Part shown: positions 1 through 64,000 of the stretch, one piece after another
How the letters are laid out: the number at the start of each line of letters is the position of its first letter
Position numbering within the stretch: position 1 is the stretch's first letter
Origin: Dichotomocladium elegans
Lineage: Eukaryota > Mucoromycota > Mucoromycetes > Mucorales > Lichtheimiaceae
Length of the DNA stretch: 64,000 bases
Direction: 5' to 3'
Assembly (NCBI GenBank): GCA_025716815.1
Contig: JAIXMN010000002.1
Coordinates: 2,355,343-2,419,342, forward strand
The notes under the pieces: model-generated
The model's database searches: none
What the model saw: the letters and a program-made list of their open reading frames with translations, nothing else
What the model was told of the DNA's origin: nothing
Program-made: the position numbers and the translations under genes

Positions 1-400
1 AATAATTCAACTCACTGGAAGAAGGTAGTCAGAGCAGTAGCCGTCTGCTGGCCACGGCCCATGGCACCAGGCTGATCAGCAGGGTCTGGTAGAAGGAGTG
101 TTCCTCAAGTTAATCGATCGATGTAGATAACAGGATATGATCAGAAAAAAGCTTACAGGACTCAGGAGCAGGGAATTGAATATAGTTCTGGAATGGTCCG
201 ATAAGACCATAGTAGGTGAAACGCTCACAGAATTCGACCAACACGACAAAGTAAGCTGCAATAGGGATACTATCTGGCACCTCGCGAAGAGTCTTATAGT
301 CTTCCTCTGTGGGCTCCTCGCGTTGGTCGGCGTGATGCTGTTCGAGCTCAGTAGCTTCGGTGCTTTGGATGACCTCCTTCTCTGCCTTTTCCGAAGACAT
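1..400 (-). CDS. POT/PTR2-family proton-coupled oligopeptide transporter, 5' end only
   Basis: Start codon at 398-400. Exon 1 (400-157) encodes a charged cytosolic amino end followed by the family hallmark VEFCERFTYYGLIGPFQNYI, which marks transmembrane helix 1 and the ExxER motif of proton-coupled oligopeptide transporters. Exon 2 (85-16) continues with a GxGQQTATALTTFF segment, also typical of fungal PTR2 proteins. The intron 156-86 uses a gtaagc donor and a ctaccag acceptor and keeps frame; a second donor (gtgagt) lies at 15. Known role of the family: import of di- and tripeptides across the plasma membrane with protons. The remaining helices lie outside the window. The acceptor of intron 1 is inferred, because an alternative AG nearer the donor would create a stop codon. 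Confidence 0.9.
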
Positions 401-3291
401 TGTTTCCAGTTATGAGATCAAGTTGGAGCAAAGGCAACAGGATAAGAAGACTGCGAAACGGGGTGGGAAGCTTATTCAAATTTATATACGAGATACTATG
501 GAAAAAAAAAAAAGGTCGAGATCAGAAAATCTTTGTGGGACAAAATTTAATCCGGATTTGGCAGGTTGAGAGTGTGTGTCTGAGCATATGACATTGGCGC
601 TACGCACACTCTCCAACCGTGGTGCCAATGATTTACAATATAACCTGTATAGAAAAAGGTCATGTGGGGTCGCGATACTATCTGTAACTGGGTCAGGGAA
701 TTTGCAAACTCCGCATGTTTTATTGGAGCCACTCCCACCCCAGCGTTAACAATGGGTATCTGCAGACTAGTCAACGGTGAAATGAGTCTAGCGTCTTTTA
801 GTTTCTTTTATGAGAAGTAAATAGTACGGCTGAAGAGATGTTTCGAGATGAGAGGGAAAAAAGCTCATAGAGTTACTCGTACAACGTGGTGCTGTCGAGA
901 AAAAAAAAAAAAACAGAAGATCCTACACAACTTCTTTCAGGATCACAACTCTGCCCGGGTACAGAACAGCTTCCACCTTCGATAAGGCTACACGAATCAA
1001 GACTCAATGCATAACTATATCATACACCTCTGCTTCAGACGCCTTTTTATCATTCTCTCTTGGCAATGAAATCAAAAACAATCTAACCCACGCGATCAGT
1101 GGCGAGACAAAATCGGGAATAAGTTCCCAAAGTGGCGAAGTTTTGAAGCCTAAAGGGCAGCATTATTCCTTGTCTTCTATTCTGCCAAAGCTAGAAATGG
1201 TAATCCACGCATCGAGAAAGGAACTCAACTCCGCGCGCTCGCTGGCTCGCTCTCGCAAAATGACTCGGATGACCCTGTTCCCTCCCCCCCCCACCAATCC
1301 TCAGACAGTCCCTCTCTTTGTACTACCCAAGTGTTCCTTCTCTGATCCCGTCGGCCTCTGAAGAACTGTCTCGGCAACTGCTTCACAATTGCACGTGTTA
1401 TCAGCCTACCAGGGTATGATCAGATCATAAAATAGCTATTCGAAAATGACAGGTAAGAGAAAGTAAGTCTATTGTTATTCCTCGCGCAAAAAAAAAGCAT
1501 GATCTCTATCAACACCAGACCTGATCAAGGTGTGCTGACCAGCTATATCCTTATTATCAGACAGACCATTTTGATAACGTAGCGTGAGAATTATCGCGGG
1601 AATGTACTTTACGACTTATCAGGGCCGACCTCCTTGCCGAAACAAAAAGGGTTCAGGCCTGTGATCTGATCCTCCCCCGAAGCACTTTTTTTTTTGCGCG
1701 AAAACTTTATCCAGGGTGATATTACTTTGGCGGGATAATCCGGACGGTCGTCAAACGTTCAACCTTGAATCATCTCAAGGAGTATCTCCGTGTGTAGCCA
1801 TGGACACACATATCCATCCCCCATCAAGTAAAGAAGTAAAAAAAAAACACGATCGGTTGTGAGCACCTGACTCAATTCACTTATGGATAGCTTCGCGAAG
1901 TCGCGGGTGCGCGCACAAATGGGAAAATGTATGAAAACGGACAAGTTCCACAAAGCTGGCGAAAATGGGGGTTTTTTTTGTCGAATAGCACGGTTTAATT
2001 TGATCCAAAGGAAAAAAAAAAGGGAGCAATAGCTTTTTTAATATATTTCAGATGCGGATGAACACAGCATGATAATCCTCGGCTATCGATGATGTACATA
2101 GCAAAGCTTGATGCGCTTGTTCATTCGTTATTGCTCGTTATACTTAGTTTCCAACGATATGCGCCTGCTTCCTTACGCCAGTTATAGGGGCCATCACTGA
2201 ATCCAGAGCGCTGGTCCGCCCACTGCGCGCGTGCGGTCTTTTTAACATCAGAATGATGCCTCTGTTTCTTTTTTTCTCGCGAGTCTTTCCTCGAGTATTA
2301 CACGATTTGTGCCCCTTGTCCGACAAGCGTGCGAATGTTGCTTATTTAGGACGCTGGATGAATGTGATACTAGTTATCCAACCCAACATTAAGAGTCATC
2401 CTATGGGGAGGAGATCATCCATAGCAAACTATCAACCCGGGCCAGGTTCTTGCTTCGATTTATGGTACGGCCGGTGACGTTTTTCTATTTGCGGAACACC
2501 TGCGCCTTGTGCTTAGGCACTGAACAACAGGCCTCGGCCCATCCACTGTTCCTCCACCTCCCGTCCCAAACCCCCGGGGGGGGCTCCCTCATTCTCGTGC
2601 TGTAATACGTGGCTCCGGATGATGCTATTGCTTATTCATTGTGTCTTTTCGATCTTTTTGCATTTATCGAATGCGGTATTTTGGCGGTGCTGAAACAGCG
2701 GAAATCGGTCATTGGGATACGCGTACATTACGCCTAGAAATAGCAAGGCCGCTATGTAGATTAAAGGACTCTGGTTGCCTGTATGCAATAGAGACTATTC
2801 ATCATGTCCGCCCTCCCTTGAATCGAGTACTGTACATACGCCATCGACCAACCGTTTAAAAAATATAAATCTATTTTAATCGCAATTACCCTACACCGCC
2901 CGACTATTGTCGGTAAAAAATCAGCGGTTCCATCTACAGCAACTGGTGCTCCTTTTTTTTTGACGAACACCTTAACTTTCTGATGAGATAGAGAGACCCG
3001 TTTGGTCGGATCCAAATTGCCTCAGAAACAGATACATGTACAGGTATTAACTTTTGACGTGGTCAGCGACCACCTTGCGTAGCGTTGTTAGGCAGTCTCA
3101 ATCAAGTGTGGGGTGTGGGGGGAGCTTCGTCAGCGTGGTGTGTTGGGATCCGCTCCTTTCGTTCGGAATGGTCAGTCTGATGCAAGAGGTTCAACAAAGT
3201 GGCTGCACCCCCCCATCGCACCGATATTATATATCGTGAAGGACAAAATGTTTGAGCGCAGGACGAGAAGTATACATATACATACACACAC

Positions 3292-3323
<32 letters not shown>

Positions 3324-4451
3324 ACGTGCTCGTATGTGCTACGTTTGCCATCAAAAGAGTTTATCTCCTGTCCTGAACTACAGTAACCTACCACCCATAC
3401 CTCTCGCGAGTTTTCTATTTTATTCTCCATCCGCAGCGGACAACAAGAAAGATAATAGCTGCATGTCATCTAAAGAAGAACAACAAAATCAAGCTCGTTG
3501 CGACTGCATTTGTAAGCAACCCTCGTTGGCTGGTCTCCCCTCGACGCCCACCCCGGCTCCTGATATACTTACTGTACGTATCCGCCTGAAGAATCTGCTG
3601 CTACTTATCAGCAAGCACAGTCGTTTTACATATTTGGTCAACACGATTGTATCGTGAGACACAGAGGAGTGTGATATGTAGTAGGAGGATGGGGTCCCGG
3701 GGAGTGGCTTCCCTTGAAACCAGGTTTTCTTTGCTAATGCACTCACAATTGATTCCCGGGAACCATCGTTTGCTAACTCTTTTCATCGAGAGAGAACTCA
3801 GACTCTGGCCGCGGACAGATCCTCAAACAGTCTTCGGCCATATACGTTTCTCACTCTCTTCTTGTCATCACTAGAGCGCATTGCCATCGTCATCAACCTA
3901 CTGATTCATTCCTGACCGATCAACGCGCTCAGAGAAACAGAAGAGCGGGTATGAGCAGTCATTGAAATGGTCTATAATGCTCTCATCTTGGCTCAATCTT
4001 GATACGACTAATGTTTGATTCCCGGAAAGACCAACGGAAGGCTGAACTTTATACAACTTGCCAGCGTAGGTGTCTTTATGTTAATCCGATTGGTTCATTG
4101 CCCGTTTTATTGTCATAAAGACACGCTGCACGCAGGATCTTTTTTCAGTGTGCGACGAATCGGAAATGAGCCGGTATTCATATACATCGAAAAATATAAT
4201 TACATGAGCTACGATATGGCTGTGTGTGGTAAAGAGAGTAGTGGATGATGAATGGGATGTAGGTATGGTACATGAAAGAAAAACTATGTGAGTGATTTGA
4301 CATTGATGTTTGGTCGAGCCGTCATACAAAACCGCAAACGCAATAGATCAAAACTATGCTGTTCCCTGCAGTTTTCTTGTGTTCTTTGCCGGGGGTCCAT
4401 CGTGTATGGCTTCCTCTTCCATCAATTTTCGTTTATCTATCCATGCAAAAT
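401..4451. other. Intergenic region, no convincing gene
   Basis: About 4 kb between the divergent 5' end of the transporter gene and the 3' end of the LDB gene. Only short unrelated ORFs occur, with no recognisable domain, and several A or T runs of 8-13 bases. It includes the transporter's promoter side (upstream of 400) and one microsatellite (listed separately). No tRNA fold or transposon terminus was recognised here. Confidence 0.6.
3271..3325. repeat. (TA)n microsatellite flanked by CA and TG repeats
   Basis: A run of CATACACACA, then about ten TA units, then TGTGTGTGTG. The block is close to a perfect inverted repeat and could extrude as a cruciform. Simple sequence, no gene. Confidence 0.9.
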
Positions 4452-6547
4452 CTAAGAATCCGGTGACGCAGCCGAAAACACACCATTCAACCTACTTGGT
4501 AAGGCGGGACTTGAGCCAGGAAAGGAAGGTGCGACATGGTGGGTATAGGGAGATACTGCTGCTGCTGCTGCGTATGCTGCGTCAGTGATTGGGTAAGGCG
4601 ATGTAGGATTTTGAGACATCCGCTTCCATAATTCTTCTGCAGCAGGATTGGCTCCGAAGGGGTGCATTGGTGGCTGGCTGTTAAGAGTTCCGCTCATTTG
4701 GCCAACTCGGTACATACCCGCAGCTGTCGCTGGATTGATCACTTGTCGAATAACGGGTCCCATTGAAGACTTTGTCACTTGTTCCTCGAGGATTTTCATA
4801 CGTAGGCATAAAGCAACTGGATAAAAGTCATTTTTTGGTTTAACATAACTATATTCCCAGCCGAGGAAAAAGTAAACTTACGATTCGCTGACAGATCGGC
4901 GATAATCGAGTAGAACGGGATGTCTGCAAATAGATATGCGGTGTCCGAGATCTTGACGATATAGAAAAGGTTAACAACGTCATCTATTAATTTTGATAAC
5001 CGAACGCACCTCGAGCAAGTGCACGATACGCGCTGGAATACCCCAAGGAGTGATAGCAGAGTCAGGAAGTATAGGTGTAGGCGGAAGAATATTGGCTCCA
5101 GACTTCTTATTTGCTGCTTTAGATTTCTTTTTCGAGGCAGGAGGAGGTTGTGGCGCAACTGTTTGGATATACTGCCGCGAAATAAACTCTTCGTGGATTG
5201 CGCATTCAAAATTAAAAAGCTCAATCTTTAGTCCACCATTGCGGGTATCTGTTATCAAATCAACCGTCAAGGTGCCTGATAATACAACCTTTTTAAAGGA
5301 TGGGTTATCGACCCATGCCAGTCAGTATACATGTTTGACTCCCCCTTTATACATATATCTATAGACTGTCAGGTTATATAATAACTCACCAAAGATCCGT
5401 TGCTATAGCGGTATATGAAGCTCGAACGAGGACATTCAAGCATAATGGTGTTTGGCATCAAAAAAATATTTGTCTGATCCAGTGTCAGTTGCATTGATGT
5501 TACCCCGCAAAGATACTGGGTTTGGAAAATCCTCGCAATACAGGGCCGTCCGATGGCTGTCGATTTGTAAAATATAAGTCCATGATCGATGTTCACTCTC
5601 ATTCTCTGTCCATTCTATACGAGTAGTGTATCCAGTTCTTTCTAACTTACTATATTGTCGCTTCTGCTGGGTCTCTGCATTCAGCAAGGTGAACTTGAAC
5701 GCGCCATTCGGCGAAAAGAAATCATCAACGAAATTGTTCCACACCGAAATGTCAGTAGGCTATTGAAAAGAAAAAAAGGCATTAGTCTAAGGCTCCTCTC
5801 TCAATATCTTTCTCTTGCTCCTCCTACTACTTACCTCTGACTCTGGCGTCAGTCTATCACTGAACTGCATCAATTTGAGGACAGCAATGCCGTTCTGGCT
5901 AATCCCACTGACAGCACTGATTGTTGAAAAGGAAGCAGGTATGAAAATAAAGGACAAAACCAACTAAATCAGCCCTTCTCATCTGTATCTCACCTAGGCA
6001 AAGGTGCCGTTGTCATGGCTGGTGTAGGTAACTGTTGCTTCAGCATTTGCGCATTAGCTGCCATAGTTGCAGTATTTGCTTGATTTGTAATGATGGGTGT
6101 TGCGGGGATTGCATTTGCACCATTCGGCCGAGAGTCATCAAAATTTTGCGCAGACGGATCTTGTCGAAGATCTTGTGGTTGTTGTTGTTGTTGCTGTTGA
6201 GAGTTGAGTGCAAGGTGACTAGGCGCCTGGAGATGTGAGTGATTTTGTTGGTGATGCTGCTGCTGCTGCTGCTGCACGATTTGCTTTTGGTCTTGCGGTT
6301 GTTGCTGATGGGGAGGATGTTGTTGTTGCTGCTGCTGAAGCTGTTGCAAATGTTGTTGCTCCTGCTGTTGTTGCAATTGCAATTGAATTTGCTGCTGCAT
6401 CAAAAACTGCTGCCGCCGGTACTGAAGCATCTGCTGGTGTTGTAGTTGTGCTTGCGACAGTGGCATATACATTAATCCAGTCTGAGATTGGGACGGCAAA
6501 TCCGGAACAGTACGTGTGCTATTTGTTGCACCTGATTCAGAAGCCAT
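4452..6547 (-). CDS. LIM-domain-binding (LDB/NLI/PtaB-Mfg1 type) transcriptional co-regulator
   Basis: Seven exons keep one frame: 6547-5994, 5916-5835, 5759-5651, 5556-5390, 5288-5010, 4951-4882, 4816-4452 (stop TAG), 541 residues. Residues 1-185 are a low-complexity poly-Q arm. The conserved LDB core follows: LKLMQFSDRL, WNNFVDDFFSPNGAFKFTLL, then MLECPRSSFIYRY and LKIELFNFECAIHEE, then a basic KKKSKAANKKSG linker. Known role of the family: a nuclear adaptor that dimerises and bridges transcription factors (for example Flo8-type proteins in ascomycetes) to promoters, controlling adhesion and morphogenesis. The start is the ATG at 6547, because the upstream in-frame ATG lies in a purine-rich probable leader. 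Exon phases all agree, which supports the model. The last exon (NPTSPYPITDAAYAAAAAV) is low complexity. The acceptor at 5289 and the short exon 4951-4882 are the least certain parts. Confidence 0.85.
6180..6440 (-). repeat. CAG/CAA poly-glutamine repeat in the LDB gene
   Basis: Mixed CAG and CAA codons on the minus strand encode Q runs broken by H, P and L. The mixed codons argue for selection on the peptide rather than for a pure expanding triplet. Confidence 0.9.
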
Positions 6548-7189
6548 GAAAAAAATAACTAAAAAAATAGCAACCGATTGAAGAAAAAGAGAGAGAAGAG
6601 TTCTCTCGCTCTCAGCAGAACCCCCTACTCTCTCCTTCTCCTCCCTCCTCCTCCTCCCAATTCGTAATGGATTTTTAAGACCCGTCCCACACATTATTGG
6701 TTATTGTATCCATCGCTGGTACATGGTCTAGATGACTTTGCTCGTTTACCATCCTTCGAATCACATAGTATCATAAACCGTCATTGAACGAGATACTTAA
6801 CATGATACAGTTGGGATGCATAAAGATCCAACAACAGTAATGGTGGTATGTTAATTCTAATGGGAACGCTTATTATTGTATTGGCAGCTTCTTTTCCGCA
6901 TCCTAATGTTCCGTTGATCTACTTCTCCTAGCACAGTGATAGATTTATAAAGCAAGGATAATTAAGCGCTGCGGCACAGCTATGCATTAAAGCAGTATCT
7001 ACAAACATAAAGATATGGTATACACCATTTTCCCAAAATTTAAGTCGTATTGTAGCCCAGGATGACAAAGCAAATGTCGCATGCGTGGCGAAAGATGTCT
7101 CCCAAAAAGGCTTGGCAAATCCATCTCTATAAATGTTAGTCAGTATTGTGTTCTTTCTATTATACCCATTTTTCATTCTGAAATGAGCC
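6548..7189. other. Upstream region of the LDB gene
   Basis: Contains a purine-rich (minus strand) GGAGGAGGAG tract at about 6580-6660 that probably lies in the leader or core promoter. No gene recognised in the remainder. Confidence 0.5.
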
Positions 7190-7790
7190 ATTTATTTTCT
7201 TACCACGATGGGCAAGGCCTTTTCTTGATGAGCATGGGTGCCCTGAACCACTGGACTATGTCATTATGAGGAAATGTACTCTCTTCAATCCGCTTTTTCT
7301 CCACAGAATCTCTGCGTAATTTATCTTTTAGGAGTAACCTTGATTTTGTTGATACGCATATCCCCAAGCCAAAGGATTCAGATGAAAGAGGTAGACTTCA
7401 AGCGCGGCTATACAATGTACACCGACAAAGAGAAGCTCAGATTGTTTAACCTGATGTTTGATAATGTCTTGAATGCATCTGCTGCTGCAAAACAACTAGG
7501 AATTCATGTTCGATCAGCTCAGCGATGGTCATCACAGTACGAAAAGATCCTGACAGCATTTTGAAGAAATGTAGTGGCAGAAGTCGTTCACGTATTCTCA
7601 ACGAAGAGCATAAGAGTGCTATTCATGAAAGGCTTGAATAAAAATCTATCAACTGTCCTAGAGCAAACGATGGAGCAATTGCTCCAGAGATTTGAGGGTC
7701 TATATGAGAAGATATCGGATCCCAGATTTCTTTGGATAAGTTGAAAGGATTGTTGAGACATAAAGAGGATTACTCCTATATGCAATCATG
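7190..7790 (+). pseudogene. Degenerate Tc1/IS630-like transposase, amino-terminal part
   Basis: From an ATG at 7382 the frame reads MKEVDFKRGYTMYTDKEK, then a helix-turn-helix stretch (NASAAAKQLGIHVRSAQRW). This matches the amino end of fungal Tc1/IS630-type transposases. After 7564 the reading continues only in other frames (ILNEEHKSAIHERLE) with stops. No DDE catalytic domain follows, so the copy is truncated. A related peptide (MKEARIKRRYTAYTDQYRF) occurs on the opposite strand near 15.2 kb, showing the two are the same family. Confidence 0.65.
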
Positions 7791-8823
7791 CAGTATCAGG
7801 TCAAACCTCGGATAAAACGAAGAAATAGACTCTATAGTTGCCGCTATGGTTATTGCCATGTGGACATCCGGATATGCTTTGTGTGAGCCAGCTTGGTAAG
7901 TCAAAGTGTAAAGGGGATTGGATAATGTTTTCTTTGACTCACGCGACCTTTCTCCGTGGTTATTCGACGATTTCGTATAGTATTATGCGCCATTTTTATT
8001 TACTTTGGAAAATAAAGCAGATGGATGCGCTTCATTGGAAACTAATCCTCCATCACTGCAACAAAATTAGTGAATTGACGTAGTTCCATTTGCCCTGTGC
8101 ACATATACGAAGTCCCCCCTAGAGATGCCACACATCTTCCTGGGATGCATTTGTCATGTGTTTCAGCATGCTTTGCTTCGAATAGGCACAGAGATGGTCG
8201 CCACAAAAATATGCTGTATTTGCTTTTGATCAAACAATGTTATTCTTCAAACAGGTTATATCAAAATATGCACCCTTCTTTGCACCGTTATATTTAAGCT
8301 CTTTAGCGAATCACGAAACCTTTTGTTCTCTCTCAATACTTCTTGTCTTTCTCTTTCTACCTTATTCTGTCTCTTTTTCCATTGTTCGAAGCTACCCCTC
8401 CGCCCGGCGTCCGAACAAGTCCAAAGTTTCCAATCTATTCCTGCGCACTTATAGCCAAACGCATTGGAACCAGCTCTGTGTATGCATAATGCGAATGTAA
8501 GAAATGATCTGTTGTCGACGCGTTCCTGCAAACATCCTTTGCGTATGCGGTGTTCCACGTGAGTCCTCCTTTCGGCGGACTGGTGTTTATGCCTTGCGGA
8601 CGGTGTGGCCACATTGCTTCATATCACTCGAGATGAAGTGATGAATAATGACGGTGAATGGTTTTATTATCTAGAAAAGAAGAAAGGGTAAAAAATCGTG
8701 TATCTTTTTCACGTGCGGCCGATTATGGATTAGCGAGGGTCTTAAAAAAAGGAAAGGGGAAATGAATCATAGCTAATATGCGCAAAATAAGCCAATGCAA
8801 TGGATTGTCTTTCTCCTTTTTCT
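7791..8823. other. Intergenic region downstream of VPS74
   Basis: Short ORFs on both strands (for example 8256-8612 minus) have no recognisable domain and no splice partners. Probably non-coding, including the 3' flank of VPS74. Confidence 0.45.
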
Positions 8824-9919
8824 TTAACTTACAATGGTATCCATTTTGGTGAAAACGCTCAGGACAGCAGCGACAACTTCCAATGAGAGTGCTGTCCCGG
8901 CTAAAAGCTCGATCTTGGCCCCCGTTCCGGTAAAGGGCCAAGATGAAAAGTCGTTCATAAGCTCATCAACTTTGCTGTATGCTTGTTCTCTCAGGTCTGG
9001 CTGAAGGTAGAGAAGAGCATTCTCGAGCACATTGGCTGCATAGGCCACACAGATCATGCAGACAGTCCTAAGGTATGCATAAGGGACTATTGATTGGCTG
9101 TCAATCGTCGTGGCCGAGACGCGGTTGACCAGTGTCGTGCACACTCGCTTAATGATCTCTTCTTTGGTTATCATGTCTGCGACAGGGTGCGTGGTCATAT
9201 CGAAAAGCAAAAAATAGCGTTTCTCTGTCCTCAGCACGCCCTTATCTACCAAGCCCTTCGCAAGACGCTCACGGACTTGCTTAAGTTGGTAGCCGATCTT
9301 CGTGACATTCCATGTTTCGCCTACGTAATTCAAACGATATCGCCTTTTGTTCCTTCATCCACCTACGCACATTTTGCTACATACATACCACTTAATAGAT
9401 TAATCCAAGTCGCAACGCTGAGCTTTTCGCTCACTTTCATCATCTTAATCGTCTCGTCCAAGAGCACCTCGCCCGTCAGTTTATCGTTGACCAATTCGAT
9501 ACAACGGTCGGCGAGCAGATCTTTGCGGCGGTTGACGTCCTTCACCATAGCAATCCGTCCCCTGAATGCAAGCTCTATGAGAATACAGCCACGGAGGGCA
9601 TAGCTGATGCTGTCATTCCAAAAGGAGAGATATCCCTTATTTTCGGGGCGTCAGGTCAGATCACTTCGACGACCTTCTTTATATTCCTACATACCTGCTT
9701 GTCCTTGAGTCCAAGCAAGAGCACTTCTTCCATTAGCGTTAATCGCGGGGTACTTTTGCTCTCATCTACATCCTGTGGGTCGCATGCAATTTTAGTCTCT
9801 GATGTAGGCGAATTGGCCTCGTGTGAGCTGCTTCTGGTACGGCGGTCAGTTCGGCCGTCATTGGCATTGTTGCTTGGGGATACAACACCGCCGATTCTCC
9901 TTCGCGTGACGGTAGACAT
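8824..9919 (-). CDS. VPS74: GOLPH3/Vps74 PI4P-binding Golgi protein
   Basis: Three exons, 9919-9695, 9635-9389 and 9320-8824 (stop TAA), give 322 residues, close to the family's usual 300-350. A basic, disordered amino end (residues 1-58) precedes the GPP34 fold: LTLMEEVLLLGLKDKQ, GYLSFWNDSISYALRGC, ETWNVTKIGYQLKQVRERL, and a carboxyl end with ICVAYAANVLENAL. Known role: binds phosphatidylinositol-4-phosphate on Golgi membranes and the cytosolic tails of glycosyltransferases, linking them to COPI for retention. The RR-rich amino end fits the coatomer-binding arginine cluster seen in family members. Exon joints fall inside conserved peptides and keep phase, so the model is strong. The neighbour is pyruvate kinase on the same strand, with no sign of functional coupling. 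Confidence 0.95.
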
Positions 9920-10374
9920 CGAATGTTATGCTGCTGCAAACACTGCCCTTAGGATACGAACTAGACGGACGAGAAAGGATAAGTAAGAAAGGCGTACAAG
10001 TCATTTGCAGTAAAAAGACAGGCGGGGCAATGAGGCATTGATAACCTTACTTTTAAGGTAATAAGCCCTTGTATAAAGAGGGAAAGAATCGATCTTGGTT
10101 CTCTGGCGTGTTAGTAAAATGGGGCTATTTAAAACAAACGAAGCTTTGCGGCTATGCATACGGCACGCATGGAACAATGTGAGCTTTTCCTTTTACGAGA
10201 TTCAAAAATGGCCAATATCATGTTTCAAAAGAACAGAGCTCGAAGAATATTGAATGAACAAACGGCATGCGATGCTTTTTTTTTCTTTTATCAATGATGG
10301 AGAACGGAAGAAAAGGAATATGTATACCGTGACAAAGACGAATGATTTAAAGCAAATAGGAAGTTGTAAAGAAG
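9920..10374. other. Intergenic, VPS74 promoter and pyruvate kinase 3' flank
   Basis: 455 bases between two minus-strand genes. It must hold the VPS74 promoter and the pyruvate kinase polyadenylation region. No ORF of note. Confidence 0.6.
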
Positions 10375-12447
10375 TTAGGGTGTCATCAATACACGCAAGG
10401 TGTTGGTATTTCCAAGGCCACCTTTCCATCCCTGGACAGCAACGACCGGATCACCATGCTTGAGCAAGCCATATCGCATCGCCTGCTCCATACCCCAAAT
10501 CATTCGAGAGTCGACATCCTCTTGCCAAGGGAGATGCTCCATTGGGCTAAGATGAGCTGCAGCTGCAGAGAGGTATTTGCGGCTTGGTCTTGGGTAATAG
10601 AATGGATAGCATCCGCGGTAGAGATGAACCTGTCTGGCAGTCTGGGGGTTTCGGGTGATGACGATGATAGGGGCCTTGGGACGGTATTTGGAGATCAAAC
10701 GGGCGCTGTCACCGGATGTGGTCAGAACAATGATGGCTCCTGCATTCTGCTCGTTAGCCGCACTGACGGCCGCACAAGCCACAGTCTCGGTGGTTTCGGT
10801 TGGCAGAGGAGTGAGAGAACGGAGTTCGTTGAAAATGGCAGGATAGCACCAGACCGACTCCGCCAGAAGGCAGATATCGTGCATTGTGCGCACTGCGTCG
10901 ACTGGGTACTTGCCCTTGGCTGTCTCGCCCGAAAGCATCACACAATCTGCGCCATCAAGAATTGCATTGGCAACGTCGGATACCTCGGCACGGGTAGGTC
11001 GTGGATTGTACTAATAGGCACATCTGAATTTTTAGCAAACTCCCAATCCGCTACCGTGGCATGTGCCCTATGTCCCTCCCCTTGCACTTACAGTCATGGA
11101 CTCCAACATTTGCGTAGCACTTTTTTTTTTTTTACAAAACATCAAGTTAGCCATGTACTTCTGCCATCGTTACGGAGAGAAAGCTTACCAGATAACGGGC
11201 TTTCCGGCAAGGTTGCATTTCGTGATCATCATCTTTTGGGCAATAAACACGCGCTCCAATGGAATCTCGATACCCATGTCCTATGAGCCGAAACGTGAGA
11301 AAAAGAAATAACGAACACCTGCCATGCTACCACTTACACCACGCGCAACCATAACACCGTCGGTCTCTGCCAAGATATCGTCAAAGTTTACAACGCCTTG
11401 GTGATTTTCGATCTTGGAGATGATCTTGATACTCTTGCCTTCTTCGCCAAGAACCTCACGAATGTCACGCACGTCTTGGCCACGACGCACGAATGATGCA
11501 AAAATCATATCAACGCCGTTCTCAACACCGAACTTAAGATCAGCCTTGTCCTTTTCGGAGAGAGCGGGGAGGTCGACATCTGTTCCGGGTAAATTCACAC
11601 CCTTGTGGGCACAGAGTTTACCGTTATTGCGGGCGCGCACTTTGAGATTATCGCCCTCAATCTCGAGCACATCGAATGACAAGACACCATCATCGACATA
11701 GATCATCTTGCCCACCTCAATCATGTTGGGCAAGTTCTTGTAGTCAATGTACATCACCTTATCGTCGCAAATATCCTTGTACTGCTCGTCTACGCTAAAG
11801 ATCATCTCGTGGCCAGCAGAGATGGGGATCTGCACGGTGCACGGCCCAATTCGGCATTAAATGTATGAATAGTGGATATCCAGTAGAGCTTTTTTTTTTT
11901 ACCTCAACATCGTCTCTCATATTGCCTGTGCGGATTTCTGGACCTTTGGTGTCCAGCGCTATGGCAGTAGGACGGCCCGGGTATACTAGGTACTCCCAAA
12001 TGAATCTTCCAAGTACAGGAAAGCAAGGGAGATGAACACTTACATTCGACGCTTTTGCGAGTGTTTTCGATGACAGATTTATGGTACTATTTGTATTTGG
12101 TGTCAGCCTGCCTACCCGCTTTGCTATCTTACTGTTTACGCTTCAGTACCTCATAAGAGCCATGCGAGAAGTTCATGCGGACTACGTTTAAACCGACGTT
12201 GCGGAGCTGGGTGATCATCTCGACACTGTTGGTGTTTGGACCTAAACAGAATTTCACCAGACAGAACACAATAAGTACAAAACGTACGAGAAGCCTTCCC
12301 CCCTCCCAACCTCCCACTTGAACTTGTCTTCCTACCAATGGTGCCGATAATGCTGGATTTTCGAGCAGCAGGTGACTCGATATCGACGTTCATCTGGGCG
12401 AGCCATTGTACGCTTGAGGTGACCTCGGGAGTAAGAAGGGGTGCCAT
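10375..12447 (-). CDS. PYK1: Pyruvate kinase
   Basis: Eight exons: 12447-12336, 12241-12150, 12086-12044, 11985-11903, 11829-11338, 11280-11189, 11119-11092, 11010-10375 (stop TAA), 525 residues, the normal length. Conserved blocks in order: [31 protein letters not shown], the active-site signature [11 protein letters not shown] with its lysine, [34 protein letters not shown], and a carboxyl regulatory domain ending NTNTLRVL. Reaction: phosphoenolpyruvate plus ADP to pyruvate plus ATP, the last step of glycolysis in the cytosol. All internal exon phases agree (phase 1, 0, 1, 0, 0, 2, 0). One acceptor (11986) was chosen because it alone restores the LYPGRP motif. Exon 7 is only 28 nt and its acceptor follows a long A run, a possible weak splice site. 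Confidence 0.95.
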
Positions 12448-14498
12448 AGTGAGCAAAACACGTAAGAAAGTAAGGGGAAGTTGGGGAGAGAAACGAGAAA
12501 CGGCGAAAATGTGAGTTGTCCTTTTTCTACTTTTGCCGGGTGCGTTATGTGGCACACACGGCACATACCCTCAATGAGCCCCGAAAGCTAGCGGGTTTCG
12601 AATTTCCCCGATATGGGAAGATGTGTATGTTGCATGTCTCCCGTCCATCTTTCATGACACCTAGCCACGTTTTGTCCAAATCATCCTGTTTATACACACC
12701 TCTATGTTGTGCGTGACAAATGCTGTATTAGTTCTCTTGATTGGGAATTAAATGTTTTTTGACTGGTCTCTTCTATTGTGGTTGGTATCCAAAGAACCAT
12801 TGACTTTTCGTATCCAACGCAGGCAACGCCGATGTGATATGATCATTGCCTCCTCTCCGTTACGTTTTCTTTATCTTTTCTGTCCTATTTCATGATTCCA
12901 AAGCGCTTCAATTTCATGTGACATACTGTAATTCAAACAATAATAAGTGGTGCAACATCAATATGTTAGGTGGCATGTTATTCTGCGTTGCTTAACTCTG
13001 CCTCTCTCTCTTATGCGGTCAGCTCATTTTTTATTCATTTTAATAAACATCGATTCATTAAATAGATACATGTAGCATGATATGATAACTAGTGGATATG
13101 TACAGATGCGGAATAAAGTTATGTTAAGTTCATGCTGTGTCTCTTTTTCATCTTTTTCTTCCTCGCTTATTTTATTTTCGTCTCTGCTTAGACTAGAATT
13201 GTAGCTCTGATGACTATGGCACATCTTCATAGTCGTCTTGTCTCTCCGTTTTCTGGCGCAACAGCATATTCTCCATGGCTGGGGGTTTTTTTTTGGCTCT
13301 TGGGTATTCCAGTTTCTGTTGAGGACTGCGTGAATACGCCAAGCTTCGACGATTTCAGATACCGAACATAGCTCCCAAACGTTCAAACAGGTGAGAGCCG
13401 GTACTTGTTTCGGCACCCCAACAGTTTTTCCTCATTATCTTCCAGTGCCTTTCTGAGAGCCCGGTTCAGATCACCCAGATCCCTCTTTTCCTGTGCCGGA
13501 GCTTTCGTTCACGACTCTTGTTGTTCTCGCTGGAACTTCCTTGATTTGGATTTGATAGTACTTGGTGGACAGCTGGCAGGCTGGCAAATTTCGATGTTGG
13601 CCCCTGTGCTTGGTCTATTTTAGTCTGTGATTTACCGTTAGGTGTAACGTTACAGGAAAACCAATCGACCGATTTTTCCTTAATCGTATGTTCATCTCGT
13701 TCGGGATCCACAATGTGGTCTTGATCGAGTTAGCTTGCTATTCTTCGCATTGAAGTTCTTGGTGTGAGATATTCTTTGCATGCATGGCGTCGCTGGATTT
13801 CTCTCTTCCCCCTGTCAGGCGCACTTCAAGCTTTTTTTTCTGGATCTTGTTTGATGTCACATTGACTGTAGAATATACCATTATCTCTGGTTTCCAATCT
13901 CTTTTCAAAAGCGGGATGCAGCAGATGCTTGCCCATTGTTGAGCAAGATAATGTCAAAAATTGGATTTTGGGGGCAGTCATATCACTATGGCAGAATGAA
14001 TTCATCGGAACTGGTTATACTAAGTCAGAACTGATCTTGTTGAAACCGATTATGGCCTATACTTTTATTTTCAAAAAATAAATTTCTCAAGGGAGGTCAA
14101 TTATGACGCATATAAAGTAAAATAAAATGTCGCATAAAAAATAACATTTATCACATGCATAAACAAGGCCGAGATATCGTTAGCCAACGGAAAATATCAG
14201 CTCCCTTTTTACTCTTTAACTTACCCCGAAGGTAGCTAGGTGTGCCATTGCGGTAACATTGGAGGAACAGGGAGGAAGGAATGAGGAGGGACGACGACGG
14301 ACCAACGACAACACCAGTGGCAGAAGCATCGGGGGGAATCAACGGAGGAAGCAGACGAAGACAAAAGCACCTCGACAAAACCATGATGGCGGAGCTGCGC
14401 GGATGCAGCCAAATCATGGACCCACCCAAAGCCCATATCCTCTCCTCTCGAGGCAGTTGAGTTAGGCTGATATCGTTATCTACAGAGGATCCGGAATA
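12448..14498. other. Pyruvate kinase upstream region with unassigned minus-strand ORFs
   Basis: Minus-strand frames 13711-13466 (82 codons, basic end RERKLRHRKRG) and 13416-13024 could be parts of one gene with a frameshift or intron near 13.45 kb, where another frame reads RALRKALEDNEEKL. No domain is recognised and no function is assigned. The rest (12.45-13.0 and 13.7-14.5 kb) shows nothing supportable beyond short ORFs. Confidence 0.3.
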
Positions 14499-15240
14499 TT
14501 AAAAGATCGCAGAGTCGAACAAGGGTAACCTACTGCCTTTTACTTTGTTCCTGGCAACTGACCAACACTGCTCAATCAGATCGACTTCAAGCGAATATGG
14601 TGGAAGGTAAGCACATTGATATCCTTGACACTCGATGTATTTAACGACATCCTCAGCCTTATGGATAGGTGCATTATCCATTACTAAATAATGGTCCTTC
14701 ATATGTTCATACCTATCCATCTCATCCATCGTCGCCTTAAGGAAGCTAAGATAATGTGCAATTACAATTCCCCCGCTCGTAACTTCAGATTGACCTGCCC
14801 TCTTTCTTTTCTTGAATGGTGGCTGCAGTAGTCTCAAGCTACATTTAATGGCGCATGGTGCTGAGATTGCTCCCAAGATTGTGATTGTCTTTGCTCTTGT
14901 CTTTGGTGTTGTGACCACTGCAAGAGTCCCTTTCTTGGACCATGCCATGCTGCGTTTCATATTAATGTGGAATCCAGACTCATCAAAGAAAGCGCAGTTT
15001 TTTCTAAAAGTCAATGTTGGTCCTGCCCATTTGCACACCCAGTCAAGGAGCTCTTGGATCTTCGCAGCACTGTTCCTGTCTACAGGCTGAAACTGGGCCA
15101 TTTCAATGACAAGTTGCATTCGTTTTACATAAATGGATGAAGCGGTATTGGTCCGTGTACGCTGTGTAACGGCGCTTGATCCTCGCTTCTTTCATCCGAA
15201 TATCTGTATCCTTTCACTTGGGAACGTGTGAGCAGTATTA
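14499..15240 (-). pseudogene. Tc1/IS630-like transposase with DDE domain, amino end damaged
   Basis: Frame 15119-14499 carries the RNase-H-like DDE core: FFDESGFHINMKRSMAWSKK (first Asp), LVMDNAPIHKAEDVVKYIE (second Asp) and PPYSLEVDLIEQCWSVARNK (acidic third position). This is the DDE_3 arrangement of Tc1/IS630 enzymes, which cut and paste DNA at TA sites. In the usual motif the third block reads SPxLNPIE; here it is SLEVDLIE, so activity is doubtful. Upstream near 15.2 kb another frame has MKEARIKRRYTAYTDQYRF, the family's amino end, but the helix-turn-helix part between is missing. Frame changes make this a pseudogene. Terminal inverted repeats were not identified. Confidence 0.8.
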
Positions 15241-17768
15241 AGATCAGAGTTATCTCTGCAATATATGCTACACGGATATTCAGTGCGAGAACAAACGGAT
15301 TGCACAGAGTACATTTCTTCATCAACAACATAGCCCATAGGTTCAGGACAGCCACGCTCATCAACGACATGACCTTGGCCATCTTTACAGAAAATAGGTT
15401 GTTCATTTCAGAATGTTGAAAGTGTATAAAGGAGAAAGAGTCAAAAGGACGAGATGGAAGCGACATCTTTCCGTGGATGCATGTGACATTCAATTTGTCA
15501 TCATGCGTATTCTGGGCAAAACGCGATTTTATTTTTGTGATCCTGCGACGTCAGAACTGGCACGGGTGCCATTTTGTTCTGACGAGTTTTATATACCCTG
15601 TATGCTACCTGGTATGACGAAGTGGCAGCTGAGGAGAAGGTGATAGAGCAGATTGTTAAAATTCTTCTTGCTCCAGGACTCTCTCCTAACGTTTTTTGGA
15701 TTTGATCGATTGTCCCAATCTTGTCGTAAACTTGTTCGAGCCATCTGGGTGCGAACAACACTCTGGTATTGCTGTCATATGAAAAAATGAGGGATGAGCG
15801 TTATGATTGATTTTCCGCATTAACCTGATTTGACCTCGTATAACTTCTTTTAACCGCAGGAGCACAGTCTCAAAATCACCAAGATTGCTTATGTCAAAGC
15901 ATTGAGTACGAAGCGCCCTTGTTGCTTTCGCTCTCAGGATTATAAGCATATTACGTATAATGAATAATGGCGATATTATCCCACGTTTAATGTACTATGG
16001 TTTTACCGTTACCAAGCCGAACTTGGCTTCCATATTACTATGAAGTACATCCATTTATTATAATTTATCACCTTCGACTCGATGAGCCTAACACGTCTTT
16101 GCTGGCATTCCTGTCTAACTGTAGACTTATAATACTTCCATGTTATGGATTATTATCCGTCTATTGTAATGGTATAAAGTCGCCTGCATTGACTTAGCCG
16201 GCTTCTGCTTATGTATCATAATTTCATGTTATATTCTCTCGCAATTGCCCTGTTTTTTGCTGCCATTTCCGCGTGCTTGTCATCCCAGGTACTGGTTCCT
16301 ACGAAGCGGTAAAAGATCTTCTATGCGAGTTTGGAATTATAAGACAGAAAGAGCATTTAAGATTGCTCTCGTTGCTTTTCCTACCATCATGATTTCCCTG
16401 AACACTAAATCCTCTTGTCGTAAAGAGTAGCTTTAATTTCCACAACGATAAAACTGTCGAAGTGATAAAAACTATAACAGCGCCGCAGAGGAATGGATCA
16501 CCGTTTTCTACCTGCCCCATGCAAAGCGTTATTTCCTCTGTTGAAAAGCAACTACAAGAGGCATCAAGCGATCTGAGGTACAGTCTCCGCTTATCGACTT
16601 TGCATAACTGTCGTTCGTTTCTGGACGCCTGGCTTTCGTTTGCGCTTGTTGCTGAATAGGTTTACCAACGCGGCCGATATAGTAAAAGATCAAAAGAGTA
16701 TACGTTCCATAACATAAGAAAGTAAACGAAAGGTCAAGTTCTCTCCCAGTCCAGTGCCCATTGCAAGTTACACATTTTGGCCATTGATTATGCTTACACG
16801 CAATATGCCATCGCTTTTACCTAAATCCCGATATAGGTTCCAGGCCTTCCGAAAGTTTCTTACTTTGTTTATTCTGCTCTGCGTAATCTTTCTGCTTTGC
16901 CTACCATCATTCCTTCACACTGTGTACGCGTCGTTTCCATCTTGGACCTGTTGTATGTGCTGTAGGAGAGCAGAAGCCTGGTTCTTTACGGCTTTATAAT
17001 GTGGTCTCGCTAGAGCAGAGCGAAACAGAGCTTAGTGCTGCAACAATGCTCACCTAATTGCTGATTTACAAACGCTGCTGACTGCAGCCTGTGTCTTCCC
17101 TTTTCAAAGCGGGTAAAGCTCGGCTGCTTTCGCAAGGATCATCTTCGTCCTATGTCCTTTTATAGTAAGGTTTTCCAAACGTTTGCGTGCATAAAGCCTC
17201 ATTTCTGTTCAATATCAAGCTGCATTCCCAAGGCGAAATGCATATTCCAAACGGACAACTCCTTCCCCAACCCTACGTCCTTTCTCATACAACTGGCATG
17301 GAAGTGTTCCTTCCGGCATTATTCCCTTTCGCTTCTGGAAATACTATTGCTTCAATTATTCATTTTCTTGCACTTCCGGACAAATACTTCACGCTGCTGC
17401 TGCTCTTTTCCTACTTCTGCCTGGTAGCCAACCCAAAGTCCTATACAAGGCTTTTACTGGCTCCTACTACATAAGCTCAGCCGGTATATTGCACGACTAC
17501 TATATTTTCCAGCCCTTTTTATGTTTATAGATATGGTTCTTTTCTACGATAGACATCAAAACGAATTCAGCTTCAACTCTTACTGTGAGATTCAGCCGAA
17601 TTCTCCTGAGGGACGAAGGAGGGTGATGGCTAGTTTTCATAAAAGAGAGCTTGCTATCACACGTCATCCGCAGCAGCCAACACTAATTGAAATCCCGAAG
17701 GCTTTGCGTGAATCCTTAATGCTCGCTTCACGATCACATTCCACACCTTGCAGCTTTCTTTTATTGCC
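15241..17768. other. Unassigned accessory region
   Basis: Minus-strand frames 15949-15686 and 15761-15501 contain protein-like stretches (GDFETVLLRLKEVIRGQ; RWLEQVYDKIGTIDQIQKTL) that may be fragments of one decayed gene. No family recognised. 16.0-17.7 kb is pyrimidine-rich on the plus strand with no coherent reading frame. The last 80 bases share sequence with the flank of the broken copies B and C further on, so they belong to the multicopy family's 5' region. Confidence 0.35.
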
Positions 17769-19700
17769 ATGGACACAAACTACTTTCTCACAAACGATGT
17801 CAGTAAATGGTGCCTCCGTACCGCTTTTCAAAGCCAAGAAGAAAAAACACCGAACTTGAGCATACGCCACGTGCTCCAAGCGCTGAAATCAGACGTAAAA
17901 GCTGCCGCGAAATCGGAGGAGCCAGAAAGGGCCAAAGCTGCGGAAGACCTGCTGCATAATTGGAGGGTAAGATGCCAGGTACATCGGGGTTGCAATGGCA
18001 ATCAGTATATTGAATGTTGGGAGTAGACTGTAAAATCATCGTTAATGCTGCGGCGTGACAAGAAGCAGAAGCCAATGTTGAAGAATGTCACTGGTAGCAT
18101 AACAGTAATGAACGCGAGCGGTCCGATTACTCTGCACTATAATGACAACCGGGGAAGTTCAAGTTCTACCTCGCCCGCGATAACTGGTATATGCATATCT
18201 TGAAAAGCAGGATGCCGGAAACAGCTTTGATAACAGGAAATAATAATAGTTCCAGCAAAGCGTTCAGTCCAGGAAGAAGAAGGAAATAGCACGCCCGAAG
18301 GGTCATGGGATAGTGCAGAAAAGAACAAGCGCCGGAAGTATCTGAACGTGTATCTAAGCAGCAGCTTCGGCGAAACAGATTTCGGAGATGACGAGGATAC
18401 TAGCCCAAAGTTAAGCATCCTTTTATACCAACGTTATGAAACCAGTCTGCTAACATAGGCTCTTAACAGTGGGTAGTCGATGGTGAAAACCTCACAGCGC
18501 GTCTACGGGAATACCGCCAAAAGGCAGTTAAGGGCGCACTAATGCGCAAAGATTTGTCTAATGCGCACATCCTGTAAGTTGCTTTGCTTTCTTCACCTTC
18601 AAGTATATGCATATCGCTGATCTTCATCGCCATGATATAAGCTCCCTTTCATATATTTTTCTGTTATCACTTACAGAAAGATGCGTATTGTCAAGGATGT
18701 CTCGGGGGCAGAAGATGTCAGTGATGAACTCACTGAATGTTATTGACAGTCTGGAGTTCCTTGACGATGACGCGATTATTGCATGCCGGAGAATGCAGCT
18801 CCTCGTCGACGATAAGTCTAGAAGCGTAAATGACTGCGAAGACGAGATACATTTGATCAAAAGCAACAGCACAAATCACAATGTCAAGCTTGCAGCCAAA
18901 GTGATCGTGTCCATTATTCATCTGCTGCGCCAAAGCACAAGCGATGTACGACAAGAAGCGACGTTAATAATCGAGGCTTTACGCCCGTTTATACATAACA
19001 CCATCGTTCTTCCAACCGACGGCGCAAAGATGGAATGGTATTTGCAAGAATACTCCCGTGTTCCATCTATTGTGTAGTTATAACATCGTTTTAGGATGAC
19101 ATACCATGTCCTTCCACCAAGTGGCTATCGACACTGCCAAGCTATGGCCCCAGATTTTGTGCTTTATGTGGATCCCTTGTCGACAATTAACTTCGAATTG
19201 TTCTTTGTCGAGGTCAAAAGAAAGGGCAACTTTGGCAATGGGCACCTTGAAAGTGACATTGTAAAGCTTGGTAAGGAGATGCAGATCGGGTTGACAAAAC
19301 TGGTGCAGTACAAAGTCGAGTGCCCAGAGGTAGTTGGGCTGCTTATAGAAGGTAAATACTTAAGTTAGCCATTATATGCTCTCCTGTTAACATAAATTAG
19401 ATGGTAGCAAAGCTACGGCATACAGAATGGACTTGCTGTATAACGGCCAATATCGTATGGTTGAGTTAAGCAATTTTCATTTCATCCGACAAACTCCCGA
19501 CGATATTTTGCTTGTGCCAACCATCTTGGAAAAGTTGCAGCAGCTTCAGGTAAATTATCATTGCTGATTCGATAAGAACTGTGCTTTATTAACGAAGATA
19601 CAAAGAAAATAATATCTAGGACCATGACGAAGCTGTACAAAGCTGTCAATGGGGAGCAGGAGGAGGTGCTCGAGGAAAAGTTGTCCTATATACGTGATGC
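17769..19700 (+). CDS. Multicopy-family protein with PD-(D/E)XK-like motif, copy A
   Basis: ATG at 17769 (MDTNYFLTNDVSKWCLRTAF). Approximate exons: 17769-17966, 18027-18186, about 18235-18420, about 18470-18577, about 18678-19070, about 19095-19351, 19401-19549 and a short last exon near 19620-19700. The middle is acidic and helical. The carboxyl half reads APDFVLYV, then 13 residues later FFVEVKRKGN, then ESDIVKLGKEMQ, VVGLLIE and YRMDLLYNGQYRMVEL. The PD...ExK spacing and the strands around it resemble the PD-(D/E)XK nuclease fold; this is inference from motif only. From memory, similar uncharacterised proteins are common in Mucorales genomes, and function is unknown. Two broken copies lie at 24.9 and 26.2-27.4 kb. 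Some internal phases do not close perfectly (18186 to the next exon; last exon), so this copy may be mildly damaged. Confidence 0.6.
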
Positions 19701-22249
19701 TTGAGGAAACCCTGTAGCAATAAAATTGTAGTTGCATGCGCCGGCATGGCTTGACCGAGAGCGAGTCGGTTGACAGGTCACTTACATCTTAACTCTGGCG
19801 TTCCTTTAAAAGAAAGAGTCTACGGCTTCAAAAGCAAACCTGAATCAGAAGCGTTGCTGATTCATCGCCGTTACATCTATGTATAAAAGGGCTGCTTCCC
19901 TCAAAAGCTCACGACGGTGGCTAAGTTACAGTCTTTGAATCCTAGTTGCTTTTTCGGTATGATTATGAGGGGTCTGCGGCTTTGCCAGGCGGCAGATGTT
20001 GAAGAAGAGGTGTTCATGCCACGAAAAAAAAAACACACTTTGACCTATCTTTTACACGCAACTGAACAAACCATGTCTTTGAACAACTTCTTGACCGCTA
20101 CTTTCATTGATGACTTTGCGCAACGCAGATAAGAGGTTCCTGATATTATGCATATATATAAGGCGGTCGGAATACATGGCGTGGATCGAAGGGAGTAAAG
20201 ACAAAGCAGGAGCATCCGCTTCTACGAGACTAGCGGCGGCCGCCCCGAGCGTCTCAAACAGGAACTACTTGCTAAATAGTTACACTCCTCCTACCACTTC
20301 TGGTGGTGGACCTCGTTCGAAGCATTCTTGGCATAAAGCATCTCGGGATCTGTCCAAGGGAGCGATGTCGATAAGTAGGCGCTACTAATCACATTTTTTC
20401 TTATGCACACCGGCCGCAACCCCCTCTTCTCTCGAGAGATTGTCAACCGATCACTTCCTCCCGTCATCTCTACCTTCTTCAACCTGCGGATGGATCCGAA
20501 CGACTTGTCAGAAATCCTCCAAAAATAAAAACTATGATCAGATGCCGCTTGCGACTGCCGGTGTACTACGATCACGTGTATTATGCAATGAAGACTTTTC
20601 TGCACCGCAATTCCCATCTGGCATCATCGATGGAGGAGACCATTCGAACATGGTGGCAGATAGTTATCATTCTCATAGCGTCCCACTTTGAGGAGTATGC
20701 AGGGGGTACTCTTTCTGAATTACCAGAAACATTATTTGTTATCTTGCCTGTGCTTCATAGTTTTTGAAAGAAGCTGATGATCTGGTGTGTCTCCATTCCA
20801 CACATAAAACATGCATTGAAGGTGCGAAAAAGATTGCTACGGTACCTATGCTCACTCGTTGCCAGATGCAAGACCACTGGTAAAAAGCCAGCGCTTGCGT
20901 GGGTGACGACTAACACTGACGCGCGATAGTGTACTCAATCTCCTGCTGGCAGGCTTGGCTAGAGGATTCCCAGGATATACTCCTTCCAGTGCGATGATTG
21001 ATAACTCTGACATGGAGATTGTCGCTATCAGTAAAGAATATGTCTATCGAATATAAATCCTGTAGATGATGTAGAGTCAATATCATATCTGTCAAATATA
21101 TGAATCTTGATTTGACATTGGCATATCGGTTTAAGAAGGTTGTTGCTGCACCTTCAGACCTCAGGAAAACAGCTCCTAAGAAGTCGGAGAAGCACGAGAA
21201 AGCATTGTCCTCGATGCTGACCATGATGCGTGCTGAGGTGTCCAGCGACTTCCGATATCGCATTTGAGGAGTTTGGCTTCCGGGGTCAGGACCACTATGG
21301 CGAGCAGGATACCCAGTTGCTTCTTGAGGACTTCGAGCACAGTATCTCCCCCCTACAAAAAAAATTGGGGTACTGTCTACAGACATGTAAGTTAGTCATT
21401 AGCCGTTCTTCACACTTTGTCTTGACTCTTGGCAGAAGCAAAGCTACGATATCAATGCGAACAATTACATTGAAAACTGCATTCGCCGGAGGAAGAAAGA
21501 TTATATATTTGAACGGAGAAGACGACGTGTTGACGTTTTGGTGTACGTTCTCTAGGAAATGGTGCTCCCAGATGTGATGCAAGATTGTTTGCGTATACAA
21601 GCAAGTTTTCCCTCACGTCAGCTAAACAAAGCTGAGACAGAGGTTGCAACGAGTAAAAGCGCTCCCCCAGCGGTAAGTTAATAACAATAAGATGAGATTA
21701 AGATATGCTACACAGGTATGTGGAAATAGAAGTAAAGGCTGAATCAAAGTTCGTTGGGCAAGAATGCAACCTTATCAAAGTGACTGTGTTCACTGATGAC
21801 AGCATGGTCTACGGTGTCACTATTGATATCTCGGATAATTGTATGCTGTATTGCGATTATCAGCAGTGAATAGGCCCCTAAGGAGGCCTGTCTGATATGA
21901 TGTTATTCAAAGAGGCCCTTGATGATATGTTTAACCACGCCTCAGGAAAAGCTTGGGGTCAGTTGCGGTTGTTTTCTGAATGCATGCTTTGTTTCAAGGC
22001 AGAGGCGGTTTGGCACGCCATAATTCCAATCTGGCGTTCGAGTTGTTGTGTCTCCTAGGTGTGATGCTTTAGAAGGCAGTTATTTTTCTTCCAATAGTCA
22101 ATGGTTTACTATGCAAAATCGGCAAAACGCATTTACCAAATACAGTATATTGGCCCTCTATTCAAACTTCGCCGTAGAATATTTACAAAATCCACGGAGA
22201 TCGCCGGTAAGAATATGATTACAAGCCGTTTAAATCCTACCTATTAAGG
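19701..22249. other. Unassigned region with gene-like fragments
   Basis: A TATA-like TATAAAAG at about 19882 precedes short plus-strand frames near 19.9-20.7 kb (AWIEGSKDKAGASASTRLA; LPPVISTFFNLRMDPNDL), which look like exons of a decayed gene. At 21.2-21.9 kb the plus strand has FGFRGQDHYGEQDTQLLLED, DINANNYIENCIRRRKKDY and YVEIEVKAESKFVGQ in different frames. No family is recognised. No transposon termini were seen. Confidence 0.3.
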
Positions 22250-23050
22250 TTTTCTCGTCCAACAGCTTTTCTCTCTTGACCTCGCTTTTACACACGGACC
22301 AAAACTGTTCAATCGGATTCAGCTCTGGAGGATAAGGTGGGACATATATGCTTGTGGATGCCATCATGTTGGTTAATAGGGGCATTATCCATGACAATAT
22401 AGTTGTCTTTGAACATTTCGTGCTTGTTTAAAATGTCCATTGTGCCCGAAAGGAAATTGAATTAGTAGCCAGTGGCTGTGCCACGCTTGCTGCTTCGTCT
22501 GCAGACACGCAGTTGCTCAGATAATCCATGTCAGTTTGAAGCCACTCCATCACCCAGGCATCTCGATCTTCTATTTTTTCCATTCTGTTTCGTTCACTTG
22601 ATTGAAAATGGGCTCGCTTCAAGCTGATCTTGCATTTTTCACTCATAAACTTGCGACTAATTTTGGCGGCGTTTCTGTAAGCGGACTGCCACGTACGTTA
22701 TTCGTAATCAGGTCTGTTGACTTGTTTTGATCTTGCTGAACCCAATATTGCGCTTTCCGTGGTTCGATTTGGAATTGCATGGCCGCAGCATTGATGGGAT
22801 TTAAGATTTGGTGCTGTGACCTTGCTCAGTATCTTTCTTCGTTTGATTCAGTTTTCGTGATAACCGTCCGTTCAGGTGGCTTCAAATCCATATACTGGTC
22901 ATAATCAATGATCATCTCCACAGGAAACAGACGACTGCCATTCTCCATCATAACAGCGTCTTTTCCCATCTTCATCGATCCTATTCCCCAATCCATCCTC
23001 GCGAATGACCGAGGACATGTTGAGTAGGTGTTGTACCCGAAAAAAGATAG
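22250..23050 (-). pseudogene. Degenerate Tc1/IS630-like transposase fragment
   Basis: Minus-strand pieces in different frames: KTESNEERY (about 22.85 kb), then AHFQSSERNRMEKIEDRDAW and MDYLSNCVSADEA (22.65-22.45 kb), then KDNYIVMDNAPINQHDGI (about 22.4 kb). These correspond in order to the linker, first catalytic Asp region and second catalytic Asp region of the same family seen at 14.5 kb. The segment between the two catalytic blocks is deleted and stops occur, so it is inactive. Confidence 0.6.
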
Positions 23051-24200
23051 AGGATGTTGCTGTTGTGACCAAGCGCAATTTATAAAAATTATGACACGCC
23101 AAGCCCTCCTTCCCGGAAAGAGCGTATAGAACGGATCTTGCAAGGGTGAAATATTGCGGACGACTGGACGGACGACTGCAACGATGATGCCGTAATCTAT
23201 CTACGCGATCCACTTGCCTGCTCTCACCGCCCGCTCCATTTCCACGCTAACATTCTTAGCCAACGCTCGCTGTGGCTAACTCCTTGCTCCTCAGCAAAGT
23301 TTTGCCATTGCATCCGCATCCTTCCCGTGCCTAAAAGCCTTTTCAGAGTCTCTTCACTCAATCATCGCCCAGTCTCCTCTCCTGCTGCGCGCTGTCCTAC
23401 TTGACTCACCATCCATACCACCTTCTTGGACTCACTTCCGATGATGCCTGATGCCCTACCCCTCTCGTACCCACACCCGTTATGGTCGCAAAACGGCCCG
23501 CGCTTTTCTTCCGGCAATGGATGGACGGCACCTCTAGCTCTGATCCGAGTTCGCCTGCCTCCCATTGCCATCACCGCAAAGTGCTATGATCTTCCGCCTG
23601 GCGGCTTTACCGCTGTCCGGCCCATCACGACTATGGTCTTTCGTCACAGACAGATTGATTCCCGACGTGTCAGCCTTACCCTTCTGGCACTCTGGGGTTT
23701 CAGGCTCTGCGTGGCACCGCTTCTGGGGCTGCTCTTTCCCGCAGAGCGCACACATAACTTGGTGGCGTTTGAACCTCAGCCCTTCGATTCTCCCATCTGC
23801 ATCCTCTATGGTGATGTCAACACACAAGGACTTTTTTCTGAGATTGCCCGCCAAAACTGCAAGTATGGCAAACAGTGGCGGCCCTCTTCCTTCAACGTCC
23901 TCTCGAACTGGTATACGCACATCTCTCCTCGCTTTCTGGTCCCCTCCCCACCGCCCACGTAGCCCTCTCCATTAACTTCCAGACCATTGCTGCGTGCACT
24001 CTCCTTGTGATTTGGCGCGCCTACTGGGAGCTAGTCTTTGGCGACCACCATTTCGGGCCTAAGCAAGCACCTCCAAACGATCCCCACGTGGCGGTCTTTG
24101 AATAAATCAGTCTAAAAGAGATATCGCGGACTCGTAATGCCACAGTTGTCCGCAGCAGTTTTGATGAAAGCATCTCTTCCCACATTCTAACCATTAACTC
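23051..24200. other. Overlapping long ORFs on both strands, unassigned
   Basis: Plus frames 23426-23962 and 23565-23975 overlap minus frame 23920-23534 (128 codons). The minus frame has a possible zinc-binding stretch, CALCGKEQPQKRCHAE. The region is GC-rich, which lengthens chance ORFs on all frames. No family is recognised and the coding strand is undecided. A remnant of a transposon ORF1/Gag-like zinc protein is one possibility. Confidence 0.25.
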
Positions 24201-24214
24201 TTAGTAGTATGGTC

Positions 24215-24830
24215 TACCTTCGTGTCACACAACTTTAGTCGACATGATGGCTAGTAAGTTCTGCCTTCGTGCCAGCTTACTAGGGAATGAAGAAGGTCTG
24301 TTTTCATGCCAGCTTACTAGGGAATGAAGAAGCACCCGATCGAAAGACAGGTATGCAATCCCCTTTGTGCGGCTTTAACACTGTGCATCCCGTTACTAAT
24401 TGTGCAAGAAGCCCTAGAACCCTTAACGACTGCAACACTGAGGCGCCCGTCAAGCCGAGCACCCTTATCTCCGCAGCAGTCTGGTGGAGACGTGTCCTTC
24501 TTCGTTCCAACCATCACCACTTGTCAGTATGGACTGCCTTTCGTGCCGCAGAACCCAAGTGGGTCCTCGCAATTGGATGGTCTGCCTTCGTGCCAGCATC
24601 GTTGCGGGCAAGCTAAGACCGAGGTCTGCCTTCGTGCCGCTCAACTTTAGTCGACATGATGGCTAGTAAGGTCTGCCTTCGTGCCAGCTTACTAGGGAAT
24701 GAAGAAGGTCTGTTTTCATGCCAGCTTACTAGGGAATGAAGAAGCACCCGATCGAAAGACAGGTATGCATTTCCCCATGTGCGGCTTTAACACTGTGCAT
24801 TCCGTTACTAATTGTGCAAAGAACCAAAGA
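24215..24830 (+). repeat. Nested direct repeats (about 170 bp, with 37-bp subrepeats)
   Basis: The block 24243-24410 recurs almost unchanged at 24656-24823. Each contains two tandem units of the form TCTGccTTCgTGCCAGCTTA plus a shared tail ending GGGAATGAAGAAG. Further isolated copies of the GGTCTGCCTTCGTGCC core occur at about 24215, 24580 and 24632. The second block leads directly into broken copy B. Confidence 0.8.
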
Positions 24831-24884
24831 GGACTTGTCCGTTGGCATTACGTATGTAATAGCGATGCTTATTCTACTTGTGAC

Positions 24885-25579
24885 CCCAAAGGTTTACGCG
24901 AAGCTTCTTAATACTCGCTTCACGATCACATTCCACACCTTGCAGCTTTCTTTTATTGCCATGGATACGAATTATTTTCTCACAAACGATGTCAATAAAT
25001 GGTGCATCCGTACCGCTTTTCAAAGCCAAGAAGAAAAAACACTGAACTTGAGCATACGCCACGTGCTCCAAGAGGTGAAATCAGACATAAAAGCTGCCGC
25101 GAAATCGGAGGAGCCAGAAAGGGCCAAAGCTGCGGAAGACCTGCTGCATAATTGGAGGGTAAGATGCCAGGTACATCGGAGTTGCTATGGCAATCAGTAT
25201 ATTGAATGTTGGGAGTAGACTGTAAAATCATCGTTAATGCTGCGGCGTGACAAGAAGCAGAAGCCAGCGTTGAAGAATGTCACGGGTAGTATATCAGTAA
25301 TGAACACGAGCGGCCCGGTTACGCTGCACTATAATGACAACCGGGGAAGTTCAAGTTCTACTTCGCCCGCGATAACTGGTATATGCGTATCTTGAGAGAC
25401 GGGATGTAGGAAACAGCTTTGATAACAGGAAATAATGATAGTTCCAGCAAAGCGCTCAGTGCAGGAAGAAGAAAATAGCACGGCCGAATGGTCATGGGAT
25501 AGTGTAGAAAAAAATAAGCGCCGGAAGTATCAGAACGTATATCTAAGCAGGAGCTTCGGCGAAACAGATTTCGGAGGTG
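24885..25579 (+). pseudogene. Multicopy PD-(D/E)XK-like family, truncated copy B
   Basis: Same order as copy A from the promoter-side flank through MDTNYFLTNDVNKWCIRTAF (ATG at 24961), the intron after NWR, and the exon ending SRSFGETDFGG. Homology stops abruptly at 25579 (GGAGGTG) and Helitron-like sequence begins. The motif-bearing carboxyl half is absent, so this copy cannot have the copy A function. Confidence 0.75.
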
Positions 25580-26187
25580 GTAGGAGAACCTCAAGATAGA
25601 CTACCTTTGCTGTAGAAGCCTCATCCGTGCTAGAGATATGCGTAAGTTCTCTGGCATGGTTGCACGTGAAAGTGCGACGTACAACTGGCCATGCGAAAAT
25701 ACTGGGTCCCTGAGGCGAAGACCAACGCGCGATAATGTCTGGACTTGAGCTTAGTGTATGGTCATGGCAGGGCGAACAGAAAATTGGCGTCGGCACAGAA
25801 TGCATGGCAGCTCGCCTTCAGCAAAACACATGTTGATCCGCGGCATATAAAATTCGGGCCCTTGATATCTGTCGGTGATACGCCTGACAACAATGGATCG
25901 GCTTGGGAGACCTCAGACAACGAGCTTCGTTTCATTGCAGAGTCCCGCATCAGGATCGAAATTGCGGAGCAGAACCAAGGGCATTCAGAGATCCAAGTCA
26001 AGGCAATGTGGAGGAATTCCTGGGCACGTCAGACTAGGAAGGAACTCGACGGGGTATCGTGCATTGGCTGCATCAACATTGTCAACGTCAGCAATACGAT
26101 CCACTGAGTTGTACGCTCTGGTGTCACCCGGGAATATCTGGAATGCAGCTTTGTTGATGGCATCAACATCCTCGTAACTACACAATA
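25580..26187 (-). pseudogene. Helitron-like helicase carboxyl end, second copy
   Basis: Minus-strand frame reads EDVDAINKAAFQIFPGDTRA, then YPVEFLPSLTCPGIPPHCLD, then in other frames a KAQ-type motif region and [14 protein letters not shown] residues near 25.69 kb. This is the end of the Pif1-like superfamily 1B helicase of Helitrons. Several frame changes make it inactive. It is about 90 percent identical by eye to 27456-27905, giving a direct duplication around copy C. Confidence 0.75.
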
Positions 26188-27455
26188 GATGGACCACAGG
26201 AGTATTCTTGTAATACCATTCCAGCTTTGCGCCGTCGGTTGGAAGAACGATGGTGTTATGTATAAACGGGCGTAAAGCCTCGATTATCAACGTCGCTTCT
26301 TGTCGTACATCGCTTGTGCTTTGGCGCACCAGATGAATACTGGACCCGATTACTTTGGCTGCAAGCTTGACGATGTGATTTGTGCTGTTGCTTTTGATCA
26401 ATTGTATCTCGTCTTCGCAGTCATTTACGCTTCTAGACTTATCGTCGACGAGGAGCTGCATTCTCCGGCATGCAATAATCGCGTCATCGTCAAGGAACTC
26501 CAGACTGTCATTAACATTCAGTGCGTTCATCACTGACATCTTCTGCTCCCGAGATATACATGACAATGCGCATCTTTCTGTAAGTGATAACAGAAATATA
26601 TATGAAAGGGAGCTTATATCATGGCGATGAAGATCAGCGATATGCATATACTTGAAGGTGAAGAAAACAAGCAACTTACAGGATGCGCGCACTAGACAAA
26701 TTTTTGCGCATTACTGCGCTCAACAGCCTTTTGGCGGTATTCCCGCAGACGCGCTTGTGCTTATCTTTGGGCCGGTATCCACGTCACCTCCGAAATCTGT
26801 TTCGCCGAAGCTCCTGCTTAGATATACGTTCTGATACTTCCGGCGCTTATTTTTTTCTACACTATCCCATGACCATTCGGCCGTGCTATTTTCTTCTTCC
26901 TGCACTGAGCGCTTTGCTGGAACTATCATTATTTCCTGTTATCAAAGCTGTTTCCTACATCCCGTCTCTCAAGATACGCATATACCAGTTATCGCGGGCG
27001 AAGTAGAACTTGAACTTCCCCGGTTGTCATTATAGTGCAGCGTAAGCGGCCCCCTCGTGTTCATTGCTGATATACTACCCGTGACATTCTTTCAACGCTG
27101 GCTTCTGCTTCTTGTCACGCCATGGCATTAAAGATGATTTTACATCCTACTCCCACCATTCAATATACTGATTGCCATAGCAAACCTGATGTACCTGGCA
27201 TCTTACCCTCCAATTATGCAGCAGATCTTCCGCAGCTTTGGCTCTTTCTGGCTCCTCCGATTTCGCGGCAGCTTTTACGTCTGATTTCACCTCTTGGAGC
27301 AAGTGGCGTATGCTCAAGTTCGGTGTTTTTTCTTCTTGGCTTTGAAAAGCAGTACGGAGGCACCATTTACTGACATCATTTGCGAGAAAGTATTTTGTGA
27401 AAAATGATCGTGAAGCGAGCATTAAAGATTCGTGCAAACCCTTCGGGATTTCAAT
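26188..27455 (-). pseudogene. Multicopy PD-(D/E)XK-like family, broken copy C
   Basis: Reads on the minus strand from about 27440 (DVSKWCLRTAFQSQEEKTPN) through the RRKYQNVYLSRSFGETDFGG exon (26.9-26.78 kb) to the exon with MNALNVNDSLEFLDDDAIIA (26.5 kb) and LPTDGAKLEWY (26.2 kb). It ends at TGTGTAGTTA, just where copy A has the donor of its next intron, and runs into helicase sequence. The exon before 26.7 kb has an internal deletion relative to copy A. The motif-bearing exon is missing. Confidence 0.75.
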
Positions 27456-29624
27456 TAATGTCTGCCCTTAAGCTTTGTGATGGCCATGGGAAAATTGGGG
27501 CGAACAGGAAATTGTCGTCGGCACAGAATAAATGGCAGCTCGCCTTCAGCAGAACACAGGTTGATATCCGTCGGTGATACGCCTGACAACAATGGATCGG
27601 CTTGGGAGACCTGCGACAAAGAGCTTTGTTTCATTGCAGAGTCCTGCGTCAGGATCGAAACTGAGAGCAGAACCAAGGGCATTCAGAGATCCAAGTCAAG
27701 GCAATGTGGAGGAATTCCTGGGAACGTCAGACTAGGAAGGAACTCGACGGGATATCGTGCATTGGCTGCATCAACGTCGTCAGCGCCCGCATACGATCCA
27801 CTGAGTTGTACGCTCTGGTGTCACCCGGGAACATCTGGAATGCGGCTTTGTTGCTGGCGTCGACGTCCTCGTTGGTGGTTGCAAGAATGGTTCAGTCGCT
27901 GAAGTTCTCTGGGTGCAGGTTGGGAAAATGAATTCGAGGGTAAGTCTCGTGGACCAGCTCAGTATTGTCATCTGATCCTATGCGCCATTATGGAAGGATC
28001 ACGACAGTTTGACTATAAGACGGACGGTCATCACTTATAGCCATAAGTTGTTCCGCGAAGGCGGCGGCGCAAATCCCGCCTTACGGACGTGCATATTGAT
28101 CGTCAAGCGGAGCACACGAACTGAATGCCAAAAAGAAGGAGCTTCTATGATTGCAGACATTATCTCTGGGCGGATGCTGTTCTGGACAACAGGTAGCAGC
28201 TGCAGAAAATTCCACTGAGACCACCACCTTGCCGCCGAAAGGAACTTGCTGGCAGACAGGGTTAACAGCGCCCATGATATCCTTCAGCGTGCGATTTGCT
28301 GTCTCGAAGTTGTCCTTGCAGCACATGACTGCCTCATCCCAGACAATCAGGGGTGCATGCTGAATGAGGTGTGCAAAAGGACTACCGCGGCTTATGAAAC
28401 AGACGCTAGTCTCTTCAGCATTTAAAGGAAGTTTGAAGCGGCTGTGTGCAGTCCGATCACCGGGCAGTAAAATTGCAGCAATTCCAGAGGAGGCAACAGA
28501 TATCTTGATCGCTTGCCAGGAACGAACATGGCTGAGGAGTGCTTCGAACACCTGTGATTTTCCAGTACCACCTTGACCATCAAGGAAGAATAGATCTGCT
28601 GCTCTTGAATTGCAGAGGTGGTGGTGTCATACGCAGCTCGCTGATCAGTGTTGAGCACACGGACCAACTCAGCATTGATCAAGGACTGTTACTTAGGATC
28701 ATAATGTCGACGCTCACTATGGGTCAGGACTTCAGCACGTGGAATATCTTCACCTAGAGTTACCCTAGATTCTTGGGGTAAGGAAGGGAAGTCGGATAAG
28801 CGGTTGCATGTTGCTTGGAGACATGAATCGATATCACAAAGTGTTCTCTGGTAGAGGTGTTCAATGTCACCTAGCTGGAGTTCATAGTCATTTGGCAAGC
28901 GATGAAGGCGGCGAAATTCGAAAAGTAGTCGTCTTCCATTTCTCTCGCGATGGTTATTCCATAATTCAAGAGGATTTCGTGGCGAGCAATTAATGAGGTT
29001 GATGCAGAAGGGACCACGAAGCAGTGGTGCTGGTGCAGTGAGCGACGACTCAGCCGTGCTACAATCCCATTCCTCGTCCGACTCCAAAAGGTCTCGCGCA
29101 ACTGCTGCTGCTTCAAGGGTAGGATGTACAATGCCGTGATCGGTTTTACGCAGTAACCCAAACTTGTTGGACCATGGCCTTTCAGCAAGAGCAGGCGTAG
29201 GCAATATAGCGGCATATTTGAGAAGGACGCAAAATAAATTCGTTCGCAAATGGCCGCTGGACTTTTCTTCTCCATTTGCGGATACTGGAGTTCCAGCTGT
29301 AATATCGAGGGACATCCATATATTTCAGAGTTCGGCAAATTCATCTTGGAGGCAGAGAGCAAAAAACCCAGGAAGTTTTGTCCCCGTGCTGGCCGTTCGT
29401 CGCGCTTCAGCACATTCTTGAACGCTCATTGCGCGATCAAATTGTTCATGGCACCGTAGCAGAGACAATGCTAAAATCGATGGACAAATGGAATATGGTA
29501 GAGAGTTCCTAAAAACGAATGAAAAAACGAATTGCTTGCTAACAGTGCATCTATAGACTAAAAAAAGCAAAATGACTATCACTGCTTTCTGGAAATCCTC
29601 GTCTTCCCTTGCATCAAGTTCCAT
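27456..29624 (-). pseudogene. Helitron-like Rep/helicase, central and helicase part
   Basis: Minus-strand frames in order: FALCLQDEFAELWN (29.35 kb), VARDLLESDEEWD and FCINLINCSPRNPLELWNNH (29.1-28.95 kb), VLNTDQRAAYDTTTSAI (28.65 kb), VFEALLSHV then ASSGIAAILLPGDRTAHSRF (28.5 kb), LIVWDEAVMC (Walker B, 28.34 kb), and ATTNEDVDASNKAAF (27.86 kb). This order is that of the SF1B helicase of Helitron rolling-circle transposons. The Walker A loop lies across a frame break near 28.57 kb. Multiple frameshifts; the Rep HUH nuclease domain was not found upstream before 29.7 kb. Function is lost here. At about 27.46 kb the reading passes directly into copy C. Confidence 0.8.
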
Positions 29625-29708
29625 TCTGTATGGGGCACAGACGGTAACACAAGAATATCATATTAAAAAATCAATCTCATGTGTGTTTAAAAACGACTTC
29701 AAGCTCAT

Positions 29709-31010
29709 ATGGCGGAAGAAGATGTAGACAGCATTGAGGAGAGCCATAAAAAACGATTACGTATGCGACATACAAACGAGAGCAGCGTAGTGGGTGGTGA
29801 TCAAGAAGAAAGCGGCGGTGATGATAGCAATGATGATGGCGATGATCTTTGGACCACTTGGAAAGAGTTGTTGAAGAATATACTAGGATGATTCCAAGTC
29901 AAGTCAAAAAAAAGACCTAGGGTAAGTCCAAGTCAAGTCGAAAAAAGACCTAGGGACAAGTCAGTCCAAGTCTAAGGTAAAGTCCTAGGGAAATGTTGGC
30001 CGAGGTCTAAGGTAAGATACTGTTGCATTTCCAAAATTATGGTAAGCCTAATGCTTTGTCTGATCCATGAAAATTGACAAAGTGTGCATGATTCTCAGCC
30101 CTGTGCGCCATGGCATAATCTGGTGCGGAAAAGAAGTGCAGCAGCGACCGTTACTCCCGTGTGATATGTGTACTCGGCTCAACAATGAAGGCTTTGGAAT
30201 ACAATTGCAAGCTGTTGATCCTTGCTTAAGACCAATTGTATCAGCAGCAGCAGATGCGGTAAACTAAACCCGTTTTCAACTAAAATGTTACAAGTGATAT
30301 TCATTTGCCCACGACTATAGATTGATAAAGAAGCATTCTCAAACGCGATTGAAAATTTGCGACACCATAAGACCGAAAAGATTGCCGAGAGATTCCTGAT
30401 AACAGGGACACTCCATATTTTGTAAGCTGCATGGGATCAAACTTTGTATCCAATTAAACTAATCAGGATTAAGATCTGATTTATTCGAAGGAGCAGCCAA
30501 AACATTATCGAAGTCTGAAGGCCGCTTGAGATTTTATGTCGTTGATCGAATCTTACAAGGATTCAATATGTTCCTGAATCGGAAAGCCAACGATGTCACG
30601 TTTTACCCTGGTGAAATCGAACTAAAAGCGATGACCGTCCAGCTGAAAGGGCAAAGGATTACAGATGGACGCCTCAAGTACTTTGCAGATGGAACGATTC
30701 TGGTCAACGACCTTGATACAGGAGTGCTGCTGTCGGAAATGTCATCTGCCTATGAAGAAAATAACAAAGGGGAAAACAAGTTTCGATCACCATAAAGCTA
30801 TGTTTGGTTTGCTGGCCTCGCTTCGCACGATTGCCAGTCTTTACAAGTATGCCAGCTTCGATTCATTCGAACAATTGAAGATCCATTTTATACACACCCA
30901 TAGTAAGTAAATTGAGAATAGCTCGCGTTAACTTAAAGCTTATTTACATTTGCCCACCAACGTTTTAGATCGTGCTATTCGTCATTGGACGATGTCCACT
31001 CCTGCACTAG
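29709..31010 (+). pseudogene. Unrecognised multi-exon protein, possibly lineage-expanded, 3' end cut off
   Basis: ATG at 29709 opens an acidic exon (MAEEDVDSIEESHKKRLRMR to WTTWKELLKNIL). Later exons: SPVRHGIIWCGKEVQQRPLL (30.1 kb), AFSNAIENLRHHKTEKIAER (30.34 kb), a long exon 30490-30790 (RFYVVDRILQGFNMFLNRK; VTFYPGEIELKAMT), FDHHKAMFGLLASLRTIASL (30.8 kb), then across an intron (30904-30968) NRAIRHWTMSTPAL. From memory, comparable proteins of unknown function occur in Mucorales. The last exon ends where a pogo-like terminal repeat begins at 31011-31014, so the carboxyl end is lost. One joint near 30.43 kb could not be closed in frame. No function is assigned. Confidence 0.5.
29889..30020 (+). 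repeat. Tandem repeat of about 35-40 bp inside a probable intron
   Basis: Units of the form CCAAGTCAAGTC, then an A-rich stretch, then GACCTAGGG, followed by shorter derivatives (GTCTAAGGTAAGTCCTAGGG type). It lies between the first and second exon of the 29.7-kb gene and contains several GTAAG donors. Confidence 0.7.
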
Positions 31011-31140
31011 GCTTGTACAGTGGGGCCCCGCTTTTTGCAGCAGAGCCTGGAGGAGATCCGCTTTTCACTTAAGTAAATTGCAGCATCCCCGAGTTTTGCA
31101 GTTTGCAGGTGAAAAAGCACTCCCTGCAATTTCCCGCTTA
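31011..31140 (+). mobile_element. Possible pogo/Fot1-like element terminus
   Basis: TA then CAGTGGGGCCCCGCTTTTTG matches the general pattern of pogo/Fot/Tigger terminal inverted repeats (CAGT..CCCCGCTT after a TA target). The next 110 bases contain GC-rich subterminal motifs including CCCGCTTAAG at about 31132. No transposase and no matching opposite end were found, so it could be a truncated or miniature element. Confidence 0.4.
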
Positions 31141-31565
31141 AGGTGACACATGCTAAGGAGGCCGAGAATCGAACTTTTTGATCTCAGTTAACAACGTACA
31201 CCATTTTGTCGTAACAGAGATTCTTCGACCGATCATAAGCGTTTGCCAAGAATCTCCTTTTCTACTTACACCTCCGTCATAGCACCAATACGACACCTCT
31301 CGCCAAGAAAACCAATCCCAACGATTATTACCCTTTTTCCTCTGCATTCCGTCTATGTATTTTTAGATAGCAAAAACAGTATAAATAACAAGAGGCCCAC
31401 ATACAATACAGGACATTTTTGAACCGCTACTTCTGCTTCTGCCACCAAGCTTAATCGCTATTCCTGGCCACTAAAGTCGTACCCAGCCAGTTCTGAAGTC
31501 GCAGGATTACAAAAATAGAAACGGGGGTGGTGTAAAATGGGATGGTGCAAATAGTAAAGCCCCAC
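31141..31565. other. Region between the pogo-like end and LINE copy 1
   Basis: No gene recognised. About 31455-31530 (minus) carries a stretch, TAATCCTGCGACTTCAGAAC, that recurs with few changes on the plus strand near 15540-15572, suggesting a dispersed repeat. LINE copy 1 homology ends at about 31568, so its 3' end is missing here. Confidence 0.5.
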
Positions 31566-34500
31566 TTACGACGGTAGCCAGTGCATCCGCCAGTGCTGCA
31601 GGCGATGCCGATCGCGACTGCTTGCTGGTAGGAACAGGATTGGGTCGATCTGCCTTGTGGGCCGGAGTCTTGAAATGGTGGGGAGCTTGCGGCGGCGAAT
31701 GAATTCCAAGTCACGTTGGTGGCTGACTGCTGCATGAACTGGGTCACGCGGCTCCGCGGAGGTGACCAGGCTTTTCCACGTATGCCACACTGGATTTGCA
31801 CGCGATAACTTTCGCCAGTTGTCATCGGTGCGCATGCGACTCAACCACGTCAACATGATCGAGCGCAGCATTGTTGGGGTCGGCAAATCGTACACACGAA
31901 TCACAAACTTTGCTTGCAGTATCTGTGCACGGAGCTGCATCGACGGGAGGTCAGTCATTACCATTGGAACGATGGTGGGGAGGCGGCGAGACACCGTACT
32001 GTTCATGGCGAGTTTAACGCAGCTGATCTGTGCTGTATGAATCAGTTGCAGTTGAGGAGCGGTGAGCGAGGCAATGGCGAGGCCATACTCCAGGACGGGA
32101 CGCACAAACGTACGATAGGCACGCAGTGCAGCCCACAATCCAAGCCCATATCGATGAATGCCGAGTTGCTGTAGCATTCCCATGGCACTGGTAGCCTTTG
32201 CGATGCGTTCCAAGACCAGGAGGTTGCGATCCAATCCGTGGGCACTAAAGGGGACACCCAGATACTTGAAGGACGGGGCGGTTGCAATTGGGGTGTTATA
32301 CAAGCTAAAGTTCCACCCATCAGGAGCGTTGAGCATGACACATTTGTCGGGGTGCCAGCGGTAACCAAGCTCGACTGAATGAGTTTCAGCAATAGCCAGC
32401 ATTAACACCATGTCTTCAGGCGCGCCAACGAGAGCGACATCATCTGCGTATAGTAACGAATTGGCGATCAGCAAGTCGACGTCGGGGCGGCGACGGGGAC
32501 GTCCACCTTGGAGATTTTGTTTATAGCGCAAATGATTGCTGCAGGCTTCCATGATGCCGTCAATGGGAGTGGTACGGATGATCAGCGGCCTCGATAGGAC
32601 GGGCACGCGAGAGCGCAGAACCTGGGGCAGCGAATCGATAAACACGGCGTATAACAAGGGACTGAGAATAGAGCCTTGTAGGACGCCTCGAGCAGGCTGG
32701 ATCGACCTCGATTGATGATGCTGGAGGATGACAGAGATATGAACATCTTCAAAGAGATGACGGCATAGCTGAAGTAGGGGCCCGGGGACAAGGCCACGTA
32801 GGCGAGACCAGATGACCTCGCGGTTCACCGAGTCGTACGCAGCCTTAATATCCAGGAAGGCGACGACGGGCCACGCACCATACATTTGCTGGTATCTGCG
32901 CATCAACATTTGCAAGCAGAATGCTTGGTCCAGCGCACCGCGGTTTTGGCGGAAGCCCCCTTGAGCGATGTCCAATGCCGGGATTTTGGACAAGAGACGT
33001 GGCAGCATGCACCGTTCGAGGATCTTGCGGAACAAGCTGGTCAGGCTAATTGGCCGGAAGTTGCCAGGTTGTGCAGGGTCACCCTTCTTGTAGATAGGCA
33101 CGACCTGTGCTATGCGCCATGCCTTTGGGGTCCAGGACCACCTCCAGCAGAGGGTAAAGAAACTCGTGAGCAGCTCAGCGAGGGGGATGGCAATCGGTTT
33201 TAGCATCGCCCCGGTGATGTGATCTACTCCGGGCGCCTTGCGGCTGGGCTGGGCGCGGATGACTGAGAGGACAATCTCGAATCGAAAGGGAGATGTGCCG
33301 ATCTCAGCAGGGTCAACACCAGGAGGTGGTCGAGTGCCCTCATGAAGGGTCCCCCCAAACACGTTCTCCAAGTGTGTCACCATCATCTCTGCGGCTTGCT
33401 GTGGTCCGTCACGGTGTGATAGCCATACGGGTGCCCGTCGACTTTGCTGCATCCGTTTGATCACCGCGTTCATCTCTCCGTGGGGTTTGTGCTCCATCGT
33501 CTGACAAAATTGCTTCCAGTGTGCTCGGCGAGTTCGTCGTAATTCCCTGTCGAAAGAGTCCCGAACACGGATGAAATGGGCCCAAAGTACAGCACGCGCG
33601 ACAAGATTACGGCTGGCGGTGTGCCAAGCCCGATAGGCGGCTTCACGGGCGTCTGCCAAGCGCTGGAGTTCCTCGGTCCAAAACCATTTCCAATGCTTTG
33701 GCCGCATACGCCCTCGGGTCACGCTCTCATCCAATGCCTGGGTAATACAGTTGGTAATGCGGGTACCAATCTGCTCAATCAGGTCGGCGCGGGTCAGGTG
33801 AAATGCTTCGATATCGAGGTGTGCGGTGATCTCTTCCCCTATGGGCTCTGCTAGTTGTGTAAATCGTCGGACATAGAGTTCGAGGATATCAGGATCTTGA
33901 AGGCGTTGGAGTTTCCAGTGTTGGCGCGGGGCGTTAGGAAGAGGCTGTTGCGGTATCGGCATCGTTGGGAGAAAGGAAAACTCACAGAGATGATGGTCGG
34001 AATTCAGCGAGAGTTCCTCATGGACAACGAGTGATGGATCACGTACTGCGTCGTAGCGTGAGATGAAGAGGTCGATGATACTCGATCCAAGGTGCGACTC
34101 GAATGTGAACTGGCCACGTGCTAGGGTGCTGTTCCAGATGTGGAGCCCTCTCTCCATGAGCCAGTCACGGAAAGGAGGGCCGCGTTCGTTGGTGATCCGG
34201 TCACCAAGGAGATCGATGATCCGCGTGTTGAAGTCACCGAGCAGGATGGTGTTTTCATCAACAGTGAGGTCGTTGAGTAATTGATTGTATTGGTGGAGCG
34301 GGAGGGATGGTGGTAGGTACAGTCCATGGACGACGTAGTGACCTAATGCGAAGCTGAGGACGTAGGGTGATGGGTGGTCGATGCGATGGATGTGGTATGG
34401 GAACTCTGGTCGAACCAGCAACGTGAGCCCGCCAATACCGCGGGTGCCGTTAGTCGGTATGTGTGCATAGTTGTGGTGTTGTATCCAGTCCGTGGTAAGT

Positions 34501-34634
34501 CGTCCTGTTGTTAGGTATGTTTCCGTTAGTAAAATAAGGTCAATGTTGAAATTAACGCAATGTCGTAAAAGCTCGTCTGGTGATCGTTGAAGCCCGCGAG
34601 CATTCAATAAACCAATCTTGATGTGGTTTATCAT
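31566..34634 (-). CDS. LINE ORF2, endonuclease and reverse transcriptase (copy 1)
   Basis: 1022 codons from ATG at 34634, overlapping the ORF1 stop as ATGA. Residues 1-225: APE-type endonuclease (GLLNARGLQRSPDELLRHC, LLTETYL, LLGDFNTR, SLNSDHHL with the catalytic SDHH). About residues 450-800: reverse transcriptase (RKAPGVDHITGAML, FRPISLTSLFRKILER, FLDIKAAYDSVNR, GVLQGSILSPLLYAVF, LLYADDVALVG). The frame is open but stops at HWLPS, just before the Cys-His motif present in copy 2. Known role of such proteins: nick the target and prime cDNA synthesis from the nick. The missing end suggests this copy is no longer fully functional. Confidence 0.9.
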   Translation of the reverse strand: MINHIKIGLLNARGLQRSPDELLRHCVNFNIDLILLTETYLTTGRLTTDWIQHHNYAHIPTNGTRGIGGLTLLVRPEFPYHIHRIDHPSPYVLSFALGHYVVHGLYLPPSLPLHQYNQLLNDLTVDENTILLGDFNTRIIDLLGDRITNERGPPFRDWLMERGLHIWNSTLARGQFTFESHLGSSIIDLFISRYDAVRDPSLVVHEELSLNSDHHLCEFSFLPTMPIPQQPLPNAPRQHWKLQRLQDPDILELYVRRFTQLAEPIGEEITAHLDIEAFHLTRADLIEQIGTRITNCITQALDESVTRGRMRPKHWKWFWTEELQRLADAREAAYRAWHTASRNLVARAVLWAHFIRVRDSFDRELRRTRRAHWKQFCQTMEHKPHGEMNAVIKRMQQSRRAPVWLSHRDGPQQAAEMMVTHLENVFGGTLHEGTRPPPGVDPAEIGTSPFRFEIVLSVIRAQPSRKAPGVDHITGAMLKPIAIPLAELLTSFFTLCWRWSWTPKAWRIAQVVPIYKKGDPAQPGNFRPISLTSLFRKILERCMLPRLLSKIPALDIAQGGFRQNRGALDQAFCLQMLMRRYQQMYGAWPVVAFLDIKAAYDSVNREVIWSRLRGLVPGPLLQLCRHLFEDVHISVILQHHQSRSIQPARGVLQGSILSPLLYAVFIDSLPQVLRSRVPVLSRPLIIRTTPIDGIMEACSNHLRYKQNLQGGRPRRRPDVDLLIANSLLYADDVALVGAPEDMVLMLAIAETHSVELGYRWHPDKCVMLNAPDGWNFSLYNTPIATAPSFKYLGVPFSAHGLDRNLLVLERIAKATSAMGMLQQLGIHRYGLGLWAALRAYRTFVRPVLEYGLAIASLTAPQLQLIHTAQISCVKLAMNSTVSRRLPTIVPMVMTDLPSMQLRAQILQAKFVIRVYDLPTPTMLRSIMLTWLSRMRTDDNWRKLSRANPVWHTWKSLVTSAEPRDPVHAAVSHQRDLEFIRRRKLPTISRLRPTRQIDPILFLPASSRDRHRLQHWRMHWLPS

Positions 34635-36000
34635 TGTTGCATTTCCTCCGCCGTTGCATCATCCGCGTCTACGTCAATGACATCCTCCTGCGTCGTGGGA
34701 TTGCCAAACACGGCTCGCACGTCGTCTTGGGAGGGGACAGCAGGCTGTCTCCTTACGGGGCGGGGGCGCGCCAAAAGGAAGCGATCGAGGATGGACTGGT
34801 CCAGCCGATGAGGTCGTTGACATCTACATCTCTCGCAAAGTGACGGAGGATGGCATAGCCGAGATGCGCTTTAGGCATGCGGACGCAAGCCCGCAACATT
34901 CGTTCCGCGTACAATTCGCGGGCTTTCTGTATGCGTTGATCGGTGTTGAGATCAGCATAGGCGGTTGAACGATGGTATCAGCTGCAACGGGATCAAATTT
35001 AATCACGGTAATCTTGGCCTGGGCGAGCTTTTCCTTTAGCTCATTGACGAAGGAGGAGTGCACCAACAGGTTTGTGACACCCCGCACAGGAAAATGAACA
35101 TCAATGATGCGTCCTTGAGGCACACCAAGGATTGAGAGGGCTCTTCTAACTTCGCTGTGTTGCGTACGACGCGGGGACGAGAGATACAGCATCGAGTATC
35201 CCCTGTGCTCACCTTCTATTGCTGGTGTGAAACAGCGGGTAGCCCAGTTGCGCATGCCTTCAGTTGGTTGATCCACACGTTGTCGGCGACGTTGAGCTCG
35301 CGATGGCGATGTGTTCTTTTTTGTGACCGAGGCCCAAGTGGTTGGGGCAGTCGTTGGGTGTGTGGCGGGTGTGTCGTTGTTAGGGCAATGGCGGGAATCC
35401 ATAGTGGATGATCCCGGGATTGCACTGATTCCATGAAGCGCACCACCGCAGGTGTTCGTTCAAGCGGGATCCGTCCTCCTGCATTGGGGTTGGTTGCTGC
35501 TTTGGTGGAAGGTTGCGCAAATTGTCCAATTCTTGTCGCAGCTGTGCTGATGTTGCACGCTCCTGTGCGAGGTCAACTCTAAGCTGATCTCGTTCAGCAA
35601 ATAGCTCCTGTAGTTGGTGCATCATTTTGTCCTGAGCGGACAATTGCTTCGCTTGCTCCGAGAGCTGGCGTTGTACACTCTGCACCCAATTAAAAAGATT
35701 AATTGAGTGTGGGAGTTCTGCTGAATTCCCGCTTGTGTTTCGTTTGCACGCAGTTCGCTCATCAGGTTCGCAAATGGCTGTTCGGTGGGTGCAGTTGGTT
35801 GCGATGGGGGCGGGCTGTTGCTGATCGGGATGGCCGATGTCGAAGTAATCGTGGAATCGGCGGCTGCATGGCGCCTGGGTAGAGGCTGCATCATTCGTTT
35901 TTTCACAGGCTGGGCTAGGCCTGCGATCTTTGTAGCACGGGGCACAAGGGAATGTCGGCGTTTTGCTGTGTCGTGCTACTGTCGGGCACGTTAGTGTCGC
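34632..36000 (-). pseudogene. LINE ORF1 (copy 1), frameshifted
   Basis: Three overlapping frames make up one ORF1: 35945-35690 (VPRATKIAGLAQPVKKRMMQ, PPSQPTAPTEQPFANLM), 35685-35420 (coiled coil QLSEQAKQLSAQDKMMHQLQ), 35402-34824 (PRRTQHSEVRRALSILGVPQ), then a further shift before the stop overlapping ORF2. The order equals ORF1 of copy 2. At least three frameshifts are visible. ORF1 proteins of LINEs bind their RNA; the coiled coil suggests oligomers. Confidence 0.75.
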
Positions 36001-36093
36001 CGGAGTGGGATCTGGGTCGTGGTGGTGATGGTGGTGGTGTTACGAGTGCGTGAAATTTTGTTGCGTGATAGGGTACACTTTTAGCCGAAAAAC

Positions 36094-36158
36094 TATATAA
36101 AGACCTCGAATTCGCCGCGCGCGATGCTCGACAAGGTCTCGCTTCTATGGCGCAATTG
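36094..36158 (+). repeat. Left 65-bp target duplication of LINE copy 2
   Basis: Identical to 41287-41351. It comprises 47 bases of tRNA-Asn 5' flank (starting TATATAAAGACC) and the first 18 bases of the tRNA (36141-36158, ending CAATTG). The rest of the tRNA is absent on this side. Confidence 0.9.
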
Positions 36159-36425
36159 AAAAGTTATTTATTGGTTTTGGAGCATGGTTGTGGCCGGCGC
36201 CTATGGGCATGTGGCCGCTCCGTGACAGTACAAAAGGATGTCGGATAAAAATTAAAGTTACAATGCCGATCAGAATGGTGCATTAAAAAACCCCCAAAAG
36301 AGGAAAAAGTCAACCACCTGTCAAAAAAAAAAAAGAATATAGACCAAAATGGGAGAAAATGAAAATGAGAAAAAAAGAGCATGTGATGCTAATACCAGAC
36401 ACCAAGAGAAAGGCCTCAGGTGGAG

Positions 36426-39400
36426 TTAGTCAGCCAGCTCGACGCGGGCAGCTTCAAGTGCCGCTTGAACAGCTTCAGCCATGGGAGCAGAGGGATCGTC
36501 GTCGTCTTCGAAATCATCAGCATCGGGGTGGCTAAGAAAGTCGACGCGGCGCAGATAGTGCAGCAAGGCTGGCCAGGCGAGCTGCCAGCGCCCGTTCTGG
36601 AGCTTGTCTGCTGATCGTGGCAGGCTGTTGATGATGTGGTCAACGGGGTGGAGCGCATTTGAGACCGGTACAAAGCCAAAGGCGCGTTTGAGGGCCAATG
36701 CGGCCTGCTCCACCAGAGGACACTCCGTGTAGTGCGTACGCGTGGCAGCCTCAGCCCCGCAGCGGCAGTTCTTGAGCGGGAAGGAGGGAAGCCAATGGAG
36801 ACGCCAGTTCACCAGGCGATGCCGATCACGTGAGGTGGCGGGGAGAAACAGCACCGGGTCAATCTGGCGCGTAGGTCGTAGGCGGGCGACAGCTGGTTTC
36901 TGGGCGCGACGCTTCTCCAGCTCAAGATCGCGGTGGTGTAGCACTGCTTCACGGACTGGATATTGAGGTGGCTCATCTGACAAAACGAGGCCACGCCAGG
37001 TGGTCCAAAGAGGGTTGGCACGCGAGATTTTACGCCACGGCTCATCGGTCCGCTGGTGTTGCAGGAAGGACAAAATGACCGCACGCAGCATTGTCGGAGT
37101 CGGTAATGCATTGCCGCGCGTCACAAACTTGACCTGCAGGATTCGCATTCGCAATGTCATTGACGGGAGATCGGCCATCACCATTGGCACAATCGTTGGC
37201 AATCGGCGGGCAGTCGGCTGGTTCATTGCAAGCTTGACGCAGCTTTCTTGCGCCTTTTGGAGGAGGGCGAGCTGGTCGTATGTTAAGGGGGCTATGGCAA
37301 GGCCATACTCGAGAATGGGGCGAACAAAGGTACGATACGTACGCAGTGCTGCCCACAGACCGAGACCATAACGATGCACCCCCATATGTCGGAACGTAGC
37401 CATCACACCTGTGGCCTTGCTAATGCGGTCTTGTACCAGTTGGTCGCGGTCAATGCCTTCTTTGCTGAAAGGGATGCCAAGGTATTTGAATGCTTGCACC
37501 ACTGGAAGAGGCCGCGAGTACAACGTAAAAATGTCACTAGCTGGAGCATTCAGTACTGCGCATTTTTCAGGGTTCCACCGGTATCCTAGCTGGCGCGAGT
37601 GTCGCTCTGCCATGCCCAGCATGTGGCACATGTCCTCAGCAGTACCAAAGAGGGCAACGTCGTCGGCGTAGAGCAGTGCGTTGACTGGCATGATGTGGTT
37701 GTCGATCCGAGGTGGGGGCCGGCCGCCACCAGGGCTTCGATAGTAGCGGAGACGGTTGCTTGCTTCTTCAGAAACCCCCTCGAGGCTTGTTGTGCGAAGG
37801 AGGAGGGGCCGGCGCAGGTGTGCATTAACTCGGAGGGCCGTCGGAAGCGTGTCGATGAAAATGGCGTAGAGCAGAGGGCTAAGGATCGAGCCTTGCAGGA
37901 CGCCTTTTGCGGGCCGGATGAAGTGCGATTGGTAGTTTTTCAGGATAACAGCCAGCTGAACATCCTCAAACAAATGACGACAGAGCCGAAAGGAAGCAGG
38001 TGGGAGGTGCCCACGCAGGTGTTCCCAGATGACCTGGCGATCCACAGAGTCATACGCCGCTTTGATGTCGAGGAACGCAACCACTGGCCATTCACCATGC
38101 TCCTGCTGAAATCGACGCATGAGAATGTACAGCGAGAAGGCTTGGTCCAAGGCACCGCGGTTCTCCCTAAAGCCACCTTGTGCCATATCCAATGCAGGTA
38201 TGTGATCGAGCAAGTGCGGCAGCAGGCATCGCTCGAGTATCTTGCGAAAGAGGCTGGTGAGACTGATTGGACGATAGTTACTCGGCTGTGAGGGATCTCC
38301 TTTCTTGTAGATGGGGACTACTTGGGCGGTCCGCCATCCAGGAGGGGTCCACGACCAGCGCCAGCACAGGGTAAACAACGCCTCCAGGAGTTTGGACAGA
38401 GGGATGGCGATGGGCTTGAGCATTGCCCCAGTGATGTGATCGCTTCCGGGGGCTTTCCGCGACGGCATTTGCTTGATGATAGCACGAATGTCCGAGGCAT
38501 TAAAGGGCGATATGCCAAGCAGGGATGGGTCGATGGCTGCAGGAGGGGTGGAGTCTACCAAACGATTTCCGCCAAAAACTTGCTCGAGATGAGTTGCCAT
38601 GCTGGAGGCAGCGTGCAGTGGACCATCAGGATGGGAGAGGGTGGTGGGGGCAGTACGGCTGCGGCGCATGCGCTTGAGGACGGCATTGACCTCCCCTTGT
38701 GTTCGCTGTTCCATGGCTTTGCAAAATTGCTTCCACTGTTGGCGGCGTGTCAATCTTAGTTCCCTTCCAAAGGCTTTCTTCGCGGCCTGGAACCGATTCC
38801 ACAGCATGGAGCGATTGACTAGGTCACCAGGGGCGTTTCGCCAGCGGCGGTATTCTTCTTCACGTCGGTCTGCGAGACGCTGGAGCTCGTCATTCCAGAA
38901 CCATTTCCAGTGACGAGGTCGCATCTTGCCACGCGTGACGCTCGCATCCAAGGCGGACTGGATGCTGGCGGTGATCCGGTCACCGAAATCCTCTATTAGG
39001 TGACGATGGCAGATATGAAACTCGTCGGTCAGATGTGAGAGAATCTCGTCAAGCAGAGGATCTGTTGCGATGGTGAACTTGTCGATGAAAAGAGCCATGA
39101 TATCCGGGTCGTTGAGTCGTTGTAGCCGCCAATGTTGCCGGGGCGCTGTAGGTTCTGGTAGTGTTGTTAGAGGCGTGACTGTCCAGAACGAGAAGACACA
39201 CAGGTGGTGGTCTGAGTTGAGAGAGACATCGCTGCAGATCACCAGGGACGGATCTCTTACAGCTAACCGGTTTGAGATGAACAGGTCGATGATGCTCGTG
39301 CCCAGGGCAGATGCAAATGTGGGCTGGCCATAGGTGAGTGAACCATTCCAGATATGCAAGCCATGCTGTATCACCCAGTCGCGAAGAGTAGGACCGCGGT

Positions 39401-39845
39401 CGTTCTGGTCGTGGTCACCGAGTGAGCGGAGCCGAGTGTTGAGATCACCAAGGACGATGGTGCGGTCGTCGATGGTGAGGCTGTTGAGAAGGTCACGGAT
39501 TGTAAGAAGATCGAGTGATGGCGGTAAGTAGAGGGAGTGCACTGTATAAGGCCCCATGGTGAAGGAGAGGATATAGGGCGAGGTGATGGCATGTGGGTGG
39601 ATATGGAAAGGCAAGTCAGGGCGGGCCAAGAGTGAGACACCGCCAAAACCGCGAGTGCCATTGCGCGGCCTGCGCGCATAGTTGTGGGTTTGCGTCCAAT
39701 GTGTGTTGAGTCGACCTTGCATAAGGTATGTTTCTGTGAGAATTAAAATGTCGACATTCATGTTGGTGCAATGTCGAACCACCTCGTCAGGCGACCGGTT
39801 GATGCCAGCCGCGTTTAATAGACCGATGCAAAGTCGATCTATCAT
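36426..39845 (-). CDS. LINE ORF2, endonuclease and reverse transcriptase (copy 2)
   Basis: 1139 codons, uninterrupted. Residues 1-225: APE-type endonuclease (LLNAAGINRSPDEVVRHC, ILTETYL, VLGDLNTR, SLNSDHHLCVF). About 460-820: reverse transcriptase (SRKAPGSDHITGAMLKPI, FLDIKAAYDSVDR, GVLQGSILSPLLYAIF, ALLYADDVALFG with YADD). About 1025-1045: Cys-His motif (CRCGAEAATRTHYTECP), as found near the carboxyl end of many LINE ORF2 proteins. The acidic tail ends ALEAARVELAD. The start ATG (39843-39845) overlaps the ORF1 TGA as ATGA, which suggests translation by termination and reinitiation. It should encode a complete target-primed reverse transcription enzyme; site choice is presumably set by its endonuclease. 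Confidence 0.95.
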   Translation of the reverse strand: MIDRLCIGLLNAAGINRSPDEVVRHCTNMNVDILILTETYLMQGRLNTHWTQTHNYARRPRNGTRGFGGVSLLARPDLPFHIHPHAITSPYILSFTMGPYTVHSLYLPPSLDLLTIRDLLNSLTIDDRTIVLGDLNTRLRSLGDHDQNDRGPTLRDWVIQHGLHIWNGSLTYGQPTFASALGTSIIDLFISNRLAVRDPSLVICSDVSLNSDHHLCVFSFWTVTPLTTLPEPTAPRQHWRLQRLNDPDIMALFIDKFTIATDPLLDEILSHLTDEFHICHRHLIEDFGDRITASIQSALDASVTRGKMRPRHWKWFWNDELQRLADRREEEYRRWRNAPGDLVNRSMLWNRFQAAKKAFGRELRLTRRQQWKQFCKAMEQRTQGEVNAVLKRMRRSRTAPTTLSHPDGPLHAASSMATHLEQVFGGNRLVDSTPPAAIDPSLLGISPFNASDIRAIIKQMPSRKAPGSDHITGAMLKPIAIPLSKLLEALFTLCWRWSWTPPGWRTAQVVPIYKKGDPSQPSNYRPISLTSLFRKILERCLLPHLLDHIPALDMAQGGFRENRGALDQAFSLYILMRRFQQEHGEWPVVAFLDIKAAYDSVDRQVIWEHLRGHLPPASFRLCRHLFEDVQLAVILKNYQSHFIRPAKGVLQGSILSPLLYAIFIDTLPTALRVNAHLRRPLLLRTTSLEGVSEEASNRLRYYRSPGGGRPPPRIDNHIMPVNALLYADDVALFGTAEDMCHMLGMAERHSRQLGYRWNPEKCAVLNAPASDIFTLYSRPLPVVQAFKYLGIPFSKEGIDRDQLVQDRISKATGVMATFRHMGVHRYGLGLWAALRTYRTFVRPILEYGLAIAPLTYDQLALLQKAQESCVKLAMNQPTARRLPTIVPMVMADLPSMTLRMRILQVKFVTRGNALPTPTMLRAVILSFLQHQRTDEPWRKISRANPLWTTWRGLVLSDEPPQYPVREAVLHHRDLELEKRRAQKPAVARLRPTRQIDPVLFLPATSRDRHRLVNWRLHWLPSFPLKNCRCGAEAATRTHYTECPLVEQAALALKRAFGFVPVSNALHPVDHIINSLPRSADKLQNGRWQLAWPALLHYLRRVDFLSHPDADDFEDDDDPSAPMAEAVQAALEAARVELAD

Positions 39846-41230
39846 TGACTGTCGTGCATTTCGTCGTCGTCCACATCTCGGCTAATGCCGAGAATCTTTT
39901 CAGCTTCTTCCACAGATGGGATTGGCCGCGGGGCAGGTCGTACTGGGCGTTGACGGACCGCCTGGAATTGCGTTAGTACGGTAGCATCCAAATGGTGCGG
40001 GTCGTCCACGTCGGTATTCACAAAATGTTGCAAGATCGAGAAACCCAGATGTGCCTTGGGCATTCGAAGACAGGCTCGAAGCATCCGTTGTTGATAGAGC
40101 TCGCGGGCTTTTGCGACACGTTCCTCTGCTGTAAATCCGGCATACGCCGGCTGAATGATGGTGTTGGCTGCGATGGGATCAAAATCGATGGTGGTGATCT
40201 TGGCCTCTGCGAGTTTCGCCTTAAGTTCGCACACAAATGATGCGTGTACCAGCAAACTGGTAACACCGCGAACTGGGAAGTGTACATCAATGATGCGCCC
40301 TTGAGGGACACCCAGAATTGAGAGTGCCCGTCGGATCTCACTGTGTTGTGTGCGGCGTGGTGATGCAAAGGACAGCATAGCATAACCTCGGTTCTCCGGA
40401 GATGCTGCGGCTGCAAAGCAGCGGGTTGCCCAGGTGAGCATGCCTTCAGTAGGTTGATCGGTGCGCTGCCGACGGCGCTGGGCGCGAGAGGGGGGTGTGT
40501 TTTTCCGTGCTACTGAGGCCCATGTGAGCTGGCTAGCAGTGGATGTTGCGTTCACTGGACGATGGCGTGAGTCCATGGTGGAAGATCCCGGCACTGCGAC
40601 TGCATCCATGAATCGTACAACGGCTGGTGTGCCTTCAGGCTGGTTGCTCTCGACCTGCATCGGATTTTCTTCCGTCTGTTGTAGTGAGTTACGTAAGGTA
40701 CTCAACTCCTTCCGCAGTGCTGCAGTAGATGCCCTTTCCTGGGCGAGGTCTGCCTTGAGCTGGTCCCGTTCAGCAAGTAGCTCCTGGAGTTGGTTCATCA
40801 TCGTGTCATGTGCGGATAATAGCTTCGCCTGCTCGGAGAGCTGATGTTGCACACTCTGTACCCAATTAAATAAATTAATGGAGTGTGGGAGTTCTACCAT
40901 GGCTTCCGCCTGGTTTTCGTTCTTGTGCACTTCCTCCATCAAGTTCGCAAATGTCTGCTTGGTTCGCTCTGCCGACTGCGAAGTTGGCAGACTGTTGCTG
41001 ATCGTGTGGCTGATGTTGACACTATCTCGGAAGTAATAGCGTCCTGGCGCATTGGTGAAGGTTGCATCATTCGCTTTTTCACCGGCTGTGGTGGGCCTGG
41101 GATCTTTGTTGCACGTGGCACAAGTGAATGCCTACGCTTTGCACGTGTGTTGGGAGCCGTGGTGCTGCTGTCAGGCACGTTAGAAGTGTCAGTGGTGGTT
41201 GCGGGAGTCGTAATGGAGTTTGTAATGGTG
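39842..41230 (-). CDS. LINE ORF1, coiled-coil RNA-binding-type protein (copy 2)
   Basis: The main frame, 40942-39842, encodes a leucine-rich coiled coil (QLSEQAKLLSAHDTMMNQLQ to LRKELSTLRNSLQ), a basic linker (ARKNTPPSRAQRRRQRTDQP), a folded domain (PRRTQHSEIRRALSILGVPQ, DVHFPVRGVTSLLVHASFV) and a tail with SVEEAEKILGISRDVDDDEM. Upstream, residues homologous to copy 1 continue in this frame (TKQTFANL) and then in another frame (PRATKIPGPPQPVKKRMMQP, to about 41.2 kb), so a frameshift lies near 41.0 kb. No obvious ATG precedes that part. No CCHC knuckle is visible in ORF1. Confidence 0.75.
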
Positions 41231-41286
41231 GCAGTTGTTGGGGGCGAAAATTTCGACGGGCCGGAGAAAGTGTTTTACCGAAAAAG

Positions 41287-41351
41287 TATATAAAGACCTC
41301 GAATTCGCCGCGCGCGATGCTCGACAAGGTCTCGCTTCTATGGCGCAATTG
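41287..41351 (+). repeat. Right 65-bp target duplication of LINE copy 2
   Basis: Same 65 bases as 36094-36158, here continuous with the remaining 56 bases of tRNA-Asn, so the tRNA gene is rebuilt on this side. Confidence 0.9.
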
Positions 41352-41407
41352 GCTAGCGCGTCTGACTGTTAATCAGGAGGTTGGTGGTTCGAGCCCACCT
41401 AGGAGCG
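41334..41407 (+). tRNA. tRNA-Asn (anticodon GTT)
   Basis: 74 nt. Acceptor arms GCTTCTA and TAGGAGC, D stem GCGC/GCGC, anticodon loop CTGTTAA with GTT at 41368-41370, T arm GGTGG TTCGAGC CCACC, discriminator G. One G-U pair in the acceptor and one in the anticodon stem. A TATATAAA element lies 47 bp upstream, and a T5 tract at 41441-41445 may be the Pol III terminator. The gene looks intact despite the LINE insertion, because the target duplication restores its 5' part. Confidence 0.95.
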
Positions 41408-41487
41408 GGTCAACCACATGGTAGTGGAAAATAGTTTCACTTTTTGTCGTGTCGTGGACTGATCGTGTGAGTCACGTGGCATGAATG

Positions 41488-41779
41488 TGTCGTCTTTTTA
41501 TCAAACTTGGATACCACTGAGAAGAGACGACGTCCACGGAGAGATAGAACCACACAGATAGTCGTCCGGACAATATATGATGATGTTTTATTATGATAAA
41601 TGTCCCATTATTTATACTGTATTGACTTGTAAGAAATGAGTGCAATGCTGTCAAGATTGCTACTGATGACTCATGTTTAGCAACCATTGTCATTCGGACT
41701 TTGTCTAAAAAGTGCTACGCTCCGCGGTAATGGTCATGTAGCTGGTGATTAAAATAATCGACTGGACTGTACTACGACA
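41488..41779 (-). repeat. 3' LTR of element A
   Basis: 292 bp. Matches the right LTR except for a 28-bp segment (GAGATAACCAC-type repeat) present only on the right and a few substitutions. The complement of the polypurine tract (TTACCCCCCTCC) adjoins it at 41780. Confidence 0.9.
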
Positions 41780-44700
41780 TTACCCCCCTCCGAGAATGTT
41801 GGTCGTCCTCGAACAACAACTGCAAGGTGTGGTCTTGGATATCTGATCGGTTGGCGGCACGGGAAGCGACAGGATCGAACCAAGGGGAGGTGGGTGCTGT
41901 CTGAAAATGGACGGGACGTAGACGGTCGGTATGGACCCAGGAGCTATATTCCTTGCCGTTCATGTCTTTTAGCTTGTAGGTGTCCGAGTCTAAGTTACGA
42001 CTGATCACCAAGTACAGTCCTTTCCAATTGTACTCCAGGCTTAACTTTTGCTCGTTACGTAATAGGACATGGTCACCAATAGCAAACGTTTGCGGTTGTA
42101 GTGTGGCATCCCAAATAGCTTTATCCCGCTGGGCGTTGGCGCGAAGCTGTTCCGCGGCAGAGGCGCGAGCTTCATGTAAGCGCAACAGCGATGGTCGGCG
42201 AGCATCTACAAGTGTCTTGGGATCCGGTTCTTGTTCTTCAACTAGTAAGGGCCGCGTCATATCACCAGGAAGGCGGGGTTCTACTCCGTACACCATATAG
42301 AACGGACTCATGCCCGTTGTGCGATGCTTGCGCACACAACACGCAAAGACAGACGGTTCTAAGAAATCATCCCAGCAATGGATGGCACCATTGGTATATT
42401 TCCGAAGCATAGATTTAAGAATGCCGTTGGTGCGCTCAACCTTGCCATTCGTACGTGGGTGGAAAGCCGAAGTCAACTTGTGGTGGATTTTGGTGCGACC
42501 CAGATACAGGTTCAATACTTTGGACATGAAGTTGGCGCCGCGATCCGTCAGGATTTCGTTAGGGCAACCGAACTGCATGACGATCTCTTCAAAAATGAAA
42601 TCAGCAATGGCTTGGCCTGTGGCATCAGGGACGGCTCGTGCGATGGTCCAATTGGTGGTGTAGTCGACGGCGACCAAGATCCAATGGTTGCGGCGCATGG
42701 TGGTCGGTAGTTCGCCAATAAAATCAAGATGCCAACGTGAGAAAGCAGGTGGGACATCCAAGGGTCGCATGGGTGCATGATGTGTGCCGCGGTCGGGGTT
42801 GGCTGCCAACTGGCACTGGGGGCAATTACGTAGCCATTCCTGGATGTCTTCTTTCATGTTCGGCCACCACCAACGTTTCTTGATGACGTCGTACAGAGTT
42901 TCCATCCCGGCGTGTCCAAAACTGGTATGAAAGTGATGAACAAGATCGGCGCGGCGAGCGAAGAGAGCAAAGCGGATTTCTTGTACCTCAGATCCGACCT
43001 TGACTTTGCGATAAATTCGGTTATCTCTGACTGTAAATTTGTCCCGATGCTTCACCAAGAGATCCCTGACTATGGCCGGCCACTGTGTTTCGGCAAAATT
43101 GTAGAATTTCGGCCAGTCGGATTCCTCAATCGACTTTATGGCGTAGAGGTAATTAGGTTCCAGTGACTTCTCTTCCGGAACGCAGTGAGGTCCATCTCGC
43201 CGAGACAGCAGGTCAGGTACATGATTGTCCTTTCCACTCTTGTACTGAATCTCGGGGTCGTATAGTTCTAGTTCGGCTATCCAACGGATCAGGCGTGGTG
43301 GCGGTGGTTTTGTGCGGCTCCGGAAGTACAACAAAGGGTGATGATCGGTGCGTACAACATAAGGTCTACCTTCGACAAAACAACGCCATGTGCGCAGTGC
43401 ATGTAGTATACCCAATAGTTCCCTCTCTTGGGCTGGATAATTGCGTTCGGCCGAGGACAGCTTCTTGGATTCAAAAGCGAGCGGATGTAGCTGGCCATCC
43501 TCTCCCTCTTGCAGCAGTACCGCACCTATACCAAAGTTAGAGGCGTCCGTCTCGATGATATACGGTAGGTCGGGGTTCGGTGGTAGCAGTATCGGGGCCT
43601 CGGACATGCGGGACTTGATAAGGTCGAAAGCGGTCTGGCATTCTGGCGTCCAACTGATCGACCGCTTTTTCGCACCCGTCCCCTTCGTCAGATCGGTTAA
43701 CGGTGCCGCTATTGTCGCGAAATCACGGATAAAACGCCGGTAATGAGAGGCCAAACCGACAAACTGCCGTACTTCTTGGACGTTGGTCGGCTGCGGCCAA
43801 TCGCGAATAGCTTTTACCTTGGTTTTGGACGGTAGAATCCCTGCAGCAGAGACCTGGAACCCAACGAATTCCAGCTCAGTCTTGAAGAATTCGCATTTCT
43901 TCAGGTTGGCCACTAGCTTAGCATCCCGTAAACGATCAAGAACCTGGCGTACGTGTTGGTAATGCTCCTTTTCGGACTTGCTAAAGATCAGAATGTCGTC
44001 GAGATAAACCAATGCAAAAACATCCAAGCAGTCGCCCAAAACGGAATTCATTAGCCGTTGGAACGTGGGAGGGGCATTTGTCAATCCAAAAGGGAGCACT
44101 TGGAACTCGTATGATCCGTAGCGTGTGTTGAATGCTGTCTTGGGAATATCCTCCTCTCGAATCCGTACTTGATGATAGCCGCTTTTCAAATCGATACTTG
44201 AGAAATATTTGGCACCACCGATTCGTTCCAAGCATTCGTCGATTCGAGGGAGTGGATGCGAGTTGCGTTTAGTTACCTGATTGATTGCATGGTAGTCCAC
44301 ACAGAGGCGCATTGAGCCGTCCTTCTTGCGCACGAACAACACCGGGGCGCCCCATGGAGACGCGCTAGGGCGGATCAAACGTAGATCTAAGAGCTCTTTG
44401 AGCTGCTTACGCAATTCGTCCAGCTCGAGTGGGCTCATCTTGTATGGTGCTCGATTGATGGGTGCTGCAGCACCTGTGTCGATGACATGGCTCACCTCAC
44501 GCACAGGTGGTAGTCCTGGTAGTTTATCCTGGAAGACTTCTGGGTATTCCTTGCACAGTGCGTGGAGTTTGTCTTGCTGGGGTTTCTTCTCCTCTTGGTG
44601 CTCGGTACGCACGTAGCACAAGTACAGCTCATCTACTTGATCCCGTGTAACCATCCGGGCGACTTGGCGGTGTGAGATAAGGTAGGCCAGCTCCGGAATA

Positions 44701-45240
44701 GGGCGATCGTACTTTGGCCGAAGTGTGTACTGAATCCCATTGACCGAAAACGTCCATGTATCTTGATCCCAATCTGGTACAGGTTTGATGTTCTTGATCC
44801 AATCGCGACCCAGGATCAAGTCGAATTTTGTATCGAGAACGAACGCAGAAACGTTGTGGGTAAAACCAGCGGCATCTAGTGATAGACTGACAGAGCAGTC
44901 GATTGAGAACTTATGGCCACCGGCGGTTTCCACTTGCTGGTCCTTGACATAACGCACAGGGCAACCCACAGCCAACTGAGGTGACACATATGACGAGGTA
45001 GCGCCACTATCCAATAATACTTCAATCGGTTTCCCATTGCAGGACATGTTGTACAGGGGTAACTCGGTATTCTTTATTGCCAATAGTGATTCAATATGTC
45101 TAACGTCAGCGGCAAGCACTTTTCGATCATCCTCGTCTTGCTCGGCCGGGGGATCGTCAGACAAATCGATCAATGGTCTCTCCGATGGGCGCGGTTCTTG
45201 TGTTGGGACAGGTATACCAGCGGGCGGATCTGAGGTAGGG
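41772..45240 (-). CDS. Ty3-type Pol polyprotein of element A
   Basis: The frame is open from before 45173 with no ATG; it starts downstream of the Gag stop in the -1 frame, so frameshifting or internal initiation is implied. Counting from 45173 (TTG): retropepsin motif LLDSGATSSYV at about residue 53; RT with FALVYLDDILIFSK at about 390; RNase H with IETDASNFGIGAVLLQE at about 545; integrase zinc finger H-H-C-C (FHTSFGHAGMETLYD to NCPQCQ) at about 735-785; integrase D,D,E core (HLDFIGELP, LTDRGANFMS, HPRTNGKVERTNG) at about 815-915; then a GPY-like end (YNWKGLYLVISRN). No chromodomain. The stop codon falls 8 bases inside the 3' LTR. The frame is uninterrupted, so the protein may be functional. 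Confidence 0.93.
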
Positions 45241-45295
45241 CGTTGGGATTGGGTGACCAGGTTGAGAGATGGACGTGCGCGCGAAAGGACTCCCT

Positions 45296-46342
45296 CTATT
45301 CCTGACGCGCGTTGGCTTTTAAATCGCCATGTAGAAATTTATCAGACGAACCAGACCGAGAATAGCGCGGCGACGGGCAATTGCGAGCGAGATGGCCACG
45401 ACCATCACAATTGTAACAGCGGCGAGGGCGAGTTTGCTGGTACGATCTGGTTGTGCCTTGAGGACGGCGGTTTATCACATCCAAATCCATAGGCGTGGGA
45501 CCCTCAGCCTGTTGGACCATGATCGGAGCAGGATGTGTTGCTGGGCGGTGGATATCCGAGTAGTGGCGCTCCGTAGGATTGCCGTTTCCGGCGGCATACT
45601 CCTTCATTGCTTCGTACGACTCGGCAGCATTATACGCGGCAAGCAGAGTGGATGGTTCCTTCATCAGAACGGGGAGGCGAGCGTCCAAGTCGAGTCCATG
45701 AATGAACGCATCAATCGCGTCCTCTTGGTCCATGCTCGGCAGGTCCAGCATAATATCCCTAAATGTGATCACGTACTCGCGAATGGTGCCAGTGGAAGTG
45801 GTACCTTGTTTGAGCTGGCGGAGCTTGTTGCGGGCTACCTGGGCGTAGTTGCGTGGCTTGAACTCGCCACGAATGGCCGCACAAAAGTCTTCCCACGTCT
45901 TCGGCGTCTGGTTGGTATCGGCATCTGGACTGAACGACATTTCCAGGTGTCTCCACCATGTTGCAGCACCGTCGCGTAGGAGCGTCGAAGCGTAGACCAC
46001 TCTTTCAGGGTCGCTGAGTTCGGCATGATCGACGTACTTATCGACGGTGTGTAACCAGGCTTCCACCGCTGACGATGAGCGATCGCCACGAAAGAGGTCA
46101 GGCTGTACAGGTTTGACCTTCATGCCGGGTACCGAACGGTGCTTGGATTCTTCGCGCAGTGCCTTGATTTCTTGTTGCTGTGCTTGCATTTGTTGCATCA
46201 TCACATGCATTGCCTCGAGAATCGCCTTGGAGTCGGTCATCGTGTTTTGCTCTTCGTCTGAATCGGAAATGTTATTGTCTTGAAAACGGTGTCGTTGGAA
46301 TGTTGTTTTTTTAAACTTTGCTTGCGATGAATCACTAGGCAT
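45296..46342 (-). CDS. Gag of element A
   Basis: 348 codons; possible start codons at 46342 or the internal ATG at MTDSKAILEAMH. The retrotransposon Gag domain (PDLFRGDRSSSAVEAWLHTV, TPKTWEDFCAAIRGEFKPRN, IDAFIHGLDL) spans about residues 75-230. A CCHC knuckle CYNCDGRGHLARNC lies at about 310-323. Known role: particle assembly and RNA packaging. The stop lies about 120 bases before the first TTG of Pol. Confidence 0.93.
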   Translation of the reverse strand: MPSDSSQAKFKKTTFQRHRFQDNNISDSDEEQNTMTDSKAILEAMHVMMQQMQAQQQEIKALREESKHRSVPGMKVKPVQPDLFRGDRSSSAVEAWLHTVDKYVDHAELSDPERVVYASTLLRDGAATWWRHLEMSFSPDADTNQTPKTWEDFCAAIRGEFKPRNYAQVARNKLRQLKQGTTSTGTIREYVITFRDIMLDLPSMDQEDAIDAFIHGLDLDARLPVLMKEPSTLLAAYNAAESYEAMKEYAAGNGNPTERHYSDIHRPATHPAPIMVQQAEGPTPMDLDVINRRPQGTTRSYQQTRPRRCYNCDGRGHLARNCPSPRYSRSGSSDKFLHGDLKANARQE

Positions 46343-46352
46343 CAGCTACCAA
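46341..46352 (-). promoter_or_regulatory. Primer binding site of element A
   Basis: TGGTAGCTGATG on the minus strand, 2 bases inside the 5' LTR. The TGGTAGC start fits the 3' end of initiator tRNA-Met (A1-U72 signature plus CCA). The same 12-mer occurs at 47685 and 56648 beside other LTRs. Confidence 0.75.
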
Positions 46353-46354
46353 AT

Positions 46355-46674
46355 GTCGTCTTTTTATCAAACTTGGATACCACTGAGAAGAGACGACGTC
46401 CACTGAGAGAATAACCACGAAGAGATAACCACGGAGAGATAGAACCACACAGATAGTCGTCCGGACAATATATGATGATGTTTTATTACGATAAATGTCC
46501 CATTATTTATACTGTATTGACTTGTAAGAAATGAGTGCAATGCTGTCAAGATTGCTACTGATGACTCATGTTTAGCAACCATTGTCATTCGGACTTTGTC
46601 TAAAAAGTGCTACGCTCCGCGGTAATGGTCATGTAGCCGGTGATTAAAATAATCGACTGGACTGTACTACGACA
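46355..46674 (-). repeat. 5' LTR of element A
   Basis: 320 bp, TGTCGTC to CTACGACA, 28 bp longer than the other LTR. Confidence 0.9.
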
Positions 46675-47364
46675 AATGTAAAGATTTTGCATCATGCATA
46701 TGCACGCTAGAATGACCTGATCCCATCGCCCTCAGGCACATGCCCGCAATGTATGCATATGCATACATTATGTCGCTATGGCCTGACAAGCTCTACATGG
46801 CATGACATATCTTTTACATAACCTCTATGGATATCCAATGTATAACAAAGTATAAATATCAAACTACTAATATAGAATAAAGGACATCATCATTTTGGAT
46901 CGATCGCTATCTTCCGAATCGTCTTAGTGACATTCACTGTTCTGTGTGAACCCGTCGTTGTCCCCAGTAAAAGGATCTCAGTGACCAAGGCAACGACAGT
47001 CATCACTGTCGTCATACTGTCGTCTTCGTAATTTGGCGGATACACCATAGCCAGAGAATAGACTTTTGGAGGAACAATTAAATGTGACAGATAACTCCGA
47101 GATGATGTTTATTGTTTGGACGCTGCCTGGATATTTATATTGTTTTCTAATGCTAAGTATACTTAAGATAATACTGCACAGACGTCATGGAGAATGGATG
47201 ATGTAATTAGAGATGTAGTACAACGTGCGTGATAATCCATGGCGTCATAATGCTAAAAGGTAGTAAGCCCGACATTACATCAGGGATCGTTATGAAAATA
47301 GACTTGAGCCGGAAATTCTAATGACTGATTAATCTGGCTACGACAATACAACGCTTCCTGACTG
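46675..47364. other. LTR-like debris
   Basis: No coding frame. Around 46847-46890 there is a TATA-like TATAAATATC and AATAAAGG, as in an LTR promoter and polyA region. The segment 47296-47345, ending GGCTACGACA, is the reverse complement of the first 50 or so bases of the LTR at 59522, so this is probably the end of a solo LTR in plus orientation that begins near a TGTCGTC at about 47010-47020. Confidence 0.5.
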
Positions 47365-47696
47365 TGTTGTAGTTGGACTCAGCGGGATTTCCCTTTTTAG
47401 TAACCACACCATTGTTGCCGTTCGAACATGTAGTCGCCTCTCGTTAACCCACGTTGCTGCCAACACATAGTCTCCTCTCCATTGAACACGTAGTCTCCTC
47501 TCCATTGAACATGTAGTCATCCCTCAACATGCCACATAATCATTGCCTTATATTTGGCATCACCACAACAGCTAGAAAACATATAAATACTCCCCTCCAT
47601 TACAAACAATAAAAGGGCATCTTATCATATCTTCTACTTGTCTGTTCCTGGCTATGGTCTGATCCACCAATTACACGACAACTGGTAGCTGATGTA
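47365..47696 (+). mobile_element. Isolated LTR with primer binding site
   Basis: TGTTGTAG to CACGACA (47365-47682), then AC and the 12-mer TGGTAGCTGATG (47685-47696). A TATA-like CATATAAATA is at about 47580 and AATAAAAG at about 47606. Inside, a 24-bp unit (TAGTCTCCTCTCCATTGAAC) is tandemly repeated at 47467-47520. No Gag or Pol follows. Confidence 0.6.
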
Positions 47697-48238
47697 CAGG
47701 ATTTTTACTTTCCTCTCGTACAGTAGTGGGGAAATAAAACCAAGGTGTAAGTAATTTTAAAAGCAGGAAGGTTGGTCTCAACATATTTCATTTTAAATCC
47801 ACAAAAAAATAAGGGAAGAGACAAGGTCCACCGCTGAAAAGATGTAGGGGGAGTAAGTAAAGGTCAAAGTCTAAGTAGAAGACACAAGGCGCAGGATAAA
47901 AAGATTAATCGGAAAGTAACAAATAAAAGGTGTGATTTTCAAGGCACAACACAGTGCGTGGATAATACCAGATATTAAGTGGAAGTAGAAAAGTGTGAAT
48001 AATATTAAATGCTAGAGTGACACACACGCACTCGGATATTTTTTTTGGTGGCACGGGAGCAATACCAAAGTGAGTGTTTATTAGTGCTGAGCAACATATA
48101 ATCGGTCAAAGGAGAGTCAGAACACAAGCTACCATTAATATTTAATAAGGTATGGGACTTTGAATAAGTATTTGCTATTATGCACGTTGAGGCTGGCCAG
48201 CTTTTACTATAAAAGGAGAAGCAAAGAAGAGTACTCTA
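47697..48238. other. No gene recognised
   Basis: AT-rich, purine-biased plus strand with no ORF of note. A TATA-like CTATAAAAGG at about 48207 lies upstream of the duplicated segment that follows. Confidence 0.5.
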
Positions 48239-48303
48239 GTGAAGAGAAGTTCCGTTATAAAAGAAACTAAAGACAGCTGGCTGGGACTCCCACAAGAAAA
48301 TTT

Positions 48304-48785
48304 TTATTGCTCTTCTTCCATGCTTTTTTTTTTTACTGTGTGCATTCAAACGCAAAATCGGAAAATCGTCATGCTTCCCAAGCTGAAATTGGCGCCGAAC
48401 ACCCCGCAGACAACTCAAGGAAAGACGAATGCCCCACTTTTGACGCGTAAGATTGTAAAGCTCGCTTTTGTGGTAACTGCCATCGTCAGGTTCTTTTAGA
48501 TGCTTTGTAAATCCGCCAGTGATTGGCTCTTGCAAAGATTACTATTGCTCTTCTTCCACGCTTTTTTTTTTACTGTACGCATTCAAACGCAAAATTAGAA
48601 AACTGTGATGCTTCCGCTGCTCATGCTGAGATTGACGCTGAACACCCCGCAGACAACTCAAGGAAAGCCGAACGCCCCACTTTTGACGCGTAAGATTGTA
48701 AAGCTCGCTTCTGTGGTAACTGCCATCGTCAGGTTATTTAAGATGCTTTGTAAATCCGCAAGTGATTGGCTCGTGCAAAGATTAC
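48304..48785 (+). repeat. Tandem direct duplication of about 240 bp
   Basis: 48304-48542 and 48543-48785 align throughout, from ATTGCTCTTCTTCC to GCAAAGATTAC, including a T10 tract and the peptide NTPQTTQG. Differences are scattered substitutions and a few indels, roughly 10 percent by eye. The first unit ends its frame with a TAG where the second continues into a longer ORF. Confidence 0.85.
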
Positions 48786-49104
48786 AAAGCACATTCAGTT
48801 CTGCCAAAAAACGAATAAAGTACGAGGCCGTCGTCTTCAACACTTCGGACGTGTGCAAAGAGCTTGTTGATTTTGCCAACAAACTTATATTTATATACTA
48901 CAAACAACGCTCGCAGGCTAGCGAAGGAAACACGGAAAGGAAGGAATAATCAGTGAGGCTCTGTTGCAATCAGTCGAGTGCTTGCTGGAAATGAGTATGA
49001 GATCTGAGAAAGGATGTCGAGAGTTGTGGCAGCTGACTGAGAGTAGACTGGCGCAGGTTGTCAGTGCTTGTGAGGTTTCATTACTCGACGCAAGAGGTAA
49101 TTAG
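48608..49104 (+). CDS. Hypothetical protein, unrecognised, possibly frameshifted
   Basis: ATG at 48608 opens 114 codons: LTLNTPQTTQGKPNAPLLTR, IVKLASVVTAIVRLF, SASDWLVQRLQSTFSSAKKR and FNTSDVCKELVDFANKLIFI, ending NTERKE. Just after the stop another frame continues protein-like (SEALLQSVECLLEMSM to LAQVVSACEVSLLDARG), so a one-base shift or an intron near 48945 is likely. The amino end lies in the second unit of the tandem duplication. Helical, no domain known to me. Confidence 0.4.
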
Positions 49105-49662
49105 AAGGTTGAATCGGGATCCATTGTGTGGTGAACATTGATCCGTGTTAGAGAACTTAGCCGGTTTCACATCACTATCGCCGATATCCTGAAACTAAGA
49201 CAATGATGAATTTAACACATTGATGTTCAGGGACCGATATTTTCATATCCGCTTGCGTGACAGGACAATCACACCTATCAAAGGTACTTCCTCTACCCAG
49301 GATCCATCACTGGTCTTGAAGAGGACAATGAAAAGAGAATGCTCTCATCCGATACGTCCTAACAGGATTAAGCACTTACATCGCCGTTCTAATAGAATTA
49401 TTATAAAAGAGAGTTATTTTATTTTCAGGAATAAACATCAACCTCAAAGATACTTTTATAGTTGTCTTTTTTCATTCTCTCTAATCCATCCATCTCACAT
49501 TGAGTTGCGAAAACCAAAAAGTGTGTTGCATTACGACTGTGTGTATGCATAGATGGTCCTATCTACTCATGGTGGCCTCATTTGCAAGCTACTGTTCTTC
49601 AGCCCCACGTTGATGCACAATCTGGACCATCCATCAATTTAGTAGATCACATATAGGTCTGA
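49105..49662. other. No gene recognised
   Basis: Plus-strand frame 49220-49552 is basic but featureless. It could be the 5' part of the Tc1-like element that follows; no terminal inverted repeat was identified. Confidence 0.4.
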
Positions 49663-50069
49663 GCTGTCAACTCAAGAGAAAAAAGAAAACCTGGACGCAC
49701 GCAGAAGATTACAGAGGAGGGACGTGCCTTCATTGATGATTTCATTGCCAGATACAATTCTGCGACTTTGGTACAAATCCAGACCGCTTACCTCACAAAA
49801 CTTGATGTCCAAGTCGGCTTGTCCACCATATACAAGTATTTGACGAGGCAGTGTCAGCTGTCTCTTAAGCATGCCATTTTTTACCCGGAGAAAAGGAATG
49901 CTGACGAAACCAAAGACAAGCGTTTGGCGTACGTCCAGGAATGGATCTCATCAGGAGCACTGGATTACGAGAAGAATTGCGTTTTCATTGATGAGGCATC
50001 TTACAACCTCTCGATGGGCCGCAACTATGCGTGGTCTTTGGTTGGTGAGCCAGCTCGAGTCATGGTTAA
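49663..50069 (+). pseudogene. Tc1/IS630-like transposase, 5' part, split by element B
   Basis: Frame reads RKPGRTQKITEEGRAFIDDF, LSTIYKYLTRQCQLSLKHAI, YVQEWISSGALDYEKN and CVFIDEASYNLSMGRNYAWS (first catalytic Asp), ending at VMV where the LTR begins. The carboxyl half resumes at 55901. The upstream helix-turn-helix part is not seen intact. Confidence 0.85.
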
Positions 50070-50524
50070 TGTGGTAAATAAGGTTTGTAGAGACTGTCAA
50101 AGTACAATGAGACTCCTGGAGGTGTTTTTAATAGAAAGAAAAATTCTTCTGTCTGTTTACTCCTACACTACATAGTTGTTTATATATTGTTATGGGTAAA
50201 ATAGATTCCGCCCGATTGACATGGGTCAATTGTCCTGGAAATTTCCATAAGAAGAGTTGTTGGGGTGCGGTACTTGACAAGTCATAGAAAAACTTTTCGT
50301 TCGTTCCTGTAGCTGAATCCCAGACCATCCTCACGTCGGTAAAACCTCAAAAAACCCAGTGGGAAAAAATAGAGGAGAAAAGACTGTGGATATGGATCTA
50401 GTGGCTATGTATGATCGTGTTTCCCTTGGCTGAGTCGTGTTTCTGTATTGCGGTTGTTCCAGTTCTTTACATCATTGCCATGGATATTCACTTCATTGGT
50501 GCTCTTGCAATCACCTATGCGACA
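50070..50524 (-). repeat. 3' LTR of element B
   Basis: 455 bp, near identical to 55446-55900. Differences seen: C/T in ACTC(C/T)TGGAGG, C/T in GGGT(C/T)AATTG, T/A in AAAAC(T/A)TTTCG, T/A in CTAG(T/A)GGCT. Confidence 0.93.
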
Positions 50525-50597
50525 TTACCCCCCTCCAGATTGGGACAATCGTGAAGGAATTGTAGGGAGTATGGTCGATTGCGGGATATTGAGTAAA

Positions 50598-53500
50598 TTA
50601 AGATCGTCGTCTCTGACTTCTTCTCAAATTCTTGTCGGTCTTGTTATAGTCAGATCGTGATCGTTTCTTGCTGGGTACTTTATCCTTTTTGTGCGATGAC
50701 TCAATTTCGGGTGGTACATCAGCATTCTTTTCATCTTGTCCCAGTCTATGCCAGTATTCGATGATGAATCCAGGATCGGTGAATTTGTCGGGTGTCAACC
50801 ATTGATCATCTTCAGGTCCATAACCCTTCCATCGTACGCGATATTGACGGTTTCCTGGCTTTCCTTTGTGTGCAATGATGGCCTGTACTTCATATAATTC
50901 ATCTTGAGGGACAACTTCGTCTTGATTGATCAGTTTCATCTCAGAGGGTGAATAGTCGCGAGGCATTAACGCTCCAGTTTCGTCTTGCAACACATATGAT
51001 CCTCCTTGTGTTTTGCGTAGCACGGTATAAGGTCCTTCAAAGATCGGAGCTAGCTTGCTTTTCCGGTTCTGTACACGGACCATCACATGACTCCTTTCTG
51101 GGAAGTCTGTCAAGTGATGTTTTTCGTCAAATTTTTTCTTCTGTTTATCTCCATGCTCTTCCACTTTTCGTTTCAAGGCAGGAAAGACGACATCGTGCAT
51201 ATACGCGGCACGCTCCATTAATTCCTCGTGTGTGGACGCGCGTTTTTCAACAGCATTCTTGTCGCGGTAGTCTTTCAGCTCGTTAATTCGTCGCGCGAAC
51301 ATGAGGGAGAATGGGGAGGAACCCAACCTCTCAGAAATGCGGCTGTTGATTTCCAGCTGTGTACTGGGAACGTAGAAATCCCAGTCTTTACCAGCACCTT
51401 GTAGTTTCTTGCGAATGACACTCAGCGTGGTTTGCACCCATCGTTCGGCAACACCATTAGCGCGCGGGTGATAAGGCGTAGTAAGTCGGTGGTCAATTCC
51501 CAGATTCTCAACAAAGGTCTTCATCTTGAAGTTCTTGAATTCGCTTCCGTTATCTGACTGAATAATCTTGGGTAGTCCGAAATCGCAGAATACAGACTTG
51601 AAAACTTCAATGATGGTATCGGCCGCCTTGTCTGGTAGTGCGCGCAGTATACAAAAGCGTGTGCACACATCGACAAAGACGATAATGTAATTGTTTCCTT
51701 TGCATGAAGTGCGATGAAAGTTAATCAAGTCAACTGCCCAGTGATCACCTGGTAAGTATGCATATATTGGTCGCAAGGGATTGAAACCTCGTTTGCCAAT
51801 GTTGTAACGTTGACATTGAATGCATGATCGTACATGCTCTACCGCATCTTGGAACAAGTTTGCCCAGTGGACACCATCGGCATGCAGCGATCGCACAATA
51901 TGCTCTGCTCCTTCATGACCGCCCGTTAAGTGTGCCTTTTCCAACAATGCTGGACGTTCGGCCTCAGGTGGACACATCGTATCTTGTGGAAATTCGAAAG
52001 ACTTGATGACGAATACACGTTTGTTGGACGGATTTTTCTTTGCTGACCGTATAATAGGAACATCACCCCCCTCCAGCTGGTCGGCAGGGGCGAACAAGCG
52101 AGAAAGGTTATCGGGCAGCACATTCTCAATACCTGGTAGATGAATCACTTGGAAGGAATAATCGAGAAGAGTATCTAACCAGTTAATCATCATAGGATTA
52201 GCAATCTTCTGGGTATGTAGGTATGTCAGCGCTTTATGATCGGTGTATAGGGTGAATGGATTTCCCCATAGATACTGATGAAACTTCTGTAGCGCATATA
52301 CAACTGCTAGCAGCTCTCGTTTGGTTGTTGAATAGTTGCGTTCGGATTTGCTGAGAGAGCGAGCCATAAACGATACATATTGCTTCACACCATCGTTCAT
52401 TTGAAAGAGGACGGCGCCAATCCCGTAGTTGGATGCATCAGTAGCCACGTAAAACGGTAATGAGAGATCTGGGTATCGCAAGAGGGTACGCTCAGCTAAC
52501 AGAGCTTTCAGCTTATTGAAGCAGGCAGTATGCTCGTCAGTCCAGAGCTGATTCAAAGATCCAGCGGAACGTAACGCATCGAGTGGCGCACTGATCTCAG
52601 AAACCTTTGGAATATGGTCGCGGAAATAATTGATGATCCCCATGAAACGCATTACATCCTTGCCCGTTCGTGGTATAGGCCACTGTAGGACATTGGTAAG
52701 TTTTCGTTCATCAGGGGTAATACCACTCTGCGAGATACAGAATCCAAGTAGATAAACCGATCGTTGGGCAAAATGGCACTTTGCGGGATTGAGGAGCAAA
52801 TTGACGTTGGTCAGTGCTTGGATAGCCAATTGGACGTGGCGTGTATGTTCAGCCATTGTACGCGAGTGTACTACGATATCATCCACAAAGGTTTGGACAA
52901 ATGGCATCTCCTTGTAAATCGACGACATCACTCTTTGGAACTTGGACGATATGGGTTTCAAACCGAAAGGACATCCGCGGAACATATATTGGATTCCATC
53001 GTGAGTGAATGTGGTCTTGTGCTGGTCAGCTTCATTAATCTGGAATCGATGGAACGCGCTCTTGAGATCTAGCGTAGTGAATACAGCTGAACCACCTAAG
53101 GATGAAAAGATTTCCTTGATCAAAGGTAATGGATATCGGTCATCAGGAAGATACTTATTAATGTGGCGAGGATCCAGACATGGGCGTTTGCCAGTCTTAT
53201 TGCCATATTCATCCTTCTTGTCGGCCAAAGTGAGAGGACTGTTCCAGCTGGAATTGACGGATGCCTTGACAATAATACCGTCTTCGAGCCAACTTTTGAC
53301 AGCATCATCAACAATGGGACGTACAGCATAAGGTAAAGGGTATTGTCGTTGATATGCGGATACACCTTTGGGAGTGTCGAGATAGATGACTGACTCAGGT
53401 ACCATACAGAAAGCATCTTTCGGGATCGTTGCATTGGCCTTGATATATGGTTCGAGTGCCCTATGGAATGCAGTTTGTTCAGACGGTGTACCTGCAGGTG

Positions 53501-55436
53501 AATTGTTCGGTTCGGCTTCATCTTCATATGGCACGACACGTTCATCCTTCTTGTTTAATAGTTCGTCGTCACCATCCCACCTTGTCGCAACGCCAGTCAA
53601 AGCAACACCAAGTCTTGGCAGTAAGTCTAGACCTATTATGACATCAGTGTCATCATTAAGATCCATAACTTCAAACGAATGCTTGATAGTTCGATGGTTG
53701 TAGCGTATAAGAAGCGGATCGGTGGTGCCCAAACGGGATAATTGAACATTTTTTCCAGCGTATAGGATGAGTCCTGAAGCGTCATTGATAACCCAGTTGT
53801 TTTTTAAGCAAATATCTTTATTAAGAACTGACATTTCCGCTCCGGTGTCGAGGAGACCCAAGAGACGCTCACTCTGTATGAGGATAGGAGTTGTCAGCCT
53901 TAAAGAATCGCTTCGGGTATTCAACGCATTCAAACGCAATCGCTTACCAGACGAATGTTTAGCCAGTTCCAGACAGGCATCGGCATCAAGCTCCATGAGC
54001 TCGAGCTCCTCGTCGGCGGGGTGCTTCTTTTCGGCAACCTGTCGAGCAGGGCACGAATCGGCAGTGGCGGTCTTGGTGAGGGTTAGGCGGTTAAGCCTCT
54101 TGCGCTCCCTCTTCTCCTTCATCGCGATCTTGTACTCCTCGCAGCGATGGCCCTTGCTCCAGTCCTTCTTGCAATAGATGCAGCGGCTTTCCTTGATGGC
54201 ACGCTGCTCTTCGGTGAGTTCCTTGGTAGGTTTTGGCTTGGGCTGGGGGGACTTGCTGCGCCGACGGCGCTCTGAACGTTCACGACGTTCGTGACGCCAA
54301 TCGTGTCCGTCGCGGCGGAAGGAACTGTTTCTCGATCGTCGATCGGAATAGCGGTGGTGGTGGTGCTCGGCAGGGTCGTCACGTTGGGCACGTGAACTAC
54401 GATTGCGAGTGCGGATCTCCGTCGCCTGGATCAGTACGCCAAGTCGGACAACCTCCTCAACGCATTGGGGTCGACGGGAGCCATGCTGGCCATGCCACGC
54501 AACTCGAACGTCCTGCTGGAAGTCGGCTTCCAGGGAAAACAAGAAACGCATCGCCATATTCTCGTCGTCCTTGATGCCAGCCTTCTTCATCGCGTCTTGG
54601 TACTCGTCACCGTAGTCGAGGATATTTGCCCCACGGGGCATCTCCATCGTGAACACCTTGGTGGCAGCAGACAGCGAACGACTCGTACCATGGAAACGTT
54701 CGGCGAACACTCGGCAAACCTGTGACCAGTCATATCCTTTGTTAGCAACGTAAGAATCAAACCAGTTACTCAGGTTGGCGGGCATAGCAAGCGCGAGCCA
54801 GCGCTGCCAGTCGTGGTCCACATCCACCTCACCAGCCTCAAGAACGAGCTGGAAGCGGCGGAGGAACTCTTCCACCGAGCTGAACACCTTTTGGCCGGGG
54901 TCGGACAGGGTCAATCCCTGCACCTGGAACAGAGGGATGTCGCGAATGCTGACGCGGCCGCTCCTGGAAGGAATGGACCTCACACACTCATCGACGGACG
55001 ACACACCAAAAGAAGTGCAAACGGAATCCGTGGCGGGGACAGCTGGCTTGTCAGGTCGAAGACCAGCAATGGGCACAGGCTGCAACGCGGCAATGATCGC
55101 CTTCTGGTCATTGACCAAGCGACACGTCAACGCAATACGCCCGGAAATCGCCTCGATCGCCTCTGCGTCCTGGGCCTGGTACGCCTTGTTTTGCTCCACA
55201 CACAGCTCCTGGAGCTCGGCCTGCTTCTGCGCCAGAAGCGCGGCGACAGCAGCCAAAGCATCGGCGGCGGGTTGTTGGGGAGTTTGTTGCACTTGCGTGC
55301 GCTCACCCATGCTCACATCGTCGTCGCAAACACCGGGAAAGGAATCGACCTCGGGGTCGCAGACAGGGGGTACCAAAGAACCTTGGACGGTGGTGGCGGC
55401 AGTTGGCAACTCGGTAGTGTTGTTGAGAGTATTCAT
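50598..55436 (-). CDS. Gag-Pol polyprotein with carboxyl chromodomain (element B)
   Basis: 1612 codons in one frame, no frameshift. Gag: coiled Q/A-rich start, then QGLTLSDPGQKVFSSVEEFL and the capsid-like region to about residue 340, an Arg/Ser-rich linker, and a zinc-knuckle-like CIYCKKDWSKGHRC at about 420. Protease LLDTGAEMSVL at about 530. RT with FVDDIVVHSR at about 855. RNase H with YVATDASNYGIGAVLF at about 1000. Integrase zinc region (HLTGGHEGAEHIV to CIQCQ) at about 1170-1210 and D,D,E core (HWAVDLINFH, QSDNGSEFKNF, HPRANGVAERW) at about 1232-1330. Chromodomain YEVQAIIAHKGKPGNRQYRV with RWKGYGPEDDQWLTP at about 1515-1550. Chromodomains of such elements bind modified histones and steer integration to particular chromatin. 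The tail is basic (KKRSRSDYNKTDKNLRRSQR). Looks functional. Confidence 0.95.
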   Translation of the reverse strand: MNTLNNTTELPTAATTVQGSLVPPVCDPEVDSFPGVCDDDVSMGERTQVQQTPQQPAADALAAVAALLAQKQAELQELCVEQNKAYQAQDAEAIEAISGRIALTCRLVNDQKAIIAALQPVPIAGLRPDKPAVPATDSVCTSFGVSSVDECVRSIPSRSGRVSIRDIPLFQVQGLTLSDPGQKVFSSVEEFLRRFQLVLEAGEVDVDHDWQRWLALAMPANLSNWFDSYVANKGYDWSQVCRVFAERFHGTSRSLSAATKVFTMEMPRGANILDYGDEYQDAMKKAGIKDDENMAMRFLFSLEADFQQDVRVAWHGQHGSRRPQCVEEVVRLGVLIQATEIRTRNRSSRAQRDDPAEHHHHRYSDRRSRNSSFRRDGHDWRHERRERSERRRRSKSPQPKPKPTKELTEEQRAIKESRCIYCKKDWSKGHRCEEYKIAMKEKRERKRLNRLTLTKTATADSCPARQVAEKKHPADEELELMELDADACLELAKHSSGKRLRLNALNTRSDSLRLTTPILIQSERLLGLLDTGAEMSVLNKDICLKNNWVINDASGLILYAGKNVQLSRLGTTDPLLIRYNHRTIKHSFEVMDLNDDTDVIIGLDLLPRLGVALTGVATRWDGDDELLNKKDERVVPYEDEAEPNNSPAGTPSEQTAFHRALEPYIKANATIPKDAFCMVPESVIYLDTPKGVSAYQRQYPLPYAVRPIVDDAVKSWLEDGIIVKASVNSSWNSPLTLADKKDEYGNKTGKRPCLDPRHINKYLPDDRYPLPLIKEIFSSLGGSAVFTTLDLKSAFHRFQINEADQHKTTFTHDGIQYMFRGCPFGLKPISSKFQRVMSSIYKEMPFVQTFVDDIVVHSRTMAEHTRHVQLAIQALTNVNLLLNPAKCHFAQRSVYLLGFCISQSGITPDERKLTNVLQWPIPRTGKDVMRFMGIINYFRDHIPKVSEISAPLDALRSAGSLNQLWTDEHTACFNKLKALLAERTLLRYPDLSLPFYVATDASNYGIGAVLFQMNDGVKQYVSFMARSLSKSERNYSTTKRELLAVVYALQKFHQYLWGNPFTLYTDHKALTYLHTQKIANPMMINWLDTLLDYSFQVIHLPGIENVLPDNLSRLFAPADQLEGGDVPIIRSAKKNPSNKRVFVIKSFEFPQDTMCPPEAERPALLEKAHLTGGHEGAEHIVRSLHADGVHWANLFQDAVEHVRSCIQCQRYNIGKRGFNPLRPIYAYLPGDHWAVDLINFHRTSCKGNNYIIVFVDVCTRFCILRALPDKAADTIIEVFKSVFCDFGLPKIIQSDNGSEFKNFKMKTFVENLGIDHRLTTPYHPRANGVAERWVQTTLSVIRKKLQGAGKDWDFYVPSTQLEINSRISERLGSSPFSLMFARRINELKDYRDKNAVEKRASTHEELMERAAYMHDVVFPALKRKVEEHGDKQKKKFDEKHHLTDFPERSHVMVRVQNRKSKLAPIFEGPYTVLRKTQGGSYVLQDETGALMPRDYSPSEMKLINQDEVVPQDELYEVQAIIAHKGKPGNRQYRVRWKGYGPEDDQWLTPDKFTDPGFIIEYWHRLGQDEKNADVPPEIESSHKKDKVPSKKRSRSDYNKTDKNLRRSQRRRS

Positions 55437-55445
55437 TGTAAAAAA

Positions 55446-55900
55446 TGTGGTAAATAAGGTTTGTAGAGACTGTCAAAGTACAATGAGACTCTTGGAGGTG
55501 TTTTTAATAGAAAGAAAAATTCTTCTGTCTGTTTACTCCTACACTACATAGTTGTTTATATATTGTTATGGGTAAAATAGATTCCGCCCGATTGACATGG
55601 GTTAATTGTCCTGGAAATTTCCATAAGAAGAGTTGTTGGGGTGCGGTACTTGACAAGTCATAGAAAAACATTTCGTTCGTTCCTGTAGCTGAATCCCAGA
55701 CCATCCTCACGTCGGTAAAACCTCAAAAAACCCAGTGGGAAAAAATAGAGGAGAAAAGACTGTGGATATGGATCTAGAGGCTATGTATGATCGTGTTTCC
55801 CTTGGCTGAGTCGTGTTTCTGTATTGCGGTTGTTCCAGTTCTTTACATCATTGCCATGGATATTCACTTCATTGGTGCTCTTGCAATCACCTATGCGACA
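55446..55900 (-). repeat. 5' LTR of element B
   Basis: 455 bp, same ends as the left LTR. It is followed on the minus strand by TTTTTTACA and the Gag ATG. Confidence 0.93.
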
Positions 55901-56292
55901 GTTAAGAAGATGCACACGCGATCCCACACATTACTAGCTGCAATCTCCCATGAAGGGCTGATAGGTGCTTCCATTAAGGAAGGTAAAGGTGGCACTAAGA
56001 GCTCTGACTTTCTCGCCTTCCTGCAGGAGGTGATGGACGACCTGGACTGCGATGGACGTCGAGGTTGGTACCTGGTTTGTGATAATGCGGCAATACACAA
56101 GACCAAGGCCGTCCGTGAGGCAGTGGAGAGCCAGGGGCACCATATGGTGTACTTACATACTCACCGTTCCTTAACCCAATTGAGGAATTCTTCTCAAAAG
56201 TGAAGACCATTTTTCGACGAGTGGCAGTGGACGTCGATGGCCGAAAAGCCCATACCTTTCCCCTCTCACTCGTTATTACTCGCCATGAATAG
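55901..56292 (+). pseudogene. Tc1/IS630-like transposase, 3' part, split by element B
   Basis: Begins with the duplicated GTTAA and continues the frame of the 5' part: KKMHTRSHTLLAAISHEG, IGASIKEGKGGTKSSDFLAF, GWYLVCDNAAIHKTKAVREA (second Asp). After a one-base shift near 56155 comes SPFLNPIEEFFSKVKTIFR (third catalytic Glu), ending ITRHE and a stop. The shift shows the gene was probably already broken, or broke later, apart from the LTR element insertion. Confidence 0.85.
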
Positions 56293-56328
56293 CTACAATG
56301 CGACGGTGATGACGGTATGCTGCCCAGC

Positions 56329-56645
56329 TGTAGCAGTAGCTACAGTGACGGGTCACGCTTGACCGACGACCAAGATACTACAAGGATAACGATCACGATC
56401 AAGACCGCATCTCCGGCGACGACATTATGTACCACACTCACTTTCTCTGTACGACGATCCTATATGTATACCACTGTAATTACCCCGCTACTGTTTACTA
56501 TATAAACAAGGATGCCCTGTGACGTCGGGCATCCCCACGTTGTATTATTATAATCATCGTTCTTCTCGTCGCGTTCGCGCTTCCTCCACGCTGTATATCA
56601 GACGCTCTTTGTAAGTACTCGCACAACAGTGCCTGTACTGTTACA
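56329..56645 (+). repeat. 5' LTR of element C
   Basis: Proposed limits TGTAGCAGT to ACTGTTACA, inverted ends with one mismatch. TATA-like CTATATAAAC at about 56500. The 5' limit is inferred, since no second LTR is present to compare. Confidence 0.6.
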
Positions 56646-56647
56646 GT

Positions 56648-56659
56648 TGGTAGCTGATG
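56648..56659 (+). promoter_or_regulatory. Primer binding site of element C
   Basis: TGGTAGCTGATG two bases after the LTR, the same 12-mer as in element A. Confidence 0.75.
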
Positions 56660-56903
56660 TAGTTTCGAACACTGCATCATCTCGACGTGATATACTCGCT
56701 TGTTTTTCGACGTTATGAACGACGTGCCATTTTGCGCGGGTTCCTCTTTACCATAAAAGACATGACGCTCACGGAAACTATCTTTCGACGCTAGGACACA
56801 CAAAAGAAAGATCAAGTTTCGACGCACGAACCACACCACCGCCAACCAAGTCTCTCTCGCTTCTTCTGTCTCCTCTGTCGACCTTCCCCACAAGCCTCCC
56901 GCC

Positions 56904-58249
56904 ATGTCTGCTCCCACTGAGAACCACCCTCTTGCGGCAACCGCCTCGGCCGCGACGCTGGAGCCCATAATTGGGTCGATCCAGGAATTGTCCGCTCGTC
57001 CTGAGTGGACAGACGAGAACTTCCGCCAAGTCCGTGCAGAGTTCGAGAATTTTGGGGCCACCCTCCAAGCAGCCAGCGACTCCTTCACCAAGGCCATGGC
57101 GGCGAACGACCGCCACGTGGGCGGCATCGAGCAGCAGCTCCTGGAGGTCTCCGTGGGGCTTACAGCCCAAAACGCCCATCTGGCGGACGTGGCAGCGACG
57201 CTTGCTGCCATCCAGACCCAGCTGTCGGCCCTTTCTCTTGGTGTTGCCTCCACCACGTCCAACACCGACGCTACCTCCGCCCCTGCCACGGCTGCTGTTG
57301 CCACTTCGGTAGTGACTGCAGCGACGCCTGGCAATGCTCCCTCGGATGCCAATGCATCAAGATCATGGCTCCAGACGCGGAGTTTTCAGGGGGTGACCCC
57401 AACGCTTTGGAGGACTGGCTGTTTGGGCTCACGCGGTATTACCGCAACGCCCGTAACTCCACCGACGCCGAGAAGGTGGATTACGCGGCGAGTCTTTTGA
57501 CTGACGGAGCCCTCAGCTGGTTCCGACTCCTTTGCGTGGAGAACAAGGAGCCCCGCACGTGGGGTGACTTTACGACGGCCCTGCAGCAACGCTGGTTACC
57601 CCCAAACCAGGACGAGCTGAACTGCAGCAAGTGGGAGGCGACGCGCCAACATACGACCATACCGTCGTATGTGGCAGCCTTCAACGACGCGAAGGGACGC
57701 TGCAACCAGCAGGAGTTGTCCGACGCTGAGGTGCGGCAATGGTTTTTGCATAGCCTAAAGCCAAATGTGCAGCGTTGGGTCCATTTTAAGGACCGAAAGT
57801 CGTACGACGAGGCCGTGCTCTTAGCCACCCATTATGACGCGACCTGGGGCGACGGTAATGCCCTAGGCCTTGGCAGTAGCATTCATGCTCCTGTCGACGA
57901 GATGGAGGTTGACGGGGTAGAACGGCGACGTTCTACCCGACGAGTGTCCAGCCAACCTTCTGGACTTTCTTGGGCCGAAGTCCAGCGCCGCAACCTTTGT
58001 GTTTGGTGCTATAAGCCCAGACACCAGGGCAAGCACTGTCCCCAGTATGGCAATGCCAACCGTTCCTCTGGCCGTTCCTCTGGCCGCTCTTCTGGCCGTT
58101 CCTCTGGGCGTTCCTCTGGCCGTTCCGGTCATTCCTCAGGCTCTCGGCGCTCTCGTTCTCGCTCTCGCTCCCGTTCCCGCTCTCGCTCCCGTTCCCGCTC
58201 TCGCTCTTGCTCAGCGCCCTGTTCCACCAATGCGGTGGAAAAAAACTAG
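56904..58249 (+). pseudogene. Gag of element C, frameshifted, with Arg/Ser-repeat tail
   Basis: ATG at 56904 opens the amino half (LEPIIGSIQELSARPEWTDE, coiled-coil FENFGATLQAASDSFTKAMA). The frame must shift by -1 between about 57345 and 57375 to enter MAPDAEFSGGDPNALEDWLF, the retrotransposon Gag core (AASLLTDGALSWFRLL, FTTALQQRWLPPNQDEL, VRQWFLHSLKPNVQRW). A CCHC-like knuckle CVWCYKPRHQGKHC lies at about 58.0 kb. The last 60 codons are GRSSGRSS units followed by (RS)n, like the RS domains of splicing factors. Either a mutation or a programmed shift separates the halves; Gag genes rarely need an internal shift, so mutation is more likely. Confidence 0.75.
58060..58215 (+). repeat. Ser/Arg-coding tandem repeat in Gag of element C
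   Basis: 12-bp units CGTTCCTCTGGC, then 6-bp units CGCTCT or CGTTCC. About 50 residues of alternating R and S. Confidence 0.95.
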
Positions 58250-59106
58250 ATCTGCCAGTAGAGGCACCCAACTCTGCTGGTTCTCCTCTTTTGTCGCCCC
58301 CCGCGAGTGGGGATAATAAAGACGCATTAGACGTTCCTTATAATGCTCTTTCACGTTTTGCCTTTTCAATTACAGACGTATGCGACGACGATACTTTCAC
58401 TAACCGCCATGTTTTGATCTGATGTGAGGGGCTGGTCAATGGGTACCCAGCCCAGATTTTAATTGACAGTGGCGCTACACACGATTTTGTGACCAGCTCT
58501 TTCCTGAACCGTTTCCAATTGAGCGACGAATTGATCAACGACGAACGAATGTCTTCAGTGACGTTTGCCAATGGAAGCATTGGTAACTCGCTGGCATACA
58601 TTGACGCTACTATTGTAATGGACGATTTCAATTCCTCAGTACGATTATATACAGGTATTGTCAGTAACTCCCATGACGTTCTTTTGGGAAAAAGCTGGCT
58701 TTACGACGAGAATCCCAATATTGACTGGCGGACGAACAAGATGAGCCCTTCCGATGTTCCAATTCAAGTCGAGATCAATTATGCATCCCGGCATGAAGGG
58801 AATCAGCTCATTGACGCGCCTGACGGGGAAAGCTTTGTGGTCCTCTTTACGGAGAAGTTAGAGTCTGATGGAACCAAGTGTCATAGCCCTACTGTTCATA
58901 ACACTGCGCTTCTACAGACAGTACTGAGCAGGGTTATCAACTTATCCACCTCTTCTACAGCACGTCTTGACTGTCCTCCCATTCCAACGTTACGAAGCCT
59001 GCTAACTGGTAATGATTGGAGGACCATGCTCAATGACTACCGCTTGTATCACCACTACCACCCTGGTCCGAAATCATATAAAAAGAGAGTTGTTTTTATT
59101 CAATAA
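58250..59106 (+). pseudogene. Retropepsin and start of Pol of element C
   Basis: One frame with an internal TGA at 58420-58422. Before it: FSITDVCDDDTFTNRHVL. After it: GLVNGYPAQILIDSGATHDF (active-site DSGA), FANGSIGNSLAYIDATIVMD and VLLGKSWLYDENPNIDW, typical of Ty3-type proteases. The frame ends KSYKKRVVFIQ at 59106 with AATAAA beside it. RT never begins, so the Pol region has been lost. Confidence 0.75.
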
Positions 59107-59391
59107 AGAGGATCCCGTCTCAAAGACTCGATTTTGACTCATTGGTTTCTACTTGCCACTAACTCTCTACACAACAACACATAGGGAAGTGATTGTGGAG
59201 CAAGTTCCAGAAGATGCCAGGAAGTGCCATGGCATTTTAGCTTCCGAAAGGCACGTGACAAGAGGGATGTTCGGGATCACGTGCTTCGAATTGAGTGCTT
59301 GGGTCGACCAGGATTTCTGGGCTTGAATCTTTGCCTTGATTTGGCAGTCCTGGAGCCAAAACTCCGTTCGTCCATGACAACTACACGTGGC

Positions 59392-59464
59392 GGGGATGTA
59401 GCTCAAATGGTAGAGCGCTCGCTTAGCATGCGAGAGGTACTGGGATCGACGCCCAGCTTCTCCA
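59392..59464 (+). tRNA. tRNA-Ala (anticodon AGC)
   Basis: 73 nt. Acceptor GGGGATG and CTTCTCC with one U-U mismatch and one G-U pair, D arm GCTC..GAGC, anticodon loop TTAGCAT with AGC at 59425-59427, T arm CTGGG ATCGACG CCCAG, discriminator A. T-rich CTCTTTTG at about 59489-59496 could end Pol III transcription. It lies between two LTR elements. Confidence 0.93.
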
Positions 59465-59521
59465 GTATTACCTAGTGCGTTATGTTGCTCTCTTTTGTGT
59501 GTCATCTTTTTGTTGTCGGTG

Positions 59522-59825
59522 TGTCGTAGCCAGATTAATCGGTCATTAGAATTTCCGGCTCAAGTCTATTTTTGTCGACTTTTTGGCGGATATATCCGTG
59601 GCCAGTAGGGACGTTTAGGATGCAAGGATGATAATAAAAGAATACTTCTTCGATGCCTTTATTGCTAGCTATGTGTTGGGTATTTATATATTTTTCTAAT
59701 CTGTGATAATCGATGAGGCGTCGCAGCAGAGGATGCCGCAGTAGTCGAAGTGTCGCAGCATTCTAGTCACGAAGTGCTGCGGCGTCGTGAGCCTTCTAAT
59801 TCGTTGGGAATTTTGTACGACGACA
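59522..59825 (-). repeat. 3' LTR of element E
   Basis: 304 bp, TGTCGTAGCC to GTACGACGACA. TATA-like ATTTATATATTT at about 59683. Its first 50 or so bases match the reverse complement of 47296-47345. Confidence 0.8.
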
Positions 59826-62800
59826 ATACCCCCTCTCCAGACTGTTGATCGCCCTCGAGCAACAAGGACAACTGTGCGGCTGCTTGCAAATGACGTCGTT
59901 CAGCAGCTCGAGCAGCCGAAGGATCATACCAAGGGTCAGCAATGAGAGTGGAGTTGACGTGGATCGGTCGAAGGCGGTCGGTGTGAACCCAGGACGAGTA
60001 ATCGTGGCCCTGCATGTCTTTGAGCTTATAGATGTTGGTTTCGTAGTTGGTAGTGGTAATAGTGTACGGGCCTTTCCAGTTATATTCCAAACTGAGTTTG
60101 TTCTCATGCCGGAGTAAAACGTGGTCGCCGATGAGGAACTTCTGAGGGGTAATCATGGAATCCCAGCGAGCCTTGTCCTTAGCGGCATTGTCCTTAAGGC
60201 GGCGTGTGGCAAGCTGACGGGCTTCCTTTAGTTGCCGGACTTCGGGAACACGATGAGGGTGAGAGACAGTTGGCTCAGTTGTAGTAGTGGGGGTTTCCAA
60301 GAAAGGGCGCATTGGATCACCAGGTAGAATAGGGTCTTGACCATACACCAGGAAGAAAGGGCTGAAGCCCGTGGTACGATGTTTACGAATGCGACACGCA
60401 AACAAAGCAGGTTCGAGATACTGGTCCCATTGATATATGCGGCCATGGACATACTTACGCAACATTTGCTTCAGGATGCCATTAGTGCGTTCCACTTTCC
60501 CATTCGTCCGAGGATGAAAAGCAGAAGTCAAGGAATGGTTCACCTTAATTCGTCCAAGATAGTTGCTGAGAACTTTCGACATGAAATTTGCACCGCGGTC
60601 TGTCAAGATTTCAGTGGGGCAGCCAAAACGCATTACAATTTCTTCATATAGAAAATTGGCAATCGCCTCACCGGTGGCGTCGGGAACAGCACGAGCAATG
60701 GTCCAATTAGTCATGTAATCGACGGCGACGAGAATCCATCGATTACCATGCACGGTCGTGGGAAGCTCACCAATAAAATCCAGGTGCCAGCGGCCGAAGG
60801 CAGGTGGCACCTCAAGAGGCTTCATAGGCGCATGATGAACGTTACGATTGGCATTAGAAGCCAATTGACATTGTTGGCAAGTTGCAAGCCAATTCTGGAT
60901 GTCCGTGCGCATGTCCGGCCACCACCAACGTTTTCGGAGTAGATCGTACACTGTAGTGTTGCCGGCATGACCAAATGAGGAGTGAAACTGCTGTACAAGA
61001 TCTGCACGACGGGCAAACAAAACGTAGCGTACTTCCTGGGTGTTCTTGCCGATTTTGATAATGCGGTATACCTGCCCATTCCGAGCAACAAATTTATCCT
61101 TGTGTTTGATGAGCAAGTCCCGGTACATGGGTGGCCATTGGTCCTCTGGGCGTGCGAAGAATTTTGGCCAGTCGGATTCTTGTATGGATTTGACGGCATA
61201 CAAATATTCGGGTTCAAGATCATTTTCCTCAGTACTGCAGGCAGGACCATCGCGTCGGGAGAGTAAATCCGGAACATGGTTGTCTTTGCCCGGCTTGTAA
61301 ACTATCTCTGGGTCGTAGAGCTCTAGCTCCGCAATCCATCGAGTGAGGCGTGGGGTAGGCTTACTCTGCGTTCGGGTAGTACTTAAGCGGCATGTGGTCT
61401 GTGTACACCGTGTACGTTCGTCCTTCGATAAAACACCGCCAGGTGCGGAGTGCGTGAAGTATGGCGAGTAGTTCCCGCTCTTGTGCCGGATAATTGCGCT
61501 CAGTTGCTGATAGCTTCTTTGATTCAAAGGCAAGTGGGTGCATGGATCCGTCGGGTCCTTTTTGTAGGAGCACGGCGCCAATTCCAAAATCTGAAGCGTC
61601 AGTTTCGATTATGTATGGTAAATTCGTGTTTGGTGGTGCAAAAGAGGGGCGTTACACATGCGGGCCTTAATTTCATCAAACGCTGCTGACACTCCGGGGT
61701 CCAACTAATTTCTCTCTTTTTCGCTCCGGTACCTTTAGTCAAATCCGTCATAGGTGCGGCAATTGCTGCAAAGTTACGAATAAACCGCCGGTAATGTGAG
61801 GCGAGTCCGATGAATTGACGCACTTCCTGCACGTTGGTCGGCTGAGGCCAGTCTTGGATTGCTTTAACCTTGCTTGGCGAGGGCGAAATGCCCCGAGCCT
61901 CGACCTGAAAGCCAACAAATTCTAGTTTGGTCTTATTGAATTCGCACTTCTTGAGATTGGCAATCAGTTTGGCAGAGCGGAGACGTTCTAAAACCTGACG
62001 AACATGCGTGTAGTGCTCCTCTGCCGTCTTGCTGTAGACAAGAATGTCATCCAGATAAACCATGGCAAAGTCGTCCAGATAATCATGTAACACCGAGTTC
62101 ATCAACTTTTGAAAAGTGGGTGGTGCATTGTCAAACCGAACGGCAATACCAAGAATTCGTACGAGCCGTAACGCGTGTTAAACGCCGTCTTAGGGATGTC
62201 CTCCTCTCTGATGCGTACTTGATGATATCCGCTTTTCAGATCGATGCTGCTAAAATACTTGGCGCCTCCCAGTTGCTCGAGACACTCGTCAATACGGGCA
62301 AGGGATGCGTATTCCGTTTTGTTACTCTATTAATCGCACGATAGTCGACGCACATGCGCATTTCGCCGTTTTTCTTGCGGACGAATAGTACTGGGGCGCC
62401 CCATGGTGACACGCTCGGTCGGATTAGGCGTAGATCCAGAAGCTCATTCAACTGTTTTCGTAATTCCGCCAGCTCCAACGGACTCATCTTAAAAGGCGGT
62501 CTTGACAGTGGAGCAGCGTTTCCTGTTTCAATAACATGTTCCACGTCGCGCTCTGGAGGCAGACCGGGCAACCTATCCTGGAATACATCACGGAACTCAC
62601 TCAACAAAGATGCAAACTCGTCGGTTGTTGGCAAGACTAGGTTCGTGTCGGTCCGGGCGAACGTAACATAAAAACATTTCAGAGACGCGATGATCCCGCT
62701 CCCAGCGTTGTACTTGTCGATCGGATATCAGGTATGCGAGTTCAGGGATCTCTCGCTGGTGTTGTGGCCGGAGGATGTATGTTTTATCATCTGCATTGAT

Positions 62801-63136
62801 ACGCCAAGTGTCGAGATCCCAATCTGGCAAAGGGTTCACCTGCTTCAGCCAGTCCCGACCCAAAATAATGTCGAACTTGGTGTCGAGAACGTATGCATCG
62901 ATGGTGTGGTAGTATCCTTGAGCATTGATAGGCAGTGTCACTTGCATGGATATGTCGAGGACATGACCACCTGCGGTTTCGACTTGGCGTCCAGCTACCT
63001 GTCGTGTCGGCAAAGTACCTAGGACGTGTGGAGCGGCATATGTGCCAGTAGCACCCGAGTCGATGAGAACATCAACCGGGCGACCAGCGCAGGTCATTGA
63101 ATACAGTGGCAAGTCAGTAGTCTTTATTGACATCAA
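59767..63136 (-). pseudogene. Ty3-type Pol of element E, multiple frameshifts
   Basis: Order on the minus strand: protease VLIDSGATGTYAAP (63.05 kb), RT start FKMSPLELAELRKQLNELLD (62.5 kb), RT core FAMVYLDDILVYSK (62.05 kb), RNase H pieces (HPLAFESKKLSATERNYPAQ at 61.5 kb), integrase zinc finger (SFGHAGNTTVYDLL to CQQCQ at about 60.9 kb), D,D,E core (HLDFIGELP, LTDRGANFMS, HPRTNGKVERTNG) and a GPY-like YNWKGPYTITTTN. Frame breaks lie near 62.64, 62.23-62.10, 61.60 and 61.37 kb. The integrase part alone is open for about 530 codons. As in element A, the end of the frame runs into the 3' LTR. Confidence 0.88.
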
Positions 63137-63139
63137 TGA

Positions 63140-64000
63140 TTCTAGATACTGTTTGTCTTTCTCCAGCTGGTTGTGTAGTTCTTCATCCTGGGCTTCCGGT
63201 ACGTCAATCTGGATGTTCTCAATGGGTTCGTGGTGGCCGAAACGGTGGTGTCATCGTCACAAGGTTTAGGGATTGTTGCTGTGTTTTTGGCGCAGAGGGG
63301 CTCCCTTTAATCCCCCTGCGCTTGGCCTTTTGGGTGACCGTGGAATTTGGGTTGTTGCGAATATCTGGTCGATTGGCGGTTCTCTGGGGTTGCCGAGGGG
63401 GCATTCGCGTGCCAAATGGCCCGTCCCACCACAGTTGTAACACTGTTTGTGTCGAAAACCCACGAGACTCTCGGCCTTTCCTGTTAGCGCGGCCATGGCC
63501 GGATGAGTTCCCTCGGTTATTGGCTCCTCGACGGAAACGAATGGCGTCCAAGTCCATAGGTGCTACACCATTGCTTCGTAAGTACTCTGGGATTCCTGCG
63601 CTTTGATTGTACTGGGCCGCCGGTTGACCATACACCTGGTGGGTCTGGATTGTTGGATCATATTCAGCAAGCTGGGCACTTCATACGCCAGAGCAATGCG
63701 AATGGCGTCAGTAGATGTCGACGGGAGCTGGGTATGCACATGCAGACGGACATCGCGTTGTAGTCCGCGGACAAAACGGTCCAAGGCTTCGTCGTCAGTT
63801 ATGGATGGTAGGGGACACGCAGATGCTTTGGAACTGTGATACATAGGAAGACACTGAACCCGTCTGTACCATCATAGCCAGTCGATCACGGGCGAGTTGC
63901 GATGCGTTAACTGGGCTGAAGGTTGTGATCATTCGCTTTTTGAAATCGACCCAGTTAGCCAAGTCTTGGCCAAATTGTTCTTGATGCTGCCACCATCGCA
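63140..64000 (-). pseudogene. Gag of element E, frameshifted, partial
   Basis: Pieces in three frames: ANWVDFKKRMITTFSPVNAS and LARDRLAMMVQTGSVSSYVS (63.97-63.84 kb), DDEALDRFVRGLQRDVRLHV (63.8 kb), GVAPMDLDAIRFRRGANNRG (63.56 kb) and the CCHC knuckle CYNCGGTGHLAREC (63.45-63.41 kb). Same layout as Gag of element A. The amino end is outside the window. Confidence 0.8.

Follow-up and report, generated by a model that had tools for sequence, protein, structure and literature searches.

LINEs of Dichotomocladium elegans probably insert site-specifically within tRNA genes and restore the gene that they cut

How does a tRNA gene stay whole when a LINE has inserted into it? This question is raised by a locus in the 64,000-nucleotide stretch of D. 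elegans DNA analysed here (the window), where positions 36094-36158 and 41287-41351 match at 65 of 65 bases, with the identity ending at both edges. The original prediction explained these repeats by one insertion of a 5128-bp LINE into a tRNA-Asn gene, with a 65-bp target duplication made up of 47 bp of tRNA flank and tRNA bases 1-18. A LINE (LINE B) with ORF1 and ORF2 was confirmed on the minus strand between the repeats, with its 5' end facing the tRNA-Asn gene head to head, and the right repeat copy does run on into an intact tRNA-Asn(GTT), so that the gene was rebuilt as predicted. The parts of the locus are listed in Table 1.

Table 1. Parts of the LINE insertion at the tRNA-Asn gene (window positions)
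Feature	Position	Strand	Basis or remark
LINE A, older, of a related family, lacking its 3' part, with a broken ORF1	31567..36140	-	alignments, ORF list
5'-terminal module of LINE A	36094..36140	-	identical to LINE B module
Scar: tRNA-Asn bases 1-14, left target-duplication copy	36141..36154	+	sequence, 3' junctions
LINE B, full length, 5179 bp	36155..41333	-	3' boundary ambiguous by 4 bases (ATTG, 36155-36158)
LINE 3' end, last bases ATTG (tRNA sense)	36155..36158	-	same letters as tRNA-Asn bases 15-18
ORF2 of LINE B, 1139 aa, APE endonuclease and reverse transcriptase	36426..39845	-	ORF list, Pfam
ORF1 of LINE B, 366 aa	39842..40942	-	ORF list
47-bp 5'-terminal module of LINE B	41287..41333	-	immediately 5' of tRNA base 1
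Right target-duplication copy (bases 1-14 of intact tRNA)	41334..41347	+	sequence, 3' junctions
Intact tRNA-Asn(GTT) gene	41334..41407	+	Rfam 65.7 bits; ARAGORN 41333-41408
Box A of tRNA-Asn, presumed	41341..41352	+	read from sequence with the box A consensus

LINE B is an APE-type non-LTR retrotransposon, as its ORF2 combines an APE endonuclease with a reverse transcriptase (RT). PF14529, PF03372 and PF00078 scored above the Pfam cut-off, the APE domain forming the N-terminus of ORF2, and the top PDB match was human L1 ORF2p (E 8.8e-15); Pfam detected no RNase H family in ORF2 at E 0.001. ORF1 (listed start TTG, with ATG as codon 2) had neither a Pfam match at E 0.001 nor a PDB match at E 1, and its stop overlaps the ORF2 start as ATGA. 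LINE A is 65.6% identical to LINE B and belongs to a separate family; it shares 78% identity with a type 2 element, in an alignment beginning 598 bases inside that element. LINE A was already in place when LINE B inserted, and of the two 47-bp stretches in the 65-bp repeat one belongs to the end of LINE A and the other to LINE B.

Across the genome, a 20-bp core of the LINE 5' end gave 63 matches (1 for the reversed pattern), 58 of them real after removal of five chance ones (L075, L078, L081, L082 and L083, each with 3 mismatches and without the surrounding module). Twenty-nine of the 58 modules were flush with an intact tRNA gene according to ARAGORN, and 26 adjoined a tRNA 5' fragment followed by the 3' end of another LINE. 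The remaining 3/58 were interrupted by LTR-like sequence; there the stretch read held no tRNA, and the LTR-like nature of the insert is assumed. The RF00005 search scored 63 of 1319 tRNA candidates. Rather than scattered copies without tRNAs, the survey thus found a tRNA or tRNA fragment beside 55/58 5' ends and 36/37 3' ends. This supports the predicted site-specific, tRNA-targeting LINE, although the targets are not limited to tRNA-Asn: nine isotypes carry LINE 5' ends.

Copies at other tRNAs refute the single-insertion model, with its 65-bp duplication and its cuts at an upstream TATA-like element and in the D-arm. The perfect identity of the 65 bases is what that model would expect, but the 47 bp taken for tRNA flank also terminate LINE A, and they or close variants of them terminate LINEs at nine tRNA isotypes, while they were not seen among the 23 non-LINE tRNA leaders listed. 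Moreover, the outer scars L125-L127 follow other sequence, and therefore the tRNA bases alone were duplicated there; the leaders preceding L125 and L127 carry no module and no detected repeat, as expected for a first hit. We accordingly discarded the 65-bp duplication, whose probability we regard as negligible: its 47-bp part is the conserved LINE 5' terminus and moves with the LINE.

The 3' junctions set the true length of the duplication. All but one of the 37 LINE 3' ends are preceded by tRNA bases 1-14, the last being A14, with at most 3 substitutions in the 14 bases. The identity over tRNA bases 1-18 is real, but the duplication proper comprises bases 1-14; up to 18 bases fit by eye because the LINE ends in ATTG, the same letters as tRNA-Asn bases 15-18. 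At L011, a tRNA-Ile site with an element of the type of LINE B, Ile bases 1-14 are followed by ATTG, whereas tRNA-Ile itself has GTTG there. With the boundary at A14, LINE B measures the length given in Table 1 and not 5128 bp. Its 3' end is fixed, and no poly(A) tail was seen there. As in other LINEs, target duplications and 5' truncation both occur. Identical 14-mers lie on both sides in 18/26 pairs of 3' end and module, another 4/26 differ by 1-3 substitutions, and the last 4/26 combine different tRNAs (Met/Asn, Tyr/Ile, Asp/Glu and Glu-TTC/Glu-CTC), which requires recombination between LINE copies, assembly error or, for Glu-TTC/Glu-CTC, a single mutation. The 37th 3' end belongs to a 5'-truncated copy of about 96 bases, an off-target stub that sits at a CA|G..GG sequence where ARAGORN finds no tRNA. 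Because this stub has a 14-bp duplication of its own, the stagger seems to be a property of the machinery itself.

We hold with high confidence that these elements, as site-specific non-LTR retrotransposons of the APE type, use target-primed reverse transcription to integrate within tRNA genes. The LINE lies antisense to the tRNA, with its 3' end on base 14 and its 5' end on the new base 1. From these junctions, the tRNA-sense strand would be nicked after the conserved A14 (41347 in the window), within the presumed box A, which agrees with the original proposal of one cut in the box A or D-arm region. The nicked end would then prime cDNA synthesis from the fixed 3' end of the element. The second cut, originally placed at the TATA-like element in what is in fact LINE sequence, would fall on the opposite strand 14 bp away, opposite tRNA position -1/+1. 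Filling this stagger would copy bases 1-14 exactly and leave the tRNA on the far side whole, and the tRNA is restored exactly because A14 is its 14th base and the stagger is 14 bp.

The site may be found by an endonuclease that reads box A or through contact of the element with Pol III factors (TFIIIB/TFIIIC). Such tethering would account for the way in which nine isotypes with differing acceptor stems are struck at the same place. However, the joints at A14 are exact to the base, the off-target stub has its CA|G..GG site, and type 4 elements occur in these data at Glu and Asp sites alone (12/12 3' ends), all of which suggests reading of DNA; we therefore lean against tethering, while giving it appreciable weight.

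Since an insertion of this kind would renew its own target, the same tRNA gene would stay open to further hits, so that LINEs stack head to tail in an array, separated by 14-base tRNA scars and closed by a single intact tRNA. Arrays could also be built by unequal crossing-over or segmental duplication, and some do repeat one family (C61, C44), just as flanks are mixed in 4/26 pairs. We nevertheless consider this origin unlikely, as LINE A and LINE B in the window are of different families and families are mixed in the arrays on C68, C55 and C13 as well. Under repeated insertion the copies nearest the tRNA would be the youngest. Divergence was lower in the 28 tRNA-proximal copies than in the 23 outer ones, both for the module (0.017 vs 0.047, one-sided p 0.07) and for the 5' UTR (0.072 vs 0.212, one-sided p 0.04), but this gradient was gone when L042, L064 and L066 were removed (p 0.22 and 0.15, respectively). 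The arrays on C13 and C112 are cut at contig ends.

Each insertion would also shift the former leader of the tRNA some 5 kb away and put the 47-bp LINE module in its place. If the module served as a Pol III leader, and perhaps as a LINE promoter too, the tRNA would keep working and the insertion would be harmless. Four nuclear tRNA-Asn genes were found by an assembly-wide search with two sequence patterns, and all four lie behind a LINE module. The module is nearly invariant between families with strongly differing RTs: majority sequences of three groups (identical contexts counted once, 54/58 used) are identical at -20..-1, compared with an identity of 0.20-0.53 at -100..-51. In a divergence analysis of 51 contexts, from which the three LTR-interrupted ones were left out, 28 distinct tRNA-flush copies diverged by 0.017 in the module and 0.072 in the adjoining 5' UTR (p = 0.002), and 20 scar-adjacent copies by 0.039 and 0.148, respectively (p = 0.011). 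The scar-adjacent modules are conserved although they now serve no tRNA, which counts against the leader role.

Two further features link the module to tRNA leaders. Its CAA at -9 and its AT tetramer at -32 fall at positions where such matches are enriched in non-LINE leaders, and LTR-like elements end 10-13 nt before the tRNA in non-LINE and module-derived leaders alike. This distance is about that expected of the Pol III start position. A weight matrix built from 23 leaders did not single out the module on LINE B (rank 8024 of 10262 positions), nor did it for the last 15 bases (rank 7821 of 10322). Among the 23 were L126, with a leader similar to the LTR-like ones, and the tRNA-Ala of the window, which an LTR-like end precedes by 12 nt. 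We infer a Pol III leader role for the LINE 5' end at the tRNA-Asn genes, though this weight-matrix test failed.

The module may instead be conserved for the LINE itself, as an internal promoter or a 5' RNA signal, and merely be tolerated by the tRNA. Its greater conservation than the adjoining UTR at scars and the failure of the weight matrix agree with this, whereas the CAA and AT-tetramer positions and the treatment of the module as a tRNA leader by LTR-like elements do not, and we rate it as plausible but somewhat short of an even chance. The two roles are not exclusive. It is very improbable that the module is an HDV-like ribozyme which releases the LINE 5' end by self-cleavage. In the predicted fold of the Asn-type module, bases 1-6 do pair with 36-41, G-U first, but in eight variants no pair was changed on both sides, pair 5-37 was broken in 6/8 and pair 4-38 in 5/8, so that a conserved first helix (P1) was not found at the LINE 5' end. 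The fold z-score was +0.97, and no Rfam ribozyme family matched across 30000-42000 at E up to 5. On these grounds a ribozyme or hairpin in the module was discarded.

The evidence is evenly poised on a wider reading, in which a portable Pol III leader travels with the LINE: the element would cut box A, restore the gene and replace the upstream promoter region, the supply of tRNA-Asn would depend on LINE 5' ends, and arrays would log successive hits with the youngest nearest the tRNA.

Several known elements share parts of this behavior, as far as the accessible portions of their published accounts tell. NLTR-A of Dictyostelium purpureum, a non-LTR element, likewise has an end that nearly reaches the tRNA, lying 2-6 bp upstream of its mature sequence, but it has an RNase H domain after the RT (PMC5006619, PMC5911963), of which Pfam found none in ORF2 of LINE B; those portions mention no duplication within the tRNA, rebuilt gene or common 5' leader module. 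The TRE elements of Dictyostelium insert at some distance up- or downstream of a tRNA gene. Among them, the TRE5 elements of Dictyostelium discoideum resemble LINE B as APE-type LINEs lying antisense on the upstream side of tRNA genes, with tandem insertions at one gene; however, TRE5-A, whose ORF1 protein binds TFIIIB and for which tethering to the Pol III machinery has been proposed, inserts within a range about 47 bp upstream, outside the tRNA (PMC5391098, PMC5911963), whereas here insertion is between base 14 and the new base 1, so that a fixed base within the gene is the cut site and the gene is then restored. The non-LTR retrotransposons NeSL-1_TV, LIN15_SM and LIN25_SM are also specific for tRNA genes (tRNA-Pro, tRNA-Arg and tRNA-Glu, respectively), but the NeSL clade carries a restriction-like endonuclease (PMC4640811) in place of the APE-type enzyme that Pfam identified here. 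Dada DNA transposons of Perkinsus and zebrafish similarly insert inside tRNA genes, but with a DDE transposase and a proposed six-base duplication, TAGCTC, in box A (PMC3706591). Compared as proteins only, ORF2 homologues in Lichtheimia, Circinella and Rhizopus belong to the same RT lineage, the L. ramosa homologue being 57% identical over 97% of ORF2. The database relatives in the RT tree bear no clade names, and matches of 180 columns or fewer or numbered above P0024 were left out. The literature searched, with most subscription papers outside its reach, yielded no account of such a LINE in a fungus.

Site-specific LINEs usually spare their host, as they strike a single member of a multicopy gene set or land next to a gene. 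In the present case an essential gene class is cut and restored in the same act, because the two cuts lie as far apart as a universally conserved base lies from the start of the tRNA. This gives the LINE a renewable target and a nearly neutral insertion, and offers a clean system in which to study how a LINE chooses both of its cut sites. An APE-type element whose insertion site restores itself is also relevant to the development of gene insertion tools. If the module does function as the leader of a tRNA gene, a retrotransposon would drive the tRNA-Asn genes that were found, a case of promoter capture.

The original prediction had read the 65 bases on either side of LINE B, the full-length LINE directly before the intact tRNA-Asn(GTT) gene, as an unusually long target duplication. 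The two copies are completely identical and stop sharply at both ends, but the duplication itself was not upheld, as 47 of the bases are the LINE's own. They form part of its 5' terminus and, in a genome search with the tRNA junction, were found as such or as variants upstream of many different tRNAs. Self-comparison of the window placed the 65-base copies within a 79-base repeat of 96% identity. To their left, 35512-35719 and 35831-35966 are 74-77% alike to 40688-40895 and 41007-41142 at nearly equal spacing, as expected from two related LINEs head to tail, and the ORF layout agrees with this arrangement. The older LINE A has a broken ORF1; in LINE B both frames are open, with an ORF1/ORF2 overlap of ATGA. 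The two share 65.6% identity, and an element on contig C77 is 98.3% identical to LINE A across 4088 bases.

Coding and repeat features of the window
Feature	Position	Source
LINE A ORF2	31566-34634	ORF listing
LINE B ORF2	36426-39845	ORF listing
LINE B ORF1	39842-40942	ORF listing
Gypsy-type element, open 1612-aa frame (protease, RT, RNase H, integrase, chromodomain)	50598-55436	
Second gypsy-type pol frame, downstream of the tRNA-Asn gene	41772-45173	
tRNA-Ala, LTR-like end GTCCATGACA 12 nt upstream	59392-59464	

Across the genome (39.4 Mb, 122 contigs), the 20-base core of this 47-base module gave 63 matches with up to three mismatches, against one for the reversed pattern. Flanks were read for all 63; five were chance matches and 58 were real. 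An intact tRNA gene adjoins 29 of the 58 (ARAGORN; 18 and 11 in two runs): Ile and Glu-CTC (five each), Asn and Thr-AGT (four each), Glu-TTC, Lys-CTT, Phe and Asp (two each), and Thr-CGT, Met and Tyr (one each). Another 26 run into a tRNA 5' fragment and then immediately a LINE 3' end, and three (L074, L079, L080) stop at CGACAA, where a sequence starting TGACACGTT, presumably an LTR element, begins. All 55 modules that adjoin a tRNA or fragment belong to a LINE running antisense to that tRNA; by eye, five of the 55 (L054, L061, L062, L066, L068) have 1 or 7 additional bases at the joint.

A genome search for LINE 3' ends returned four kinds at 37 places (8, 6, 11 and 12), with none for the reversed-pattern controls. 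At 36 of these the end is preceded by tRNA bases 1-14, closing on the conserved box A base A14, with at most three substitutions. The bases after A14 are the LINE's own; type 3 ends, for example, have ATC whether they sit in an Ile, Tyr or Lys gene or at a site on C28. That C28 site holds the 37th 3' end, a stub ~96 bases long, truncated at its 5' end, at which ARAGORN found no tRNA, bordered on each side by the 14 bases AGTTTTCGCAGACA. Since this stub has its own 14-base duplication without a tRNA, the stagger looks intrinsic to the integration machinery, and the tRNA is rebuilt exactly because A14 is its 14th base.

For 26 of the 3' ends a module lies inside 7.5 kb, and 18 of these paired LINEs carry an identical 14-mer at both ends. 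In four (C68, C112, C55, C71) the 14-mers differ by 1-3 substitutions, and in another four the two ends match different tRNAs: C13:99568 (Met/Asn), C95:16998 (Tyr/Ile), C21:8978 (Asp/Glu) and C58:10689 (Glu-TTC/Glu-CTC). These last four speak against a single simple insertion event; they would be explained by misassembly, by exchange between LINE copies or by ectopic recombination involving separate tRNA loci, and on C58, where the flanks differ by one base, perhaps by a single mutation. Three outermost scars, the 14-base tRNA remnants at LINE 3' ends, are preceded by non-module sequence. The leaders at L125 (Phe) and L127 (Thr) contain no detected repeat, as expected for a first insertion into a gene, and that at L126 (Thr) is similar to LTR-like leaders.

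The module lies 5.17-5.29 kb from the 3' end in 21/37 cases, which makes over half of them full-length copies, and 3.5-7.5 kb away in 25/37; interruption, shortening, a contig end or lack of a pair accounts for the others. Two or more LINEs stand at one tRNA on, at least, C35 (the window), C13, C44, C45, C55, C56, C58, C60, C61, C63, C68, C80, C83 and C95. From the geometry of these arrays it follows that the tRNA-adjacent LINE was the last to insert. Decay was greater in outer copies, a trend in the expected direction that was non-significant once three outliers were dropped.

Majority sequences of three module groups are identical in the last 20 bases, although RT stretches of the other families have 50-66% protein identity to that of LINE B. 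Identity in the ten bases before is 0.93, in the two tens before that 0.67 and 0.87, and over -100..-51 just 0.20-0.53. Because the module is conserved above the adjoining UTR beside scars as well as beside tRNAs, selection on it for the LINE's own sake is likely. A ribozyme or structured RNA within it was unsupported by Rfam, fold and variant checks.

It is plausible from sequence that the module additionally serves the tRNA as a leader. Strict and loose patterns found four nuclear tRNA-Asn bodies in the assembly, all behind a module, so this essential tRNA is made there unless the assembly lacks others. Further tRNA-Asn genes may indeed be absent from it, given that the ends of C13 (1072130) and C112 (1207192) stop within LINEs following tRNA-Asn scars. 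The loose pattern had two other matches, both on C12, which is probably mitochondrial; tRNAs on this contig occupy inverted duplicate positions, and one of its sequences is AT-rich and resembles tRNA-Asn. The 39 non-module leaders, some containing LTR-like ends, are AT-rich at -32..-26, and 25 have CAA within -12..-4, against 4, 4 and 6 in three control windows. Among 23 leaders chosen as clean, two of them LTR-like (winAla, L126), CAA lies at -10..-5 in 13; the corresponding motifs of the module are CAA at -9 and AATT or TATT at -32. Together with the tRNA-Asn capture and LTR-like ends at 10-13 nt, these positions suggest that the module also serves the tRNA. Counting against this role, a weight matrix from the 23 leaders ranked the module's true position on LINE B 8024/10262, and 7821/10322 for the last 15 bases. 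One tRNA-Phe leader (L098, C29:110092-110324) retains 15/20 core bases and resembles a decayed LINE module, possibly the trace of an old LINE loss.

LTR-like ends lie 10-13 nt upstream of the tRNA in seven cases among non-LINE leaders and, in module-derived leaders, at L107, L110, L018 (twice), L128, L129 and L130; one of them, at the tRNA-Tyr of C55, is a solo LTR of ~400 bp within a module, with a GACA duplication. These elements represent a further mode of tRNA targeting in this genome, similar to that of Ty3; yeast Ty3 integrates close to where Pol III starts, ~12 bp ahead of the mature tRNA (PMC5006619). Plain leaders and LINE modules with LTR-like elements at this distance are L018, L034, L035, L088, L091, L092, L107, L110, L113-L117 and L128-L130.

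Pfam identified APE and RT domains in ORF2 and no RNase H, and the best PDB match was human L1 ORF2p. A search found 38 related proteins, the closest at 58% identity; those with a named source come from Lichtheimia ramosa (57%), L. ornata, L. corymbifera, Circinella minor and Rhizopus delemar, which makes a mucoralean host probable. In an RT tree of 27 rows (types 3 and 4 partial), with 9/24 inner branches well supported and some long, LINEs A and B cluster with proteins from Lichtheimia (98/93), and a protein from Circinella joins the Glu/Asp family (99/99), which makes the LINE families look older than these genera.

In the literature consulted, TRE5 inserts ~47 bp upstream, TRE3 downstream and NLTR-A 2-6 bp upstream of a tRNA gene (PMC5391098, PMC5006619, PMC5911963), and TRE tandems at single tRNAs are already known (PMC5391098). 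In contrast to these Dictyostelium elements, which insert beside the gene, the LINE B type inserts inside box A; and whereas the NeSL-related tRNA LINEs belong to a clade with a restriction-like endonuclease (PMC4640811), it carries APE. Within the literature searched, APE-type insertion inside box A with a gene-restoring 14-base duplication is new, as are a 5' module common to several families and the finding that every tRNA-Asn gene detected has been captured.
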